From Bacteroidales bacterium (GTDB lineage Bacteria; Bacteroidota; Bacteroidia; Bacteroidales; UBA10428): a stretch of 64,000 nucleotides of DNA. Under the pieces are notes generated by a model. It searched no databases. It was not told where the DNA came from and was given only the letters and a program-made list of their open reading frames with translations. Position numbers and translations under genes: made by a program. Where the stretch lies: NCBI GenBank assembly GCA_016926235.1, contig JAFGOZ010000699.1, forward strand, positions 1 to 64,000, read 5' to 3'. Every line of letters starts with the position of its first letter. The first letter of the stretch is position 1. Below, one piece after another: positions 1 to 64,000 of the stretch.

Positions 1-1400
1 AATTGTCAGGCTCGGATCGCAGTTGTCGGCTACCGTGATTAAGCTTCTATAATCCGGTAAAGTGGCCTGGCAACTTGCATTTAAGTATAATGTATCGGTC
101 GGGGCACATACCGTAATATTTGGTGCTGTTGTATCCCAAACAAACACATCAAAACTACAACTTCCTACATTGTCCGAATTATCGGTTACATATATGGTCA
201 CTGTTACAGTATCTACTCCACTTATAGGTGTGGTTTGTACCGGCAATTGCGTTATATTTTTTATTCCGCCACAATTATCATTTAAGGTAACCATTCCCCT
301 ATAATCCGGAAGGGAGGTATTGCAACTTGCATCAAGGTATAGTGTATCACCAGTTACACAAGTCAGTAATTCAGGAGCTGTAGTATCCCATGCATACACA
401 TTAAATTTGCAGCTATCCACATTACCCCAGTCATCTGTGGCATATAATGTAAACTCTATTGTATCAACGCCATATGGGGTACTGCCTATCGCAGGATATT
501 GTGTAATAGTTACGTCTCCATCACAATTATCAGTGGCAGTGATGAGTGTAATATAGTCTGGTATAGTAATCTCACAGCTATTGTCCAGATAAAGAGTATC
601 TGTCGTAGCACAATCAGCTATTTCCGGAGATATTGTATCCCAGGTGTAGACATTAAATTTACAGCTGTCTACATTGCCCCAGTCATCAGTGGCATAAATT
701 GTAAACTCTATCGTATCAACTCCCGTTAAAGTATTAGTTGCTGCAGGATTTTGTGTAATCAATAAATCTCCATCACAATTATCACTCACAGTGACAAGAC
801 TTGTATAATCCGGTACTGTTACTTCGCAACTACTATTTAAAAATAGGGTATCTGTCGGGGCACATACAGTAAAGTTTGGAGAAGTTGTATCCCATGTATA
901 CACATAGAATTTGCAGCTATCCACATTTCCCCAGTCATCTGTAGCATAAAGAGTGAACTCTGTCGTATCAACTCCGTTTAAAATGCTCGTAATAGCCGGA
1001 CTCTGTGTGATTGTTAAATCCCCATCACAATTATCAGTTACTGTAATAAGAGAAGTATAATCAGGAGCTGCTATCTGGCAAGTGCCATTCAAATATAAAG
1101 TATCAGTTGGTGCACATAATGTAATGTTTGGCGAAACTGTATCCCATGTATACACGTAAAATTTGCAGCTATCAATATTTCCGGAACCATCTTCTGCATA
1201 CAGTGTGACTTCAACCGTATCAACTCCTGAGAGAGTAAATCCGGATGCCGGATTTTGTGTAATGGTTAAGGTGGTGCAATTATCCGTTGCGGTTATATCA
1301 CCTGTATAATCAGGCAAACTCACCTCGCAGGATGCATCCAGATATAAAGTATCTGTTGGAGCACAAGCCGTAATCTCCGGCTTGGCCGTATCATACACAA
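1..1400 (-). repeat. Tandem HYR-like domain repeats, period exactly 252 bp
   Basis: The same landmark (the 'VDT' codons, seen as gtatcaac or gtatctac on the plus strand) recurs at 209, 461, 713, 965 and 1217, which is exactly 252 bp or 84 residues each time. Neighbouring units share long near-identical stretches at the DNA level. Each unit contains the pattern APTDTLYL, TDNC and VDSCKF. Confidence 0.9.
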
Positions 1401-4400
1401 TCACCATTGTATCCCTGAAGAAGCAACCCGTAGCGTCGATGGTTTCTGTAACAATCACCGTATCATATCCCGGAGGACCCGGCCAGTCAACTGTAATTGA
1501 ATCACCCGTGTTATCAGTAATTGTTCCATCAGAAATATACCATGAGTAACTATGACCGGCAACCTCTGTTACACTATAGATTTCTCCTGTATAGTTAGGA
1601 CAAGCCTCTGAAATTCCCGTTATGGTAGGCGTTGGAAGGGGCATAACCTCTACATCAAGGGTTAATGATGTACCTGAACAACCTGTAATTGTTTTTGTTG
1701 CTTCGAGAACAATGGTTCCAGTACCAACAGTTTCCCATAACACAGTAATCTCGTTGGTTCCGTCTCCTGAAGTTATTGATCCGTTAGTTACTGCCCATGT
1801 ATAACTATCGTACACATCCGGAACAGAATAGTTCACTTCCTCATTTTGACAAACTGTATCAACGATTGGGGCGTGACCAGCTTGTGAAGAGACCGAATAA
1901 AATGAGGAAGGACTATTCTGGTTATTATATGCGGTTTGCATCCATGAAGCACTGCGTGCTACAGATGATATTCTGAATTCATCAAATTTACCGTCAAGAT
2001 ATTCATCTCCATCCCATAGAGATCGGCCAAAAAAGTTATCAGTTGCTGAAAGATCATCCGGTGTTAAATCAACGCCATGGCCTAAACCGTATAAACTTCC
2101 ATTTTTATAGATGGCCATTGTATGAGCCTTAGAATTTAAAACTACTCCCCAATGAATCCACTGGCTTGTATTTGCAGTTGGGTTGGTAATAGTAACTCCT
2201 TCTTCTCCCCCATTGCCAGTAGTTGTAATATACGACCTGGTTTCGGCAGGAGTGCCTGCATCGTGAGATGGTGTGAAAAAGAAATAATGAGTTGGGGAAA
2301 CTGCATCCTGTCCAAAGTCAAATATCCGTTCCCAGGCAGTTCCATCATCATCAAGATATACCCACCCCTCAAAACTAAAATTGCCTATTCCTGAAAATAC
2401 TCCTGAAGATAATTGTAAATGCTGCCCACTGGCATTACTACTAGGGACAGATGAATTACTTAATTCCCTTCCGTTCAATATCTTACTGGATGCATAATCA
2501 GAAGTGTTAACATTCGTTAAATCTTCCCCATTACTTGTGGCATCATCCACATCACCATCAAAATGCCACACACCCATATATCCTGCATCCCACGCTTCCA
2601 TTGGTGACGAAAGATCAGTACTAACCTGCGGGTTGCCATAAATTACATGAAGCTCTGTATTTACAGTGGCTGAAAGTGCAGGTACACGTACCCAGGCCAT
2701 CAGGTCACCCTGGCTTCCATTATAACTAACCAGTTCATGATCAAGCAAATTGTAGTCTTCATCGGTAAATAAAATATCATATCCGCTGGCGTTTTCGACA
2801 TTACCTCCGTTTGCAGTAGTTGCCATATCTGCATCATTCGTAATATTTATTAAAACCGGGAAATTAATCAGATCGTTTGCGCCAGCTACCTGCGCAGCAT
2901 CAATGGTAATGGTTTTATCGTATGCATATCCCAGGGCTGCTGCTGGTAATGGATTAACGAATACTGTTACCTCATCCCTTGCTGTACATCCTCCGCTGGT
3001 TACAGCAACTGTATAAGTTGTTGTCATTTCCGGACTGGCTACCGGACCGGCAACATCCGTGGCGTTTAAGCCATAGGAAGGGCTCCAGCTATAGGTTCCT
3101 CCCCCTGATGCACCCAGGGTTACATCCCCTCCACGGCATATCGTTTCATCACTGCCTGCACTGGCAACTGTGTTACAGCCTGTTGCAAATCCAAAATTAA
3201 AAGAACTGGAAGCAGCCACAGAACCCGGAAGGTTCCTGGCTACAACATTCCCTGATGAAGAACCTGCATTGTGGGAACCCTGGTCCTCCCATCCGGAACC
3301 AATATCCGCAGTTATCCTGGTATTATTGTCAATGTTGTAAGAGGTAAAACCATTCCCTTCCAGCGAAAGGACACAACTTATATTGGTGAGAGTTGTATTG
3401 GTAAGGGTCCAGTAACCTTCATCAAAAATATTGTACAGCCAAAGTGAAACATCATCCTGATATGAAGTGAAACTTCCCGGATCCGCTTCCACAAACTCTG
3501 CAGTAATACTTGTTGCAGAGGAACTACTGGCAAAAGCAAGAGTGGCAGGCCTGTAATATTCAGCTGTTCCTATCGGAAACAGATATGTATTTGCCCCAGT
3601 GGCAATATCTCTTCTTAATGTACCGATAATCGTTCCCGATGTATAAGAAATAGCACCGCTTGCTGAACTATTGATGTACAATTCATAACTATTTGAATAA
3701 ATATTTCCCCGGGTCATGGTTAGTGTACCGTCAACCCTGACCTGTCCTGTATTTAATATAACCGAAGCCGGGTTATCAATAACCAGATTATAAAATATCT
3801 CACTGGGAGTTGATGAAGTTCCCGAAATGGTCTGGTCCTCACTACCGGCAAAAGTTACTGTGCCAAATCGTTCATTAAAAATTGCTGTTTCTTCGTGATC
3901 CCAGTTGCCATAAGTTGAAATATCATAATTTAATCCGTTACCAACATCCAGAGTAGTTCCGGCGCCAATAGTCAAGTCACCAAATACATTTATATCCCCT
4001 TCCAAAGTTTTAATACCTGAACCACCGGAAGTGACCAGGTGATAATAGCCATCTTCAGGCTTATAAATTGTTTGATCTCCGGCAAAGGTATAATTGAAAG
4101 TGTTTTCACCATCGAGATTACAATATAGTTCCAGAGCCATATCACTTCCACCCGCATTACCCCCAAAGCTATATGTTGCACCGGAATAATTATTGAGCTG
4201 TACTTCACCAGATTCAATATTCAAAAAGTCATCCAAATGGTTTATCGTACCGTAGTTATCAATTACAAACCTGCAATTATTGAAATTTATATCTGTAGTT
4301 ACATTTAATAATGCAGCTGAATTATTGATTATGCTGTTATCTTCATCTCCATTTGCAGGGAATGTACCAGATGTGGCAACCCGAACTATAAATGCAGATA

Positions 4401-4905
4401 TAATTCCATTATTAATCAATGAGCAACGATCCTCATTGAAATACAACATATTACTAATATTAACCGATGAACTTCCAGAAACATAAAGGTCAACATCATT
4501 TCCCCCTGTAAACTGAAGATTGCTAATACTAACAGACCCTTCATTGATAATATAATTGCTACTGGAAGCAGTATTGAACCTCACTGTTCCACCGGATAAA
4601 GTACCTGAATTTGTAACAGTAATACCTCCTGAATTAACTAAAATCACAAATGTACTTAAAGATAATGTTCCATTTTCAATATTGACTGCATGAACATATT
4701 GAGATGCAATAAGTGTAATGACATTATTATTTTGTATAACTGCAGAATCATTACTTCCCGGATAATCAATTCCTACTGAACCGGGCGAAGTGTTTCCCCA
4801 TGTTGCCCCATCATTCCAATTGCCATCTTGAACAGATGTAAACGTAGCTTGTGAAAATGTAATTGAAGAAATAGATAGTATAAATATCGCCAATAACAAA
4901 CGCAT
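1..4905 (-). CDS. Giant secreted multidomain adhesin with HYR-like repeats (3' end outside window)
   Basis: The reading frame stays open from the ATG at 4905 to the window edge in all the stretches I translated, at least 1635 residues; the stop codon lies beyond base 1. A signal peptide begins MRLLLAIFILSIS and probably ends at SFSQ. The order of parts is: an N-terminal region of short beta-strand repeats like a beta-helix (about 20-540), a PKD/SprB-like domain (about 570-655), a DUF2341-type domain (about 660-770), a LamG/concanavalin-like lectin domain (about 830-1000), two Ig/PKD-like units, and then five complete plus one partial HYR-like repeats from about residue 1165. Each HYR unit has four conserved cysteines. 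This architecture is typical of very large T9SS cargo or gliding-type adhesins, but the C-terminal sorting domain cannot be seen. Ligand and role are inferred only as surface adhesion. ORF finders miss the gene because it lacks a stop in the window. Confidence 0.88.
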   Translation of the reverse strand, partial: MRLLLAIFILSISSITFSQATFTSVQDGNWNDGATWGNTSPGSVGIDYPGSNDSAVIQNNNVITLIASQYVHAVNIENGTLSLSTFVILVNSGGITVTNSGTLSGGTVRFNTASSSNYIINEGSVSISNLQFTGGNDVDLYVSGSSSVNISNMLYFNEDRCSLINNGIISAFIVRVATSGTFPANGDEDNSIINNSAALLNVTTDINFNNCRFVIDNYGTINHLDDFLNIESGEVQLNNYSGATYSFGGNAGGSDMALELYCNLDGENTFNYTFAGDQTIYKPEDGYYHLVTSGGSGIKTLEGDINVFGDLTIGAGTTLDVGNGLNYDISTYGNWDHEETAIFNERFGTVTFAGSEDQTISGTSSTPSEIFYNLVIDNPASVILNTGQVRVDGTLTMTRGNIYSNSYELYINSSASGAISYTSGTIIGTLRRDIATGANTYLFPIGTAEYYRPATLAFASSSSATSITAEFVEADPGSFTSYQDDVSLWLYNIFDEGYWTLTNTTLTNISCVLSLEGNGFTSYNIDNNTRITADIGSGWEDQGSHNAGSSSGNVVARNLPGSVAASSSFNFGFATGCNTVASAGSDETICRGGDVTLGASGGGTYSWSPSYGLNATDVAGPVASPEMTTTYTVAVTSGGCTARDEVTVFVNPLPAAALGYAYDKTITIDAAQVAGANDLINFPVLINITNDADMATTANGGNVENASGYDILFTDEDYNLLDHELVSYNGSQGDLMAWVRVPALSATVNTELHVIYGNPQVSTDLSSPMEAWDAGYMGVWHFDGDVDDATSNGEDLTNVNTSDYASSKILNGRELSNSSVPSSNASGQHLQLSSGVFSGIGNFSFEGWVYLDDDGTAWERIFDFGQDAVSPTHYFFFTPSHDAGTPAETRSYITTTGNGGEEGVTITNPTANTSQWIHWGVVLNSKAHTMAIYKNGSLYGLGHGVDLTPDDLSATDNFFGRSLWDGDEYLDGKFDEFRISSVARSASWMQTAYNNQNSPSSFYSVSSQAGHAPIVDTVCQNEEVNYSVPDVYDSYTWAVTNGSITSGDGTNEITVLWETVGTGTIVLEATKTITGCSGTSLTLDVEVMPLPTPTITGISEACPNYTGEIYSVTEVAGHSYSWYISDGTITDNTGDSITVDWPGPPGYDTVIVTETIDATGCFFRDTMVIVYDTAKPEITACAPTDTLYLDASCEVSLPDYTGDITATDNCTTLTITQNPASGFTLSGVDTVEVTLYAEDGSGNIDSCKFYVYTWDTVSPNITLCAPTDTLYLNGTCQIAAPDYTSLITVTDNCDGDLTITQSPAITSILNGVDTTEFTLYATDDWGNVDSCKFYVYTWDTTSPNFTVCAPTDTLFLNSSCEVTVPDYTSLVTVSDNCDGDLLITQNPAATNTLTGVDTIEFTIYATDDWGNVDSCKFNVYTWDTISPEIADCATTDTLYLDNSCEITIPDYITLITATDNCDGDVTITQYPAIGSTPYGVDTIEFTLYATDDWGNVDSCKFNVYAWDTTAPELLTCVTGDTLYLDASCNTSLPDYRGMVTLNDNCGGIKNITQLPVQTTPISGVDTVTVTIYVTDNSDNVGSCSFDVFVWDTTAPNITVCAPTDTLYLNASCQATLPDYRSLITVADNCDPSLTI

Positions 4906-5389
4906 ATAGCGTAAGATAGCTGTAAGTTTAAGTAAAGGTAAAAACTTAAACCCATATGTATGTCTTGTGAAGGTCTCTTTCACAAACTCTTTTTTAGTCT
5001 AATACACTCTGTAACAATAAAAACGCCCCAATCGTTATATAAAAATATATATAAAATTCTGTATGATCACGGAAAACCCAATATATTCCATCATCACACC
5101 GATTATTAACATCAAAAGCCCATTTTAACTGACAAATTACAAAAAATCATACTAAAAACTGATCTAAATCATCATTTTTTGCCATTCTGGCCACAACTTT
5201 GTAAAATTATTCTACGAAACAATGACTTTAAATGTTCTAAATAATTGATTAAAAATTAGCTAGTTAGATAAAAAAAAATATCTAAAAGTCTGTGGTAGGG
5301 TTTAAGTTCTCTTATTCGGTACAAAAATAAGAATTTTGTGAATATTCCCTACCATAAAATGAATAAAATAAAAGAGGAAAAGTAACCCG
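4906..5389. other. AT-rich intergenic region with nested inverted repeat
   Basis: There is no credible ORF. The interval separates recO from the adhesin on the same strand, so it should hold the adhesin promoter and leader. An 8-bp inverted repeat TGGTAGGG (5293-5300) / CCCTACCA (5347-5354) encloses a second one, CTTATT / AATAAG (5311-5316 / 5326-5331). On the minus strand a TATTTTTG box, matching the Bacteroidota -7 pattern TAnnTTTG, lies inside it at 5322-5329, but no matching -33 TTG is present. Confidence 0.5.
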
Positions 5390-6109
5390 CTAATTGAATA
5401 TTTCCTTCAGTACGGAGTATGATTTCAGGTCTGAAAAACCATCAATATGTATTTTGTAAAAATCGAGTATGCCATCCAGTAAATACCTTCGAAATGCAGG
5501 CGGGACAATGGATGAGCAAGCAGCATCATGAGCCATTAAATGGCACCAGAAAGTGGTCAGCTCCATATTAAGATACAACGAATGGGTTGGGACTTCACTA
5601 CAGTATTGTGCATTTTTTATGTCGAAAAACATGTTTTTTGATTCTTCATTAAAACCCGGTGAAAACCCAAGAAAATGAATAAGATGCACCAAAAACCAGA
5701 GGTGAAGATTTTGATTGCCCGACCGGTCATCATCAAAAGAGATAATAAACTGTTGAATAAAATCAAACAATTCATGCTGGTGTGCTTCTTCTTTGAGGGT
5801 TTTATAAAGCACCTCCGCTAGAAACAACATTACCGTGCTCTTCTTTATATCATTCTGTACAGATTTAAAGGAATAATCCAGCCTTCCATCTTTAATCCGG
5901 TGCAAATCCCTTCCGGCTTTGTAATATAGCTGAATATCCAGAATATAAAGGGGTTGAAAAAGATTGGCTTTCAGGTTGGCTTTCTTGCTAAAGACATTGC
6001 TCACAATGCCTGATATTCGCCCAAATTCGCGTGTATACAGGTGTAATACTAGGCTCGTCTCCTTGTATTTAATTTGATGCAATACGATAGCTTTTGTGCT
6101 GCAAAGCAT
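5390..6109 (-). CDS. recO: DNA repair protein RecO
   Basis: This is RecO, the recombination mediator that works with RecR to load RecA onto SSB-coated single-stranded DNA in the RecF pathway. The N-terminal OB-fold is recognisable (STKAIVLHQIKYKETSLV, then YTREFGRISGIV), followed by the alpha-helical RecO C-domain. The ATG at 6109 gives 239 residues, the usual family length. A longer reading to a TTG at 6172 adds 21 residues with no family counterpart and was rejected. Bacteroidota RecO proteins often lack the zinc cysteines, as here. The gene is followed by a long spacer before the adhesin and is probably transcribed alone. Confidence 0.93.
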   Translation of the reverse strand: MLCSTKAIVLHQIKYKETSLVLHLYTREFGRISGIVSNVFSKKANLKANLFQPLYILDIQLYYKAGRDLHRIKDGRLDYSFKSVQNDIKKSTVMLFLAEVLYKTLKEEAHQHELFDFIQQFIISFDDDRSGNQNLHLWFLVHLIHFLGFSPGFNEESKNMFFDIKNAQYCSEVPTHSLYLNMELTTFWCHLMAHDAACSSIVPPAFRRYLLDGILDFYKIHIDGFSDLKSYSVLKEIFN

Positions 6110-6435
6110 TATGGAACCTAATAATTTTTTATTGATATAAAAGTATGAATTATAACTTTGTTTTTCGATCAATTTTAAAGAAAAACCACAAACAATATTG
6201 TTCCGTCAATATTAAAAGTATAATAGAAGCTTTTATCACCAGTTATGGAAGTTGCAGAAGATTAAACGAATATAAGCGAATAATATATACAAATAAGCAT
6301 AAAAGCAATTACAGTATTTGTTACAATAAATATCAATATGCAGAATAAAAGGACCCACCAATAATGAATGAGCTTTGTGTACTAATACTTTGACGATTAT
6401 AACTTAAATAGTATGTGCTATAAATTAAATCCGGG
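6110..6435. other. Intergenic region, no gene seen
   Basis: About 326 very AT-rich bases lie between the 3' end of porZ and the start of recO, both on the minus strand. A plus-strand frame at 6145-6348 has no start signal and a composition dominated by Asn, Lys, Tyr and Ser, as random AT-rich DNA gives. It presumably contains the recO promoter. I saw no clear -33/-7 pair and no terminator hairpin. Confidence 0.5.
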
Positions 6436-8733
6436 TTAGTTTATAAAGAGAAGTTTTGTCATATGAGTTTTGGAGGCATCTTCATTTGTACAAAACACAA
6501 GATAAACACCTGTATGCACGCGTTTCCCGCTCAGTGTTCTGCCATCCCATACTGCCTGGCCTCCCAGAGCAGTGGTTTCAAAAACAAGGTTGCCGCTAAT
6601 ATCTGTAATCTTTACATTTGCATTTCTGGCAAGGCCTGTAACGATTATCTCCCCATTATAACCCTCACGCACAGGGTTCGGGAAAACATATACATCTTTA
6701 AAATCATCATCCCCCATGGTTGCATCACTCCGGAAAGACAGCATTCCTTTATCCGTAGCAATAAACACCTCACCGGTTTCCTGGTTAATTTCAATATCAT
6801 TAATCCTGTCAGAAAACATAGGGGAATTAAAAGCAGTAAAATTATGTATTTGCTTCATTCCATCATCTGAGATTAAAAAAATTCCCGAACTTGCTGTTCC
6901 AAACCATTTACGGTTTGCCCCGTCAACATCAATGGCAGTTATTGCAGAAGCGCCCAGTAATGCATCCCCGTATTCCGTGCCATCATTCCTTGGAATGATG
7001 ATTTGATAACCTAAAGGATCATCTTCTGTAAGAATATCGGTAAAATTATAGTATACAATGGGACCTTTGGATGTACCCACCCATACATTCCCATCCAGAT
7101 CTTCCTTTATTGAATACACATTATCCATTACCTCACCCTCCTGATTTTTTACAGTTATAAACCTGCCTTTATTCCCCTGTGATGTAAACTGTCTGTTATT
7201 ATCGAATACATAAAATCCTGTAACGGCAGTCCCGGTTCCTCCTGTGCAAAGAAAACATTTATACCCATCTCTTGTAACGATCAAATCCTCAACTCTCTGG
7301 TTTTTGCCAAAAATGCTGGTCTTCATCTCAAATGTATACCATGAGCCATCAGGTCTTAGAACTGTAAGCGGATCCCTGATAATATTGCTTAGTATCCAAA
7401 GATTATACTCTTCATCAAAGGCCAAACCGTTAAGGTTTATATAATTCTCAGAATATCCGTCCACATTTCTAAGGGGGCTGTTATCCTGGTTATAAATATT
7501 GATTAATTCCTGATTATTGTACTCAATAAGACCATATCCATAGGTAGCAACATAAACTTTACTGCTATTTCCGGGATGAATCGCAACAAACGCTTGGTTG
7601 GGCACATCGATCAACTCCTCATGAGTACTCAAATTATGGTTTGTCCATCCTGATTCCTCACTAAAGGAATAAGCCCCTGCTCCACTCCGATTAGCAGCGG
7701 AACTACTTCCCACCCAGACAATATTATCTGAAATTTCAATATCATTAGCATAACTATACCATGGCCCATCAGGATATATCCCATCATTTACCTGTTCATC
7801 AGCTATTTGCACTAACCCATCATCGAATGAAGCAACCCAAATAGTTCCATCCTGACCAAGCACATCTCTGGCCCTCGATATCGGGTAATACTGAGAACTG
7901 GTGAATTCAGTGTTATAAAGAGATATCCCAATATTGGAACTAATAGCTAATTGGTTGTTAACATTACTCATACTATATAGTACATTAGTAAACTGATGAT
8001 GCAAAATCCATCCTTCTTCTTCTTCTGAAAACAAGGCATAAGTTCCGGAAAGGGTATACATTTTATTATTCCATAGTGTTAAATATAAAAATGCACCATC
8101 ATTCCCCGCAATATTCAGTTCCCTGTTCCAATTTCCAGCATCTAAAAGGTTAGCATTTTTATTGGCTTTGTACAATCCGGCATCACTTGCCGCATAAATA
8201 AAACCATTATGCTCAATAATGGAATTAATCTTAATCTCCTTATTACCCTCACCTATTCTATATGTATCTTTTATTTCTCTTTTAACTACATCCATAACAA
8301 TAATTCCAAAACCACAAGCCATAAAGACCAGGTCGTCAATAACCTTTATCTCATAGATTTTCTTATCACCAGACATTTGTTTTTGTTCCAGATCAGGTAC
8401 ATTATATACTGTATTGTTTGTAATCAGATCAATGTTACCATTGGAATATCCCAGTACCAGTGTATTGTTTAAATCATCCCAACAGGCAGCGCTAACACCA
8501 ATATCGGATAAGCCCTGAATTTTTGATAATTTATTGACGGAATTATCGATTAAATCATAATAGAAAAAACCTCCATTAGTAATACAAAATATTTTGTTAT
8601 TGCCGTATACCAATTTTTGACAATGGGAATAAGGAAGGTGATCACGCCATTCGCCCACCGGAATTTGAGAAAAAACGGAAGTTGAAAAAGAAAGTATTAT
8701 TATAAAAACCCTGACTAAAAATCTAACCCTCAT
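6436..8733 (-). CDS. porZ: T9SS component PorZ (two-propeller protein with sorting domain)
   Basis: This matches PorZ, the part of the T9SS attachment complex that works with the sortase PorU at the cell surface when cargo is cleaved and linked to A-type LPS. After a signal peptide (MRVRFLVRVF... SVFSQ), the mature N-terminus IPVGEWRDHLPYSHC is the typical PorZ start. It is followed by repeated two-component-regulator propeller strands (for example GNVWVGTSKGPIVYY and NRKWFGTASSGIFLI). The end (from about residue 680, VYVFPNPVREGYNGE onward) is a T9SS type A sorting domain, as in known PorZ. The ATG at 8733 is preferred because it begins a clean signal peptide; the upstream TTG at 8751 only adds six residues. 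PorU is not in the window. Length is 765 residues. Confidence 0.88.
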   Translation of the reverse strand: MRVRFLVRVFIIILSFSTSVFSQIPVGEWRDHLPYSHCQKLVYGNNKIFCITNGGFFYYDLIDNSVNKLSKIQGLSDIGVSAACWDDLNNTLVLGYSNGNIDLITNNTVYNVPDLEQKQMSGDKKIYEIKVIDDLVFMACGFGIIVMDVVKREIKDTYRIGEGNKEIKINSIIEHNGFIYAASDAGLYKANKNANLLDAGNWNRELNIAGNDGAFLYLTLWNNKMYTLSGTYALFSEEEEGWILHHQFTNVLYSMSNVNNQLAISSNIGISLYNTEFTSSQYYPISRARDVLGQDGTIWVASFDDGLVQIADEQVNDGIYPDGPWYSYANDIEISDNIVWVGSSSAANRSGAGAYSFSEESGWTNHNLSTHEELIDVPNQAFVAIHPGNSSKVYVATYGYGLIEYNNQELINIYNQDNSPLRNVDGYSENYINLNGLAFDEEYNLWILSNIIRDPLTVLRPDGSWYTFEMKTSIFGKNQRVEDLIVTRDGYKCFLCTGGTGTAVTGFYVFDNNRQFTSQGNKGRFITVKNQEGEVMDNVYSIKEDLDGNVWVGTSKGPIVYYNFTDILTEDDPLGYQIIIPRNDGTEYGDALLGASAITAIDVDGANRKWFGTASSGIFLISDDGMKQIHNFTAFNSPMFSDRINDIEINQETGEVFIATDKGMLSFRSDATMGDDDFKDVYVFPNPVREGYNGEIIVTGLARNANVKITDISGNLVFETTALGGQAVWDGRTLSGKRVHTGVYLVFCTNEDASKTHMTKLLFIN

Positions 8734-8811
8734 ATATTCAAGTTTTGTCAATAATAAACAACGCTTATCTGTTGTCTATATTGTTTAAGGAATTTAAATT
8801 ATTTGTACTTT

Positions 8812-9390
8812 TTATTTTCTATTAAGGTATGCAACTAAAAGCTGAAATGCTCTTGCACGATGGCTGATCAAATTTTTTTCATGCAGAGGCATTTCAGCAA
8901 AGGTTTTGGAATATCCTTCAGGTTTAAAAACCGGATCATACCCAAATCCATCCATACCTCTTGGATGATTGACTATTTCCCCCTTCACTATTCCTTCGAA
9001 CGTTTTTACCATTCCATTTTCAACTAAAGCAATCACTGTTTTAAACTGAGCCTTGCGATTTAGGGCACCTTCCATGTTAAGCAACAGTTTTTCCATATTC
9101 TTTACCGGATCCTTATTTTCTCCCGCATATCTTGCTGAAAAAACACCGGGGTCACCATCCAGCGCTTCAACTTCCAGTCCTGTATCGTCCGCAAAACAAT
9201 CGATACCAAATTTTTTAAAAATAAACCTTGCTTTAGCACAGGCATTATCTTCCAGTGTATAATATTCTTCCGGGATATCGTCTGTACATCCAATATCATT
9301 AAGGCTCAGAATTTCAAAATCATCCGAAAGTAAAGCTTGAATTTCTCTCAATTTGTGCAGATTATTTGTTGCAAAGACGAATTTCCTCAT
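8812..9390 (-). CDS. rdgB: XTP/dITP diphosphatase (Ham1/RdgB family)
   Basis: This is the house-cleaning nucleotide pyrophosphatase that hydrolyses dITP, XTP and ITP to monophosphates and so keeps deaminated purines out of DNA and RNA. Family motifs are present: [12 protein letters not shown] at the N-terminus (substrate loop), the ADDTGLEV acidic motif, [17 protein letters not shown] and the C-terminal SHRARAF. At 192 residues the length is normal. It is the last gene of a minus-strand cluster, 28 bp after pfkA. Confidence 0.96.
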
Positions 9391-9418
9391 TCAACTAATT
9401 ATAATTCTTTCAAAGAAA

Positions 9419-10465
9419 TTAAAATATTGCTCTCTTATCCCCAAAACAAGTTCCCATAAACCTTGCTTTTTTAATTAAAGAGTGCTCAGGATCAATCGTA
9501 CGTGTTATCCCGGCAACCTCTTTCAAAGGTATGGATGTTACCTCATTGTTTCGCACAGCTACCATCCGTCCATACGTCTCATTAGCAATAAGCTGGGCAG
9601 CGTACGATCCATATTCGGTAGCAAGTATTCTGTCCATAGGTGAAGGGGTACCTCCTCTCTGAATGTATCCCAGTACAGTTTGGCGTGTTTCCAATCCGGT
9701 ATGTTTACCAACCAGTTTTGCGATGTAATCACCGGCAGGTTTATCTCCTTTGGTGGCTATCCCTTCAGCAACAACAATAATGGAGTAATCCTTCCCTTTT
9801 TCAAACCTTTCATTTATATAATCCACTATTACTTCGGGTTTATAAGGTATCTCGGGTACAAGTATAACATCCCCACCGGATGCTACTCCTGCATACAAAG
9901 CAATCCAGCCAGCTTTATGGCCCATAAGTTCAATTACCATAATTCGTTTATGTGAGTTCGCCGTAGAGTGCAAACGGTCAATGGCTTCAGTAGCAATATC
10001 CACTGCTGATTGAAATCCAAAAGTCATATCTGTGCCATACACATCATTATCAATGGTTTTAGGAATCCCTATCACATTTAAGCCAACTTCTGTAAGACCA
10101 AATGCTGTTTTCTGGGTTCCATTGCCACCAATGCATACCAGGCAATCAAGGCCCAATTCATCATAGGTTTCTTTTATAATAGCTGGTTTATCAATGGTTT
10201 CGATATAGTTATCACTCTTTTTGAAGGGTTTTTCACGTGAAGTACCAAGTATTGTTCCTCCCAGGGTTAAAATACCAGAAAGGTGGCGTTCTGTAATTTC
10301 AAAATACTCTTTTTCAATAAGCCCGAGGAAACCTGAAGATATACCCAGAACTTTCATATCGTGCTGTACCATAGCAGTTTTTGCAATACCCCTGATAGCT
10401 GCATTTAATCCGGGACAATCACCCCCGGCAGTTAAAATCCCGATTGTCTTTTGTTTTTTCCCCAT
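9419..10465 (-). CDS. pfkA: 6-phosphofructokinase, GGNG/PKTIDND subtype
   Basis: It phosphorylates fructose 6-phosphate to fructose 1,6-bisphosphate in glycolysis. The family motifs are ILTAGGDCPGLNAAIR (phosphoryl donor binding), IGGNGTQKTA, PKTIDNDVYGTD with the catalytic aspartate, and ELMGHKAGWIALYAG. At the two positions that separate ATP from pyrophosphate enzymes (E. coli Gly104 and Gly124) it has Gly and Lys. That combination is known in the group III PFKs, most of which use ATP; donor use is therefore inferred, not certain. An Asn replaces the usual Asp in GGDG. Length 348. It lies 8 bp after lpdA, so the two are probably co-transcribed. Confidence 0.93.
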   Translation of the reverse strand: MGKKQKTIGILTAGGDCPGLNAAIRGIAKTAMVQHDMKVLGISSGFLGLIEKEYFEITERHLSGILTLGGTILGTSREKPFKKSDNYIETIDKPAIIKETYDELGLDCLVCIGGNGTQKTAFGLTEVGLNVIGIPKTIDNDVYGTDMTFGFQSAVDIATEAIDRLHSTANSHKRIMVIELMGHKAGWIALYAGVASGGDVILVPEIPYKPEVIVDYINERFEKGKDYSIIVVAEGIATKGDKPAGDYIAKLVGKHTGLETRQTVLGYIQRGGTPSPMDRILATEYGSYAAQLIANETYGRMVAVRNNEVTSIPLKEVAGITRTIDPEHSLIKKARFMGTCFGDKRAIF

Positions 10466-10473
10466 GAATTATG

Positions 10474-11865
10474 TTAAATATGAATAACTTCTCCATTTGC
10501 CGCGGCAGCTGCCTCCATAATAGCTTCTGACATAGTAGGATGAGGATGAACTGATTTTATAATTTCTAATTCAGTAGTCTCTAAGGTCTTGGCCACTACC
10601 AGTTCTGCTATCATTTCTGTTACATTCATTCCAATCATATGTGCCCCAAGCAATTCACCGTATTTTTTATCAAATATCAACTTAATAAATCCATCCTTTG
10701 CCCCTGCAGCACTTGCTTTACCAGACGCAGTATAAGGAAATTTACCGATTTTCACATCGTATCCTTTTTCCCTGGCTGCCTTCTCAGTTAACCCTACTGA
10801 AGCAACTTCCGGTGAAGTATACGTACATCCCGGAATATTGTTATAATCTAATGGTTTTGGATTGTGACCTGCAATTTTCTCAACACAAATGATACCTTCA
10901 GCCGAAGCCACATGAGCTAAAGCCGGCCCGGGGATAATGTCACCTATAGCAAATACCCCTTCAACATTTGTTTTATAATAGGCATCTACAACCACTTTCC
11001 CTTTATCCAGTTTTACACCGGCTTCTTCCAGCCCGATATTCTCAACATTGGGTGTTACCCCAACTGCCGATAATACGATCTCCGCTTCACGAACTTCTTC
11101 CCCTTTAGGGGTCTTAATTTTTGCTTTACAAAGTTTTCCTGAGGTATCAACACTTTCAACTGAAGAGCCGGTGAGAATCGTTATGCCTGCTTTTTTAAGT
11201 GACCGCTCCAATTGTTTTGATACTTCCTCATCCTCCAGAGGAACAACATTAGGCAAAAACTCTACCAAAGTAACCTCAGTACCAATAGCATTGTAAAAAT
11301 AAGCGAGTTCTGTACCAATTGCCCCGGATCCAACAACTATCATAGATTTTGGTTGTTTGGACAAGGCAAGTGCCTGCCGGTAACCGATCACTTTTTTGCC
11401 ATCCTGTTTCAGATTAGGCAATTCCTTCGACCTGGCACCAGTTGCCAAAATAATTGCATCTGCTTCGTATACAGTCTTTTTCCCTCCCTTATCGGTAACC
11501 TCAACTTTCTTACCTTTAAGCAGTTTCCCGGTTCCCTCAATAGCATCTATTTTATTCTTTTTAAAAAGAAACTGTATTCCCTTGCTCATGCCTTCTGCAA
11601 CCCCCCTGCTTCTTTTCACCATAGCTTCAAAGTCAGGGGCGGTCTTACCAGATATGGTAACTCCATAATCCGCTGCATGAGAAACGTATTCAAAAACCTG
11701 GGCACTCTTCAGAAGTGCTTTTGTGGGAATACAACCCCAATTCAGGCATATGCCCCCTAGATTCTCCTTTTCAACTACACCCACTTTTTTACCCAGTTGT
11801 GATGCCCTGATTGCAGCTACATAACCACCCGGGCCACTGCCTATAATAAGAATATCATATTTCAT
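10474..11865 (-). CDS. lpdA: Dihydrolipoyl dehydrogenase
   Basis: This is the E3 flavoenzyme of 2-oxoacid dehydrogenase complexes and the glycine cleavage system, reoxidising dihydrolipoamide with NAD+. The FAD-binding GSGPGGYVAAIRA motif starts at residue 9. The redox-active disulfide is C40/C45 in GGICLNWGC. A second Rossmann motif (VVGSGAIGTELAYFY) binds NAD, and the C-terminal HPHPTMSEA supplies the catalytic His-Glu pair. The 463-residue length is normal. No E1 or E2 gene is nearby, so it probably serves several complexes. It is first in lpdA-pfkA-rdgB. Confidence 0.96.
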   Translation of the reverse strand: MKYDILIIGSGPGGYVAAIRASQLGKKVGVVEKENLGGICLNWGCIPTKALLKSAQVFEYVSHAADYGVTISGKTAPDFEAMVKRSRGVAEGMSKGIQFLFKKNKIDAIEGTGKLLKGKKVEVTDKGGKKTVYEADAIILATGARSKELPNLKQDGKKVIGYRQALALSKQPKSMIVVGSGAIGTELAYFYNAIGTEVTLVEFLPNVVPLEDEEVSKQLERSLKKAGITILTGSSVESVDTSGKLCKAKIKTPKGEEVREAEIVLSAVGVTPNVENIGLEEAGVKLDKGKVVVDAYYKTNVEGVFAIGDIIPGPALAHVASAEGIICVEKIAGHNPKPLDYNNIPGCTYTSPEVASVGLTEKAAREKGYDVKIGKFPYTASGKASAAGAKDGFIKLIFDKKYGELLGAHMIGMNVTEMIAELVVAKTLETTELEIIKSVHPHPTMSEAIMEAAAAANGEVIHI

Positions 11866-11999
11866 CTGTTATTATTTATATATGAAAATTTGGATTAAAA
11901 ATAACAAAACAAGCCAATCCATTCAAAAGTTCACCTGTTTTTATTTTAAAAAAAAATCACACATTCATGAACCAAGAGGAAAATCTTCAGGATAACCTC

Positions 12000-14900
12000 C
12001 TAATACATTACTACTTTCGCAATATAAACCATTTTATCAGAATACACTTTTATGGTGTAAATTCCTCCTTTCAACTCTCCCTCAAAAAGTTCAAAAGAGT
12101 TCGACCTTATATTGTCGAAGATTCTGACTCTTTTCCCGGTTAAATCAAATAGCTCTGCCTTATCAATATTTTTATCCCCTAGAGAAATTTCACAATGATC
12201 ATTAAACGGATTTGGGATCACGCGAAGTATAAGATCATCATTTATAATTTGCCTTATCCCGGTGAAGTTTATTAATATTGTATTTGATGGATCTGACAGG
12301 CAACCAAAATAATCTGCTATAACATGATACAATCCATCCTTTGAAGGGATTAATTCATTCCCATCCTGTCCATCAATCAAAGTATCGTTTACAAACCACC
12401 GGTTAATTCCGTTGTAGGTAGAAATGATTAATGTATCATTCATTAATGAGAGTAAAGGTGCAGATGGAAAGTCATTCACAATAACCGAAACACTATCCTG
12501 TAAAGTTTGGTATTTATCTGACAAACTTATAAAATACCAGGTATTATGACCAGGTGATACTTCTATTGAATAGCTTGTAGAATCTAGAAGACTTATATCC
12601 TGAGGAATTGAATGCCATAAAAAGTGAACTGTTCCATAGCCCCCGGTATATAAAACTGCCAGATTTACGGTATCATCGCTGCATATTCGTATTTCATCTG
12701 ACAGGGGGAGAAAATTCAATGTAGGTTTAAGCACCGTAACCTGAATGGTTGAATCCTGCACCGTATAACCATCATCAACATATAATGTATAATCCGTAGT
12801 CTGTATCGGAAATGTTTGAACATCAATATGAGTAGTATCCACCATAGATGAATCAAAAGGATTTGCTCTCCATAAGTATTGGTAATGTTGCGAGCCCCCT
12901 GTTACAGAAGCAGATAACAGAACTTCCATGCCTATTAATATAGTGTCAGCACTTGAAGAAGGTATAACAATTTGCGGAGTATAATCCCTCACTTCAACGA
13001 GAACAGAATCATATACTATGGAATCCCCATCATTTACACTCACAGTATATTTTGTATTCACCTTCGGTTTTACATAGGGATTTGCAATGGTTGAATCCAA
13101 TAGGCTTGAATCATAAGGCATTGACTTCCATTTATACGCATAGGCTTCCAATCCTCCATCAGCAAAAGCATATAATTGAACACTATCGCCTCTGAATATG
13201 GAGCCCGAGGCTGCTGAAGCTTCAACTGACAGCAAAACGGGTTTGCATCTTACTGTAGCATACCATCCACTACGGGCATCAGAAAAATCTGATACAAACC
13301 TGAAAGTAAGTGCTCCCTCATCATTATATCCGGTAACCGTTCCTGGTGAACTGGTGCCTGTAAATGGACTTCCAGTAATCTGAGGGCCATCCATGCTTGA
13401 ACTATCGTAAATATACAGGTAATCGTACCCGCTTTCCGTATTGAATTCATGAAACTCGACAGATATCCTGTACCCTTCTGAGGCCGGTATAAAAACTAAA
13501 GTCTGATTTTGATTGTTGGAATAATTGCTATTTGGCCCCCCATTATCAAAATAATATCCATCACATATCACAAGGGTATCTGTAGAATGCAAAATAACTT
13601 CAGGGCCGGTTGTAAAAGACCAGACTTCACATCCGGTCGCAAATCCGGCATGATTAGACGGTATAACTTTCCAGTAATAGGTAGTATAAGGTTTCAGCAT
13701 ACCGGGCAGATTCAATGAGCAGTCTGACGTACTATCAAGAAAAGTCATTAATGTACCTGATGTATCAAAGTAAACGTAATACTGAAGTGCCCCTGGTGAA
13801 AAATCCCATTCTAGTTTTACCATTGGAATAACCTGAGAAGTATCTTTTGCAGGATATTTTAAACTGGCACATTCCGGAACCACTGTTGGATCAATACAGG
13901 TAATATTTGCTTCCCATCCGGGCCTCATAACACCTCCGTCTGAATTAAACCTGAATGTAAGGCTTCCCTCTGCATTATCAGCAACCAAATAACCGGGTCC
14001 ATTAGTAGAATTAAACGGACTACCTTCAATTTGAGGAGATCCTGTTCCCGATCCGTTATATATGTATAGATAATCATAACCCGATTCCGTTGAAAATTCT
14101 GTGAACTCGACTGCTACAGCCTGTCCTGCATAGCATGGATAAATAGTAAATGTCAGGTTTTCATTATTAGTATAGTTGCCGGTTTCTCCGCCTGAATCAT
14201 AAAATAGCCCCCTGCATGCTACCATTGAACCATTTTTCATTAAATAAACCGGCGTATAATTAGCATTTACGTGTAATGTATCATAGTATACATATTGATT
14301 ATCTGATCCTCCTGATACAAACAATGGCAGATCAAACACATAATTAGCTGGAACACTTGCCGATACGAGTATATTAAATGTTGCATTCCTTGAATCTCCC
14401 TGATTTATATTTACAACGCTATCAATCGTATTTATAATAGTCAGGTATGGTTCATCGGATACCAGAGTGGCAACAATATTCCCTATCGGGCTGTTTCCTG
14501 TATTACTAATAGTAATATTAAGGGAAACCTCTTCTCCCGGATCGATCACACCATCAAGGTTCCCATTAAGTGAATCGTTAATTGTAAATCCTGTGTAAGA
14601 AATAACAGGGGCGTATAAAATCTTCGTGAAATCCGAGCTCCAAATGCTGTCACCGTCTGTTGCTTTAAAATGGAAGGTTGCTTTATGTTGATCTGGTAAT
14701 AAGTTACTTATATAGAACATAAATCCGTTTTCAACATGCACAACATCCAATCCATCAGTGGTATCAATAAGTCCAAAATTTTCTATTGAATCAATAGTTA
14801 ATATATACGGATCACTGGTAGTAATGGTGACTTCTACATCGCCTGAAGCAGGTTGTTTACCCAAATTAATAAGGGTAACGTCGAGCATAATCGATTCCTG

Positions 14901-17021
14901 ATATTCAGCAAGCGCATTAGCATTACCACCTAACGTATCATCTACTTCAAAGGACTTTAGGTGAATATAGGGTCCTTCGGGATTAATAACAGGAATTGAA
15001 TCAAAATAGGGTTGATATTGAGCTTTAGTAACAGTAACCATAACTTCCGATATATCAAAAGTATCAATCACCGGAATATTCACATTACCCGATGAATCAA
15101 CAAATGCAGCTCCAAGCAAGAGAGTATCACTACTTATGCCAACATAAGAACCCGGCAATGCAGAGATTTCGAACCAACTAGCACCTTCAGGAAAATATTC
15201 AAGATGATTTACAGTATTTTGCAGTCCCTGCTTAAAATAAGGAGCTAATGAAGGGTCTCCAAGTAAGTTATAGCCCTGCCAATAGTATTCAGGACTGGAT
15301 TCGCCGGGATAGTTCTGTACATCCGCTTCTGTAACAGCAAGGTTGCCAACAAACATCAGAGCACCCGCAGATACATAATCGCTGGTAAAAGATGCATCAT
15401 AAGCCCCCATAGTAGTTTCGCTGTATAGCGGAGTAGTGCCATCTCCAACAAAAGGGAAAGCCCCTACCGACCAGAACACATCTTCATCCCAATAAGATTC
15501 GGGAGCTGATCCAATATAAACAACACCTCCTTTTTGAGAAGCACGTATCCATTTTTCCCCAAAACATTCAGAATATCCAAAATTCCCGGACAGACAACAA
15601 TTACCTACAACAAAAGGATATTTATTGTAATTTGTAAGGTTCCCTACATTCGTAGTACTAAAAGATGGGTTTGACCAGCTTGTTGAGGATCCGTGAGCAG
15701 TATAGTTAATAAATCCTATCCCGGTATCGATGGTTGAATAACAATCTGTATATGTGCTTTCATAAAAATACAGGGTATCAAAGCCATTGGCCGTATTAAA
15801 GTAATTATCCCGGGCATAGCGGATACTTGGCCTTCCATGACTTGGATTGTATGTTGCGTCAACCCCTGCAATTAAGGTTACCCTGTCAAGATATTCTGGT
15901 TGATCAAACTGGTATTTCTCATAGTATAAGGTTTTTTCTATAATAGCAGATAGCTGGCTGGTATTTACTACTGAAAAACGTCCATAATATATATCCGGGA
16001 AATAATCACCATCAACACTTGCATAATACAGATCAGTGTATAATCCTGTACGTGATCCTACAAATGCCGGTACCTGTTGTATATCTCCTACAATGAGCAG
16101 GTAAGTTGGTATCTGATCAAATCCTGTACCTGTGGCATTATTGTAATGGTCTTGTATCCATGCTTGAATTGCTGTAGTGGTTGTTCCAATTGAATTCAGA
16201 TATCCCTGGATAACCTGATATCCTTGTTGCGTTTTCCATCGAATAAATGGTTGCAGCGCATTACTGAAACTATCAGGCGCTACAATGAGATATTTTACAG
16301 GATATTTTGTCAGGTCCGGATGTTCTGGATAACCAGACACTTGCATAATCTTACTAAATATTGGTGTAAACAGGCTGGCAGACTGCAAGCCTTTAACAAT
16401 TGGCTTTTTTATTGTGTTCTTATCTGTAAAATTAATATTTACTTCTATATCATTAAAAATCTTTACTAATCCATGTTGCGGATCATACTGCATAGGTTCC
16501 ACCGTAAGTCTTGCTATCTGAATCCCCCTCATCTTGCCAAGAATTTCCAATTTCACTATCGGTTTATTTCCAATATTACTCCTATAAGCTTTATCATTGC
16601 ATACAAAACCTGTATCCATGGGTATAACTTTTGGTTTGGATGGTTGAACAGGAAATATTTGCCCATCAATACCCTTATTTTCCAAATATAGAATCTGTGA
16701 ATAGAATTTGACTATTTTCACCTCTGCATCAGCACCTTCAGGTATCTCAATTAATTTCTTAAATGCAGGCAATTCCGGTGCGCCAATCTCACCATTACTA
16801 TATAATCCCGGTGCAGTTATTCTTTGAAATTCCTGCTTATTTTTTGTTATTGAATTCAGGACAATGGAATCCAGCTTGAATGTTGCCACCACACAATCCC
16901 CATTATCGAAAGAAGTAAAACGATTCTTCTCATTCGAATGCAAAGGTATTTTTACCATTTGTGAATAAATGAGAAGGTTAAAAACAAATAATAATGATAC
17001 AAGGATGCAAATCCTTTTCAT
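12000..17021 (-). CDS. Gingipain-like C25 cysteine peptidase with two CUB domains and T9SS sorting domain
   Basis: A predicted secreted cysteine endopeptidase of family C25. After a signal peptide (MKRICILVSLLFVFN...IYSQ) comes a gingipain-type propeptide (to about residue 235), then the peptidase domain (from KYLIVAPDSF, about 240, to 600). The catalytic pair is H443 in YTAHGSSTSW and C476 in GNCCLSGNFG; the spacing of 33 equals that of His211 and Cys244 in RgpB. CARDB/DUF11-like Ig domains follow, then two CUB domains that both contain ESGYDYLYIY, separated by a fibronectin-like domain, then three SprB/PKD-like repeats, and finally a type A sorting domain (VIPNPFNDHCEIS...). ATG at 17021 (1673 residues) is chosen over the TTG two codons upstream. 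Substrate is unknown; P. gingivalis gingipains lack CUB domains. Confidence 0.88.
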   Translation of the reverse strand: MKRICILVSLLFVFNLLIYSQMVKIPLHSNEKNRFTSFDNGDCVVATFKLDSIVLNSITKNKQEFQRITAPGLYSNGEIGAPELPAFKKLIEIPEGADAEVKIVKFYSQILYLENKGIDGQIFPVQPSKPKVIPMDTGFVCNDKAYRSNIGNKPIVKLEILGKMRGIQIARLTVEPMQYDPQHGLVKIFNDIEVNINFTDKNTIKKPIVKGLQSASLFTPIFSKIMQVSGYPEHPDLTKYPVKYLIVAPDSFSNALQPFIRWKTQQGYQVIQGYLNSIGTTTTAIQAWIQDHYNNATGTGFDQIPTYLLIVGDIQQVPAFVGSRTGLYTDLYYASVDGDYFPDIYYGRFSVVNTSQLSAIIEKTLYYEKYQFDQPEYLDRVTLIAGVDATYNPSHGRPSIRYARDNYFNTANGFDTLYFYESTYTDCYSTIDTGIGFINYTAHGSSTSWSNPSFSTTNVGNLTNYNKYPFVVGNCCLSGNFGYSECFGEKWIRASQKGGVVYIGSAPESYWDEDVFWSVGAFPFVGDGTTPLYSETTMGAYDASFTSDYVSAGALMFVGNLAVTEADVQNYPGESSPEYYWQGYNLLGDPSLAPYFKQGLQNTVNHLEYFPEGASWFEISALPGSYVGISSDTLLLGAAFVDSSGNVNIPVIDTFDISEVMVTVTKAQYQPYFDSIPVINPEGPYIHLKSFEVDDTLGGNANALAEYQESIMLDVTLINLGKQPASGDVEVTITTSDPYILTIDSIENFGLIDTTDGLDVVHVENGFMFYISNLLPDQHKATFHFKATDGDSIWSSDFTKILYAPVISYTGFTINDSLNGNLDGVIDPGEEVSLNITISNTGNSPIGNIVATLVSDEPYLTIINTIDSVVNINQGDSRNATFNILVSASVPANYVFDLPLFVSGGSDNQYVYYDTLHVNANYTPVYLMKNGSMVACRGLFYDSGGETGNYTNNENLTFTIYPCYAGQAVAVEFTEFSTESGYDYLYIYNGSGTGSPQIEGSPFNSTNGPGYLVADNAEGSLTFRFNSDGGVMRPGWEANITCIDPTVVPECASLKYPAKDTSQVIPMVKLEWDFSPGALQYYVYFDTSGTLMTFLDSTSDCSLNLPGMLKPYTTYYWKVIPSNHAGFATGCEVWSFTTGPEVILHSTDTLVICDGYYFDNGGPNSNYSNNQNQTLVFIPASEGYRISVEFHEFNTESGYDYLYIYDSSSMDGPQITGSPFTGTSSPGTVTGYNDEGALTFRFVSDFSDARSGWYATVRCKPVLLSVEASAASGSIFRGDSVQLYAFADGGLEAYAYKWKSMPYDSSLLDSTIANPYVKPKVNTKYTVSVNDGDSIVYDSVLVEVRDYTPQIVIPSSSADTILIGMEVLLSASVTGGSQHYQYLWRANPFDSSMVDTTHIDVQTFPIQTTDYTLYVDDGYTVQDSTIQVTVLKPTLNFLPLSDEIRICSDDTVNLAVLYTGGYGTVHFLWHSIPQDISLLDSTSYSIEVSPGHNTWYFISLSDKYQTLQDSVSVIVNDFPSAPLLSLMNDTLIISTYNGINRWFVNDTLIDGQDGNELIPSKDGLYHVIADYFGCLSDPSNTILINFTGIRQIINDDLILRVIPNPFNDHCEISLGDKNIDKAELFDLTGKRVRIFDNIRSNSFELFEGELKGGIYTIKVYSDKMVYIAKVVMY

Positions 17022-17105
17022 GTTCAAAATATTGAGATGCAGATATAATCAATACGCAACAATATAACAAAAGTTATATTTCTCTTGTTTAACGTACCTG
17101 TAAAA

Positions 17106-20100
17106 TTACGAAAGTTTATCTATTTTCACACCAATTACCAGTTGGTCGTCCACTTGTCCATATTGCCCAATAGTCATCCACTCTTCAATATTATCATTCA
17201 GCATCTTCCTTTGTTCTTCCATCGGGAAATTTTGTATTTTTAAAATGTATTCCTTAAATGCCTTTGACATGAATTTTTTCCCTTTCTCACCGCCAAACTG
17301 ATCCACATAACCATCGGAAAAAATATAGAAAGAATGGCCCACTTCGATATCAATCTCAATACTGCTGAATGATATGTCAATGGACGAAGATATGCCAATA
17401 GGCATCTTATCTGCACTTATCTGCTTTAATTGATGGGTCTCGCTCCAAACAAGCTCGCGCGGTAATTCTTCAGGCCTGTTCATCTTTTCTTCTTCCGTAA
17501 GAGGACGAACCCAATAAAGTGGATTATTCGCTCCGGCATACTCCAATTTTTTATTTGTTTTATCTATAACTATTAAGGCAAGATCCATACCATCCTTTTG
17601 TTCTCCAATTTTACCTTCCTGTTTGAGTGCATCCACAACATGCGCCCTCAGTTGGTTAAGTATCTCAGCAGGTTTTAAGGTCCCCGTTCGTGAAACAATT
17701 TCATTTAAGAAAGATATTCCCAACATACTCATAAATGCACCTGGCACTCCATGACCTGTACAATCAGCAGCAACAATATACAACTTACCATGTTCCTGTG
17801 ATATCCAGTAGAAATCACCACTTACTATATCTCTGGGTCGGAACAGCACAAAATGATCAAAAAAGTCTTCAGTATATACTTTTTCTGAAGGCAACAAGGC
17901 TTGTTGTATACGACTGGCGTAATGAATACTATCTTTAATGTCCTTATTCTGGGCAGCAATTTTATCACGTTGGCATTCAATCTCATCTTTTTGTTTTACC
18001 ACTTCAGCAGTTCGTTCTGCAACAATAGTTTCCAGTCTCTCATTTTCTCTCTTTAACCTTCGGGTATAGTATTTTACTATGACAACTACCAGGAAAATGC
18101 CGATAATAACATATATTATATAAGCCAGTATGGTCCTGTACCATGGGGGTAAAATCGTAAACTCATAAGTACCAATAGTACTCTCAACTTCATACACATT
18201 TTTAGCTTTTACCTGGAAAACATACGTTCCTTCATTCAGGTTTGTATAGGGTGCTTTGGTTTCCCTTGACCATTTAGACCATTCTTTATCGAATCCCTCC
18301 AATTTATGACTGTATTGTGTCTTCTCCTCTTGTGTGAAAAAAGGAGCTGCAAATTCGAAGGTTATCGAATTGTATTTGTAAGGAAGAGTGAATATTAATT
18401 CTTCCGGTTGTGTAAGTGATATTTTACTAATATTGCCATTCTCATCCTTTTTATAATTTGTTCCGTTGAAAAGAACTGAATCTTCGTCAACTATCACTTT
18501 TCTAACCAGACAGTTAAACCTTACAGAGTCGAGTACATTATTTTTGCCTCCTTTACATTGTCTATATGCAGCTTTTATATCAAAACAATATAACTCATCT
18601 GATAATCCAATCCATATAAGGCTATCCTTATCAAAATAGAATGCTTCAGCCTGATTATTTGGAAGTATTTTAAAAAAAATATTTAACCATTCATAATCAA
18701 CACTATCCGAAACATCTTCCAACCTTACATACCATCTGTTATCTTTCTCAAACGAAAATAAATATTTTTCATCATATGAAGTATGCTTATAAATTTTTGT
18801 TAATTCCTTGTTGTAAATGTCTCCAAAGACATCATAATGCAGGAATGAATCAGAAGCTATATCATATTTTAAAAATCCCAGATTTGTCCGGGCAACAATA
18901 TTATTCTTGTAATAAAACAATTTTGGATCTTCTTTTATTGGGACGCCTTTCTCCTGTCCATATCTGCTAATAGTATAATCCTGTTCACTTTTAGAGAGTT
19001 TAAAGATACCATCAACATCTGATGACAACCAGATTTCACCATTTGGATCTTCCAGAATATCTTCAATTGAATAATTAAATGGAGCAACCCATTTTACCTG
19101 CCACATATTATTTTCATAAGTGTAAACCGCTAACCCTTCTGAATGTCCAATAAAAAATGTAGCCGGATTTAACTTTGAATTAAGTATACAACGGGCAAGG
19201 AATAGATATCCTTTCCCGTCAATACGTGTAAAATCTTGTGTATCTCTGATAATATAAACACCTCCCTGTGTTGCAACGATTAAATTTTCTTTCCCGTTAA
19301 AAGATTTAAATTTTTTGAAAGACCAGCTTTGATGGTCAAAATCTTTAATTTGGACAAATTTGGGAAAACCATTTACATAATCTAAATAGAAAACGCCAAT
19401 ATCCGTGGCTATATAAATTCTATCATCAAACCTTATTACATCGTTAATCCCTGCCGTAAGATCAGATTCTTTTGCAAATCCTTTAATTGGATTATTTATG
19501 TCTATTTTACTTATACCCATTGACAATGTGGTCCATAGCAACGGTAATACATTTGCATGGTATTCATCATAAAATGAAGTTATTATCTGATTCTGTATAC
19601 CATTCGCTTCATTGATTATATTTTCAATTTCAAGATCCTGGTTCAAGATTATGCATCCCTTTTGAAAAGATCCTAGTGCATATTGTTCGTCAGATATTTG
19701 AATTCCATCATATAATTGACAATCAACAAAAATATTATTTGTTTGGGTATTTAATTCAGTACATCCTCCGGTTATTGGATCAAATAAAAACAAACCATTT
19801 GAAAATGTACATACCAACATTTTATCTTTGAAGGGGAGCATTGAAAATACCGGCATTTTTGAAAAAAACTCTGATCCTTTAACTAAAACCAAAGAATCCT
19901 CTACTAATTCATACAACCCATCTTTAATATGATTTATATAAAAGTGATCATTCACAATATAACTAAAGAAGAAATTATCCATCTCCTGTCCAAGTTCCTT
20001 AATCCATATAAGTGAATCCTCCTTAAACTTATAAAGCTTTTCAATGGAATTGAAATAAATACATCCTTTAAAGAAATGAGCTTTAAAAACATCCGCATTG

Positions 20101-20480
20101 GTTTTTTGGGCAGAATCCAAATCTAGTGAAAGGGAAACATATTTTAATTCCCCTCCTGCATCCGGTTTTAAATACCCGAATTCTCCCAAACCCCCTACAT
20201 AAACCTTCCCATTATCATCAATTGCAAATGAGCGAACAATTGAATTGAACACAGGTATCTTACGCCAATTCACTCCATCGTATTCCAATACCCCATCATC
20301 TGTATTCCCAAAATACATTACCCCCCTTTTATCCTGAATCACAGACCAGTTTTGCTCTGATGCCCCATATTCTTCCTTTGTGTAATTCCTTATAAATGGA
20401 ATACCATTCTTATTCACCTGGGCAAAGCAAGTATTTGATAAAAGAAAAGATAAGATAATACAAACTACCCTGTAATTCAT
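17106..20480 (-). CDS. Beta-propeller sensor with Y_Y_Y domain and SpoIIE-type PP2C phosphatase
   Basis: A predicted inner-membrane signalling phosphatase. A signal peptide (MNYRVVCIILSFLLS...CFAQ) precedes a large periplasmic two-component-regulator propeller (about 25-690), then a Y_Y_Y domain (about 700-770, ending with TYEFTILPPWYRT). One membrane helix (about 778-800) follows, then a coiled coil rich in Glu/Lys (805-850), and a cytoplasmic SpoIIE/RsbU-like PP2C domain (about 865-1122). PP2C metal motifs are seen in RPRDIVSGDFYW, AADCTGHGVPGAFMSM, DGMDLAL and FSDGYVDQ. Members dephosphorylate phosphoserine proteins such as anti-sigma antagonists; no such partner is nearby. It lies downstream of the adhesin across a terminator and upstream of the C25 peptidase, which suggests control of surface proteins, but that is inference. 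Confidence 0.88.
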   Translation of the reverse strand: MNYRVVCIILSFLLSNTCFAQVNKNGIPFIRNYTKEEYGASEQNWSVIQDKRGVMYFGNTDDGVLEYDGVNWRKIPVFNSIVRSFAIDDNGKVYVGGLGEFGYLKPDAGGELKYVSLSLDLDSAQKTNADVFKAHFFKGCIYFNSIEKLYKFKEDSLIWIKELGQEMDNFFFSYIVNDHFYINHIKDGLYELVEDSLVLVKGSEFFSKMPVFSMLPFKDKMLVCTFSNGLFLFDPITGGCTELNTQTNNIFVDCQLYDGIQISDEQYALGSFQKGCIILNQDLEIENIINEANGIQNQIITSFYDEYHANVLPLLWTTLSMGISKIDINNPIKGFAKESDLTAGINDVIRFDDRIYIATDIGVFYLDYVNGFPKFVQIKDFDHQSWSFKKFKSFNGKENLIVATQGGVYIIRDTQDFTRIDGKGYLFLARCILNSKLNPATFFIGHSEGLAVYTYENNMWQVKWVAPFNYSIEDILEDPNGEIWLSSDVDGIFKLSKSEQDYTISRYGQEKGVPIKEDPKLFYYKNNIVARTNLGFLKYDIASDSFLHYDVFGDIYNKELTKIYKHTSYDEKYLFSFEKDNRWYVRLEDVSDSVDYEWLNIFFKILPNNQAEAFYFDKDSLIWIGLSDELYCFDIKAAYRQCKGGKNNVLDSVRFNCLVRKVIVDEDSVLFNGTNYKKDENGNISKISLTQPEELIFTLPYKYNSITFEFAAPFFTQEEKTQYSHKLEGFDKEWSKWSRETKAPYTNLNEGTYVFQVKAKNVYEVESTIGTYEFTILPPWYRTILAYIIYVIIGIFLVVVIVKYYTRRLKRENERLETIVAERTAEVVKQKDEIECQRDKIAAQNKDIKDSIHYASRIQQALLPSEKVYTEDFFDHFVLFRPRDIVSGDFYWISQEHGKLYIVAADCTGHGVPGAFMSMLGISFLNEIVSRTGTLKPAEILNQLRAHVVDALKQEGKIGEQKDGMDLALIVIDKTNKKLEYAGANNPLYWVRPLTEEEKMNRPEELPRELVWSETHQLKQISADKMPIGISSSIDISFSSIEIDIEVGHSFYIFSDGYVDQFGGEKGKKFMSKAFKEYILKIQNFPMEEQRKMLNDNIEEWMTIGQYGQVDDQLVIGVKIDKLS

Positions 20481-20496
20481 TCCAATTTGAGATCAA

Positions 20497-20527
20497 TAAA
20501 AAAAGGCAAAATAAATTATTTTGCCTT
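20497..20527 (-). terminator. Rho-independent terminator after the 12-repeat adhesin
   Basis: A perfect 11-bp inverted repeat (AAGGCAAAATA 20503-20513, TATTTTGCCTT 20517-20527) with a 3-nt loop is followed on the minus strand by a run of seven T (20498-20504). The hairpin ends only about 17 nt before the ATG of the phosphatase gene at 20480. Confidence 0.8.
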
Positions 20528-20551
20528 CTAAAATACAATTTTTTATTCTTA

Positions 20552-23500
20552 TCATTCTACATTAATGAATACTTTTTGAGAATAAATCTGGTCTCCTACA
20601 TATAATTTAATTATGTATTCATTTGTCAACCATGGAACCTGGATGGTATTTATTGAAACCGGATTAAGTTGAGCCTCAATAACAGCCTGTCCCAATAAAT
20701 TATAAACCACGGCTCTTGCTTCAAATGCAGAAGGCATATTATTCTGGATATATATTATATCCTTATAAGAGTAAATGTATATTTTCAATGATTCCTGCTC
20801 TTCCATCCCAACTCCATCTGCAATAAGTATTACTCCGGAACTTGCTATCAATGGGTCACCTGTATGATCATCTACTTCACTTGCATTAATAGTAAGAGTA
20901 ACATCAGTAATATTTACTGCGTAATCTTCGGTTCGGTTTCCTGAAAGTGCCAGTGTAGCTTCAGTTGAATTAATCCTTGTAACAGTACCTTTTGTAACAC
21001 CAACAGGAAGGTTACTTAGCGTCCAGTTATCCGGATTAAGCGTCCCAATAAAAGTTCCTCCAGCTAAGGTAACTGTTATTATTTCGCCATCTTCAGCCCC
21101 TTCATGTATTTCCCCGTCATCAGCCATAGTTATACTCTCTATATCATCAGTAGCTTCTATTAACAGGGAATTACTTGTAAGCATTACTCCTTTTGACAAC
21201 TCCGAAGCTGCAATGGATAATCCTGTATTAAAGTTGTTATCAAAGTCGGTCCCGTCAAATGAAAGTTCTATTGTTGCATGTGCAGTATCAACATAATTAA
21301 TACCGTTAATGCTCAACCCATTAGGAGCATTTTGAATAGTAATATTCGCAATTTCCAGAGTTGGATCAACAAATGTTTCCTCAACCAGTTGAATATCTAC
21401 TATTGCTCCATCCAGATTTTCCTCAGTAAGTCCGGCATGTGTAATAACAAGTGACTCCGTTTCAATAACCGCTGTTATTGTGAGCGTATTACTCATTATA
21501 CTCTTACCAGATGATAATTCCAATCCGGAAATTAATATTGCAAAATCAGGTATATCTGTATCAAAATCCACCCCCCCAAAAGTGAGAGTAATAGTTGCAC
21601 TTGTACTACTATTGTATTGTACTAAATCTACAAATGTACCGGCAGGAGCATTCACAAGTGAGAAATTTGCAGGCGAAAGGCTTGCATCTGCAAAAATATC
21701 ATTTACTAATTCCAATTCAATCTGGGCTCCATCGAGATTACTCTCAGTTAATCCGCTATGGGAAATAATCGCACTCTGACTTTCCTGCATAGCATAAATT
21801 GTTGTGTCATTTGAAGTTATATCTCCCATACTTACTAACTCTTCACCTTGAATAGTAACACTAAAGTCAGTAATATCAATATCGAAATCGGATCCATCAA
21901 AAGCTAATCCCAATAAGGCATTGGTTGAACTCACCCATGACACATATTCCACACTTGATCCGGCAGGTGCGTTGTTTAAACTAAAGTAAACCGGATTTAG
22001 AGTTCCATCTACAAACTGGTCATTCTCTAAAGTAATTAAAATGGTCGCAGTATCCAGATTATTTTCATTTAAGGAATCTACATTATAAGATTGGATAGAC
22101 GCTGATTCGATAGTAGCAGTAAATTCTATACCTGTTGAAACAGAAAGATCATACCCCGATAAGTCATCTATCTGACTTTCGGCTATGGTTAATGTGGCAT
22201 TACTGATATCCAAATCGTAATCCAGAGTCCTTGTACCTTCCAAAATAATAGTAGCACTTGTCCTGTCATTTAATATCACGGTATCTATTGAAACACCTGC
22301 AGGCATATAGTCCAATGTCCATTCACCCTCATCAGGTATTGAAACAAATGTGCCTCCGGAAAGGAGAACTTCTATCTGCTCTCCATCCTCATATCCTTCC
22401 AAAATGCTTCCATCATCATACATCATCAGACTTTCTCCATCGTCATCGGCGTTGAAAGTAACACCGGTTGATGCGCTTAAAAATCCACTATTGTCATAAA
22501 ACTCAGTTGGTTCAACAGTAAGAACAGGTTGAATATTCTGGTCATAATCTGTTTCCCGGGTCCCTGCTAAAGTAATCATAACCGTTGTATCTGATATCCT
22601 GGTTATATCATCTATTGAAACCCCATCGGGTAATATATCAAAACTCCAGGCGACCGGATTAATTGACAAAGCAAATGTACCCCCATCAATTTCAACAGAG
22701 ATCTGCTCACCATCTTCGTATAATTCCTCTATTGAACCATCATCACTCATAACCAAAGATTCCGGATCATTTAAGGCATGGATTACAACACCTGAACTAT
22801 CCACAAGATCTATACCCGTATATTCATCAATCTGATCATCCTCAACTGCAACGCCTATATTTGATATATCTGAATCATAATCAATCAGTCGATTTCCTGA
22901 TAACAAAATTTGTACATGATTTCCATCCGTTTTAGTCACCGTTTGTTTATATACACCATCCGGTAAGTTTAAAACCGTCCAATTATCAGGATTTATTGAT
23001 GGGACAAGAGTACCTCCAATAACTTCAACATAAATAACACCCTCACTCTCATGACTTTCATTAATCCCATTATCAGAAATGCTTATTGATTCATCATCAA
23101 TCACTGCCGTAATTGTAACTGAATTACCTGAAATAATATTTCCAGAAGTATGGTCATCAACTTCGGAGGCTGTTACTGTTAAAGCAATCCCCGTAATACT
23201 TACATCAAAATCTGTTGTTCGGTTACCTGAAAGTATGATATGTGCAACAGTCGGACTGGATTTTATAACACTTCCAATAGTAACTCCGGCAGGAAGATTT
23301 GATAATGCCCAGTTATTCTTATTTATTGAAGTAGCAAACGTTCCATTTGAAACAGTAGCAATGATAGTGTCCCCGTCTTCAGAACCTTCATAAATACTAT
23401 TTGATGACAAACTTATCGTTTCCGGGTTGTCTGCAATAGCGATAAAAGTAATTCCGGAATTTCCGATCCCATCTGATGAGCTATTGGCAATCTGGCTGGA

Positions 23501-25699
23501 ATCGATCCGGATAGATGTATTTGTAATATTCGCATCATAATCTTTTATCCTGTTCCCGTTTAAAACAATAGTGATCGAATCATCAGCAACCCTGGTTATG
23601 GTACCTTTTGTAACACCTACAGGCAAGTTGCTGAAAACAAAACTATCCGGATTTAATATCGAAATAAACTCTTTTGGGTAGCCTAATGCAACAGATATTA
23701 CCTCCCCGTTTTCAGAACCTTCCTGAATATCTCCGTCATCGTATAAATGAACAATTAACCCTTCATCCACAGCAGTAAAAACAACACCTGTATTTACACT
23801 TAATGCTCCACTTGGAAGATCATCCACCTGATCAGCATTGATTGTTAGCGTTGCATTGGTAATATCTTCATCATAATTCACTGTACGATTCCCTGAAAGC
23901 TCAATAGTTGCAGTAATTGAACTTGTTCGGGTTATTGTTCCTTTTGATACACCAACCGGTAAATTCGCCAGAGTCCAGTTTGCAGGATTGATCGGATCAA
24001 CAAAAGTACCACCAGTAAGTGTCACATCTAATATTGCCCCGTCTTCTGATGCTTCAAGGATAATATCCCTGTTTTCCATTGAAATACTTTCCGGGTCATC
24101 ATAAGCATCAAATAGGACCCCACTGTTTGCAGAAATAGTAGTACCACCATAATCGTCAACATCCGCACCTGGAATTGAAACGGAAACATTTGTTATATCT
24201 GAATCATAATCCACCGACCTGTTTCCAGATAAAACAATAGCAACGGAATCTATTGAAATACGTTGAATAGAACCAACAGAAACACCTTCAGGTAAATTTG
24301 AAATCACCCAGCTACCAGTAGTCAGACTTGTGGTAAAAGTTCCTCCTGTAAGTTTTACCCCAATCACTCTTCCATTTTCATTCCCTTCTGTAATAACATT
24401 ATCCGATAAAGCAATACTTTCAGCATCGTCTGTGGCATCCAACAGCACACCTGTATTTGCCGATACTGAAGAAGATGAATATACAAGTTGGCTACCATCA
24501 ATTTGAACTGTAACATTAGTAATGTCTGTATCATAATCTCTTGTTCTGTTTCCTGTAAGCTGTATGGTTGCTTTTTTTGTACCGGTCCTTACAACAGAAC
24601 CTTTACTAACCCCAACGGGTAATTTAGTAACAGTCCAGGCAGACTGTGTAAAAGTTGATACAAAATCATCGTTTGTTAGTGTCACATAAATTTCTCCTGC
24701 ATCTTCATTCCCTTCTTCAATCATATTATCTGAAAGGGCAATAGAAACACTAAAAGCTGACTGTTCCCCTCCGGTATAACTTGAATAAAAATTACTGACA
24801 GTAGCATTTATTTGATTACTTCCTGAATTTACCTGGTTTAATAAAAACCAGTTAGGACTATACCACCGTGCCCCATATATGCTATCTTCGATACCTGCTA
24901 TATCAGCATCTACATAATTCATGGTAATATCAGCCGAATATGAACTGATATTATATGGTGTAAGTGTCCAGTACCGCGAAAGATAATTCGAAGTGCTTGT
25001 ATTGCTTGCGTGTTTGCTATCAGACAATCTAACCCCTACATATGCTAAAGCTCCATAAGTACCACTGTTGAAATCAACTGTTACCGGGGAGTACTCAGCT
25101 GTGCCCGTATTATCCCCAACCGGATATGTAAAGCTGCTTACCTCTGAAAATCGTTTGATAAACATACCTGTGCTTGTAGCAATGACCATACTTGTAGCAG
25201 ATGGACTCCCATCAAGTTTGGCCGACGACCCAAGGATCAAATGATAGGTTCCCAGCTGAACCAATCCGTTATTTAACACAAGTGAATCGAAAACATTCGT
25301 AGTAACTGCCAGAAGGACCATGTTTGATTTGTCAATAACCAGATCTTCAAAATATGTAGTTCTTGTACCGCCTATTGTTTGTGCCATCGAACCGGTCATC
25401 CATACTTCACCAACATCGTTCATATTTTCGAGAACATATCCTGATGTGGCATTATTATACCAATCCCCTTCCAAAATTATCTTCCCATCCAGGTCTATTC
25501 TACCGTGAGTGGAGTTATACGTCTGATTGGTATAATCAGCCGTTGCGTCTCCATCAATGTATAATATAGCGCCCTCTGTAATTATAATCTTGGCACCATT
25601 ATTTCTGACACCTGTCTGGGCAATAATACTAAAAAAGTAACCCGAATAAAAGATTAAGAGGACTATGGTTAAATATATTTTAATACGAATATGTATCAT
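20552..25699 (-). CDS. Giant T9SS adhesin with twelve ~110-residue repeats
   Basis: A secreted 1715-residue surface protein. The signal peptide (IYLTIVLLIFYSGYFF...IAQT) is followed by a beta-helix-like region (GAILYIDGDATADY..., about 30-320). Twelve tandem repeats (about 320-1640) each begin near ES-L/I-S-x-D, pass an acidic EGxEDGE segment and carry NLPxGV, LSGNRTxDYDxDIT and a closing SGV motif. Repeats 1-8 and 12 follow this pattern. Repeats 9-11 form a divergent subclass with NAPAG and DFDxDI in place of NLPVG and DYDxDI. The last about 75 residues are a T9SS type A sorting domain (AVVYNLLGQAVIEA... SQKVFINVE). It starts 6 bp after the stop of the second S74 gene and so belongs to that operon. 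Acidic loops suggest calcium-stabilised beta-sandwiches; this is inference. Confidence 0.85.
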   Translation of the reverse strand: MIHIRIKIYLTIVLLIFYSGYFFSIIAQTGVRNNGAKIIITEGAILYIDGDATADYTNQTYNSTHGRIDLDGKIILEGDWYNNATSGYVLENMNDVGEVWMTGSMAQTIGGTRTTYFEDLVIDKSNMVLLAVTTNVFDSLVLNNGLVQLGTYHLILGSSAKLDGSPSATSMVIATSTGMFIKRFSEVSSFTYPVGDNTGTAEYSPVTVDFNSGTYGALAYVGVRLSDSKHASNTSTSNYLSRYWTLTPYNISSYSADITMNYVDADIAGIEDSIYGARWYSPNWFLLNQVNSGSNQINATVSNFYSSYTGGEQSAFSVSIALSDNMIEEGNEDAGEIYVTLTNDDFVSTFTQSAWTVTKLPVGVSKGSVVRTGTKKATIQLTGNRTRDYDTDITNVTVQIDGSQLVYSSSSVSANTGVLLDATDDAESIALSDNVITEGNENGRVIGVKLTGGTFTTSLTTGSWVISNLPEGVSVGSIQRISIDSVAIVLSGNRSVDYDSDITNVSVSIPGADVDDYGGTTISANSGVLFDAYDDPESISMENRDIILEASEDGAILDVTLTGGTFVDPINPANWTLANLPVGVSKGTITRTSSITATIELSGNRTVNYDEDITNATLTINADQVDDLPSGALSVNTGVVFTAVDEGLIVHLYDDGDIQEGSENGEVISVALGYPKEFISILNPDSFVFSNLPVGVTKGTITRVADDSITIVLNGNRIKDYDANITNTSIRIDSSQIANSSSDGIGNSGITFIAIADNPETISLSSNSIYEGSEDGDTIIATVSNGTFATSINKNNWALSNLPAGVTIGSVIKSSPTVAHIILSGNRTTDFDVSITGIALTVTASEVDDHTSGNIISGNSVTITAVIDDESISISDNGINESHESEGVIYVEVIGGTLVPSINPDNWTVLNLPDGVYKQTVTKTDGNHVQILLSGNRLIDYDSDISNIGVAVEDDQIDEYTGIDLVDSSGVVIHALNDPESLVMSDDGSIEELYEDGEQISVEIDGGTFALSINPVAWSFDILPDGVSIDDITRISDTTVMITLAGTRETDYDQNIQPVLTVEPTEFYDNSGFLSASTGVTFNADDDGESLMMYDDGSILEGYEDGEQIEVLLSGGTFVSIPDEGEWTLDYMPAGVSIDTVILNDRTSATIILEGTRTLDYDLDISNATLTIAESQIDDLSGYDLSVSTGIEFTATIESASIQSYNVDSLNENNLDTATILITLENDQFVDGTLNPVYFSLNNAPAGSSVEYVSWVSSTNALLGLAFDGSDFDIDITDFSVTIQGEELVSMGDITSNDTTIYAMQESQSAIISHSGLTESNLDGAQIELELVNDIFADASLSPANFSLVNAPAGTFVDLVQYNSSTSATITLTFGGVDFDTDIPDFAILISGLELSSGKSIMSNTLTITAVIETESLVITHAGLTEENLDGAIVDIQLVEETFVDPTLEIANITIQNAPNGLSINGINYVDTAHATIELSFDGTDFDNNFNTGLSIAASELSKGVMLTSNSLLIEATDDIESITMADDGEIHEGAEDGEIITVTLAGGTFIGTLNPDNWTLSNLPVGVTKGTVTRINSTEATLALSGNRTEDYAVNITDVTLTINASEVDDHTGDPLIASSGVILIADGVGMEEQESLKIYIYSYKDIIYIQNNMPSAFEARAVVYNLLGQAVIEAQLNPVSINTIQVPWLTNEYIIKLYVGDQIYSQKVFINVE
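20820..24750 (-). repeat. Twelve tandem coding repeats of about 327-330 bp
   Basis: Twelve units encode about 110 residues each, with the recurring landmark LSGNRxxDYDxxIT. The units are well diverged from one another, so the array is old and probably stable, unlike the near-identical HYR array at the left edge of the window. Confidence 0.85.
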
Positions 25700-25705
25700 A
25701 TTTTT

Positions 25706-28519
25706 TTATTTAATGGTTTTTTTTAGCTCTTCTAATTCCCTTTTCAATTCTTCAATCTCACTTATTTTTTGTTCAAGTTCATCAATCTTTTTCTTTTGTT
25801 CCTGAATTACTTCAATTAAAGGAGTAATCAGTTTACTGTATTGCACTGTCTCAACCAGACCATCTTCTCCATAAAAAACAAAATCCGGATTTATTTTCTC
25901 AACTTCCTCAGCGATCAAACCATAATGAATTTTTGATCCTCCGTCTTTGTAATTAAAAGTAACCGGACGAAGTTGATAAATCCAATCTGCATTATCTATA
26001 TCGTTAATGTTATCTTTATATCGGATTGATGAACTCAAATAACCCAGTTTGCCTGTATTATCAATGTATAAATCAATGTTAGTGCTCCCTACAACATCAT
26101 AATAAACATTTGGCATACGAACCTCACCAATTGTATTTACATACATTCTCACAGTTGAATAGGGAGTACCGTAACTTCCCGTAGTAACAACTAAAGGATA
26201 ATTTGCAGATGTTATAACGGAACCGGGTTCATATTGAGCTGTCCAATCGTAGGCTGAGTTTAATGCAGTATAGTCTCCTACATTTAATCCTGCCAGGCTG
26301 TTTGACCACCAACTGTCTATCATTTTTCGATCATCCCCATTATATATAAATGCTGCACCACCCGAAAATCTTAAAGTATCTCGTACAATAAGGTTTCCAT
26401 TTATTTTAACCAGATCATTATCAAATTCACCATAAATCAGTGGTGAACTCGTATTGGAAGGATCTATATATAAACGATATGAATTGGTCTCATTACCTCC
26501 TGCCATATAACCTAAAAAAATATTAAACGAATTATTTACAAGAGAACCTTGCCGTCCTGCTCCAGTTCCAATTATAGTATTCCCATTACCCCTGTTAGAA
26601 ATTCCCGCATAATAGCCTAGGCATGTATTACTACTCCCAGTATTATTCATATGTCCGGCACTCATTCCAATCATTGTATTATATGAACCTGTATTGGATG
26701 CACCTGCATAAGAACCAAAGAATGAATTAAAATGCCCCCCTGAATTTCCAACTCCGGCTTCTTCTCCTACATATGTATTTTGTATTCCATTCACGTTATT
26801 TAACCCGGCTTCCTGGCCAATAAAAACATTTTTACACCCTAATATGTTATTCTTCCCTGATTTATAACCTATAAAAACATTGTATGTACCTGAGGTATCA
26901 TAAGGATCGGCAACCGGTTCAGGGTTGGGTTGGCCATTTCCGGTATTACTATATCCAGACTGATAACCCATAAAAACATTATATTTCCCAAGGAAATTTT
27001 GAATACCTGACTGGTGTCCAATAAAACTATTTATTGTATTGATCTTGATATATTGCGCCGGCTCTGTGCTTTTGATATCTTTTGCGCCAAAACCGCCATC
27101 TCCGTCAGTGTATACCCGAGTACTGTCTGATCTTACAGATAAATAATCCAAGGCTCCTTTCCCTGTAGACACTTTTGCAACTGCAAATCCGGCTTTCCCC
27201 CCTTTTTTATTGCTCTCATCAATATAAATCCTTACACTGTCAGGAGTTACCCTTAAATATTCCTCTCCTGCTTTCCCGGTAGAAACCTTTGCTACGGCAA
27301 ACCCGGCTTTACCGCCTTTACCCTGCTCATCTACATATACTCTGACTCCTTCATTATATACACCAAACATTACCTGTCCGTATTTATTTTTAACCTCAAA
27401 TATCGGATCTTCATCTCCACCGCTTGCATCTCCTTTAATCTCCAACTTACCTCCGGGATTAATAACCCCAATACCCACATTATCACTTGTATCTGTCAAA
27501 TAGACACTATTGCCATTAATACTCCAGAAACCACTGGCATTGGTTTTATCAGGCACGTCCTCAATATAATCGTAACCTGAAAAACTCTGTGTGCGAGAAA
27601 ATGCCCATCCTTCGGCGTATGATTCAGTCATTCCTGCCTGTGTTTGCATAAATATTGAAACGGTAAGTTTTGGGTAATCAACTGTTTCTGTTGTATCTCC
27701 AATAATCAAAGCCACATTATTAGTAGAAGTATTTCGGGCCAGTCGAACGGGTACCTTTAATGATCCCAGATTGATTAATCCCTGGTTATGAAATCCCGTA
27801 GAGGTACAATACGACCCGACTGTAATATCAAACGGGCCCGTGTTATGATAAAAATACCCTTCGATCCTGATCCTGAACATACAATTGCTGGCCATAGGTT
27901 GGGATGTATTTAATACAAATGCCCCCGTACCAGTATTTGCACTATAACTTGCCAGGTTTCTATATACCTTACATGTGCTACTTCCTTCAATTATAAGGTT
28001 ATCCCCCATCTTTATCTGCCCTTGGTCATTCACAGTAAATACCGCTGTTCCATTATCCTGTATTACAAAATCACCCGTGCCGTTCAAATTAAAATTCATA
28101 TTATAATTGCCCTGGCTTACAGTAGTTGTTTGAGTCAATGTTCCTCCAAAAATTACATTTCCTCCACTCTCCGTAAGGCCATTTCCAAAATCATAGGTTG
28201 AACTACTGCTTATCATCTCCCAGTTTGTTCCATTCCAAAAATAAAAGCCTGGAGTGGAATAGGTTCCACTGGTAGATGTATTCCACACCATTAAACCTAG
28301 AGGTTTAGGATCAGAAATAGGACTGGTGGTATTAACTAAAGCCACCCGTGGAACAAGCAATCCTTTAGTTTCTGACTTTACATCAAGCATTGCTTTATTA
28401 TCTGGAGTATATTTGTCATCATCTGTGATGGTAATATTTTGGGCAAATAAATTTCCTCCAGTATAAAAAATGCTGATTACTACAATGAGTATAACCCTAA
28501 TTTGAATTCTTTTACACAT
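25706..28519 (-). CDS. Phage-fibre-like surface protein with YadA-head-like repeats and C-terminal S74 chaperone domain (copy B)
   Basis: A 937-residue predicted exported fibre. A signal peptide (VILIVVISIFYTGGNLFAQ) precedes ITDDDKYTPDNKAMLDVKS, a start shared with the upstream paralogue. The middle has two 38-residue KGGKAGFAVAKVSTGK repeats and then a series of N-x-F-x-G-x-x-A/S-G units like trimeric adhesin heads (for example NVFIGQEAGLNN). The C-terminus is an S74 intramolecular chaperone (about 825-905: SSIRYKDNI with the Ser/Lys pair, then HYGLIAEEVEKI), which in phage tail fibres trimerises the fibre and is cut off by itself. A 30-residue Glu/Lys coiled coil ends the protein. No T9SS sorting domain is present. 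Its ATG abuts the stop of the upstream gene, so translation is probably coupled. Confidence 0.82.
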   Translation of the reverse strand: MCKRIQIRVILIVVISIFYTGGNLFAQNITITDDDKYTPDNKAMLDVKSETKGLLVPRVALVNTTSPISDPKPLGLMVWNTSTSGTYSTPGFYFWNGTNWEMISSSSTYDFGNGLTESGGNVIFGGTLTQTTTVSQGNYNMNFNLNGTGDFVIQDNGTAVFTVNDQGQIKMGDNLIIEGSSTCKVYRNLASYSANTGTGAFVLNTSQPMASNCMFRIRIEGYFYHNTGPFDITVGSYCTSTGFHNQGLINLGSLKVPVRLARNTSTNNVALIIGDTTETVDYPKLTVSIFMQTQAGMTESYAEGWAFSRTQSFSGYDYIEDVPDKTNASGFWSINGNSVYLTDTSDNVGIGVINPGGKLEIKGDASGGDEDPIFEVKNKYGQVMFGVYNEGVRVYVDEQGKGGKAGFAVAKVSTGKAGEEYLRVTPDSVRIYIDESNKKGGKAGFAVAKVSTGKGALDYLSVRSDSTRVYTDGDGGFGAKDIKSTEPAQYIKINTINSFIGHQSGIQNFLGKYNVFMGYQSGYSNTGNGQPNPEPVADPYDTSGTYNVFIGYKSGKNNILGCKNVFIGQEAGLNNVNGIQNTYVGEEAGVGNSGGHFNSFFGSYAGASNTGSYNTMIGMSAGHMNNTGSSNTCLGYYAGISNRGNGNTIIGTGAGRQGSLVNNSFNIFLGYMAGGNETNSYRLYIDPSNTSSPLIYGEFDNDLVKINGNLIVRDTLRFSGGAAFIYNGDDRKMIDSWWSNSLAGLNVGDYTALNSAYDWTAQYEPGSVITSANYPLVVTTGSYGTPYSTVRMYVNTIGEVRMPNVYYDVVGSTNIDLYIDNTGKLGYLSSSIRYKDNINDIDNADWIYQLRPVTFNYKDGGSKIHYGLIAEEVEKINPDFVFYGEDGLVETVQYSKLITPLIEVIQEQKKKIDELEQKISEIEELKRELEELKKTIK
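27170..27400 (-). repeat. Two 114-bp coding repeats (copy B)
   Basis: The unit encoding GKGGKAGFAVAKVSTGK and RVTPDSVRIYIDE occurs twice, with landmarks at 27174 and 27288 exactly 114 bp apart. The same unit occurs three times in the paralogue at 30460-30780. Confidence 0.8.
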
Positions 28520-31282
28520 TTATTGTTTATTTATTAATTTATAAAGTTCTTCTACTTTTTGATTTAAATCCTGAATAGATTGTTTAAGTTCTTCATTCTC
28601 TTCAGAGATGTTCTTATTTTGTTCTTCCAGTTTATTTATTCTATTATTCTGATCTTGTAGTGCTTTTAGCATGGGAGAAATAAGTTTGGGATATGCAACT
28701 GTTTCAATTTCTCCATCTTTATTCAATAATACTAAATTCTTATTAATTTCATTTACTTCTTCCGCAATAAGCCCATATTGTAATTCATTTGTTTCGTCAG
28801 CTTTATAGTTAAATGATACAGGATTTAGGTCATATAACCAATCAATATCCTTGATTGAATCAATATTTTTCTTATATCTGACAGAAGATGAGCTATACCC
28901 TATTAAACCATTTGTTGTATTTATAGTTAACCATGTTGAACTTGTCAGATTTGCTATATTTGGCATATATATAGAACCTGTGGATTTGTCAATTCTTAAA
29001 TGGGGACCATAAATTAATGCTCCGCTTTTGCCATAGATTTCCATGAAATCTGTGCTTCCGTCATAATGAATCGACATTCCATCATTATATATACTATCCT
29101 CTGCAAAACATAATTGACTACTACCATTTGGATCAAGAGGTAGAATTTCAACTGTTCCTGTTGCCTTGTTAGATTTAATATTAACAGTAGCATAACCATT
29201 AGTACCCAACTGTAAAGGTGAGGTATACTCATTAATTAAGTACATACCATTCCATCTGGAATTGGGGTATAAGACATAATTATCTCCTTCCAGTCCTAGA
29301 GCACCCACCACTCCGCCTCCATCCTGGCGGATTTCCAGCCTGGGATTATCTCCTTCACCGTTATTATTATTATCGGCATCTAATAATAGTGTTACATCAC
29401 CTACATGTGTGATTTCAAGATTACATTCTGGTAAAGTAGCTCCAGTACCGATACCCACCAGCCCGGTACCTGTTACAATAAATTTTGTATTTGCATCGGT
29501 CAATCCTGTAGTTGGATCTGTTTTTGTTCTTATTCTAAAAGGAATATCATCAGCTTCCCCGTCTCCATCAACTAATAGTACTCTAGATCCTCCTTCATTT
29601 ATCCTGTTGTCTATATATACATCTCCATTAAATACCAGCGAATCAGTACTGAAATCTCCATAAATTAATGGAGTTACATCATCTGAATTTTCAATATACA
29701 ACTTATTAGATTCTGCTTCCCAATAACCCGCTTTGTAACCAAGAAAAACACTTCCATTTCTGGCATCTGTTATTGAATTACCTCCTGCTTTCCTGCCTAT
29801 AATAACATTTTGAGAAGCATGCCAACTTCTGCTAGCTGTGGAATCACCAATAATAACATTTTCAGATCCATCGATTCCCCATACCAATGCATATGCTCCC
29901 AAAATGGTATTATTACCTCCATTAGTATATGTACCTGACATTTGACCAATATACGTATTTTGAACAGCACCACCGGTATTTGAACCTGTTTGTGTTCCAA
30001 TATAAATATTTCCTGTTCCTGTTGTAAGATCACCTGCCATTGCTCCAATGCATATATTGTTACCGCCAGTTACTATGCCTTTTCCAGCACCATCACCTAT
30101 ACAAATATTGTTACCTCCATTACCCAGATTATAACCTGCATTATTACCTATACAAATATTATTAAATCCATAACTATTTGAATAACCTGATTGGTATCCC
30201 AAAAAAATATTATTGCTTCCCTCAAATGAAAGGCCATGAGTACCTATTGTATTTAAACCTGCTTCATAACCTATAAAAGTATTATACTTTCCGTCAATAA
30301 GATTAGCTCCTGTATAATGTCCTATTAAATAGTTCTCAGGTGTAAGGTCCACAAACCTTCCTTCCGAGCCAGCAGCAATATTATCTACTGCAAATCCTCC
30401 GTCTCCATTAACATATACGCGGGTACTATCGGATGTTACAGATAAAAAGTCTTCATAACTTTTGCCTGTCGAAACTTTTGCAACAGCAAATCCAGCTTTA
30501 CCTCCTTTTCCTGTATTTTCATCTATGTATATCCTTACGCTATCCGGTGTAACACGCATATATTCTTCACCCGCTTTTCCAGTAGAAACTTTTGCAACTG
30601 CAAATCCGGCTTTCCCTCCTTTTCCTATGTCCTCATTGATGTATATCCTGACACTATCGGGTGTCACCCTCAGATATTCTTCAATAGCTTTACCTGTTGA
30701 GACCTTAGCAACTGCAAATCCCGCCTTTCCTCCTTTACTTTCTTCATTTACAAAAACTCTAACCCCTTCATTATATACACCAAACATTACCTGTCCGTAT
30801 TTATTCTTAACCTCAAATATCGGATCTTCATCTCCACCACTTACATCCCCTTTAATCTCGAGTTTACTACCGGGATTTATTACTCCAATTCCCAGATTTT
30901 CAGTGGTATCAGTAAGATAAACACTATTCCCATTATGGGTCCAGAAATCATAGGATGTACTACCTCCGATCATCTCCCAGTTTGAACCATTCCAAAAATA
31001 AAAACCCGGAATGGGATATAACCCACTGGTTGAAGTATTCCAGACCAGCAAGCCTACAGGTATTGTGCCTGAAATTGGGCTTGTAGTGCTAATTAAAGCA
31101 ACACGGGGAACCAGCATACCTTTGTCTACTGATTTTACATCCAGCATTGCATTCTCATCGGGACTGTAACCATCATCATCAGTAATTGTTACATTTTGAG
31201 CATTTGCAGGCATTTCTGATAAAAATACAATAATACCCAATATCATAATACTTACAAAACGAATAAAAAATAGCCTTTTCAT
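28520..31282 (-). CDS. Phage-fibre-like surface protein with YadA-head-like repeats and C-terminal S74 chaperone domain (copy A)
   Basis: The first gene of the surface operon, 920 residues and paralogous to the next gene. A signal peptide (FVSIMILGIIVFLSEMPANAQ) precedes VTITDDDGYSPDENAMLDVKS. Three 38-residue KGGKAGFAVAKVSTGK repeats (about 170-290) are followed by about eleven glycine-rich head-like units (NICIGNNAGYN, NTYIGQMSGTY, NVIIGDSTA). The S74 domain lies near 797-875 (SSVRYKKNI, then QYGLIAEEVNEI), and a long coiled coil closes the protein (NRINKLEEQNKNISEEN). The Ser and Lys of the S74 self-cleavage dyad are both kept. The stop TAA lies directly against the ATG of the next gene. 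Trimeric fibre assembly is inferred from the family; how it leaves the periplasm is not evident. Confidence 0.82.
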   Translation of the reverse strand: MKRLFFIRFVSIMILGIIVFLSEMPANAQNVTITDDDGYSPDENAMLDVKSVDKGMLVPRVALISTTSPISGTIPVGLLVWNTSTSGLYPIPGFYFWNGSNWEMIGGSTSYDFWTHNGNSVYLTDTTENLGIGVINPGSKLEIKGDVSGGDEDPIFEVKNKYGQVMFGVYNEGVRVFVNEESKGGKAGFAVAKVSTGKAIEEYLRVTPDSVRIYINEDIGKGGKAGFAVAKVSTGKAGEEYMRVTPDSVRIYIDENTGKGGKAGFAVAKVSTGKSYEDFLSVTSDSTRVYVNGDGGFAVDNIAAGSEGRFVDLTPENYLIGHYTGANLIDGKYNTFIGYEAGLNTIGTHGLSFEGSNNIFLGYQSGYSNSYGFNNICIGNNAGYNLGNGGNNICIGDGAGKGIVTGGNNICIGAMAGDLTTGTGNIYIGTQTGSNTGGAVQNTYIGQMSGTYTNGGNNTILGAYALVWGIDGSENVIIGDSTASRSWHASQNVIIGRKAGGNSITDARNGSVFLGYKAGYWEAESNKLYIENSDDVTPLIYGDFSTDSLVFNGDVYIDNRINEGGSRVLLVDGDGEADDIPFRIRTKTDPTTGLTDANTKFIVTGTGLVGIGTGATLPECNLEITHVGDVTLLLDADNNNNGEGDNPRLEIRQDGGGVVGALGLEGDNYVLYPNSRWNGMYLINEYTSPLQLGTNGYATVNIKSNKATGTVEILPLDPNGSSQLCFAEDSIYNDGMSIHYDGSTDFMEIYGKSGALIYGPHLRIDKSTGSIYMPNIANLTSSTWLTINTTNGLIGYSSSSVRYKKNIDSIKDIDWLYDLNPVSFNYKADETNELQYGLIAEEVNEINKNLVLLNKDGEIETVAYPKLISPMLKALQDQNNRINKLEEQNKNISEENEELKQSIQDLNQKVEELYKLINKQ
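30460..30780 (-). repeat. Three 114-bp coding repeats (copy A)
   Basis: Landmarks (tttgcaac/ttagcaac on the plus strand) at 30477, 30591 and 30705 are exactly 114 bp apart. Each unit encodes KGGKAGFAVAKVSTGK and a VRIYI segment. DNA next to the array (30781-30840) is almost identical to 27363-27420 in the paralogue. Confidence 0.82.
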
Positions 31283-31704
31283 AATGTCTTATTTAATATT
31301 TGTTTAAATCACGCTTATTTTAATCTAATTGATTACATAATTTACTCATCTTATAAATAATGTAATATACATTACTTATAGCCATAATCTACAATTAGAT
31401 ACAAACCATTACAAGATTTTTAATTATGCTTTGTTCTCCCTTATAATAAATTTACAATTTATATTCAATAAACGCAATTAATCACGAATGTTTTTCCCAA
31501 AAAACCAATATAAATCCTTTACAAACTTACCCTATCTCCAACACGTTTCAATGCAACAAAGTTTATCCAGATTTTATCCCCAACTCAAATTCGAATATAG
31601 CTATTATTTTTATAAGTAGGAATTAAATTTATATGAATTAACAAAAATAATTGATGAATGTCATATTTCATATGACGAAGATTAACAAAAAAAACAGATT
31701 ATCA
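31283..31704. other. Operon leader and promoter region, no gene
   Basis: About 420 AT-rich bases separate meaB from the first S74 gene. No ORF is credible. The region should carry the promoter of the surface operon; the best candidate is annotated separately and would give a 5' leader of about 230 nt. Confidence 0.5.
31522..31551 (-). promoter_or_regulatory. Candidate promoter of the S74/adhesin operon
   Basis: On the minus strand TAAGTTTG (31522-31529) fits the Bacteroidota -7 box TAnnTTTG, and TTG (31549-31551) lies 19 nt upstream as the -33 element. Transcription would start near 31515. No other TTG/TAnnTTTG pair was found in this spacer. Confidence 0.45.
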
Positions 31705-32784
31705 TTATCCTTTTAAGTACTTCTGAATTAATTCATTAAATACTCTTTCGGGATTTACTTTACCTTCCATAACTAACGTTTCCAATGTTACCAACTCCCT
31801 CCTAACCCGCTCATCATGCAAAAAACGTTCCCGGAAAGTGTTATAGATAGCTTCATTCATCCAGTCTTTTAACTGGACACTACGCCTGGACTGGAAGTAT
31901 CCTGATTTTTCAGCCATAGCTAAATATTCAAGTATCGTATCCCAGACCTCAGCTATTCCCATTTCCTTATATGCCGAGCAGGTCATTGCCCTGGTTATCC
32001 AACCTGACTCACCGGGTGGAAAAAGGTGTAGTGCATTTGTGTACTCAGCTTTTGCCCTATCTGCCCTTTTTACATTATCCCCATCTGCTTTGGTTATTAC
32101 AAGTGCATCAGCCATTTCCATTATTCCCCTTTTAATACCCTGCAATTCGTCGCCGGCACCTGCTAACATGAGGAGCAGGAAAAAATCAACCATAGAGTGT
32201 ACCATGGTTTCAGACTGTCCCACACCTACTGTCTCAACAAAAATAGTATCAAAACCGGCTGCTTCACAAAGAATGATCGTTTCACGGGTTTTTAAAGCTA
32301 CCCCGCCCAGTGTACCTGCCGAAGGGGATGGCCTGATATATGCATGAGGATGAGCTGATAAAAACTCCATACGGGTTTTGTCTCCTAAAATACTTCCCTT
32401 CGACTTACTGCTGCTGGGATCTATTGCTAAAATGGCCAGTTTTCTTTTTTTATTTTGTATGAGATATTTACCTAACGCTTCTATAAATGTACTTTTCCCA
32501 ACACCCGGAACACCTGTAATGCCTATTCTTAATGATTTTCCAGAATAAGGCAATAATCCTTCCACTATATCACGAGCTATTTCCTGGTGACCTGGAAGTG
32601 AACTTTCAAGCAGGGTAATTGCCTTACTTAATATCGAGATATTTGACTTGCGAATTCCTTCAATATAATAAACCTTTGAATTTTCTTCCTTTTTACGGCT
32701 TTTTAAGAATCTTTCAACCGAGGAAGGATCTGTGGATGAAGGCTGCTGAATCCCGTCATTGACCTGTAAGGCACTCTTTTTCAT
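31705..32784 (-). CDS. meaB: Methylmalonyl-CoA mutase-associated GTPase MeaB
   Basis: A G3E-family P-loop GTPase that protects and helps load the B12 cofactor of methylmalonyl-CoA mutase. Walker A is GVPGVGKST (about residues 90-98). AIDPSSSKSKGSILGDKTRM, VETVGVGQSE and ALVITKADGDN (guanine specificity) are all typical. 359 residues is normal. The mutase genes themselves are not in the window. It begins 13 bp after the DUF1573 gene and is probably co-transcribed with it. Confidence 0.94.
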   Translation of the reverse strand: MKKSALQVNDGIQQPSSTDPSSVERFLKSRKKEENSKVYYIEGIRKSNISILSKAITLLESSLPGHQEIARDIVEGLLPYSGKSLRIGITGVPGVGKSTFIEALGKYLIQNKKRKLAILAIDPSSSKSKGSILGDKTRMEFLSAHPHAYIRPSPSAGTLGGVALKTRETIILCEAAGFDTIFVETVGVGQSETMVHSMVDFFLLLMLAGAGDELQGIKRGIMEMADALVITKADGDNVKRADRAKAEYTNALHLFPPGESGWITRAMTCSAYKEMGIAEVWDTILEYLAMAEKSGYFQSRRSVQLKDWMNEAIYNTFRERFLHDERVRRELVTLETLVMEGKVNPERVFNELIQKYLKG

Positions 32785-32797
32785 TATTCCTGTATGG

Positions 32798-33892
32798 TTA
32801 TTTCTGTTCGGTCACCGGGACTTCAACAACTCCCTTAAGCGTTAAAGTATAAACAGGTTTTACAGGATCATTAACAATCACTGTTATGGTCTTTGTCTGA
32901 CTACCCTTACGTCCCCTTGTATTAAAAATCGCCTTTATATTGCTTGATTCACCTGGTTTTATTACGCTTGTAGCAGGCTTAACAGCTGTGCAACCACAAC
33001 TTGCTTTGACATTTCGGATAATTAAATCTGATTTCCCGGTATTTGTAAATTCAAACAAATGTTCGACTGATTCCCCCTGCTTTATGGATCCAAAGTCAAA
33101 AGCTGTGGATTCAAACTCAATATGAGCTGCTTTTGCTTTTTCTTCCGGAGTTAATTTGGAAAAATCTTCCTCGATTTTGGCACTTACCGTTAACAGGCTT
33201 TTGGGATCCTTCTTTCCATTAACAATAACATTCAAACGAAGATAACTATGCCCCCAGGTTGGATTTTTTGAAGCATCCATCGTAAATGCAATAGTCCCTT
33301 TTTCCTGTGGTTTTACTATTTGAGGTTTATATTCTACAGATATATAGCCGGGAACATTTGATACTTCAACACTAACCAAAGTGTCAGAACTATTTATATA
33401 CTCAACCTCTTTTGTGATTACCTGGTCTTTATAAACAATTCCAAACCCAACACTGTTTGTGTTAAATCCCAAACCTCCTATATTAAAACGGTAAATATCC
33501 TCTATCGTTTGAACCTTTGGTTCAACATTCCCAGTAATGATAAGACGGGTAACAGGTTCAATAGCATTACTCGTAACCGTAATGCTTTTATTGAAATTAC
33601 CGGGCCTGTGCAAAGGATTATACGTCGCACTTACAAATCCCTTTTCTCCCGGTTTTACAGGTACCTTCGTCCAATCTGGAGTAGTGCAACCACAAGAAGC
33701 TTTTACTCCCTGAATAATAAGTGGAGAAGCACCTGTATTCGTAAACTCAAATTTATGGGTTACAGTACCTCCCTCTTCTTTTATTTTGCCAAAATCATGG
33801 GACAACTCATTAAAAGAAATATTTGGACTATTTTGTTGAGCCCATATATTAAATGACAAACCAAAAAACAAAATCGTAATAATTCTCTTCAT
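32798..33892 (-). CDS. Exported protein with two DUF1573 domains
   Basis: A 364-residue protein with a signal peptide (MKRIITILFFGLSFNIWAQ). Two DUF1573 Ig-like domains lie at about 25-120 and 255-355; both contain the hallmark F.FTNTG...L.I..VKASCGCT. A weaker related Ig-like segment lies between them. DUF1573 proteins are common periplasmic or surface proteins of Bacteroidota with no settled function; the paired CGCT cysteines could form disulfides. It lies upstream of meaB, but the two have no obvious functional link. Confidence 0.85.
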   Translation of the reverse strand: MKRIITILFFGLSFNIWAQQNSPNISFNELSHDFGKIKEEGGTVTHKFEFTNTGASPLIIQGVKASCGCTTPDWTKVPVKPGEKGFVSATYNPLHRPGNFNKSITVTSNAIEPVTRLIITGNVEPKVQTIEDIYRFNIGGLGFNTNSVGFGIVYKDQVITKEVEYINSSDTLVSVEVSNVPGYISVEYKPQIVKPQEKGTIAFTMDASKNPTWGHSYLRLNVIVNGKKDPKSLLTVSAKIEEDFSKLTPEEKAKAAHIEFESTAFDFGSIKQGESVEHLFEFTNTGKSDLIIRNVKASCGCTAVKPATSVIKPGESSNIKAIFNTRGRKGSQTKTITVIVNDPVKPVYTLTLKGVVEVPVTEQK

Positions 33893-33916
33893 AACTTTTT
33901 TTTTAATGAAATATTA

Positions 33917-33924
33917 CAAAAATA
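33917..33924 (-). promoter_or_regulatory. Candidate -7 box for the DUF1573-meaB operon
   Basis: TATTTTTG on the minus strand matches TAnnTTTG and lies about 25 nt upstream of the ATG at 33892. No TTG is seen at the usual -33 distance. Confidence 0.3.
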
Positions 33925-34086
33925 ACAATCTAAATACGAATAATAAAAAAAGTCTGTATTTTTCGAATCTGCAAAATTGGATCAAAATTTGCAGAGATTC
34001 TCGTATTTTTATGAATAATATGGGATTTTGCCTTTATATCAATGGTTCTAACCAATTAATTTTTAATTTTACCATTTAATACATAA

Positions 34087-37000
34087 ATGTTGGTGAGCTG
34101 TAAAAAAAATATCATTCTGGCCTTCTTCATACTTCTTACTGCTTCTGGTTTCGGACAATTTTATAATGGCCACCAGATGATTTTTGGCAAGAACCGGGTG
34201 CAATACAACGATTTTTATTGGACCTACTACAGATATGAACGCTTTGATGCCTACTTTAACCAGGAGGGAATGAACCTGGCCCAATATACCTCAGACATTG
34301 TTCAGAAAGAACTTATTGATATTGAGCGTTTCTTTGATTATTCATTAGAAAAAAGACTAATTCTCATCGTTTTCAACAAAATGTCCGACTACAGGCAAAG
34401 CAATATAGGTCTGGTAACCGGAAAAGATGAATATAATACGGGTGGTGTAACCAAAATTATTAATAATAAAGTATTCATTTATTTTGAAGGTGATCATGAA
34501 AAATTCAGGATCCAGATACGTGCTGCTATTGCAGAAGTTGTGATAAATGAAATGTTATACGGTAATAGTTTAACAGCCAACGTAGCAAACTCAACTTTAA
34601 TTAATTTGCCTGAATGGTATATTAAAGGACTTGTTTCTTATGTGGCTAGTGATTGGAGCCTGGAAATAGAAAATTATGTAAAAGATGGCATCCTTTCAAA
34701 AAATTATGAAAAGATAAACCGTTTAACAGGCAAAGATGCCATGTATGCAGGACACTCATTCTGGAAATACATTGCCGAAACCTATGGTGAACAAATAATT
34801 CCAAACATAATCTATATAACAAGGATAAATAAAAACTCAAATAGCGGGTTTCTTTATGTATTGGGGCAACCCATAAAAAACTTATCATATGACTGGTTGG
34901 GATACTATATTAACGAATATACTGCTGATGCCGAAAAAAGAAAGGAACCAGACAAAAACAATAAAATACTGAAAAGAACCAAGAAAAAACGCGTATATCA
35001 ACAATTAAAAATTTCACCCGGAGGTGATTATATTGCTTTTACCACAAATGAATCAGGGCAATACAAAATATGGTTATATGATACCCGTACGCAAAAAGTT
35101 AAAAAACTACTGAAGAAAGAACATAAGATAGACCAGATAACTGACTATTCGTATCCGGTGCTGGCATGGCATCCCAGCGGACGGCTTCTCACATTCATTA
35201 CAGAAGAAGAAGGAATGCTCCGCTTCTATATTTACACACTGGAAACCAAAACATTACAATACAGAACTTTCCTGTATTATGAAAAAATTCTTAGTTATTC
35301 CTATTCGCAAGATGGGTTGAAACTTGTTATTTCAGGGACAAAATGGGGAAAAACGGATATTTATATACATCATCTGGCTTCAGGCACAAATGAACAAATA
35401 ACGAATGATATCGCTGATGACCTGGATCCAAAATTTATTGATAATGGAGCAAAGATACTATTTAGCTCAAACCGTACAAGCGATTCATTAGATCAGAACA
35501 ACACAAAAATCCGTCTGGCACCCTCACATGATCTTTATATTTATGATTACAAAACAAAAAGTAAAACCCTGACCCGTATCACAGACTATGATTACACCAA
35601 TCAGACATCTCCTTCCCAAATATCATATGGATTGTTTAGTACACTTGATGATAAAAATGGCATTGTGAACATAAGTTTATTACAACTTGACTCGAGTATA
35701 AGTAATATCGACACCACTATCCATTATCGTTATAGTACCAATTCTTACCCGGTTACTAACTTTACAAGGAATATTCAGGAAATGAGTTATGATAAATCCA
35801 GTTCACAAATCGGGGAATTAATGCTTTATAAAGGAAGACAGAACCTGTATAGTGAACCTCTTGATCTTTCTATGATAATTAAAAATTCCAATAAAAAACC
35901 TTTGGAAAAGACTAAATTCAGGGATGAGCTAACGCAAAAGATGATAATGAAAGATAGCATGGATCAGGTAACGAAACAAGATATTCCGTTCAGCAAACTT
36001 CAGGATAACTTCCTGGTTGTTAATGGATTTGAAGACACACTTTATCTTGATAACAACTTCATTGATATCAATAACTACGTATTTGAAAAGGAAAAAATCA
36101 ACTATTACAATGAAAAATTCAGTGAATATAGCATTAATATAACCCTTGAGGATACAAGCCTGTCTGAATATCCCGATCCCAGAATTTATGAAACTGTGTT
36201 TTATACCAATTATGTTGTAAACCAGGTTGATTTCAGCTTCTTAAATAATTCCTACCAAGCATTTACCGGAGGTGCCGTGTATTATAATCCCGGCCTCAAT
36301 CTACTCTTTAAATTAGGGGCAAACGATCTGTTCGAAGATTACAAAATTATTGGCGGAGTCAGGTTTTCAAGTGACTTTGAAAGCAATGAATACCTGATAA
36401 GCATTGAAAACCTGAAAGACCGGCTTGATAAGCAAGTATTGTTTCACAGGCAGGTTTTTAAAAGTTATATCGAAGATATCTTAACGATTAAATTACTTAA
36501 AACACATACACATGAAATAATGTATGTTTTAAAATACCCCTTTAATCAGGTATCGTCAGTAAAAGGCACATTCAGTTTCCGTCAGGACAGGACTATGTTT
36601 TTATCAGCCGACCAATCTGATTTAGGAAGAGATTATCTTTACAAGTTGTGGGGTGGGCTTAAGGTAGAATACATATTTGACAATACGCGCAAGCTGGGCA
36701 CTAACATTTACGAAGGAACCCGGTACAAAATTTTCGGTGAAGCCTACAAACAAATTAATGAAAGAAACTCCGAGTTATTTGTAGTTGGGGCTGATTTCAG
36801 GCATTATACCAAAATACACCGTAACCTAATCCTCGCAAACCGTTTTGCTGCCAGTTCATCATTCGGAACAAGCAGACTGGTTTACTACCTTGGAAGCCTC
36901 GACAACTGGATAAACTTATCAAGAAAAGTAAGTACTTTTGATAACAGTGTACCCATTGAAAATAAAAACCGGTATGCATACCAGACATTAGCTACCAACA

Positions 37001-37398
37001 TGCGCGGATTTACCCAAAATATACGTAATGGTAACAACTTCGCCCTTATCAATAATGAGATACGATGGCCTTTTGTGCAGTATTTTGCAAATTATCCAAT
37101 AAGTTCGGCATTTTGGTCGAATCTTCAGGTAGTAGGTTTTTTTGATGTTGGAACTGCCTGGACAGGCCTGACACCTTATTCAGGTGAAAACTCATACGAC
37201 ACGGATATAATTGAAGATGAGGCTCACACATACAAAGTCACCCTGGATTCAAACCGGGATCCTATAGTTGCCGGGTACGGTTTTGGTGCACGCTCACAAT
37301 TATTTGGCTATTTCTTACGTCTCGACTGGGCCTGGGGTATTGAAAATCAATACATACTCCCACGTATCTTTTATTTTTCTTTAAGTCTTGATTTCTAA
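34087..37398 (+). CDS. TolB/PD40-propeller protein with C-terminal outer-membrane barrel and degenerate peptidase-like N-domain
   Basis: A 1103-residue exported protein. The signal peptide is NIILAFFILLTASGFGQ. The N-terminal part (about 30-290) resembles gluzincin (peptidase MA-like) domains: it keeps LPEWYIKGLVSYVA, but at the place of the HExxH helix it reads IAEVVINEMLYG, so it is probably not a zinc peptidase. PD40/TolB-type propeller blades follow (for example SPGGDYIAFTTNESGQYKIW and AWHPSGRLLTFITEE). The last about 400 residues look like an outer-membrane barrel of the BamA/surface-antigen type, ending YFSLSLDF with a terminal Phe. Function is unknown; the family is widespread in Bacteroidota. 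It is first in an operon with the TauE-like and M20 genes. Confidence 0.72.
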   Translation: MLVSCKKNIILAFFILLTASGFGQFYNGHQMIFGKNRVQYNDFYWTYYRYERFDAYFNQEGMNLAQYTSDIVQKELIDIERFFDYSLEKRLILIVFNKMSDYRQSNIGLVTGKDEYNTGGVTKIINNKVFIYFEGDHEKFRIQIRAAIAEVVINEMLYGNSLTANVANSTLINLPEWYIKGLVSYVASDWSLEIENYVKDGILSKNYEKINRLTGKDAMYAGHSFWKYIAETYGEQIIPNIIYITRINKNSNSGFLYVLGQPIKNLSYDWLGYYINEYTADAEKRKEPDKNNKILKRTKKKRVYQQLKISPGGDYIAFTTNESGQYKIWLYDTRTQKVKKLLKKEHKIDQITDYSYPVLAWHPSGRLLTFITEEEGMLRFYIYTLETKTLQYRTFLYYEKILSYSYSQDGLKLVISGTKWGKTDIYIHHLASGTNEQITNDIADDLDPKFIDNGAKILFSSNRTSDSLDQNNTKIRLAPSHDLYIYDYKTKSKTLTRITDYDYTNQTSPSQISYGLFSTLDDKNGIVNISLLQLDSSISNIDTTIHYRYSTNSYPVTNFTRNIQEMSYDKSSSQIGELMLYKGRQNLYSEPLDLSMIIKNSNKKPLEKTKFRDELTQKMIMKDSMDQVTKQDIPFSKLQDNFLVVNGFEDTLYLDNNFIDINNYVFEKEKINYYNEKFSEYSINITLEDTSLSEYPDPRIYETVFYTNYVVNQVDFSFLNNSYQAFTGGAVYYNPGLNLLFKLGANDLFEDYKIIGGVRFSSDFESNEYLISIENLKDRLDKQVLFHRQVFKSYIEDILTIKLLKTHTHEIMYVLKYPFNQVSSVKGTFSFRQDRTMFLSADQSDLGRDYLYKLWGGLKVEYIFDNTRKLGTNIYEGTRYKIFGEAYKQINERNSELFVVGADFRHYTKIHRNLILANRFAASSSFGTSRLVYYLGSLDNWINLSRKVSTFDNSVPIENKNRYAYQTLATNMRGFTQNIRNGNNFALINNEIRWPFVQYFANYPISSAFWSNLQVVGFFDVGTAWTGLTPYSGENSYDTDIIEDEAHTYKVTLDSNRDPIVAGYGFGARSQLFGYFLRLDWAWGIENQYILPRIFYFSLSLDF

Positions 37399-37408
37399 TA
37401 AAATTATT

Positions 37409-37777
37409 ATGACCGCTTATCAGATAACAGTTTTAATATTCGCCGGTCTTATGGCTGGTTTTGTTGGAGGTACTCTTAGTGTGGGTGGAGGTATTATTAT
37501 TGTACCTGTTCTGGTGTATATCTTGGGTTTAACCCAGCATCAGGCGCAAGGTACAAGTCTTGCCGTACTACTTTTCCCGATTGGAATTCTGGCAGTAATT
37601 AATTATGCAAAAAATGGTTACGTCAATTATAAATTTGCCCTGGTATTGATTCTTACATTCGTTATTGGCAGTTACTTTGGATCCGTTTTCTCCATACATA
37701 TGCCTGAAAAAGTGCTTAAAAAAATATTTGGAGGACTAATGCTTATCGCAGGTATGCGAATGATTATATTTAGTTAA
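37409..37777 (+). CDS. Half-size TauE/SafE family membrane protein
   Basis: A 122-residue membrane protein with about four helices. It begins with a TauE/SafE hallmark (GLMAGFVGGTLSVGGGIIIVP) and has QHQAQGTSLAVLLFP. Full-length TauE/SafE permeases for sulfite or organosulfonates have two such halves (about 250 residues), so this one probably works as a dimer. The ATG at 37409 is used; a TTG at 37388 would overlap the upstream gene. It lies 10 bp after the barrel protein and 8 bp before the M20 gene. The substrate cannot be told. Confidence 0.78.
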   Translation: MTAYQITVLIFAGLMAGFVGGTLSVGGGIIIVPVLVYILGLTQHQAQGTSLAVLLFPIGILAVINYAKNGYVNYKFALVLILTFVIGSYFGSVFSIHMPEKVLKKIFGGLMLIAGMRMIIFS

Positions 37778-37785
37778 ACATTCCC

Positions 37786-38976
37786 ATGCATAGGTTAAAA
37801 GAACGTATCGAAACACTTGCGGAAGAAAATTTTAGCAAGGCAATTGAATATTATCGTCACCTGCATAAACACCCTGAGCTTTCTTTTCAGGAATATAAAA
37901 CATCCGAATACATCTGCCAGCAGCTTGATCAGCTTCATATCCCATATAAAAAAGGATATGTAAAAACAGGCATTGTAGCTACTATACAATGCAATAATCC
38001 TCATAAAAAAGTTATAGCTCTCAGGGCTGATATGGACGCACTACCCGTAAAGGAAGATAATAATTTGCCCTATATTTCACAAAATGAAGGAGTGATGCAT
38101 GCCTGCGGACATGATATACATATGTCATGCCTCCTGGGTGTAACCAGAGTATTAAGTACTATAAAAGATGAACTTGAAGGCACAATTCTACTTATTTTTC
38201 AGCCTGCAGAAGAAAAGCTACCGGGCGGAGCAAAAGCCATGACGGATGACAATGCATTGGAACCGAAACCCGATTACGTAATTGGCCAACACGTAATGAC
38301 TGAATTACCTACCGGGACAATAGGTTTAAAGTCGGGAAAATACATGGCATCTACAGATGAACTATACCTGACGATTAGCGGGAAAGGCGGGCATGCTGCT
38401 ATACCGGAAAAATTCACCGACACAATATTGATAGCCTCACAAATTATTGTTACACTTCAGCAAATTGTCAGCCGGAAATCAAAAGCAACCATCCCCAGTG
38501 TGCTTTCATTTGGAAAAGTGATAGCGAATGGTGCTACCAACATCATTCCGGATAAGGTAATTGTTGAAGGCACATTCAGAACCATGAATGAAGAATGGCG
38601 TAATGAAGCTCTCCAACTAATAGAGAATATTGCCAAATCCACCGCCCAAATGATGGGAGGAGGATGTGAAATTAAAATCGTAAGAGGATACCCTGCACTA
38701 ATAAAAGATATTGATGCTACCCAAATAGTAAAACAAGCGTTGAATGAATATCTTGGGCAGAGTCATGTTGTAGACCTCGAACCTCAGATGATTGCCGAAG
38801 ATTTTGCATATTATGCACAAGCATTCCCATCTGTATTTTATCGTCTTGGTATAAGTCAGTCAGGTATTGAGTCAGCGGGTTTACATTCTGCATATTTTAA
38901 AGCTGACGAACAAGCTCTCCTTTCAGGTATTGGAGCGATGGCCTATATTACATGCAAATTACTTCTAATTACATAA
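37786..38976 (+). CDS. M20 family amidohydrolase (N-acyl amino acid / hippurate hydrolase type)
   Basis: A cytoplasmic zinc-dependent amidohydrolase of the M20D group that releases amino acids from N-acyl or N-aminoacyl conjugates. Motifs are HKHPELSFQEYKT, ALRADMDALPV, MHACGHDIHMS (metal and catalytic residues), FQPAEEKLPGGAKAM with the catalytic Glu pair, and the dimerisation-domain GGHAA motif. A late DFAYYAQ and LHSAYF complete the site. 396 residues is normal. Exact substrate is unknown. Last gene of the 34087-38976 operon. Confidence 0.9.
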   Translation: MHRLKERIETLAEENFSKAIEYYRHLHKHPELSFQEYKTSEYICQQLDQLHIPYKKGYVKTGIVATIQCNNPHKKVIALRADMDALPVKEDNNLPYISQNEGVMHACGHDIHMSCLLGVTRVLSTIKDELEGTILLIFQPAEEKLPGGAKAMTDDNALEPKPDYVIGQHVMTELPTGTIGLKSGKYMASTDELYLTISGKGGHAAIPEKFTDTILIASQIIVTLQQIVSRKSKATIPSVLSFGKVIANGATNIIPDKVIVEGTFRTMNEEWRNEALQLIENIAKSTAQMMGGGCEIKIVRGYPALIKDIDATQIVKQALNEYLGQSHVVDLEPQMIAEDFAYYAQAFPSVFYRLGISQSGIESAGLHSAYFKADEQALLSGIGAMAYITCKLLLIT

Positions 38977-39016
38977 TGAAGTAGGAAAAAAACTTTTTTA
39001 TTAAGTTCATAAGAGT

Positions 39017-39024
39017 TAAATTTG
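39017..39024 (+). promoter_or_regulatory. Candidate -7 box of the ferredoxin gene
   Basis: TAAATTTG matches TAnnTTTG, 38 nt upstream of the ferredoxin ATG. The -33 region holds only a T-run (about 38994-38999), a weak match. Confidence 0.4.
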
Positions 39025-39062
39025 CATCTTTCAAATTAAATTTCTAACTAAAATTTATTGCG

Positions 39063-39230
39063 ATGGCTTATAAAATAAGTGATGACTGTACAGCTTGTGG
39101 TACATGTATTGATGAGTGCCCGGTTGAGGCTATATCAGAAGGTGATATTTATAAAATTGATCCCGATACTTGTACCGATTGTGGCGCATGTGCAGATGTT
39201 TGTCCGGTAGATGCTATTAGCCCGGCATAA
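39063..39230 (+). CDS. 2[4Fe-4S] ferredoxin
   Basis: A 55-residue low-potential electron carrier, too short for many ORF filters. Two cysteine sets are complete: CTACGTCIDECP and CTDCGACADVCP, each giving the CxxCxxCxxxCP pattern for two 4Fe-4S clusters. It serves enzymes such as pyruvate:ferredoxin oxidoreductase or hydrogenases, suggesting an anaerobic or facultative lifestyle; this is inference. It has its own candidate promoter and a strong terminator, so it is probably a single-gene, highly expressed transcript. Confidence 0.95.
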   Translation: MAYKISDDCTACGTCIDECPVEAISEGDIYKIDPDTCTDCGACADVCPVDAISPA

Positions 39231-39250
39231 TAAGTAATTTTGATTTATAC

Positions 39251-39281
39251 AAAGCCCCTTACCCAGGGGCTTTTCTTTTTT
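39251..39281 (+). terminator. Rho-independent terminator of the ferredoxin gene
   Basis: A 9-bp GC-rich stem (AAAGCCCCT 39251-39259, AGGGGCTTT 39265-39273) with a 5-nt loop is followed by TCTTTTTT. Its tail overlaps the stop codon of the convergent gldB gene. Confidence 0.88.
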
Positions 39282-40314
39282 AGGGATTATAACCAGACCT
39301 TTCCAGAATAAATTGCCCATTATCTAAATTCATCAGTTCCGGTAAAGTTGTTTTCGGATTTTTTTTCATATACGAATCAACTATTCTGTATCCAATCCAA
39401 ACAGCAGCACGGGCTGGCGATTCAGATGTAAAATCTTTCGTGAATGGTCCTTCGCCGATATATTTATTAATAGTAAAATAATCTGTATTAAACAGCATCT
39501 TGTTCTCAACCAGAAAATTCCACATATTGTATTCGTTATTTAAACAAAACTTAAGTTGATCCGATGTAAATCCGGTTACAATGGTATCCGGTTCATTGGG
39601 AAGCATTTTTTTTGTAAAATACAGGATCTTCCCTTCATAAATGATATTGTTAAGAACATCATTTACCGTATCGTTAAAAGGGAATTCAGAAATTCCCCAT
39701 CCTCTCATACAGTCAGCCACCATTCTCTGAGGCACCATTTTATTCATCATATATTGATAAAAGCCTGTCATATAATACAGTTCACATGTACTCCCCATGT
39801 ACTTGTCAATAGCTACAGCAAGTATGCCACTATCTACCGCAATTGAAGCATGACCTATATCTCTTCCAATAAATGTAAATATAACAGGCACCTCCTTCTC
39901 GGGAAAATAGTACTTATAATATCGAAACGCATCTGTAAGCTTATCCTGATAAGGTGAAAAATCCGCATATACTTTCTGGCTTTCATCATATATTTTATTC
40001 ACCTGAAAATCGGTTAAATACATCCTTAAATATTCAGGATAAGCTTTATTATGAAAATCTCCTATTTTTATGATGGCATAATTAAATATTTCAAAGAAAC
40101 CGTTATACTCATCATTTAACCTTTCAATATTATTCGCTATGCTATCAAAAGGTATTGAGAAAATATCCTGTTCGAACCTTTCAACTTTCAAATCTACTTC
40201 AATTCCTGTTAAATCAACTTTCTCCTCCCTCTTACAATGCATAATAAAAAGGACCATAGCAGCAATAATTACAATACCTGCCAGTTTGTGAATATCTATC
40301 CTGTTTTTCAACAT
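39280..40314 (-). CDS. gldB: Gliding-motility-associated lipoprotein GldB family
   Basis: GldB is a lipoprotein required for gliding in Flavobacterium, but it is also widespread in non-gliding Bacteroidota, where its job is unclear. The conserved pattern is seen as VERFEQDIFSIPFDSI, FGRD-type VIFTFIGRDIGHASIAV, LDKYMG-like AIDKYMGS and GEGPFT...SPARAAVWIGYRIV. The ATG at 40314 gives 344 residues with a hydrophobic leader and Cys27 in VLFIMHC; His before the Cys is unusual for a lipobox. A second ATG at 40359 adds 15 residues. gldC does not follow it here, and nadE, a frequent neighbour, is two genes away on the other strand. Confidence 0.83.
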   Translation of the reverse strand: MLKNRIDIHKLAGIVIIAAMVLFIMHCKREEKVDLTGIEVDLKVERFEQDIFSIPFDSIANNIERLNDEYNGFFEIFNYAIIKIGDFHNKAYPEYLRMYLTDFQVNKIYDESQKVYADFSPYQDKLTDAFRYYKYYFPEKEVPVIFTFIGRDIGHASIAVDSGILAVAIDKYMGSTCELYYMTGFYQYMMNKMVPQRMVADCMRGWGISEFPFNDTVNDVLNNIIYEGKILYFTKKMLPNEPDTIVTGFTSDQLKFCLNNEYNMWNFLVENKMLFNTDYFTINKYIGEGPFTKDFTSESPARAAVWIGYRIVDSYMKKNPKTTLPELMNLDNGQFILERSGYNP

Positions 40315-40373
40315 AATCAAAATGGTTTTTACACTAAATTTGTATGGTTGGTATGCCATTTTTTATGACACAA

Positions 40374-40381
40374 CAAAAATA
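40374..40381 (-). promoter_or_regulatory. Candidate -7 box for gldB
   Basis: TATTTTTG on the minus strand lies 15 nt upstream of the ATG at 40359 and 60 nt upstream of the one at 40314. No well-spaced TTG is present. Confidence 0.3.
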
Positions 40382-40493
40382 CTAAACATAGTAAATGAAC
40401 GTATACAATAAGTATGAAAAGAAAAGATATATATACATAAATTCTTTCATACAATATGAATTAATTATCACTTGAACTTAACGATTTTTTTTT

Positions 40494-41141
40494 ATGAAAA
40501 AGTATATTCTGTTATTTATTCTTTCCCTGATCTTTCAAGGCATTTTCTCACAGGGACTTAAAATGGGAGTATTTGCAGATCCACTAATCACCTGGATGGT
40601 AACTGATGCCGATAATATTACAAACGACGGAGTAAGAATGGGTGTAAATATTGGCCTTAGCGTTGAGAAGTATTTTGCAGAAAATTATGCTTTCTCTACC
40701 GGACTATTCATTTCAAATTGTGGCGGCCGGCTCCAATATTCTGACACAACAACCTTTGAAACAGGGAGTGAACATATAACTATAAATCCCAATTCCATTA
40801 TAAAATATAAGCTTCAATATATTTCCGTTCCCCTTGGCCTGAAGCTTAAATCAGACGAAATAGGCTATACAACCTTTTACGCCGATCTGGGAATGCTACC
40901 ACAGGTAAATATAAAAGCTATTGCCGACGGTGATTCTCTCTCAAACGCGAACGTTAGTGATGATATAGCATTTTTTAACCTTAGCTACTATATCGGAGCA
41001 GGCATTGAATACTCCCTGGGAGGTAAGACTTCATTAACCACAGGAATAAAATATACGAATGGTTTTCTTGATGTTTCCAGCTTAAATGGCTACAGGGCAA
41101 CCACTAAATCTGTATCTTTGCGTTTGGGTATTATTTTTTAA
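40494..41141 (+). CDS. PorT-family outer-membrane beta-barrel protein
   Basis: A 215-residue barrel protein with a signal peptide (KKYILLFILSLIFQGIFSQ). It has alternating amphipathic strands, the family-like pattern YLQIP/YISVPLGLKLK, and a C-terminal aromatic residue (SLRLGIIF). It matches the small 8-stranded 'outer membrane beta-barrel/PorT-like' class. Many such paralogues exist per genome, so it should not be called the T9SS protein PorT itself. It is divergent from gldB and ends 10 bp before nadE. Confidence 0.75.
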   Translation: MKKYILLFILSLIFQGIFSQGLKMGVFADPLITWMVTDADNITNDGVRMGVNIGLSVEKYFAENYAFSTGLFISNCGGRLQYSDTTTFETGSEHITINPNSIIKYKLQYISVPLGLKLKSDEIGYTTFYADLGMLPQVNIKAIADGDSLSNANVSDDIAFFNLSYYIGAGIEYSLGGKTSLTTGIKYTNGFLDVSSLNGYRATTKSVSLRLGIIF

Positions 41142-41151
41142 ATAATGTGTG

Positions 41152-42807
41152 ATGAAAGTAGCCATTGCTCAACTTAATTACCATATAGGTAATTTTGAGG
41201 AAAATGTCCAAAAAATAAAATCTGCCATTGACAAAGCAAAATCTCTTGGTGCAAACCTTATAGTTTTCTCGGAACTTTCGGTATGTGGGTATCCTCCCCA
41301 TGACCTGCTTGAAAGAAAAGATTTTATTGAAAAATGTAATAAAGCCGTTGAAGAAATTACCAAACACTGCCATGGAATAACTGCAATTATTGGAAGTCCG
41401 ACAATTAACACAAATCCAAAAGGGAAACAATTATTTAATTCAGCTATTGTACTAAAGGATAGCAATATACAAAACACGATAAATAAAACCCTTCTTCCTA
41501 CATATGACATCTTTGATGAAGAAAGGTACTTTGAATCCAACCATGTATTTGATACAGTATATATTGAGCATACAAGGGTAGCTTTAACAATTTGCGAAGA
41601 TGTTTGGGAATACCAGCCACATGAAAATGTATTCAACAAAAACCAGCTCTATCTGGCATATCCTCTTGAAAAATTAATAAAGAACGAACCTGAAATAATA
41701 ATAAATATTGCTGCTTCCCCTTTTGCATACAATAGAAGCGAGGTAAGGAGAAATATTTTTACATCTGCAGCACAGAAATATAAAAAACCTGTAATTTTTG
41801 TTAACCAGGTTGGCGCACACACAGAACTTATATTTGACGGGGGTTCTTTGGTTGTTAATGAAGATGGAGCAATAGTTAGAAAGCTGGCTGATTTCGAAGA
41901 AGACTTTTGTATTATTGACACAAATGAAATAACTACTGCACAAGAAATAACCATTACCGAAAGTGAACCCTATACCGTATCAAAAATCCATGATGCCCTG
42001 GTACTTGGTATTCGTGATTATTTTCAAAAACTAAAATTTAAAAAAGCTGTTTTGGGTTTGTCTGGAGGAATTGACTCTGCCGTAACCCTGGTACTGGCTG
42101 CAGAAGCATTGGGTAAAGACAACATGGCTGTTCTCTTACTGCCATCAAAATACTCTTCCGATCATTCGGTTTCAGATGCAGTGAAACTGGCTAAAAACCT
42201 TGGGATTGAACAGTATATAATTTCAATTGAAGGAATTGTAGAACGTTTTGATGAAGCTTTAAAGCCCATTTTTAGAGATTTACACCCTGATATAGCTGAA
42301 GAAAATATCCAGGCCCGCATACGGGGAAACCTGCTTATGGCATTCTCGAATAAATTCGGGCATATTCTTCTCAATACTTCTAATAAGAGTGAAGCAGCTG
42401 TTGGCTATGGAACTTTATATGGAGATATGAGTGGCGGAATATCGGTTTTAGGAGACGTATATAAAACGGATGTTTTTAAACTGGCTCGTTATATAAATAC
42501 TCATGAAGAAATAATTCCAAACAATATATTAACTAAGCCTCCTTCAGCTGAATTAAGGCCTGACCAGAAAGACTCAGATTCACTACCCGAATATGACATC
42601 CTGGACAAAATTCTATACCAATATATTGAGCAACAAATGCCTGCAGACGAAATAATAGCTCAGGGTAATAACAAAGACCTTACTCACAAGATTATACGCA
42701 TGGTCGATATAAATGAGTACAAACGTTACCAGACACCCCCTATACTGCGAATATCTTCAAAAGCATTTGGGCCGGGGCGAAGATTGCCTCTCGTTGCAAA
42801 ATATTAG
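41152..42807 (+). CDS. nadE: Glutamine-dependent NAD+ synthetase
   Basis: It makes NAD+ from deamido-NAD+, ATP and glutamine, the last step of NAD synthesis. The N-terminal nitrilase-type glutaminase domain has its triad E41 (FSELSVCGYPP), K112 (NKTLLPTYDI) and C148 (LTICEDVW). The C-terminal synthetase domain has the ATP P-loop LGLSGGIDSAVT (about 300-312) and NTSNKSEAAVGYGTLYGD. The ATG at 41152 is chosen over the GTG one codon upstream. 551 residues fits the short bacterial form. Confidence 0.95.
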   Translation: MKVAIAQLNYHIGNFEENVQKIKSAIDKAKSLGANLIVFSELSVCGYPPHDLLERKDFIEKCNKAVEEITKHCHGITAIIGSPTINTNPKGKQLFNSAIVLKDSNIQNTINKTLLPTYDIFDEERYFESNHVFDTVYIEHTRVALTICEDVWEYQPHENVFNKNQLYLAYPLEKLIKNEPEIIINIAASPFAYNRSEVRRNIFTSAAQKYKKPVIFVNQVGAHTELIFDGGSLVVNEDGAIVRKLADFEEDFCIIDTNEITTAQEITITESEPYTVSKIHDALVLGIRDYFQKLKFKKAVLGLSGGIDSAVTLVLAAEALGKDNMAVLLLPSKYSSDHSVSDAVKLAKNLGIEQYIISIEGIVERFDEALKPIFRDLHPDIAEENIQARIRGNLLMAFSNKFGHILLNTSNKSEAAVGYGTLYGDMSGGISVLGDVYKTDVFKLARYINTHEEIIPNNILTKPPSAELRPDQKDSDSLPEYDILDKILYQYIEQQMPADEIIAQGNNKDLTHKIIRMVDINEYKRYQTPPILRISSKAFGPGRRLPLVAKY

Positions 42808-42911
42808 ATTAAAGTATCATCGTATTACAGAACAAATAACCTTCTTTTCTGTTTTTATTAAACAAAATCAAAGTTTTCTGCCTAATTATGACGAAAATGT
42901 ATGGTTTTTTG

Positions 42912-42919
42912 TAATTTTG
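42912..42919 (+). promoter_or_regulatory. Candidate -7 box for the Crp/Fnr gene
   Basis: TAATTTTG matches TAnnTTTG and lies 21 nt upstream of the chosen ATG, which supports that start over the upstream one. No -33 TTG is evident. Confidence 0.33.
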
Positions 42920-42940
42920 TATGCTATAAAACATATTTTT

Positions 42941-43642
42941 ATGGAGCATGATAATATAAATTGTAATAGATGTATCGACGATGACAGTTCCATTTTTGCT
43001 ATGTTATCTCCGGAAGAAAAGGAGTTGGTAAAAAAACATAATACCTGTGCCTTCTATAAAAAAGGGGATTATATTTTCAAGGAAGGTGATAAACCGGCCG
43101 GATTAATATTTTTGGCAGAAGGTAAAGTTAAAGTTTCTAAAGAAGGTATCGGGGGACGAGGACAGATTGTGCGCATGGCAAGCCCTGTTGGTTTTATAGG
43201 ATACAGGGCCCTTTTTGCAGATGAGTACCATAGTGCGAATGCTGTGGCACTTGAAGATTCTACCGTTTGTATTATAGACAAGGATATTATTTATAAAATC
43301 CTTCGTCAAAACCCCGATTTTTCTCTAAGTATAATTAAGTCATTTGCCACAGAACTAGGATTTTCAATAAGCAGGACCGTAACCCTTACACAAAAACATA
43401 TACGGGGCCGTTTAGCTGAATCTTTGATTTTTCTGAAAGATACCTATGGCTTTGAAGACGATGGGAAAACCATTAAAGTCTATTTATCCCGGGAAGACAT
43501 TGCAAATCTATCCAATATGACAACTTCAAATGCCATTAGAACACTGTCATCCTTCGCCACTGAAAATGTTATTGAATTGGATGGAAGAAAAATAAAGATT
43601 TTGGATTTGGCCAAACTGGAAAAGATAAATGATTTAGGATGA
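42941..43642 (+). CDS. Crp/Fnr family transcriptional regulator
   Basis: A 233-residue regulator. An N-terminal cysteine pair (INCNRC) precedes a cyclic-nucleotide-binding-like sensor domain (KKGDYIFKEGDKPAGLIFLAEGKVKV), then a dimer helix and a winged HTH (LSREDIANLSNMTTSNAIRTLSSF). The CxxC is reminiscent of redox or Fe-S sensing Fnr proteins, but four FNR-like ligands are not apparent, so the signal is unknown. The ATG at 42941 gives a normal Crp/Fnr length; a longer frame starting inside nadE at 42713 was rejected. A TAATTTTG box at 42912-42919 could be its promoter. Its 3' end is convergent with the glycosyltransferase, 3 bp apart. Confidence 0.86.
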   Translation: MEHDNINCNRCIDDDSSIFAMLSPEEKELVKKHNTCAFYKKGDYIFKEGDKPAGLIFLAEGKVKVSKEGIGGRGQIVRMASPVGFIGYRALFADEYHSANAVALEDSTVCIIDKDIIYKILRQNPDFSLSIIKSFATELGFSISRTVTLTQKHIRGRLAESLIFLKDTYGFEDDGKTIKVYLSREDIANLSNMTTSNAIRTLSSFATENVIELDGRKIKILDLAKLEKINDLG

Positions 43643-43645
43643 TCA

Positions 43646-45511
43646 TTAAAACGAAGAAGCTTGTATAAGTTCTTCTACTTGTTTTAATGTTTTTTCGATA
43701 TTAAAAACCTCTTCAACTCTCTTTAACCCATTCTCTCCAAATTCTTTCATTTGTTTCCTATTGTTTATTAGTTTTTCAATAGCATTAGCAAGATCATCTA
43801 CATCAGCTTTTTTAACAATATAACCTGTATGATTATTTTCAACAATCTCTCCTGAGCTTTTTATATCAAATGCAACAACCGGTTTTGCCACAGCCATAGC
43901 CTCTACCATAACATATCCAAATCCTTCATATAAAGAGGTAAGCACAAATACATCTATTGATTTATTAAAACTTTTAATGTTATCAACAAATCCCATAAAA
44001 AACACTTTATCTTCAACATCCAATGCTTTTGCATATTTCCTCAACTTGGCTTCCATTTTTCCTTTACCAGCAATAAGTATTTTAAAATTGTAGTTTTTAT
44101 CCTTTAATATTCGAGCTAACTCAATAAGATAAATATGTCCTTTTTCTTCCGAAAGTCTTCCCGCATTGCCGAGTACTATCTCTCCATTATTCTTTTCATA
44201 AAGCGTCCTGAACTTTTGTTGCTGATACTCATTCAGATCAATCCCGTTGTAAATAACTTTTATTTTATCCGGATTAATTAGATGGTCATTATTTACCAGT
44301 ATTGTACGTCTGGTTTCATCCGAATTGGCTATAACCTGCGTGACAATATGTCCAAATAAATATCTGTTAAGGGACGTGTTTCTTACAGGTACTGCGCTAC
44401 CCCGGCGATATATAATATTGGGCACACCTGCAATTTTTGCTGCAATACCGGCTAATTTCAGGTCTGATGAAAGGTTTATTATTATAGTCTTAATCCTTTC
44501 CCTTTTAAATATTTTTGATAACCTGAGAACCTTAAAAATATTGAGGAAGCTTAGATTTGAAACTCTTATGCTGAATATTCTCAATCCTGTGCGTCGCACC
44601 CTGTAAAACAACTCACTGTTACGGTTGGTAAAAACAATGGTCTCATATCCTTTGGAAAAAATTCTGTGCGAAATATCAAAATGCCATTTTTCTCCACCTC
44701 CCCATTGTTTGGTACTATTGAAGAAGCATATCTTTGGCCTTCCATATTGATAGTTAAGTTTATTTAACTCTCTTAATTTAACATACTTCAAAAAAGTCTC
44801 ATGCGCTGCATTAATACAAATTATTAAACCATAAAACCTGTCAAGAAAGCCTCCTTTTATGATAAAATCCCTGATAAAACGCCACAACGGATGCATAAAG
44901 ATGGTAAAATAGTTCGCCGTTTGACCTTCTTTAAAATACGATTGTGCAGCTAAATCAGAAAACTTTTTAATCTGTTCCAGGTGTTGATTTATACTATAGT
45001 ATGAATAGTGAAGTAATTCACCTTTTAAAAAGGATGTAGTAGTTCCTTTCAACATCTGGACTTTCTCATGGATTTTAATCCCTTCCCATTTCCCTTTCCG
45101 TCTGTCCCATAACCTGAGTTTTTTATCGGGATACCATGATGTATGCTTAATCCATTTACCACAATAATTGGTAAGTCGATTGATATAATATCCATCATGT
45201 CTCCAGTTTTCTTTTATCCTTAGAATTGATTCTTTCAGTTTTTCCGACAGAGCTTCATCCGCATCTAATGACATGATAACATCATTTGATGCCATAGCAA
45301 TTGCTGTATTCTTTTGATCAATGTAATCGGTAAATACCCTCTGTTCAAATACAACATCGAAGGATTCGCATATCTCCCTGGTGTTATCGGTTGAATAAGA
45401 ATCAAGCACAACAACCTCATCTGCGACACCCATAATTGATTCCAGGCACCGCTTAATGTTCTGCTCTTCATTGTAAGTAATAATGACTACCGATATTTTA
45501 ACCGAAGGCAT
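43646..45511 (-). CDS. Two-domain glycosyltransferase: GT2 (WaaE-like) fused to GT4
   Basis: A 621-residue protein with two catalytic modules. Residues 1-255 are a GT2 transferase of the WaaE/KdtX type (SVVIITYNEEQNIKRCLESI, VVVLDSYSTDNT, MSLDADEAL), which usually adds glucose to the LPS inner core. Residues about 262-621 are a GT4/GT-B transferase (QWGGGEKWH in the N-lobe, NAGRLSEEKGHIYLIE, SLYEGFGYVMVEAMA). There is no signal peptide; it presumably acts at the inner face of the cytoplasmic membrane in LPS or lipooligosaccharide core synthesis. Two sequential sugar additions by one protein are inferred. It is last in the operon tdk, murF-alr, 11 bp after the fusion gene. Confidence 0.85.
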   Translation of the reverse strand: MPSVKISVVIITYNEEQNIKRCLESIMGVADEVVVLDSYSTDNTREICESFDVVFEQRVFTDYIDQKNTAIAMASNDVIMSLDADEALSEKLKESILRIKENWRHDGYYINRLTNYCGKWIKHTSWYPDKKLRLWDRRKGKWEGIKIHEKVQMLKGTTTSFLKGELLHYSYYSINQHLEQIKKFSDLAAQSYFKEGQTANYFTIFMHPLWRFIRDFIIKGGFLDRFYGLIICINAAHETFLKYVKLRELNKLNYQYGRPKICFFNSTKQWGGGEKWHFDISHRIFSKGYETIVFTNRNSELFYRVRRTGLRIFSIRVSNLSFLNIFKVLRLSKIFKRERIKTIIINLSSDLKLAGIAAKIAGVPNIIYRRGSAVPVRNTSLNRYLFGHIVTQVIANSDETRRTILVNNDHLINPDKIKVIYNGIDLNEYQQQKFRTLYEKNNGEIVLGNAGRLSEEKGHIYLIELARILKDKNYNFKILIAGKGKMEAKLRKYAKALDVEDKVFFMGFVDNIKSFNKSIDVFVLTSLYEGFGYVMVEAMAVAKPVVAFDIKSSGEIVENNHTGYIVKKADVDDLANAIEKLINNRKQMKEFGENGLKRVEEVFNIEKTLKQVEELIQASSF

Positions 45512-45522
45512 ACTTCTGGATT

Positions 45523-47982
45523 TTACTCATGAAAATATAATCTCTTTACCCTTGTTGAAATTCCTGTTAATATCTCATAAGGGATTGTATCCAATTTTTC
45601 TGCAATATCGCTTATTGTATTCAATTCACCAAAAATAATTACTTCATCTCCTTCTTTTGCATTTAAATCAGTAATATCCACCATCATTAGATCCATGCAA
45701 ATATTTCCAATGGTGGGAGCCTTCTGTCCATTAATTACGACCTGCCAATTTCCGTTCCCTAATCTTCTATTTAGACCATCTGCATATCCGACAGGCACAA
45801 TAGCAATTGTTGAATCCCTGTTTAACTTTCCCCGGCGACTATACCCAACGGTTTCTGTCTTACTTAATGGCTTTACCTGTATTATTGTACTTTTTAATGA
45901 GCTAATATGTTTCAAATGGTTGTTACTAATTGCACTTACACCATACAAACCAATACCCAGGCGAACCATATCCATCTGATAGTCAGGAAATCTTTCTATT
46001 CCTGAAGAATTTAAAATATGTTTCAGAAAACTATAATTTAAGCCTTCCTCAATGCGCTTGCACCGGGATTGATAAACTGAAATCTGCTCCAGCGTAAAAT
46101 CATCAAATTCTGCAGCATCACTTCCAGCCAAATGAGAGAAGACGGAACGAACATACAGGTAATCATTATTCTTCAAAAACATAACCAGTTTTTCTACATC
46201 CTCCTTCATAAATCCCAGGCGATGCATACCACTGTCAATTTTTATATGAACCGGATATTTCTTTCTGTTTTGGACTTTTAGTTTTTGACTGAATGCCTTT
46301 GCCATCTCCAGGCTATATATTTCGGGTTCAAGATAATATTCAATAATTTTTTCCAATGCATTTTTATCGGGCCCCATTACCATGATGGGCATGCCAATCC
46401 CCGCATTTCGAAGAGCAACTCCCTCATCTGCAAAGGCCACACCCAGATAATCAACCCTGTGATGGTTTAATAATTGGGCTATTTCATATGTGCCACTTCC
46501 GTATGCAAGTGCTTTTACCATTACCATAACTTTGGTTTCCGGTTTTAGGAAAGATTTAAAATAATTTAAATTATATACCAGGGCATTGAAATTAATTTCC
46601 AATACAGTTTGATGAACCACCTCTTCAAGTTTTTCCGAGATTCTTTCAAACTGATAACTCCTGGCTCCCTTTAACAAAATTGCTTCATCCTCAAAATGGA
46701 TACTATTACATGCTGATAAGAAGTCATCTGTTGACAGGTAAAAATCAGATTGCTTATTAAACAACCCCTTTGAAGCAAACAATTCAGGACCAATGCAAAT
46801 AAGCCTGTCAACATCCTGTTTGTTAACAATAGCAGCAACCTCCCGGTATAAATCTTCCCTCGATTTACCTGATTGTTGAATATCTGAAAGGATAATGGTC
46901 CTTTTTGCATTTTGTTTTTGGCGTAACAAAAAATCAATGGCATTTCGTAATGACAATACATCCGAATTATAACTGTCATTTATCAACGTACAACCACGGA
47001 TTCCCTTTTTGAGCTCCATACGCATAGCGACAGCTGTCAGTTTTTGCATTCTCCCTCGTATAATCTCATTATCATAGCCTAAATACAATAATACAGACCA
47101 TACATGTAATGCATTTTCAATAGAAACCGCATCAATAAAAGGAATACTGACCCTTATCTTTTTCCCTTTATAATCTGCTTCTATTTCCGTATTATCACCC
47201 AAATGATTGAGATGTAGAACTGACAAATCCGCACCTTTATTCATTGACCAGGTGAAAAGTTTCTTTTCTCTGAAATGATGTATAGTATTTATCTGATCGT
47301 GAATAATAGTATGATCTTTACAATATATTATTGTATCAGTATGAATAAACAATTTCAGCTTTTCCTGTGCTTTTTGTTTATGATCCTGAAAATTTTCTTG
47401 ATGCGCCTCCCCTATATTAGTAATTACCCCAATACTTGGTTTAACAATCCTTTCTAATCGCTCCATTTCACCGGGCAAAGATATCCCGCATTCAAAAACA
47501 CCTATCTCTGTATCACTTTCCAGTTGCCATACTGATAATGGCACTCCAACTTGTGAATTGTAACTCATTGGATTCTTTACAACCCTCTTATCATTAGCTA
47601 TACATTGAGCCAGCCATTCCTTTACAATTGTTTTACCATTGCTTCCGGTAATACCTATTACAGGAATCTTATATTGACTTCTATGATATGAAACAAATTG
47701 CTGTAAAGCCCTAAAAGTATCATTGACTAAAATATAGTTAGCTTCCGGAAAACGATCCGGAATCGTTAAATCACTTATTACAAAATTTCTTATCCCATTT
47801 GCGATCAGGCTTTCAATAAATCTATGGCCATCATTTCTTTCACCACAAAGGGCAAAAAATAATGTTCCGGGACCATAGGTAACATTACGGCTATCAATAA
47901 TAATTTGGTTTATTTCAACATTCTTGTTTCCCTTAAGGACAGCCTGTAATACATCAGCAATATGTTGTAACCGGTAAATCAT
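45523..47982 (-). CDS. murF-alr: Bifunctional MurF ligase / alanine racemase
   Basis: A natural fusion common in Bacteroidota. Residues 1-450 are MurF, which joins D-Ala-D-Ala to UDP-MurNAc-tripeptide; the ATP loop GITGSNGKTIVKEWL, NIGEAHQENF and NDSYNSDVLSL are seen. Residues about 460-819 are a PLP-dependent alanine racemase that supplies D-Ala. The PLP lysine sits in MVKALAYGSG (about 490), in place of the common VKADAYGHG, and the second-site tyrosine in ETVGYSRRGK. GICMDLMMVDIT and the terminal EILTGISTRVKRLY are typical. It begins 6 bp after tdk. Whether the racemase is the only one in the cell cannot be seen. Confidence 0.94.
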   Translation of the reverse strand: MIYRLQHIADVLQAVLKGNKNVEINQIIIDSRNVTYGPGTLFFALCGERNDGHRFIESLIANGIRNFVISDLTIPDRFPEANYILVNDTFRALQQFVSYHRSQYKIPVIGITGSNGKTIVKEWLAQCIANDKRVVKNPMSYNSQVGVPLSVWQLESDTEIGVFECGISLPGEMERLERIVKPSIGVITNIGEAHQENFQDHKQKAQEKLKLFIHTDTIIYCKDHTIIHDQINTIHHFREKKLFTWSMNKGADLSVLHLNHLGDNTEIEADYKGKKIRVSIPFIDAVSIENALHVWSVLLYLGYDNEIIRGRMQKLTAVAMRMELKKGIRGCTLINDSYNSDVLSLRNAIDFLLRQKQNAKRTIILSDIQQSGKSREDLYREVAAIVNKQDVDRLICIGPELFASKGLFNKQSDFYLSTDDFLSACNSIHFEDEAILLKGARSYQFERISEKLEEVVHQTVLEINFNALVYNLNYFKSFLKPETKVMVMVKALAYGSGTYEIAQLLNHHRVDYLGVAFADEGVALRNAGIGMPIMVMGPDKNALEKIIEYYLEPEIYSLEMAKAFSQKLKVQNRKKYPVHIKIDSGMHRLGFMKEDVEKLVMFLKNNDYLYVRSVFSHLAGSDAAEFDDFTLEQISVYQSRCKRIEEGLNYSFLKHILNSSGIERFPDYQMDMVRLGIGLYGVSAISNNHLKHISSLKSTIIQVKPLSKTETVGYSRRGKLNRDSTIAIVPVGYADGLNRRLGNGNWQVVINGQKAPTIGNICMDLMMVDITDLNAKEGDEVIIFGELNTISDIAEKLDTIPYEILTGISTRVKRLYFHE

Positions 47983-47988
47983 ACTATT

Positions 47989-48564
47989 TCAATCAAATAC
48001 TACTTTATTAAAACATTGACGGCACAGAGGCTCGTATTCTTTTGAAGCACCAACCATCACCTTATTATCAGAAAATACCTTTTTATGAGAGAAGCTGGCA
48101 GGATTGCCACATTGAATGCAAATTGCCTGGAGCTTTAACACCTCTTCTGCACAAGCCATAAGAGTGGGAATGGGATTAAAAGGTTCTCCCCGGTAGTCCA
48201 TATCGAGTCCTGCCACTATCACCCTAATTCCTTTATTTGCAAGGTCACGGCATATTTCAATCAGATCATCATGAAAAAATTGTGCCTCATCAATCCCAAC
48301 CACACCTATATCTGCTATATAATTCAAAATTTCTTGCGCAGAACCCACTTGTATGGATTCAATTAGTTTTTCATCGTGCGAGGTGATATATTCTTCAGAG
48401 TATCTGTTATCCAAACGGTGCTTAAATGCTTTTACTTTTTGATTAGCAATAACAGCACGTTTCAGGCGGCGTATTAATTCCTCTGTTTTCCCTGAAAACA
48501 TGGGACCGGTAATAACTTCTACCCTTCCCCTGGAATAATTCTTATGTAAATACTCACCCTGCAT
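47989..48564 (-). CDS. tdk: Thymidine kinase
   Basis: It phosphorylates thymidine with ATP in pyrimidine salvage. The P-loop GPMFSGKTEELIRRLKRA, the Walker B-like GIDEAQFF, the lasso GLDMDYRGEPF and the zinc cysteines (CIQCG and CRQC) are all present, the type II bacterial enzyme pattern. The ATG at 48564 gives 191 residues, normal for the family. A longer ATG start at 48615 is disfavoured because a promoter-like TACTTTTG lies between the two starts. Confidence 0.94.
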   Translation of the reverse strand: MQGEYLHKNYSRGRVEVITGPMFSGKTEELIRRLKRAVIANQKVKAFKHRLDNRYSEEYITSHDEKLIESIQVGSAQEILNYIADIGVVGIDEAQFFHDDLIEICRDLANKGIRVIVAGLDMDYRGEPFNPIPTLMACAEEVLKLQAICIQCGNPASFSHKKVFSDNKVMVGASKEYEPLCRQCFNKVVFD

Positions 48565-48599
48565 AAATACAAAATTGTGCTTTTTAATCGTTATTTTTA

Positions 48600-48607
48600 C
48601 AAAAGTA
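48600..48607 (-). promoter_or_regulatory. Candidate -7 box of the tdk operon
   Basis: TACTTTTG on the minus strand matches TAnnTTTG. Its position, 35 nt upstream of the ATG at 48564 and inside the longer reading, supports the shorter Tdk. Confidence 0.4.
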
Positions 48608-48680
48608 AAGAACATTACATCGTAAAATAACTAAAAATTAGGATAAAAGATACAATTCTTCTATTTTTGAAACTTAATTA

Positions 48681-48887
48681 GGCTGAGGCCAAGGCCAAGG
48701 CTAAGGAAGGATAAAGGTTTCAGGATAATATAATAAATACACACATTTTACAATGACAAATACTGTTATTGAAAATGTGAAGATGCAGACCTGTAAACCA
48801 AAAATTTTAGGAAATACTATATATAAGGTATACTATATATTTTATGCTGGGAACCCACTTAGTCTTAGTCATAGCCTTTACCTTACT
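48681..48887. repeat. Two inverted arrays of degenerate hexamers
   Basis: The left array 48681-48710 reads GGCTGA GGCCAA GGCCAA GGCTAA and then GGAAGG. The right array 48858-48887 reads CTTAGT CTTAGT CATAGC CTTTAC CTTACT, which on the other strand is again an AAGGCT/ACTAAG-type series. They point toward each other around about 147 bp. Confidence 0.5.
48814..48840. repeat. 11-bp direct repeat, 16-bp pitch
   Basis: ATACTATATAT at 48814-48824 is repeated perfectly at 48830-48840 with the 5-bp spacer AAGGT. A pair on almost the same face of the helix could be a binding site for a dimeric regulator, or chance in AT-rich DNA. Confidence 0.45.
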
Positions 48888-48985
48888 TATAAAACTTCAA
48901 ATAAAACAACTTGATGTTAACCAGTATGCATTTTAAAAACCTGATACATTAATAATAACTGTCACTTTTTGGAAACCAAAGAATT

Positions 48986-49654
48986 ATGGATAAAACAATG
49001 ACCCTAACGGAAATAAAAACCCATATTAAATCTGTTGAACAATATATAGATAAGTATGAAAATCTGGAAGACATTCCTCAAGTTGAACTGGATTTATTAA
49101 TGGAAAAGTTAAGATGGGCCTATGAAAATCTTTATAAACAAAACACCGGAACAAAACCTTCACGGCCTGCAGAAAAAAGCAAAATGGAAGAAGTAAAAGC
49201 CCCGGGGGTTAAAACTGAAATACAAGCTGAACCAAGCAAAGAGGATGATCTTTTACATATTGAACCTCCAGATGTTGAAAATATAGCCGAACAACCTGCA
49301 GCTAAACAAGAGAAAGTAACTACCGTTGCAGAAAAATTTAAAATAACTGATGGATTTAATGAATCTATGGCAAAATCAAAAAAACCTGACCTGGCAAGCA
49401 GGCTGCAATCCAATCCTATTAAAGATATTGCTTCTGCTATTGGGCTGAATGACAGGTTTCTTTTTATTAATGAACTGTTCAAGGGCGATGCAAAAAAATA
49501 TGACCATACTATTTCTATTTTAAATGAAGCCCATGATTTTAACGAAGCATATCGGTATATTGATGAAAACCTCGAATGGGACATGGAAAATGAAAACGTG
49601 CTGAAAATCCTTGACCTGGTAAGAAGAAAGCATATTAGCAACAGTCATGAGTAA
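48986..49654 (+). CDS. Conserved hypothetical protein, linker plus C-terminal helical domain
   Basis: I do not recognise a named function. The 222-residue soluble protein has a short helical N-terminus (LTEIKTHIKSVEQYIDKYE, about 6-50), a long charged and proline-containing linker (about 52-130), and a compact C-terminal domain (from about 140: LQSNPIKDIASAIGLNDRF, LFINELFKGDAKKYDHTI, then AYRYIDENLEWD). The C-domain looks conserved and helical; the linker looks disordered. There is no signal peptide or membrane helix. It overlaps the start of rsmI by 8 bp, so the two are translationally coupled, and a ribosome-related or housekeeping role is possible but unproven. Confidence 0.75.
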   Translation: MDKTMTLTEIKTHIKSVEQYIDKYENLEDIPQVELDLLMEKLRWAYENLYKQNTGTKPSRPAEKSKMEEVKAPGVKTEIQAEPSKEDDLLHIEPPDVENIAEQPAAKQEKVTTVAEKFKITDGFNESMAKSKKPDLASRLQSNPIKDIASAIGLNDRFLFINELFKGDAKKYDHTISILNEAHDFNEAYRYIDENLEWDMENENVLKILDLVRRKHISNSHE

Positions 49655-50318
49655 ACTTTACCTGGTACCCACCCCTATCGGCAATCTTCAGGATATCACT
49701 TTACGTGCACTGGAGGTATTGAAAACAGCAGATTACATTCTTTCTGAAGATACACGCAAGACCACCTTCCTGCTAAAACATTTCAACATTAACAATAAAC
49801 TGATTTCACACCATAAATTCAATGAACATAAAACGTTAAGCCATATTATAGAACAATTAACTAATGGTGCAACTATAGCCCTGGTTACCGATGCTGGGAC
49901 CCCGGGCATTTCAGATCCGGGATATTTATTGGTAAGGGAGTGTTTAGAAAAAAATATTCAAGTTGAATGCCTGCCGGGAGCCACAGCGCTCATTCCTGCC
50001 CTGGTTAATTCAGGATTCCCTTGTGAACGATTTGCTTTTGAAGGCTTTTTGCCTCAAAAAAAAGGAAGGCAGAAAAAGTTGCAGCAAATTGCTGAAGAAG
50101 AAAGGACCATGATCTTTTACGAATCACCATTCCGTCTGGTCAAAACTCTTTCCCAGTTTATCGAAATTTTCGGAGAAGAACGCAGGGTATCCGTTTCACG
50201 CGAATTAACCAAAATGTATGAAGAAACCACACGAGGAACACTACCTGAAGTATTAGCATATTATAATGGAAAAACCGTGAAAGGCGAAATTGTTATCGTA
50301 TTAGAAGGCAAAAAGTGA
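49647..50318 (+). CDS. rsmI: 16S rRNA 2'-O-methyltransferase RsmI
   Basis: It methylates the ribose of C1402 in 16S rRNA, using SAM. Family motifs are LYLVPTPIGNLQDITLRALE, SEDTRKTTFLL, LVTDAGTPGISDPGYLLV and LPGATALIPAL, with the C-terminal RELTKMYEE and GTLPEV segments. 223 residues matches the shorter RsmI forms. Coupled by overlap to the upstream unknown gene. Confidence 0.95.
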   Translation: MSKLYLVPTPIGNLQDITLRALEVLKTADYILSEDTRKTTFLLKHFNINNKLISHHKFNEHKTLSHIIEQLTNGATIALVTDAGTPGISDPGYLLVRECLEKNIQVECLPGATALIPALVNSGFPCERFAFEGFLPQKKGRQKKLQQIAEEERTMIFYESPFRLVKTLSQFIEIFGEERRVSVSRELTKMYEETTRGTLPEVLAYYNGKTVKGEIVIVLEGKK

Positions 50319-50384
50319 ACAAATGATAAAGGCGCAGCTGGAATGCCACGCCCATTTGATTTATGCATTCTGTAGGTCAGCGGT

Positions 50385-51569
50385 TTATTCAATCAATATT
50401 TTTTGTCTATAGACAACCTTTTGCTTATCATAGATTGTTATAACATATACTCCTTGATTTAATTCCAATTGTACCACCTGTTTCAATTTTCCCTGATCCA
50501 TTAACTGTCCAACCGTATTGTAAATAGCATAATTATAATCCTGTTCACTATTACTTTCAACTCTTATAAAGCCATTTGAAGGATTTGGGAATATTCGGAA
50601 ATCAGAAAACTCTTTCGTTTCAATGAAAGTTACCGTATCTTCCATAAAACATACTCCCCTTTCTTCATTTTTATATATCAGTCTTTCATTGTCATGTACA
50701 CACAATAATTCTCGAAATCCACCCTCAAGTTCCAGGCAGGGATTTAAAAGGCCCTTTACACTACCAATCCCTTCGATCCAAAAATCTGATTGGTCACTGA
50801 ATGTATCCCTCACTTCAAACCGTTTTCTATCAATACCCAAATATTCCAATGTGTCAATGTCTACAACCTCTGCAATAAGTGTGTCAGGATTTATATTCAG
50901 GGAGTAATTTACTATCTTTATTAAATCACCAACAGATGCCCCAAAATCATATAACAAACCCTGTTTATTATTTATATCCCTGAAATATATTTTCTTATCG
51001 GTTTCTTTAATATTTCCAATCTTTTGCCAGGTTTCTAAAGAATCTGTACTTGCCAGCACCTGTTTTTCAAATGGTGTATTAACGTAAGGATCTGTTTCAA
51101 ATTTTAGGTATGTTGTTTTGCGGCAACATTCCACCACTTCTGATCCGTAACCACCACTTAAATTGCTCCATAATCTGGATTCTACGACTAACGAATCATA
51201 ATCAGCAAGTATATAAGTTGCACCATTATATATTATTGTGATTTCTGGTAAAAGGCATTTCCCTGCATTTATCCTTACATTAAAATAACACATACAATCA
51301 CACTTATTAAACGCCGTATCATAGAAATTCACATATAGTGAGTCATTTACTATATCTGAGATCTGTAAGGCAAATTTTGGACAACATTGTTCATAAATGA
51401 CATCTTCGATTATAATAGAATCCTGGTGTTTAAAGATATGTGTCTGAGACGCAGATTTTGAAAAATCACATTCAGCCGAAAAGTCTTCAGAAAAATGATA
51501 GGTTATCTGACAGTTTATAGTTAAACTGAATAATGTAATCATTGCGGTGAGTAAATATTTTTTTTTCAT
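50385..51569 (-). CDS. Secreted Cys-rich protein with T9SS sorting domain
   Basis: The main domain is not recognised. The 394-residue protein has a signal peptide (MKKKYLLTAMITLFSLTINC) and ends in a type A T9SS sorting domain (about 320-394: FRIFPNPSNGFIRVE, YAIYNTVGQLMDQGK, VYVITIYDKQKVVYRQKILIE). The middle region has several clustered cysteines (EQCCPKF, CDCMCYF, VECCRK, then CLELE and GVCF) that could form disulfides after export. Sequence around 200-310 resembles generic Bacteroidota cargo regions (LLYDFGASVGDLI). It stands alone, convergent with rsmI. Function unknown. Confidence 0.78.
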   Translation of the reverse strand: MKKKYLLTAMITLFSLTINCQITYHFSEDFSAECDFSKSASQTHIFKHQDSIIIEDVIYEQCCPKFALQISDIVNDSLYVNFYDTAFNKCDCMCYFNVRINAGKCLLPEITIIYNGATYILADYDSLVVESRLWSNLSGGYGSEVVECCRKTTYLKFETDPYVNTPFEKQVLASTDSLETWQKIGNIKETDKKIYFRDINNKQGLLYDFGASVGDLIKIVNYSLNINPDTLIAEVVDIDTLEYLGIDRKRFEVRDTFSDQSDFWIEGIGSVKGLLNPCLELEGGFRELLCVHDNERLIYKNEERGVCFMEDTVTFIETKEFSDFRIFPNPSNGFIRVESNSEQDYNYAIYNTVGQLMDQGKLKQVVQLELNQGVYVITIYDKQKVVYRQKILIE

Positions 51570-51647
51570 GTCCTACCGGTTTTAGTTAACATGGATAAGA
51601 TGTAAAAAAGGTAATTTTCGTTGCGTGACCTTTAAGAATATACATAT

Positions 51648-52310
51648 TTACGCAGTTTCGGGAATATACCCCCAATACTTAAGTTCTTCCTCGTTTTTTA
51701 TTTCTTTGGTACCCCCATCATACAATAAAATTATTCGTGTTGCAATATCCATAATATTCCTGTAATCATGGTCTGTTATGATAAATCCTTTATTCACAGA
51801 TTGTCCTTTTATTAAATTCTTTATCTCATCTGTATAAACAGGGGCAATTCCGTTAAAAGGCTCATCAATCAATGTATAGCTTGTATTGGAATATACAAAC
51901 ATCAGTATCTCAAGTAACCGCCTCTCTCCACCTGAAAGTTGCCTGCTTTTTTTATTCAGCATAGGATATACTAATTCATGCTTCCTTATCCTGGAAGCAT
52001 TCACGCGGTCACAAAATATATCAATAATTGTATTGATCTTTACATGGTTGGGCAAAAAGTTGTCCTGGGGCAAATAGTTAATATACTTCCTGTTATCAAA
52101 TAAACCATTTATTATTTGGTCTCCAATTTTAATAAATTTCCTGTCTGCTTGCAAAGAACCAAAAATTATCTTGAGCAGGGTTGATTTTCCCGTCCCATTC
52201 CTTCCAAGCAACCCTATAATTTCACCTATATTGCATGAGAGATAAATATCGGTCAATACCTGTCTGGTATTAAAACTTTTCATAACACTATCAACATGTA
52301 ACTTATTCAT
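51648..52310 (-). CDS. ABC transporter ATP-binding protein
   Basis: A 220-residue nucleotide-binding subunit with all motifs: Walker A GRNGTGKST (36-44), signature LSGGE (125-129), Walker B ending in the catalytic Glu (TLIDEPFNG, Glu150) and the H-loop histidine (TDHDY, His181). The general shape is nearest the LptB/LivG-like group, but the substrate is not evident. Its ATG overlaps the stop of the small membrane-protein gene by 4 bp (ATGA), so the two are coupled. No periplasmic or second membrane gene is nearby. Confidence 0.9.
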   Translation of the reverse strand: MNKLHVDSVMKSFNTRQVLTDIYLSCNIGEIIGLLGRNGTGKSTLLKIIFGSLQADRKFIKIGDQIINGLFDNRKYINYLPQDNFLPNHVKINTIIDIFCDRVNASRIRKHELVYPMLNKKSRQLSGGERRLLEILMFVYSNTSYTLIDEPFNGIAPVYTDEIKNLIKGQSVNKGFIITDHDYRNIMDIATRIILLYDGGTKEIKNEEELKYWGYIPETA

Positions 52311-52597
52311 ATGGAAACCAGGATTAAAAGAATCACCAGATTTAATACAAATGTTATTAGCCAGAGCATATACTTATTCAGGCCCATGTTGAAATAGAAA
52401 TAGTATTCATTTGAACTTGTTATCTCATAAATAAAATAATGAAACAATAGACCAAAAAACATATAGGAAAGCCCGACTGTCCTGAACGAAAAGTCACCTG
52501 ATACTGCTAATCCAAGGAATCCTGTCAAAACAGATATAATTAAAGTTGGCATTATCAGTTTTCGATAAAATATGAATATGGCTTTAAGTATGTGCAT
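52307..52597 (-). CDS. Small three-helix membrane protein paired with the ABC ATPase
   Basis: Not recognised. The 96-residue protein is almost all membrane: three hydrophobic helices at about 13-35, 41-60 and 73-95, with a polar aromatic loop (EITSSNEYYFYFNMGLNKYM) between the last two. This loop resembles the NLGLS-type coupling-helix region of some exporter permeases. The ATGA overlap with the ATPase gene strongly suggests that it is the membrane partner, perhaps as an oligomer. It is much shorter than usual ABC permeases. Confidence 0.72.
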   Translation of the reverse strand: MHILKAIFIFYRKLIMPTLIISVLTGFLGLAVSGDFSFRTVGLSYMFFGLLFHYFIYEITSSNEYYFYFNMGLNKYMLWLITFVLNLVILLILVSI

Positions 52598-52720
52598 TAC
52601 TTCTGATCACTTTTAACATACTAAACGGATTTTTTTCGTTTTTCAATACATTCAAACCAGCTTTTTCATTACTTACCAGTTCGGCCAACATGTTCCATTC
52701 GTGTGTTTGGAAGTGTTGAG

Positions 52721-52736
52721 TCCCGATGCATCGGGA
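52721..52736. repeat. 16-bp perfect palindrome
   Basis: TCCCGATGCATCGGGA is its own reverse complement. It lies 123 bp upstream of the small membrane-protein gene and could be a regulator site, a cruciform, or the remnant of a repeat element. Confidence 0.5.
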
Positions 52737-52755
52737 TCACTACGTCACAATAATA

Positions 52756-52772
52756 GTGAATCTTAGATTCAC
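52756..52772. repeat. Short inverted repeat
   Basis: GTGAATC and GATTCAC are perfect 7-bp arms around TTA, only 20 bp from the neighbouring 16-bp palindrome. Confidence 0.45.
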
Positions 52773-53166
52773 AGAATAAGAGTAAAATCCCCCGTTTGTA
52801 AGGCAAGTTTATCCTCCCCGGTGATCTTTTTTAGTCGTCCCGGGTAATTTTGGGCCTTACTGAAAGAAGTTTTGATGGCCCTGTGCAAATTTTCTAAGGA
52901 TCGGTATACATAGTTGAACCGAAAGTAAGACAGGTTAGCCCTCCCCGGCAAGTTTTTACCCACCCTGTTTGAGCTTTTCAAGAGGTTCGTTTTTTGCTGG
53001 TCAAATAAGGGTCATACAGGAGGAAAGGCAAATGTGGTAAGAATAGAACATTCCAAACAATAAGCATTAAGAAAAGCATGGCAGTATGCTAATTTTGGTG
53101 GTATGATACCCATCCGGCAGGGGTATTTATGTATATAACCCCGGTCAGATTTCAATATGTCTTGCT

Positions 53167-53460
53167 TTTTATGCGTAAAAAGTGCTCCATAAAATTGTCT
53201 GGTATATGTTTTATGCATGAGAACTGCATCCGACAATATTATTGACAACATTTTACACATGAGAAGTATATCAGAAAACCTTGGGTACCATATTACACGC
53301 ATGAAAAGCATATCAAAAAACTTTTGGGATCATACTTCAAGCATGAAAAGCATGTCATAAAATGGTCAGAACCGTTTTTACACACGAGAAGTATGTCAGA
53401 TTGTTTTCTGACCCATATTTTACGCGTGAAACATGCGAATGAAAATTGTAGTGATCGGAA
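53167..53460. repeat. Degenerate tandem repeat, 7 copies of 42 bp
   Basis: The core ATGARAAGYATRTCA recurs with its first base at 53175, 53217, 53259, 53301, 53343, 53384 and 53426, spacings 42, 42, 42, 42, 41 and 42. Units are usually introduced by TTTTACRC. 42 bp is 14 codons, but stop codons or frame breaks occur in each frame over the whole array. Confidence 0.8.
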
Positions 53461-53569
53461 TATTAGGTGTTTAATAGTATGGTTTAAAGTTATGGTCGGG
53501 ATTATGGCTTAATATCCACCGCTTTTCATGTTTCGTAATTTGTTGGGACTTCAACTTTGCTCTCCCCAC

Positions 53570-53699
53570 TAGTGTCATGTCAATACTAAAATGTTACGTA
53601 TTATTCATCCGATGACTTTTTAGTTGTTCCTTTATATTTGCAATTGATCTCAGAGTCATCGGATGAATTTTTAGCAAGTTCATGCCTGACATGACACTA
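53570..53699. mobile_element. MITE copy 1 (130 bp including TA duplications)
   Basis: The ends are the perfect 13-bp inverted repeat TAGTGTCATGTCA / TGACATGACACTA. Inside is a second perfect inverted repeat, ATTCATCCGATGACT (53603-53617) / AGTCATCGGATGAAT (53654-53668). It differs at only 3 positions from the copy at 63326. No transposase is encoded. Ends flanked by TA suggest mobilisation by an IS630/Tc1-mariner type transposase. Its right end forms the stop codon of the neighbouring gene. Confidence 0.85.
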
Positions 53700-54839
53700 A
53701 TTTTTATTTCTCCCCATCGGCTTCAACTTCTTTAAAAAAAATGCCTGGTTGAACCGCAAATAAATACTATAATTATATTCCATATTACCCTCATTTAAAT
53801 CATAAAATGTCTCGAGGAAGAGGGCTGCACTTATTCCGTCATCAAAATGTTTGTTCACTCCAATCTTGTTTGCAATTATATCCCTGCTAAAAGCGATTGT
53901 ATTATTATATGAAGAGACAGAAAAATATAAAGCATCTCCTCTTGGTCCATAGTATTTGTAAGCATGCCAGTAAGCTGCCTGGTATTCAAACAACCGGGTA
54001 TTTACTGTAAGAGTTGGAAAAATACCATACCCTTCCTTAAAGTTTTCTGTATAGCTACCGGAAAAATTGTTGTAATAAACATAACGACCGTTAAAACTAA
54101 GGCATTTAACAAATGTGCCCGGGAAATAGGAAATTTGCAATCCAGGGGAAAGATCAGTCTGGCTTTTATTTGGCATATCAGTGCTATTAATTTGTCCTCC
54201 CCGATGGCAGATAATACCCTGGAGGGGAATATCCAAACCCCAGCTTTGAGAATCCTGAATAAGGTGTACTTCTCCTGAGAAACCCAGGGTACCTTCCTCC
54301 TGTGACGGATCCTCCCAAAAAATAAAATTTTCCCAGTCAAGCCAAAGGTCAGCTGTAAGAAATTTTGAAAAATATAAAAGTTGCAGGCCCTGCTCCATGT
54401 TATCAAAAAAATACCGGTCAAAATCGTAGATGGGATCAATCAACCCATGGTTAAGATTTCCATGAAGCTCTCCCATCACCAGGAATAGATTGGATAAAAA
54501 TTCGTGCTGGATACTAAAAGTCGGTCTTACCTCGTAATATTCCATTTCTCCAAACAAATTGACCATATGCATACCGGCAGAAATTCTGGTATGTTTTCCC
54601 GGATAATAGGTCAACCGGGGCCGTAAATTATATCCCGGAACAGTATACCCCTGCTTAAAATCACCCATCAACTCGTTGTTCTTAAAGAAGTTGACATTAT
54701 CGATTTCCAGTATGAGGTTGTTGCTGTCCGCCCTGTTCCATGTTTTCTCTGATAAAAGAAACGTATTAAACTCCTGCGCTAAAAGAAAATTACATATACT
54801 AGTAAACAGAACTATAAATGGAAATCCCGCTTTTTTCAT
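53697..54839 (-). CDS. Hypothetical outer-membrane beta-barrel protein, 3' end altered by MITE
   Basis: A 380-residue exported protein of unknown function. It has a signal peptide (GFPFIVLFTSICNFLLAQ) and many amphipathic, aromatic-rich strands (RPRLTYYPGKHTRISAGMHM, YNYSIYLRFNQAFF), as in large outer-membrane barrels. The last strand is followed by a basic tail LKPMGRNKN, and the TAG stop is made by the terminal TA and first G of the inserted MITE. The natural C-terminus may therefore have been lost or extended. It is divergent from the DUF2723 gene. A ligand or transported substrate cannot be named. Confidence 0.72.
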   Translation of the reverse strand: MKKAGFPFIVLFTSICNFLLAQEFNTFLLSEKTWNRADSNNLILEIDNVNFFKNNELMGDFKQGYTVPGYNLRPRLTYYPGKHTRISAGMHMVNLFGEMEYYEVRPTFSIQHEFLSNLFLVMGELHGNLNHGLIDPIYDFDRYFFDNMEQGLQLLYFSKFLTADLWLDWENFIFWEDPSQEEGTLGFSGEVHLIQDSQSWGLDIPLQGIICHRGGQINSTDMPNKSQTDLSPGLQISYFPGTFVKCLSFNGRYVYYNNFSGSYTENFKEGYGIFPTLTVNTRLFEYQAAYWHAYKYYGPRGDALYFSVSSYNNTIAFSRDIIANKIGVNKHFDDGISAALFLETFYDLNEGNMEYNYSIYLRFNQAFFLKKLKPMGRNKN

Positions 54840-54859
54840 TGTAAAAATTGATGATGTAG

Positions 54860-54867
54860 CAAAAATA
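54860..54867 (-). promoter_or_regulatory. Candidate -7 box for the barrel gene
   Basis: TATTTTTG on the minus strand, 20 nt upstream of the ATG at 54839; no clear -33 TTG. Confidence 0.33.
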
Positions 54868-54973
54868 TAATAAAATGGCTGTGTTCCACCTATTTATTGT
54901 GAAATATTTAATTGCAGTATAACTAATTCGTTAAAAAATTCTAATATATGCATCATACACCTGAGAATTTAAA

Positions 54974-54981
54974 TATATTTG
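54974..54981 (+). promoter_or_regulatory. Candidate -7 box for the DUF2723 operon
   Basis: TATATTTG matches TAnnTTTG, about 50 nt upstream of the ATG at 55032; no clear -33 TTG. Confidence 0.38.
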
Positions 54982-55031
54982 GAAATTATTTTTTGAAGAC
55001 CATAAATTATTGACATATACTCAGAAACATC

Positions 55032-58000
55032 ATGATAACCTACAAAAGAGCTAACCTGATAACCGGTTGGATTGTATTCATAGTTGCCTCCATTGTATAC
55101 CTTTTAACCATTGAACCCACAGCCAGCTTCTGGGACTGTGGCGAGTTTATTGCTGCGGCCTTCAAGTTGGAAGTTGGACATCCTCCGGGAGCACCTTTTT
55201 TTATGATTCTGGGAAGGTTTTTCACCCTGTTTGCAGGAGGTGATAAAACGAGAGTTCCAATTATGATCAACTCATTATCAGCACTCGCCAGCTCATTTAC
55301 CATACTTTTTCTTTTCTGGACTATAACCCATCTGGGTAAAAAACTGGTATTAAAAGTTAATGGAATTCTTGAAAATGGTTTAACCACCGGCCATATAATA
55401 GCTATTCTGGGTAGCGGACTTGTAGGTGCGCTAGCTTACACTTTCTCTGACACTTTCTGGTTTTCGGCTGTTGAAGGAGAAGTTTATGCCTCTTCATCAT
55501 TATTTACTGCCCTGGTTTTCTGGGCAATATTAAAATGGGAAAATGTGGCAAATGAAAAATATTCAAACAGATGGCTTGTCCTGATTGCCTATCTTATGGG
55601 TCTGTCAATAGGTGTGCACCTGTTAAACCTGCTTGCGATACCGGCTATAGTATTTGTTTACTACTTTAAAAAATATGAGGTTACACGTAAAGGATTAATA
55701 AGGACCACACTGGCAGCCATAGCTATACTGGGAGGTGTGATGTACGCTATTATTCCCGGAGTAGTGAAGGTAGCCTCGTGGTTTGAACTATTGTTTGTAA
55801 ATTCTTTTCATCTTCACTTTAATTCAGGATTATATATTTACCTGATATTATTGGTCGCATTTCTCGTTTGGGCTATTTATAAGACACATAAAGCGGGAAA
55901 GGTTATCCTGAATACAATTGTATTATGTATAACCGTTATCCTGATTGGTTATTCATCCTTTGCCGTTATCATGATCCGGTCCGCCGTAAATCCGCCTATG
56001 GACCAGAATGACCCGCAAAACCTGTTCTCTTTATTGTATTATCTAAACCGTGAACAATACGGCGACAGGCCTTTGTTTAAAGGAGAATATTATAACGCCC
56101 CGATTGAAGAAACCATCGAGGTGAAACCTATTTATAAGGCCTCAAAGGACAAGGAAGGAAGGGACAAGTATGTAGTAACCAACTACAAACTGGATTACAA
56201 ATTCAATAGCAGGTTTACTACTATTTTCCCCAGGATGTATTCCCGCCAGCCAGACCATATACAAGCTTACAAGGAATGGGGAAAAGTAAAAGGGACAGCA
56301 ATAAGGGCAAGAAACAACCAGACCGGGGAAATGGAGGTTATTTACAAACCAACTTTTGGTGAAAATCTCAGGTTCTTTGTTCGTTATCAAATCGGATTCA
56401 TGTACCTGCGCTATTTTATGTGGAACTTTGCCGGCAGACAAAATGACATCCAGGGACACGGAGATATTTTTAATGGAAACTGGATATCGGGCATTCCGTT
56501 TATTGATGAAGCAAGACTTGGCCCGCAAGATAACCTGCCCCAGACATTTACAAACAATAAAGCCAGGAATAAATACTACATGTTACCTCTGTTGTTAGGG
56601 CTGATTGGAGTTATATACCATTACAGGAAAATGAAAAAGGACTTTACAGTGGTTGCCCTTCTCTTTATACTTACCGGACTGGCTATAGTTGTTTACCTTA
56701 ATCAATACCCATTTCAGCCAAGGGAAAGGGATTATGCATATGCCGGTTCATTCTATGCCTTTGCAATATGGATTGGATTAGGTGTAATAGGCATTGTCAG
56801 TTTAATTAATAAAAAACAAAATAGTATTGCAGGTGCTGCCATCGTGACCCTGGCAACATTATTTCTGGTACCAGGGATTATGGCTAAAGAAAACTGGAAT
56901 GATCACAACCGATCGGGACGATATACAGCCAGAGATTTTGCTTATAATTACCTGAATTCCTGCGCCCCAAATTCAATACTTTTCACCAATGGCGATAACG
57001 ACACCTTCCCTCTTTGGTATGTGCAGGAAGTGGAAGAAGAGCGTACAGATGTAAGAGTAATAAACCTTAGTTATTTAGGAGCAGACTGGTATATAAAACA
57101 AATGCAGCAAAAAGTCTATGAATCAGATATTGTCCCCTTCTCACTTACTTTTGACCAGTATCAGCAAGGATCACGGGATGTTGTATACATAATTGACAGA
57201 TTTGGACGGTCTATTGACCTCAAGCAAGCTATGGACTTTCTTGCGAGTGATGACCCAAAAACCAAAACAGTACCGGGAGCCGGGGCAAAAATTGAGTATT
57301 TACCAGCTAAAAGCTTTACTGTACCCGTTGATTCAGCAAAAGTAACAGATAATGGAACATTACGTCCGGAATTCCAAAACAAATTAGTAAAAAACCTGGA
57401 GTTTCCCGTTAAGAAAAACTACATTCTCAAAAACGAAATGATGGTTATGGATCTTGTGGCATCCAACAACTGGGAAAGGCCCATATACTATGCAATAACC
57501 GTATCTGACGATCTCTACCTGAACCTTCAAAAATATTTCCAGGTTGAAGGATTAGCCTTCAGGATAGTACCCGTGGAAAACAAATCAGCCAACCCAAATG
57601 TGGGCATGATTGCTTCTGATATTATGTATGATAACATGATGAATAAATTCCGTTGGGGAGGGGTTGATAATCCCAACGTATATCTTGATGAAAACAATAT
57701 CCGGATGCTTTCAAATTTCAGGAACAGTTTTTCGAGGTTAGCGGAAGAACTTGTGGCAGAAAACAAAAATGACTCTGCATTACAGGTCCTTAACCGGTGT
57801 ATGGAGATTATGCCGCACGAATGTGTGCCCTACAACTATTATATGATTCCTTTTGTAGCACTCTACTTTCAACTGGGTGAAGAAGAAAAAGCTATGGAAA
57901 TTATTAATACCCTTTCTGATATTTATTATGAAGAAATAACCTATTATAATTCTTTGCCCGCAAAATATAAAGAATATACTGAGAGGCCTATACAGATTGC

Positions 58001-58121
58001 CATGTATGTAGTACAACAAATTGGAAGGATCCTTATGGAAAACCACAAGTCCGACAAGATGGATATTCTGCAACAAAGGTTTGAACCTGTTTTACGACCT
58101 GCAATGAGGGGAAATCCCTAA
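55032..58121 (+). CDS. DUF2723 membrane glycosyltransferase-like protein
   Basis: A 1029-residue integral membrane protein of the DUF2723 family, related to GT-C enzymes such as protein O-mannosyltransferases. The hallmark N-terminal motif is seen as TIEPTASFWDCGEFIAAAF and EVGHPPGAPFFMILGR, with the acidic residue expected to be catalytic. About ten or more helices span 10-330 and 530-620, followed by a soluble periplasmic part (about 640-1029) with NGDNDTFPLWY and TPR-like helices near the end. Members are proposed to transfer lipid-linked sugars to exported proteins in Bacteroidota; here that is inferred. It overlaps the deacetylase gene by one base (TAATG). Confidence 0.88.
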   Translation: MITYKRANLITGWIVFIVASIVYLLTIEPTASFWDCGEFIAAAFKLEVGHPPGAPFFMILGRFFTLFAGGDKTRVPIMINSLSALASSFTILFLFWTITHLGKKLVLKVNGILENGLTTGHIIAILGSGLVGALAYTFSDTFWFSAVEGEVYASSSLFTALVFWAILKWENVANEKYSNRWLVLIAYLMGLSIGVHLLNLLAIPAIVFVYYFKKYEVTRKGLIRTTLAAIAILGGVMYAIIPGVVKVASWFELLFVNSFHLHFNSGLYIYLILLVAFLVWAIYKTHKAGKVILNTIVLCITVILIGYSSFAVIMIRSAVNPPMDQNDPQNLFSLLYYLNREQYGDRPLFKGEYYNAPIEETIEVKPIYKASKDKEGRDKYVVTNYKLDYKFNSRFTTIFPRMYSRQPDHIQAYKEWGKVKGTAIRARNNQTGEMEVIYKPTFGENLRFFVRYQIGFMYLRYFMWNFAGRQNDIQGHGDIFNGNWISGIPFIDEARLGPQDNLPQTFTNNKARNKYYMLPLLLGLIGVIYHYRKMKKDFTVVALLFILTGLAIVVYLNQYPFQPRERDYAYAGSFYAFAIWIGLGVIGIVSLINKKQNSIAGAAIVTLATLFLVPGIMAKENWNDHNRSGRYTARDFAYNYLNSCAPNSILFTNGDNDTFPLWYVQEVEEERTDVRVINLSYLGADWYIKQMQQKVYESDIVPFSLTFDQYQQGSRDVVYIIDRFGRSIDLKQAMDFLASDDPKTKTVPGAGAKIEYLPAKSFTVPVDSAKVTDNGTLRPEFQNKLVKNLEFPVKKNYILKNEMMVMDLVASNNWERPIYYAITVSDDLYLNLQKYFQVEGLAFRIVPVENKSANPNVGMIASDIMYDNMMNKFRWGGVDNPNVYLDENNIRMLSNFRNSFSRLAEELVAENKNDSALQVLNRCMEIMPHECVPYNYYMIPFVALYFQLGEEEKAMEIINTLSDIYYEEITYYNSLPAKYKEYTERPIQIAMYVVQQIGRILMENHKSDKMDILQQRFEPVLRPAMRGNP

Positions 58122-58723
58122 TGAACAAGGTACCGGCATTATTAAGATGGTGTTTTCGCAAAATCCTGTGGCATAAAAACCGGAAGGAAAAGATACTTTA
58201 TATTACCTTTGATGACGGGCCAAATCCATTAGCTACTCCATGGGTGCTTGATACTTTAGAAAAGTATAGTGCAAAAGGCACCTTCTTTTGCCTTGGCGAA
58301 AATGCCGAAAAGTACCCTGAATTAATAGAGAGAATAAGAAGCATGGGGCACACTATTGGCTCTCACGGATATTCGCATATGTCGGGCTGGAAAACTTCAA
58401 CAAAAAAATATTTTGAAAACCTTGAAAAAGCTTTCAGTATACTAAAGACTAACTATTACAGACCTCCCTATGGTCGAATGACACTTATGCAATACATAAA
58501 AACAAAAAAGAAATACCGGATTATTTATTGGGACTATTTATCGGATGATTATAAAGCAGAAATAAACCTTAACGAATCATTTGAAAGAATAATTAAATCT
58601 GTAAAAAATGGATCTATTATAGTATTTCATGATAGTGAAAAAGCTTTCAGTAATATACAATCCCTGCTAATCAATACTTTGATGCATTTTTCCGGACAAT
58701 CATTCCGCTTTCATTCACTTTGA
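58121..58723 (+). CDS. Polysaccharide deacetylase (NodB homology) family protein
   Basis: A 200-residue carbohydrate esterase family 4 protein. Motif 1 is TFDDGPNP with the catalytic base and a metal Asp, motif 2 is SHGYSH with the two metal histidines, motif 3 is RPPYGR, motif 4 lies around YWDYLSDDY, and motif 5 is IVFHDS. It removes acetyl groups from N-acetyl sugars in peptidoglycan or surface glycans. No signal peptide is seen at the chosen ATG. It is translationally coupled to the DUF2723 gene, suggesting that both act on the same glycan; this is inference. Confidence 0.92.
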   Translation: MNKVPALLRWCFRKILWHKNRKEKILYITFDDGPNPLATPWVLDTLEKYSAKGTFFCLGENAEKYPELIERIRSMGHTIGSHGYSHMSGWKTSTKKYFENLEKAFSILKTNYYRPPYGRMTLMQYIKTKKKYRIIYWDYLSDDYKAEINLNESFERIIKSVKNGSIIVFHDSEKAFSNIQSLLINTLMHFSGQSFRFHSL

Positions 58724-58824
58724 CATAAACCCTAAACACGTATGATTCATATCCCGACATCAGCACTATAATCATAAACTTGTAATAAAAAGTTATGTAT
58801 ATTTAAAAATCGTAATTAAAGCGT

Positions 58825-59541
58825 ATGGATAGAGTTGGAATAAATACTACACAAAATGTCATTCTTTCTACCGAACCTGCAAGTGTGGGAGAAAGAATTG
58901 TAGCTGCTTTTTTCGATTATCTGGTAATTGGGGTATATATGTTTATTATATCAATGATTTTAGGTATTCTTCGTTTAGAAAGCATAGCCTTAGTATTAAT
59001 ACTATTTCTCCCTGCCATATTTTACTCCCTTATTCTCGAAACTGCCAACCAGGGTCAAACACTGGGAAAAACAATTATGAAAATTAAAGTTGTGAATGTA
59101 AATGGCAGTCATCCTTCTTTTGGCAGTTATTTTAAACGTTGGATATTCCGGTTAGTAGATGTTGTGATGCTTTCCGGAGGTGTTGCCGTTTTAACCATTA
59201 TTCTTAATGGGAAAGGTCAACGTTTGGGAGATATCGCTGCTAAAACAATGGTAATACGTTTAAAAAACAAGGTAAGCATCAACGATACCATCCTGATAGA
59301 TACCCCCGAAAGCTATGACCCTGTTTTCAGGGAAGCTTCGCGTTTAAGTGAAGTTGATATACAAATTGTTAAAGATGTACTTAATTATTTACAGAAAAGT
59401 CCTAATAGTATTTCCAACTCAGGTCTTGTAAACAAAGTAAAACAGAAAATATCATCAAAGCTGGGAATAAACTCAACAATGGAGGGTCAAAAGTTTCTTG
59501 AAACCATTATAAAGGATTATAATCGAATAAACAAAGGTTAA
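58825..59541 (+). CDS. RDD family membrane protein
   Basis: A 238-residue membrane protein. The N-terminal RDD domain (about 18-150) has ASVGERIVAAFFDYLVIG, with the family Arg and Asp, then TLGKTIMKIKVVN and GQRLGDIAAKT. There are three or four helices (about 30-75 and 105-135). The C-terminal about 75 residues are soluble and helical. RDD proteins are proposed to transport ions or small solutes, but most are uncharacterised. It lies about 100 bp after the deacetylase gene and may have its own promoter. Confidence 0.88.
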   Translation: MDRVGINTTQNVILSTEPASVGERIVAAFFDYLVIGVYMFIISMILGILRLESIALVLILFLPAIFYSLILETANQGQTLGKTIMKIKVVNVNGSHPSFGSYFKRWIFRLVDVVMLSGGVAVLTIILNGKGQRLGDIAAKTMVIRLKNKVSINDTILIDTPESYDPVFREASRLSEVDIQIVKDVLNYLQKSPNSISNSGLVNKVKQKISSKLGINSTMEGQKFLETIIKDYNRINKG

Positions 59542-59551
59542 CCCTACTACA

Positions 59552-59592
59552 AGCCCCTCATGGCTGAGAATTAGTTTCAATGGGCTCTTTTT
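59552..59592. terminator. Possible terminator between the RDD gene and bTHX
   Basis: AGCCC (59552) can pair with GGGCT about 25 nt later, followed by CTTTTTCC on the plus strand. The loop is long and the stem short, so this is a weak call. Confidence 0.3.
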
Positions 59593-59604
59593 CCGGGAAA
59601 ATTA

Positions 59605-59748
59605 CTATTCTTTCTTCTTCGCCGCAGTTGTTTTCTTTGCTTCAGGCTTTGCTGTAACAGCAGCTTTTTTACCTTTACGTGGTCTTGTTACACCATATGA
59701 ACCGGTAAAAAGTTTTCCTCTTTTTGTTTTTTTATCGCCTTTTCCCAT
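59605..59748 (-). CDS. Ribosomal protein bTHX
   Basis: A 47-residue, very basic protein. MGKGDKKTKRGKLFTGSYG is the typical start of the Bacteroidota 30S THX/bTHX family, a small ribosomal protein bound in the head of the small subunit. The Ala/Lys-rich tail is usual. The ATG at 59748 is used; the longer reading to 59817 adds 23 hydrophobic residues foreign to the family. Single gene, convergent with the RDD gene. Confidence 0.9.
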   Translation of the reverse strand: MGKGDKKTKRGKLFTGSYGVTRPRKGKKAAVTAKPEAKKTTAAKKKE

Positions 59749-60050
59749 TTTATTTTGTTTTATAAATGTTACTATTAAAAACGAACGTAAAAGTATACAT
59801 TTTAATACACCGGGCAAAATCCTTTATTCGTTATTAATAAAAATACTTATTGAAATTAAGAAATTGTTAAAATTTTACGAAAAATTATAAATACGGGTAT
59901 AAGAATAGCATTTTTATTCAATATTTTAAACCTTCTCTAAAATAAAATGAATATATTCACTGCTGGTTTTATTAAAAGCATAAATTTTAATGATATACTT
60001 AGCAAAAACAAATGATTTGTTGTTTGCCAGTTGAAATAAGATTTGAAAAA
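59749..60050. other. AT-rich divergent spacer, no gene
   Basis: About 300 bases between bTHX (minus) and the Prc-type protease (plus). It must hold both promoters. I found no convincing -33/-7 pair, hairpin or repeat. Confidence 0.5.
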
Positions 60051-62126
60051 ATGTTAAGAAAAATTACATCCCCTTCTGTATTTTATACAATAGTATTTAT
60101 TTTACTTAACAGTAATACTGGAATTTTTACCCAGGAAGCTTCTGTGTGTAAAAGTTCGCTAATGATATTAAAAACAGCAGAAAGGTTTCACTACAAGCCA
60201 AAACCCATAGACGACAATTTTTCACAAGTTATTTTTACATCCTTCATCGAAAATATTGATCCATATGGCATGTATTTCAGTAAAGAGAATATCGATTATT
60301 TAAAAAAATACGAAACCGGTCTGGATGAGGCTATCCTGAACCAGGATTGCAATTTTCTTGTGCAAATAGTGAGAATATTCAGACAAAATTTAATGTTCTC
60401 TGACTCATTAATTAATACTTTTAAAACAAAAGACTTTACATTTAAAAATAAGGAATCTCTCATTATTAATAAAGACGATCCTTATCTGTCTTCAAGCGAA
60501 GTAATCAAAAGATGGGAAAAAATTATTAAATACAGGATACTGGATTCTTATATCACTAATACAAAACAAAATAATTATAATGAGATTCCGGACGATAATA
60601 TTATCAGACTAAGAGACGGGATAATAAACCAGGAATCATGCAGAATTCAATCAATACTCAACTACGCGGGTGGATTAGAAAATTATTTAAGCATACAGTT
60701 TTTGAAAGCAGTTTCTACTGCGTTTGATCCTCATAGTGAATACTTTACAAAAGAAGAAGAAGAAGGGTTTAATGGAATGCTATCAAAAGAAGTATTCTCG
60801 TTTGGTATTGAAATCTCAAAGAATGATCTGGGTGAAATTGAAATCAGTCAGATAGTTCCAGGCAGCCCGGCATGGAACTCAAACAGTTTAAATGAAGGGG
60901 ATATTATATTGAAAGTGAAAATTGGTGAAAATGAAATTGAATTCAATTGTATATCTCAATCTGAAGTAACTAGCTTGTTATCATCAAGCGAAGTAAAAGA
61001 AGCTCAATTTTCCATACGAAAGCAAAATGGCAAAGAAATGAAGTTGGATCTGCCAAAAGAAAAAATAAATGTTGAAGATAATGTGATAAAAAGTTTTATA
61101 CTTGATGGCAAAAACAAAATCGGGTATATCTATCTTCCTTCTTTTTATAGTCAGATCGATGATAACGATAACTTTCCGAATGGTTGTGCTAATGATGTTG
61201 CAAAAGAACTTATTAAGCTCAATAAAGAAGAGATTAGTGGATTAGTGCTCGATTTAAGAGATAATGGCGGAGGCTCTATGCTGGAGGCGTTAAGAATGGC
61301 AGGTATTTTTATCGACTATGGTGCTCTGTGTATCTTTCATCACAAAGATGAGACTCCATACAGTGTAAAGGACCTTGATCGCGGAACCGTATATGATGCT
61401 CCCATGGTAGTATTAGTCAACACGTTTAGTGCTTCAGCTTCAGAGCTGTTTGCAGCAGCAATGCAAGATTACAACAGGGCTATTCTGGTTGGCTCTAAAA
61501 CATTTGGCAAATCAACGGCACAGGAAATTATACCTATAGATGCATACAAATACAACCTGGACGATTATAAAGGAAATACTACAGAATATATAAAACTTAC
61601 ACAAGGAGCTTTTTACAGGGTGACAGGACAGAGTCACCAGAAAGAGGGAATCATTCCTGATATTATACTTCCTGATGTCTACGATGAATTAAACATTCAT
61701 GAAAGATCTTTTGAGTCTGCTCTTAAATTAGATCCAATCGATAAAAAAGCCTATTATTATCCATTACAGCCTTTGCCAATTGATGAGCTGAACAAACTTA
61801 GCAAAGAGCGTATTCAAAGTGACACAGCCTTCACTGCAATCATATTAAAAAGCCAGTCTCTTTTTAAGGAGCAGGAAAGATTTAATATTCCATTAGACCT
61901 GGAAGGATTTATTGAATATAGCAATTTATTATCAATTGAAAATTTAGGTATCAGAAAACAGTCCTTATTTGTAACTACAAATCCCAGCTACTATAAAGGC
62001 ATAAGCAGCATTACTGATCCTGAAAAAGAGATTAATGAAAATATTATGCTGCAAATACAAGAGGATATTTATATTACTGAAGCCTATAATATTATAAATG
62101 ATTTAATTAATTTAAATAAAAAATAA
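60051..62126 (+). CDS. Carboxy-terminal processing peptidase, Prc/Tsp-like (S41)
   Basis: A periplasmic serine protease that degrades or trims proteins from their C-termini. The ATG at 60051 begins a signal peptide (VFYTIVFILLNSNTGIFTQ); an ATG at 60012 adds 13 unlikely residues. A Prc N-domain (about 45-230: FIENIDPYGMYFSKENI, STAFDPHSEYFT) precedes a PDZ domain (about 255-345). The S41 core follows with LVLDLRDNGGGSM, the serine motif SASASELFAAAM (about 462-473) and the lysine in SKTFGKSTAQ (about 487). A C-terminal DUF3340-like region ends the protein. 691 residues is near E. coli Prc. The next gene starts 6 bp later. Confidence 0.9.
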   Translation: MLRKITSPSVFYTIVFILLNSNTGIFTQEASVCKSSLMILKTAERFHYKPKPIDDNFSQVIFTSFIENIDPYGMYFSKENIDYLKKYETGLDEAILNQDCNFLVQIVRIFRQNLMFSDSLINTFKTKDFTFKNKESLIINKDDPYLSSSEVIKRWEKIIKYRILDSYITNTKQNNYNEIPDDNIIRLRDGIINQESCRIQSILNYAGGLENYLSIQFLKAVSTAFDPHSEYFTKEEEEGFNGMLSKEVFSFGIEISKNDLGEIEISQIVPGSPAWNSNSLNEGDIILKVKIGENEIEFNCISQSEVTSLLSSSEVKEAQFSIRKQNGKEMKLDLPKEKINVEDNVIKSFILDGKNKIGYIYLPSFYSQIDDNDNFPNGCANDVAKELIKLNKEEISGLVLDLRDNGGGSMLEALRMAGIFIDYGALCIFHHKDETPYSVKDLDRGTVYDAPMVVLVNTFSASASELFAAAMQDYNRAILVGSKTFGKSTAQEIIPIDAYKYNLDDYKGNTTEYIKLTQGAFYRVTGQSHQKEGIIPDIILPDVYDELNIHERSFESALKLDPIDKKAYYYPLQPLPIDELNKLSKERIQSDTAFTAIILKSQSLFKEQERFNIPLDLEGFIEYSNLLSIENLGIRKQSLFVTTNPSYYKGISSITDPEKEINENIMLQIQEDIYITEAYNIINDLINLNKK

Positions 62127-62132
62127 AGCATT

Positions 62133-63173
62133 ATGAAGATTCTGTTTAAAAGTATTTTATTCATTTTGATCATAACACTAAGTGTTAGGTTATCAAACGC
62201 TCAAACCACTCCCGGTTCAGTTGAATATATGAATACAATGGTCAATACCATGGATCAACTCAAGGGAGAAATATGGCAATACCTGAAAGCAGTAACACGC
62301 GGGAAAGGTGCACGAACTGTTGAAAATAAAAGGCAAGCATTACTTGGTGAATTAAAAAAATCTAAGTCTGATATCGGCAAACAAGGAGCATTCAACTACG
62401 ATGACAGTTTACGCCAGGCTTGCATTGCATATCTCGATCTAAGCTATACAGTCCTGAAAGAAGATTTTGATAAAATCCTCGATATGGAAGATATCGCCGA
62501 ACAATCTTATGACCTCATGGAAGCCTACCTTTTAGCAAAAGAACAAGCTAATGCCAAGCTTGATGCGGCATTTAAAGACCTGCAAAATGCCCATATAAAT
62601 TTTGCAGATAAAAACAACATAAAACTGGTTGAAGCAGAATCGGACAAAACATCACAAAAAATAAAAAAAGCGAACGATGCATTAAAATATTATAATGTTG
62701 CATACCTTATCTTTTTTAAATGCTACAAGCAGGAGTTTTATGCATTGGATGCCATGCAAAGAGGTGATGTAAGCGGACTGGAACAAAATGCCAAAACACT
62801 AGTTACCTATGCTGATGAAGGATTGAAAAAACTGGATACACTACAATTGTTTCATAGTGATGGTAATTTAAAAATAGTTGCTCAAACAACCCTGCGTTTC
62901 TACAAGAAGGAAGGAGAAAATGATCTCCCTGTTTTTGTTGACTACTATATAAAAAAGGATAACTTCGAAAAGGTAAAACAAAACTTCGATGCTAAAAGTA
63001 AGAATAGCAGGACACAAGAAGATGTGGATCAGTATAATAAAGCTGTAAATGAATTTAATACAGTAGGCCAAAAAGCAAACAGCACTTCACAGGCAATGGA
63101 TAATGAACGCTCAAAGAAAATTGATGCTTGGAATAAAGCTGTAGACAGATTCTTCGAAACGCATACTGACTAA
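62133..63173 (+). CDS. Exported alpha-helical protein of unknown function
   Basis: A 346-residue protein with a signal peptide (ILFKSILFILIITLSVRLSNAQ). The mature part is almost all helix and rich in Lys, Asp and Ala (GEIWQYLKAVTRGKGARTVENK, AYLDLSYTVLKEDFDKI, YYNVAYLIFFKCYKQEFYALD). It faintly recalls the LIC11966 family of surface proteins, but I am not sure. It lies 6 bp after the Prc-type protease gene and is surely co-transcribed, so it could be a substrate, adaptor or partner of that protease, as NlpI is for Prc in E. coli; this is inference. Confidence 0.72.
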   Translation: MKILFKSILFILIITLSVRLSNAQTTPGSVEYMNTMVNTMDQLKGEIWQYLKAVTRGKGARTVENKRQALLGELKKSKSDIGKQGAFNYDDSLRQACIAYLDLSYTVLKEDFDKILDMEDIAEQSYDLMEAYLLAKEQANAKLDAAFKDLQNAHINFADKNNIKLVEAESDKTSQKIKKANDALKYYNVAYLIFFKCYKQEFYALDAMQRGDVSGLEQNAKTLVTYADEGLKKLDTLQLFHSDGNLKIVAQTTLRFYKKEGENDLPVFVDYYIKKDNFEKVKQNFDAKSKNSRTQEDVDQYNKAVNEFNTVGQKANSTSQAMDNERSKKIDAWNKAVDRFFETHTD

Positions 63174-63325
63174 TGAAGAGAATTTAATATGTAATTTTTT
63201 CAGGTATCCGCCATACGATACTATATTCATTTTTAAATTTTTTTACATCACTTAATTGGAGGCAATATTCAACCTCTATTTTCAGTTTTGTCTCCATTTT
63301 TACCTAAATTTCGAAAAACTCCTCC

Positions 63326-63455
63326 TAGTGTCATGTCAATACTAAAATGTTACGTATTATTCATCCGATGACTTTTTATTTGTTCCTTTATATTTGCAAT
63401 TGATCTCAGAGTCATCGGATGAATTTATAGCAAGTTCATACCTGACATGACACTA
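63326..63455. mobile_element. MITE copy 2 (130 bp including TA duplications)
   Basis: Same element as at 53570, with 3 substitutions. With the flanking C (63325) and G (63456) the ends form a perfect 14-bp inverted repeat starting CTAG. That is what insertion into a CTAG site with TA duplication would leave, as known for IS630-type elements. The inner 15-bp inverted repeat is intact. Confidence 0.85.
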
Positions 63456-63521
63456 GTCCGTCTTTTCAAAGGCAAAAAATAAAAATATTACCACAAATAC
63501 AAAATATTTTAAAATTTTTAC

Positions 63522-63540
63522 TACTATGTATTGCATAGTA
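63522..63540. promoter_or_regulatory. Candidate operator (inverted repeat) of the PspC gene
   Basis: TACTATG (63522-63528) and CATAGTA (63534-63540) are perfect 7-bp arms around TATTG. The centre contains the -33 TTG of the promoter, so a bound dimer would block transcription. The symmetry resembles PadR-family operators. Confidence 0.6.
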
Positions 63541-63562
63541 CTAAAATATTTTTATATCTTTG
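63531..63562 (+). promoter_or_regulatory. Promoter of the PspC-domain gene
   Basis: TTG (63531-63533), then 21 nt, then TATCTTTG (63555-63562) fit the Bacteroidota consensus well. Transcription would start near 63569, about 12 nt before the ATG. Confidence 0.6.
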
Positions 63563-63580
63563 TATAAAAAAGTACAAGAT

Positions 63581-64000
63581 ATGAAAAAGACACAAACAGT
63601 TAATATTGGAGGTATAGCATTTATACTGGATGAAGATGCGTTCATATTGTTATCAAAATACCTTGATTCTATTGAAAAACAATATCTTAATAAAGATGAA
63701 CAGGCAGAGATAATGGAAGATATTGAAGCCCGGATAGCCGAATTATTTAAAGCAGAATTAAAAAATGCTTCCCAGGTTATTACCATCCGTGAAGTTGAAA
63801 AAGTAATGAATATCATTGGAAATCCAATTGAATTTAATACAGAAGAAAATTCTTACAAAAAAAAGGAACCTTCCTATTCACAAAAGAGATTGTACAGAGA
63901 CCCTGATAACAGAATACTGGGAGGAGTTTGCAGTGGACTGGGAGATTATTTTAATATCGATCCGCTGATCATCCGGGTTTTATTCCTGGTTGCCTTTTTA
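63581..64000 (+). CDS. PspC domain protein (3' end outside window)
   Basis: The first 140 residues are visible. The N-terminal part (MKKTQTVNIGGIAFILDED, then EIMEDIEARIAELF and VITIREVEKVMNIIGNP) is the helical cap seen before PspC domains in Bacteroidota. The PspC domain begins at about residue 107 (LYRDPDNRILGGVCSGLGDY) and enters its first membrane helix at the window edge. PspC proteins take part in envelope stress responses. A candidate operator overlaps its promoter, suggesting repression, most likely by a PadR-type regulator located elsewhere. Confidence 0.88.
   Translation, partial: MKKTQTVNIGGIAFILDEDAFILLSKYLDSIEKQYLNKDEQAEIMEDIEARIAELFKAELKNASQVITIREVEKVMNIIGNPIEFNTEENSYKKKEPSYSQKRLYRDPDNRILGGVCSGLGDYFNIDPLIIRVLFLVAFL

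Follow-up and report, generated by a model that had tools for sequence, protein, structure and literature searches.

A conserved neighbourhood of S74 fibre-like genes, an adhesin and a propeller sensor phosphatase in Bacteroidota

SprB and RemA are adhesins of gliding and attached Bacteroidota that depend on the type IX secretion system (T9SS). In other settings, a Ser/Lys pair is described for MYRF and phage endosialidases (PMC3742443). The SiaA/SiaC partner switch controls aggregation (PMC7647112), and the sensor BT4663, built of two propellers and a Y_Y_Y domain, binds disaccharides (PMC5121618). Here, we analysed a chromosomal locus in which S74-domain fibre proteins, an adhesin-like protein and a sensor phosphatase lie side by side.

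The window is the whole stretch of DNA that was analysed, 64,000 nucleotides of contig JAFGOZ010000699.1 from a Bacteroidales bacterium (assembly GCA_016926235.1). On its minus strand, ORF calls and Pfam searches identified, from 5′ to 3′, two S74 proteins (S74-A and S74-B), an adhesin, a propeller/Y_Y_Y/SpoIIE phosphatase and a C25 peptidase, with successive spacings of 0, 6, 71 and 78 bases. The earlier note had claimed a four-gene cluster on one strand at 17106..31282 with spacings of 0, 6 and 71 bases, and the ORFs bear this out. Its reading of the products as two S74 proteins, a 12-repeat adhesin and a membrane phosphatase also held when examined by Pfam, a motif count and a hydrophobicity scan. 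The 71-base gap between adhesin and phosphatase further contains a hairpin terminator, which was absent from that description. The features, all on the minus strand, are as follows.

31282-28520, minus strand: S74-A, 920 aa, with a signal peptide, a common N-terminal domain, three 38-aa stalk repeats, NxxIG head-type repeats, an S74/ICA chaperone with Ser799/Lys804 and then a coiled coil
28727..28888, minus strand: Peptidase_S74 (ICA) domain of S74-A, residues 799-852 (Pfam)
28519-25706, minus strand: S74-B, 937 aa, the second fibre protein and a mosaic paralogue of S74-A, with Ser830/Lys835
25877..26032, minus strand: Peptidase_S74 (ICA) domain of S74-B, residues 830-881 (Pfam)
25699-20552, minus strand: adhesin-like protein, 1715 aa
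24755..25618, minus strand: adhesin N-terminal domain, residues 28-315, the conserved and usually single-copy marker of the unit
20810..24742, minus strand: 12 Ig-like repeats of about 110 aa each (repeat-motif count)
20564..20746, minus strand: T9SS type A-like sorting tail, adhesin residues 1652-1712 (22.0 bits, cut-off 23)
20501..20529, minus strand: intrinsic terminator, a 13-bp stem and T-run that closes the S74-adhesin unit
20480-17106, minus strand: sensor phosphatase, 1124 aa, with periplasmic propellers and Y_Y_Y (to residue 776), a membrane span at about 784, a coiled coil and SpoIIE/PP2C at 897-1120
17027-12000, minus strand: C25 peptidase with a T9SS tail, 78 bases past the phosphatase and outside the conserved unit

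The cluster is flanked upstream by MeaB and DUF1573 genes and downstream by genes for an FAD/NAD oxidoreductase, phosphofructokinase, Ham1, PorZ and RecO (Pfam). PorZ, encoded at 6436-8751, has a two-propeller build that resembles the sensor part of the nearby phosphatase (PMC5121618); together with a more distant GldB gene, it indicates that type IX secretion and gliding genes are present in the window. A Mur ligase fused with an alanine racemase is encoded at 45523-47982. Our best explanation of the cluster, which we hold to be about evenly poised between right and wrong, is a conserved Bacteroidota surface-fibre unit in which self-maturing S74 fibres and a T9SS adhesin stand under a sensor phosphatase.

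Both fibre proteins showed a hydrophobic peak at the N-terminus and a Peptidase_S74 domain (E 3.7e-10 and 2.6e-12), and PF13884 scored 47.3 and 40.4 bits against a cut-off of 22. Between the two, identity was 64% over the 107 N-terminal residues, 45% in stalk and head and 46% in the chaperone; parts of the distal region found no match, and S74-B has an additional segment of about 220 residues. The DNA identity of the two genes peaks in the stalk, at 80% over 377 bases, which suggests exchange between them. The stalk repeats of S74-A are encoded by a tandem 114-base repeat (2.4 copies, 30459-30736). A Ser/Lys self-cleavage pair, five residues apart, is kept in both proteins and, as shown by alignment, is present in 25 of 28 S74 domains chosen from the loci described below, both window copies included. 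A profile of the chosen domains matched solved phage fibres and MyRF (6f45, E 1.1e-16; 7dc3, E 1.9e-14). Judged by these residues and matches, the S74 proteins would form trimers and cleave themselves. The three domains lacking the pair belong to the copies directly before the adhesin in L064 (7170-9857) and L016 (8136-9962) and to one protein in L018 (1-2325); the copies preceding the adhesin might be specialised, non-cutting partners. No T9SS tail was found in the S74 proteins by Pfam and family-model searches, and we count the crossing of the outer membrane against the best explanation.

The NxxIG head repeats presumably resemble YadA-like heads, and a few S74 homologues were named 'trimeric autotransporter adhesin' in a source. 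A YadA-type trimeric autotransporter was rejected as an identification: Pfam showed no YadA anchor, PF13884 was its only match in both proteins at E<=0.001, and the S74 domain is C-terminal.

The window adhesin carries no Pfam domain. It has a hydrophobic peak at the N-terminus, and residues 1-417 were modelled by AlphaFold2 with a mean pLDDT of 89.9; the N-terminal domain is predicted to be a short beta-helix followed by a beta-sandwich. The N-terminal part resembles tailspike-type beta-helices, and the repeat is similar to the Ig-like region of ChiW. The adhesin had been called a T9SS substrate, which is likely, with the reservation that its tail scores slightly below the curated cut-off; among its relatives, 9 of 16 matched the T9SS model TIGR04183 at E<=0.01. 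The 12-repeat form is no rule: other loci have repeats of the window type, of another type, or none (L017, L067 and L071), and the repeats of some relatives look SprB-like. The constant part of the adhesin across loci is its N-terminal domain.

In the phosphatase, Pfam identified Reg_prop, Y_Y_Y and SpoIIE domains, with PF07228 at 58.9 bits against a cut-off of 25, which places the protein in the SpoIIE/PP2C family. A hydrophobic peak at residue 784 fits a single membrane span; the N-terminus fell below the threshold of the scan and looks signal-peptide-like by eye. The phosphatase domain matched 6k4e (E 1.3e-34), an entry titled 'Putative serine phosphatase' that we take to be SiaA, and the motifs SGDF (887), DCTGHG (906), SDGY (1055) and DDQ (1111), presumably the metal-site motifs of PP2C, aligned to it. 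The Y_Y_Y region matched 4a2l (E 2.6e-11). An assignment as SiaA itself was rejected, as NF038263 gave 188.8 bits, far under its cut-off of 700. Pfam scans of 25 window proteins revealed no SiaB-, SiaC- or SiaD-like gene and no partner-switch gene of any kind, and the lack of the latter counts against the best explanation. Elsewhere, a second, short phosphatase-like ORF directly follows the large phosphatase in L093 (540-1343, 267 aa) and L099 (17374-18195, 273 aa). In L071 (4793-14869), a GAF domain is inserted in the phosphatase past the adhesin, and the S74 gene is preceded by a TPR-SpoIIE phosphatase.

To follow the neighbourhood beyond the window, we scanned one genome per species with the aligned adhesin N-terminal domain of 12 proteins; gene context played no part in the selection of loci. 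The pattern was matched by 158 stretches, of which 19 encode a relative (L001-L019), from metagenome-assembled genomes labelled Marinilabiliales, Salinivirgaceae, other Bacteroidota and one Chlorobiota. Genome searches gave 12 strong matches, six of them in genomes already seen, three repeating L005, L007 and L008, and three new (L063, L064 and L067); with the weaker L071, the related loci came to 23. In all 21 loci that show the upstream side, the first gene there is of S74 type and has the same orientation, at a distance of about 1 kb in L007 and L008; L019 and L063 were not counted, since their contigs end 555 and 243 bases upstream. The 'pair' of S74 genes claimed for the window did not prove general, as the runs are one to five genes long and often cut by a contig end. 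On the other side, five loci break off within the adhesin or, for L001, in a subsequent ORF made of those repeats, and the phosphatase lies downstream in 17 of the 18 loci that reach past the adhesin, in L004 with one 359-aa ORF between. The sole exception, L007, counts against the best explanation: a different, secreted-looking ORF follows the adhesin, and close phosphatases are on other contigs of that genome. In this relative (L007 and L102, the contig end past the adhesin), the ORF is unrelated to the phosphatase whose place it takes.

The genes beyond the phosphatase vary. They are DnaK in L015 and L064 (judged by the start of the sequence), other genes in L011, L017 and L071, genes on the minus strand in L009, L013 and L016, and the C25 peptidase in the window, indicating that the unit is conserved over and above general gene order. 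The order could still be that of ordinary surface proteins, kept by chance or shared descent without joint function, and Bacteroidota indeed have many S74 'tail fiber domain' proteins, with S74-A matched by 1164 of the 7995 candidates that were scored. However, there are merely 5 to 7 S74 domains per genome in the three genomes counted, so that the near-constant adjacency is far beyond chance, and from locus to locus the N-terminal parts of the adhesins share no more than 25-47% identity with that of the window; we consider this explanation very improbable. Although the S74 genes have PHROGs tail-fibre matches, it is scarcely credible that they are tail-fibre genes captured from a phage, or what is left of a prophage or contractile injection system, given the signal-peptide-like N-termini, the recurrence of S74 in other genomes together with the adhesin and the phosphatase, and a Pfam scan of 20 flanking window proteins that showed no phage gene.

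In all 12 host genomes tested, the adhesin N-terminal domain was strongly matched (E 2e-60 to 1e-29), and one of them has a second copy at 1e-24. To see how widely the domain occurs, we scored only 9 to 12 candidates per genome in each of two sets of genomes. Among 295 genomes of one order, the domain was present at E<=1e-20 in 43, with 12 genomes at 160 bits or more and the next at 136. Among 395 genomes of the class, it was present at this threshold in 20, with one at 162 bits, one at 145 and the rest lower; in the family of G002, it occurred in G002 alone (1 of 20). The 145-bit relative (G019, L042) has neither S74 nor phosphatase adjoining, by the profiles used, which counts against the best explanation. 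The class search gave 22 places, or 20 regions after G010 (already seen) and G395 (not fetched) were set aside. An S74-type gene adjoins the domain on the same strand in 12 of these 20, sometimes downstream, and the phosphatase in none; three of the regions (L043, L049 and L056) are truncated downstream. Similarly, in 14 weaker regions of the order, S74 adjoins in six and the phosphatase in one (L071). As weaker relatives often have S74 beside them but almost never the phosphatase, it is S74 with the adhesin domain that is widely associated, and the phosphatase goes with the closer subfamily.

Next, the gaps between genes were compared. A hairpin of 12 to 16 bp with T after it was found in 14 of 17 adhesin-phosphatase gaps (the window, 15 related loci and L098), by criteria fixed after a first look at the gaps, and in none of the 15 gaps that separate S74 genes from one another or from the adhesin. 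For the adhesin-phosphatase gaps, dinucleotide shuffles (100 sets) gave a mean of 0.01 and a maximum of 1. L003, L017 and L067 lack such a hairpin; the L012 gap was set at 106 bases because the called ORF begins within the hairpin, and L004 and L006 were excluded because their ORF borders are unclear. These results indicate that the S74 genes and the adhesin are probably one transcript and the phosphatase another. The earlier note had proposed a dedicated machine of S74 proteins, adhesin and phosphatase packed together, to be refuted by neighbours that are not conserved together or are transcribed separately. Its co-occurrence has largely stood (21 of 21 and 17 of 18); the single packed transcript has not, as the phosphatase is probably set apart by the terminator and the S74 genes and adhesin are not.

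The terminator also favours the strongest alternative, in which S74 and adhesin do form a surface unit that is produced together, but the phosphatase beside them is an independent regulator of another pathway. We searched the phosphatase in the same 295 genomes, scoring two candidates per genome, and obtained 88 matches at E<=1e-100. The best 28 places (at least 645 bits) were examined; L082, L093 and L094 are cut just upstream, leaving 25 with a visible upstream side. Upstream S74 and/or the adhesin domain was found in 14, eight with the adhesin domain (weak in L098) and six with S74-type genes alone, C25 in five, and neither in six. The phosphatase thus stands without S74 or adhesin in 11 of the 25 best places, which counts against the best explanation and favours an independent regulator, as do L007 and nearly all weaker relatives, in which the adhesin lacks the phosphatase. 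However, the adjacency in 17 of 18 loci persists despite different outer genes, those of L009 among them, and S74-type genes lie upstream of the phosphatase family in six more places without the adhesin. On a quickly built tree of 35 phosphatases, 5 changes suffice for the S74+adhesin label, where shuffles took 11.6 and none of 500 came as low; the sample favours this label because its rows were picked for their similarity to the window or came from the adhesin search. The labelled phosphatases are not one clade, which again counts against the best explanation. On balance, we regard an independent phosphatase as unlikely, though it deserves serious attention. Two further arrangements were seen, S74 x3, phosphatase, S74-type gene and phosphatase in L090 (174-18718), and S74 x3 and phosphatase without adhesin in L091 (1274-13440), whose genome also holds L015.

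Less probable, in our view quite doubtful, is that the phosphatase governs T9SS-exported proteins generally, with the window C25 in its regulon, where it may process exported partners. The window C25 follows the phosphatase in tandem with no convincing terminator between them. In five of the 25 places (L083, L084, L086, L099 and L100), a divergent C25 adjoins the phosphatase, a single small ORF intervening in L083 and L086; these C25 neighbours carry T9SS tails, and each of the five is the best match to the window C25 within its own genome. A C25-phosphatase link may therefore exist. Against a shared regulon, the C25 relatives of G010, G008, G625, G009 and G446 lie on other contigs or at more than 1 Mb distance from the unit, and no relative was found in G011. 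That the C25 peptidase, which the earlier note suggested could mature the machine, is part of the unit found no support: the only other C25 near the related units seen is in L017, upstream on the opposite strand. Identification of the window C25 as the PorU sortase was likewise rejected: NF052324 gave 43.9 bits against 450, and NF033707 (cut-off 420) was not among the matches listed.

Returning to the surface-fibre unit under a sensor phosphatase, we propose the following course, read from domain content and gene order. Signal peptides would carry the S74 proteins across the inner membrane. The proteins would trimerise by means of their S74 chaperone domain and release it by a cut at the Ser of the Ser/Lys pair, so that the mature fibres bear a beta-roll-like head. 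The adhesin, co-produced with the fibres from one transcript stopping at the conserved terminator, would be exported by the type IX system, extended by its repeats and anchored or released at the surface. The separately transcribed phosphatase would sit in the inner membrane with its propeller/Y_Y_Y domains facing the periplasm. A ligand, either a target glycan or fibre or adhesin parts in transit, may switch the cytoplasmic PP2C domain, which by analogy with SiaA acting on SiaC could dephosphorylate a partner-switch protein encoded elsewhere and thereby set fibre production or attached life. A bolder version holds that the system reports on itself: the cut-off S74 chaperones, or fibre and adhesin stalled in the periplasm, would be the propeller ligand, and the phosphatase would gauge assembly or contact and tune its neighbours via partner switching. 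We think this improbable; if true, it would be a new surface-organelle checkpoint made from a phage chaperone and a glycan-type sensor.

The recurrent three-part neighbourhood gives the S74 'tail fiber' proteins, which are frequent surface-type proteins of Bacteroidota, a partner adhesin and a candidate signal pathway, and gives the propeller-PP2C sensors of Bacteroidota a candidate physiological role. It also raises the question of how S74-domain proteins without a T9SS tail cross the outer membrane. The unit appears to be present, as three S74 genes, adhesin and phosphatase in L064, in a cultured species with a complete genome, which makes it directly testable. Targeted searches of the open literature, where most subscription papers are missing, found no description of an S74-adhesin-phosphatase unit.

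Every part of the unit belongs to a known family, and what appears to be new is a putative adhesion system with a PP2C-type sensor and putatively self-trimming fibres of phage type. With phage S74 tail fibres and tailspikes and with MyRF, the window proteins share the C-terminal chaperone domain, the Ser/Lys pair and the coiled coil; they differ in being bacterial and chromosomal, with signal peptides, often in tandem, and beside an adhesin and a sensor phosphatase. The SiaABCD system of Pseudomonas aeruginosa biofilms has the same type of membrane PP2C phosphatase, tied to attached life, whereas the window phosphatase has a propeller/Y_Y_Y sensor and fibre and adhesin genes beside it. The Bacteroides hybrid sensors BT4663 and BT4673 have the same two-propeller/Y_Y_Y sensor part, but the output of the window phosphatase is PP2C rather than a histidine kinase. 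Like SprB and RemA, the window adhesin is a large repeat protein with a probable T9SS-type tail, and it is set apart by its own N-terminal domain and its regular S74 and phosphatase neighbours.
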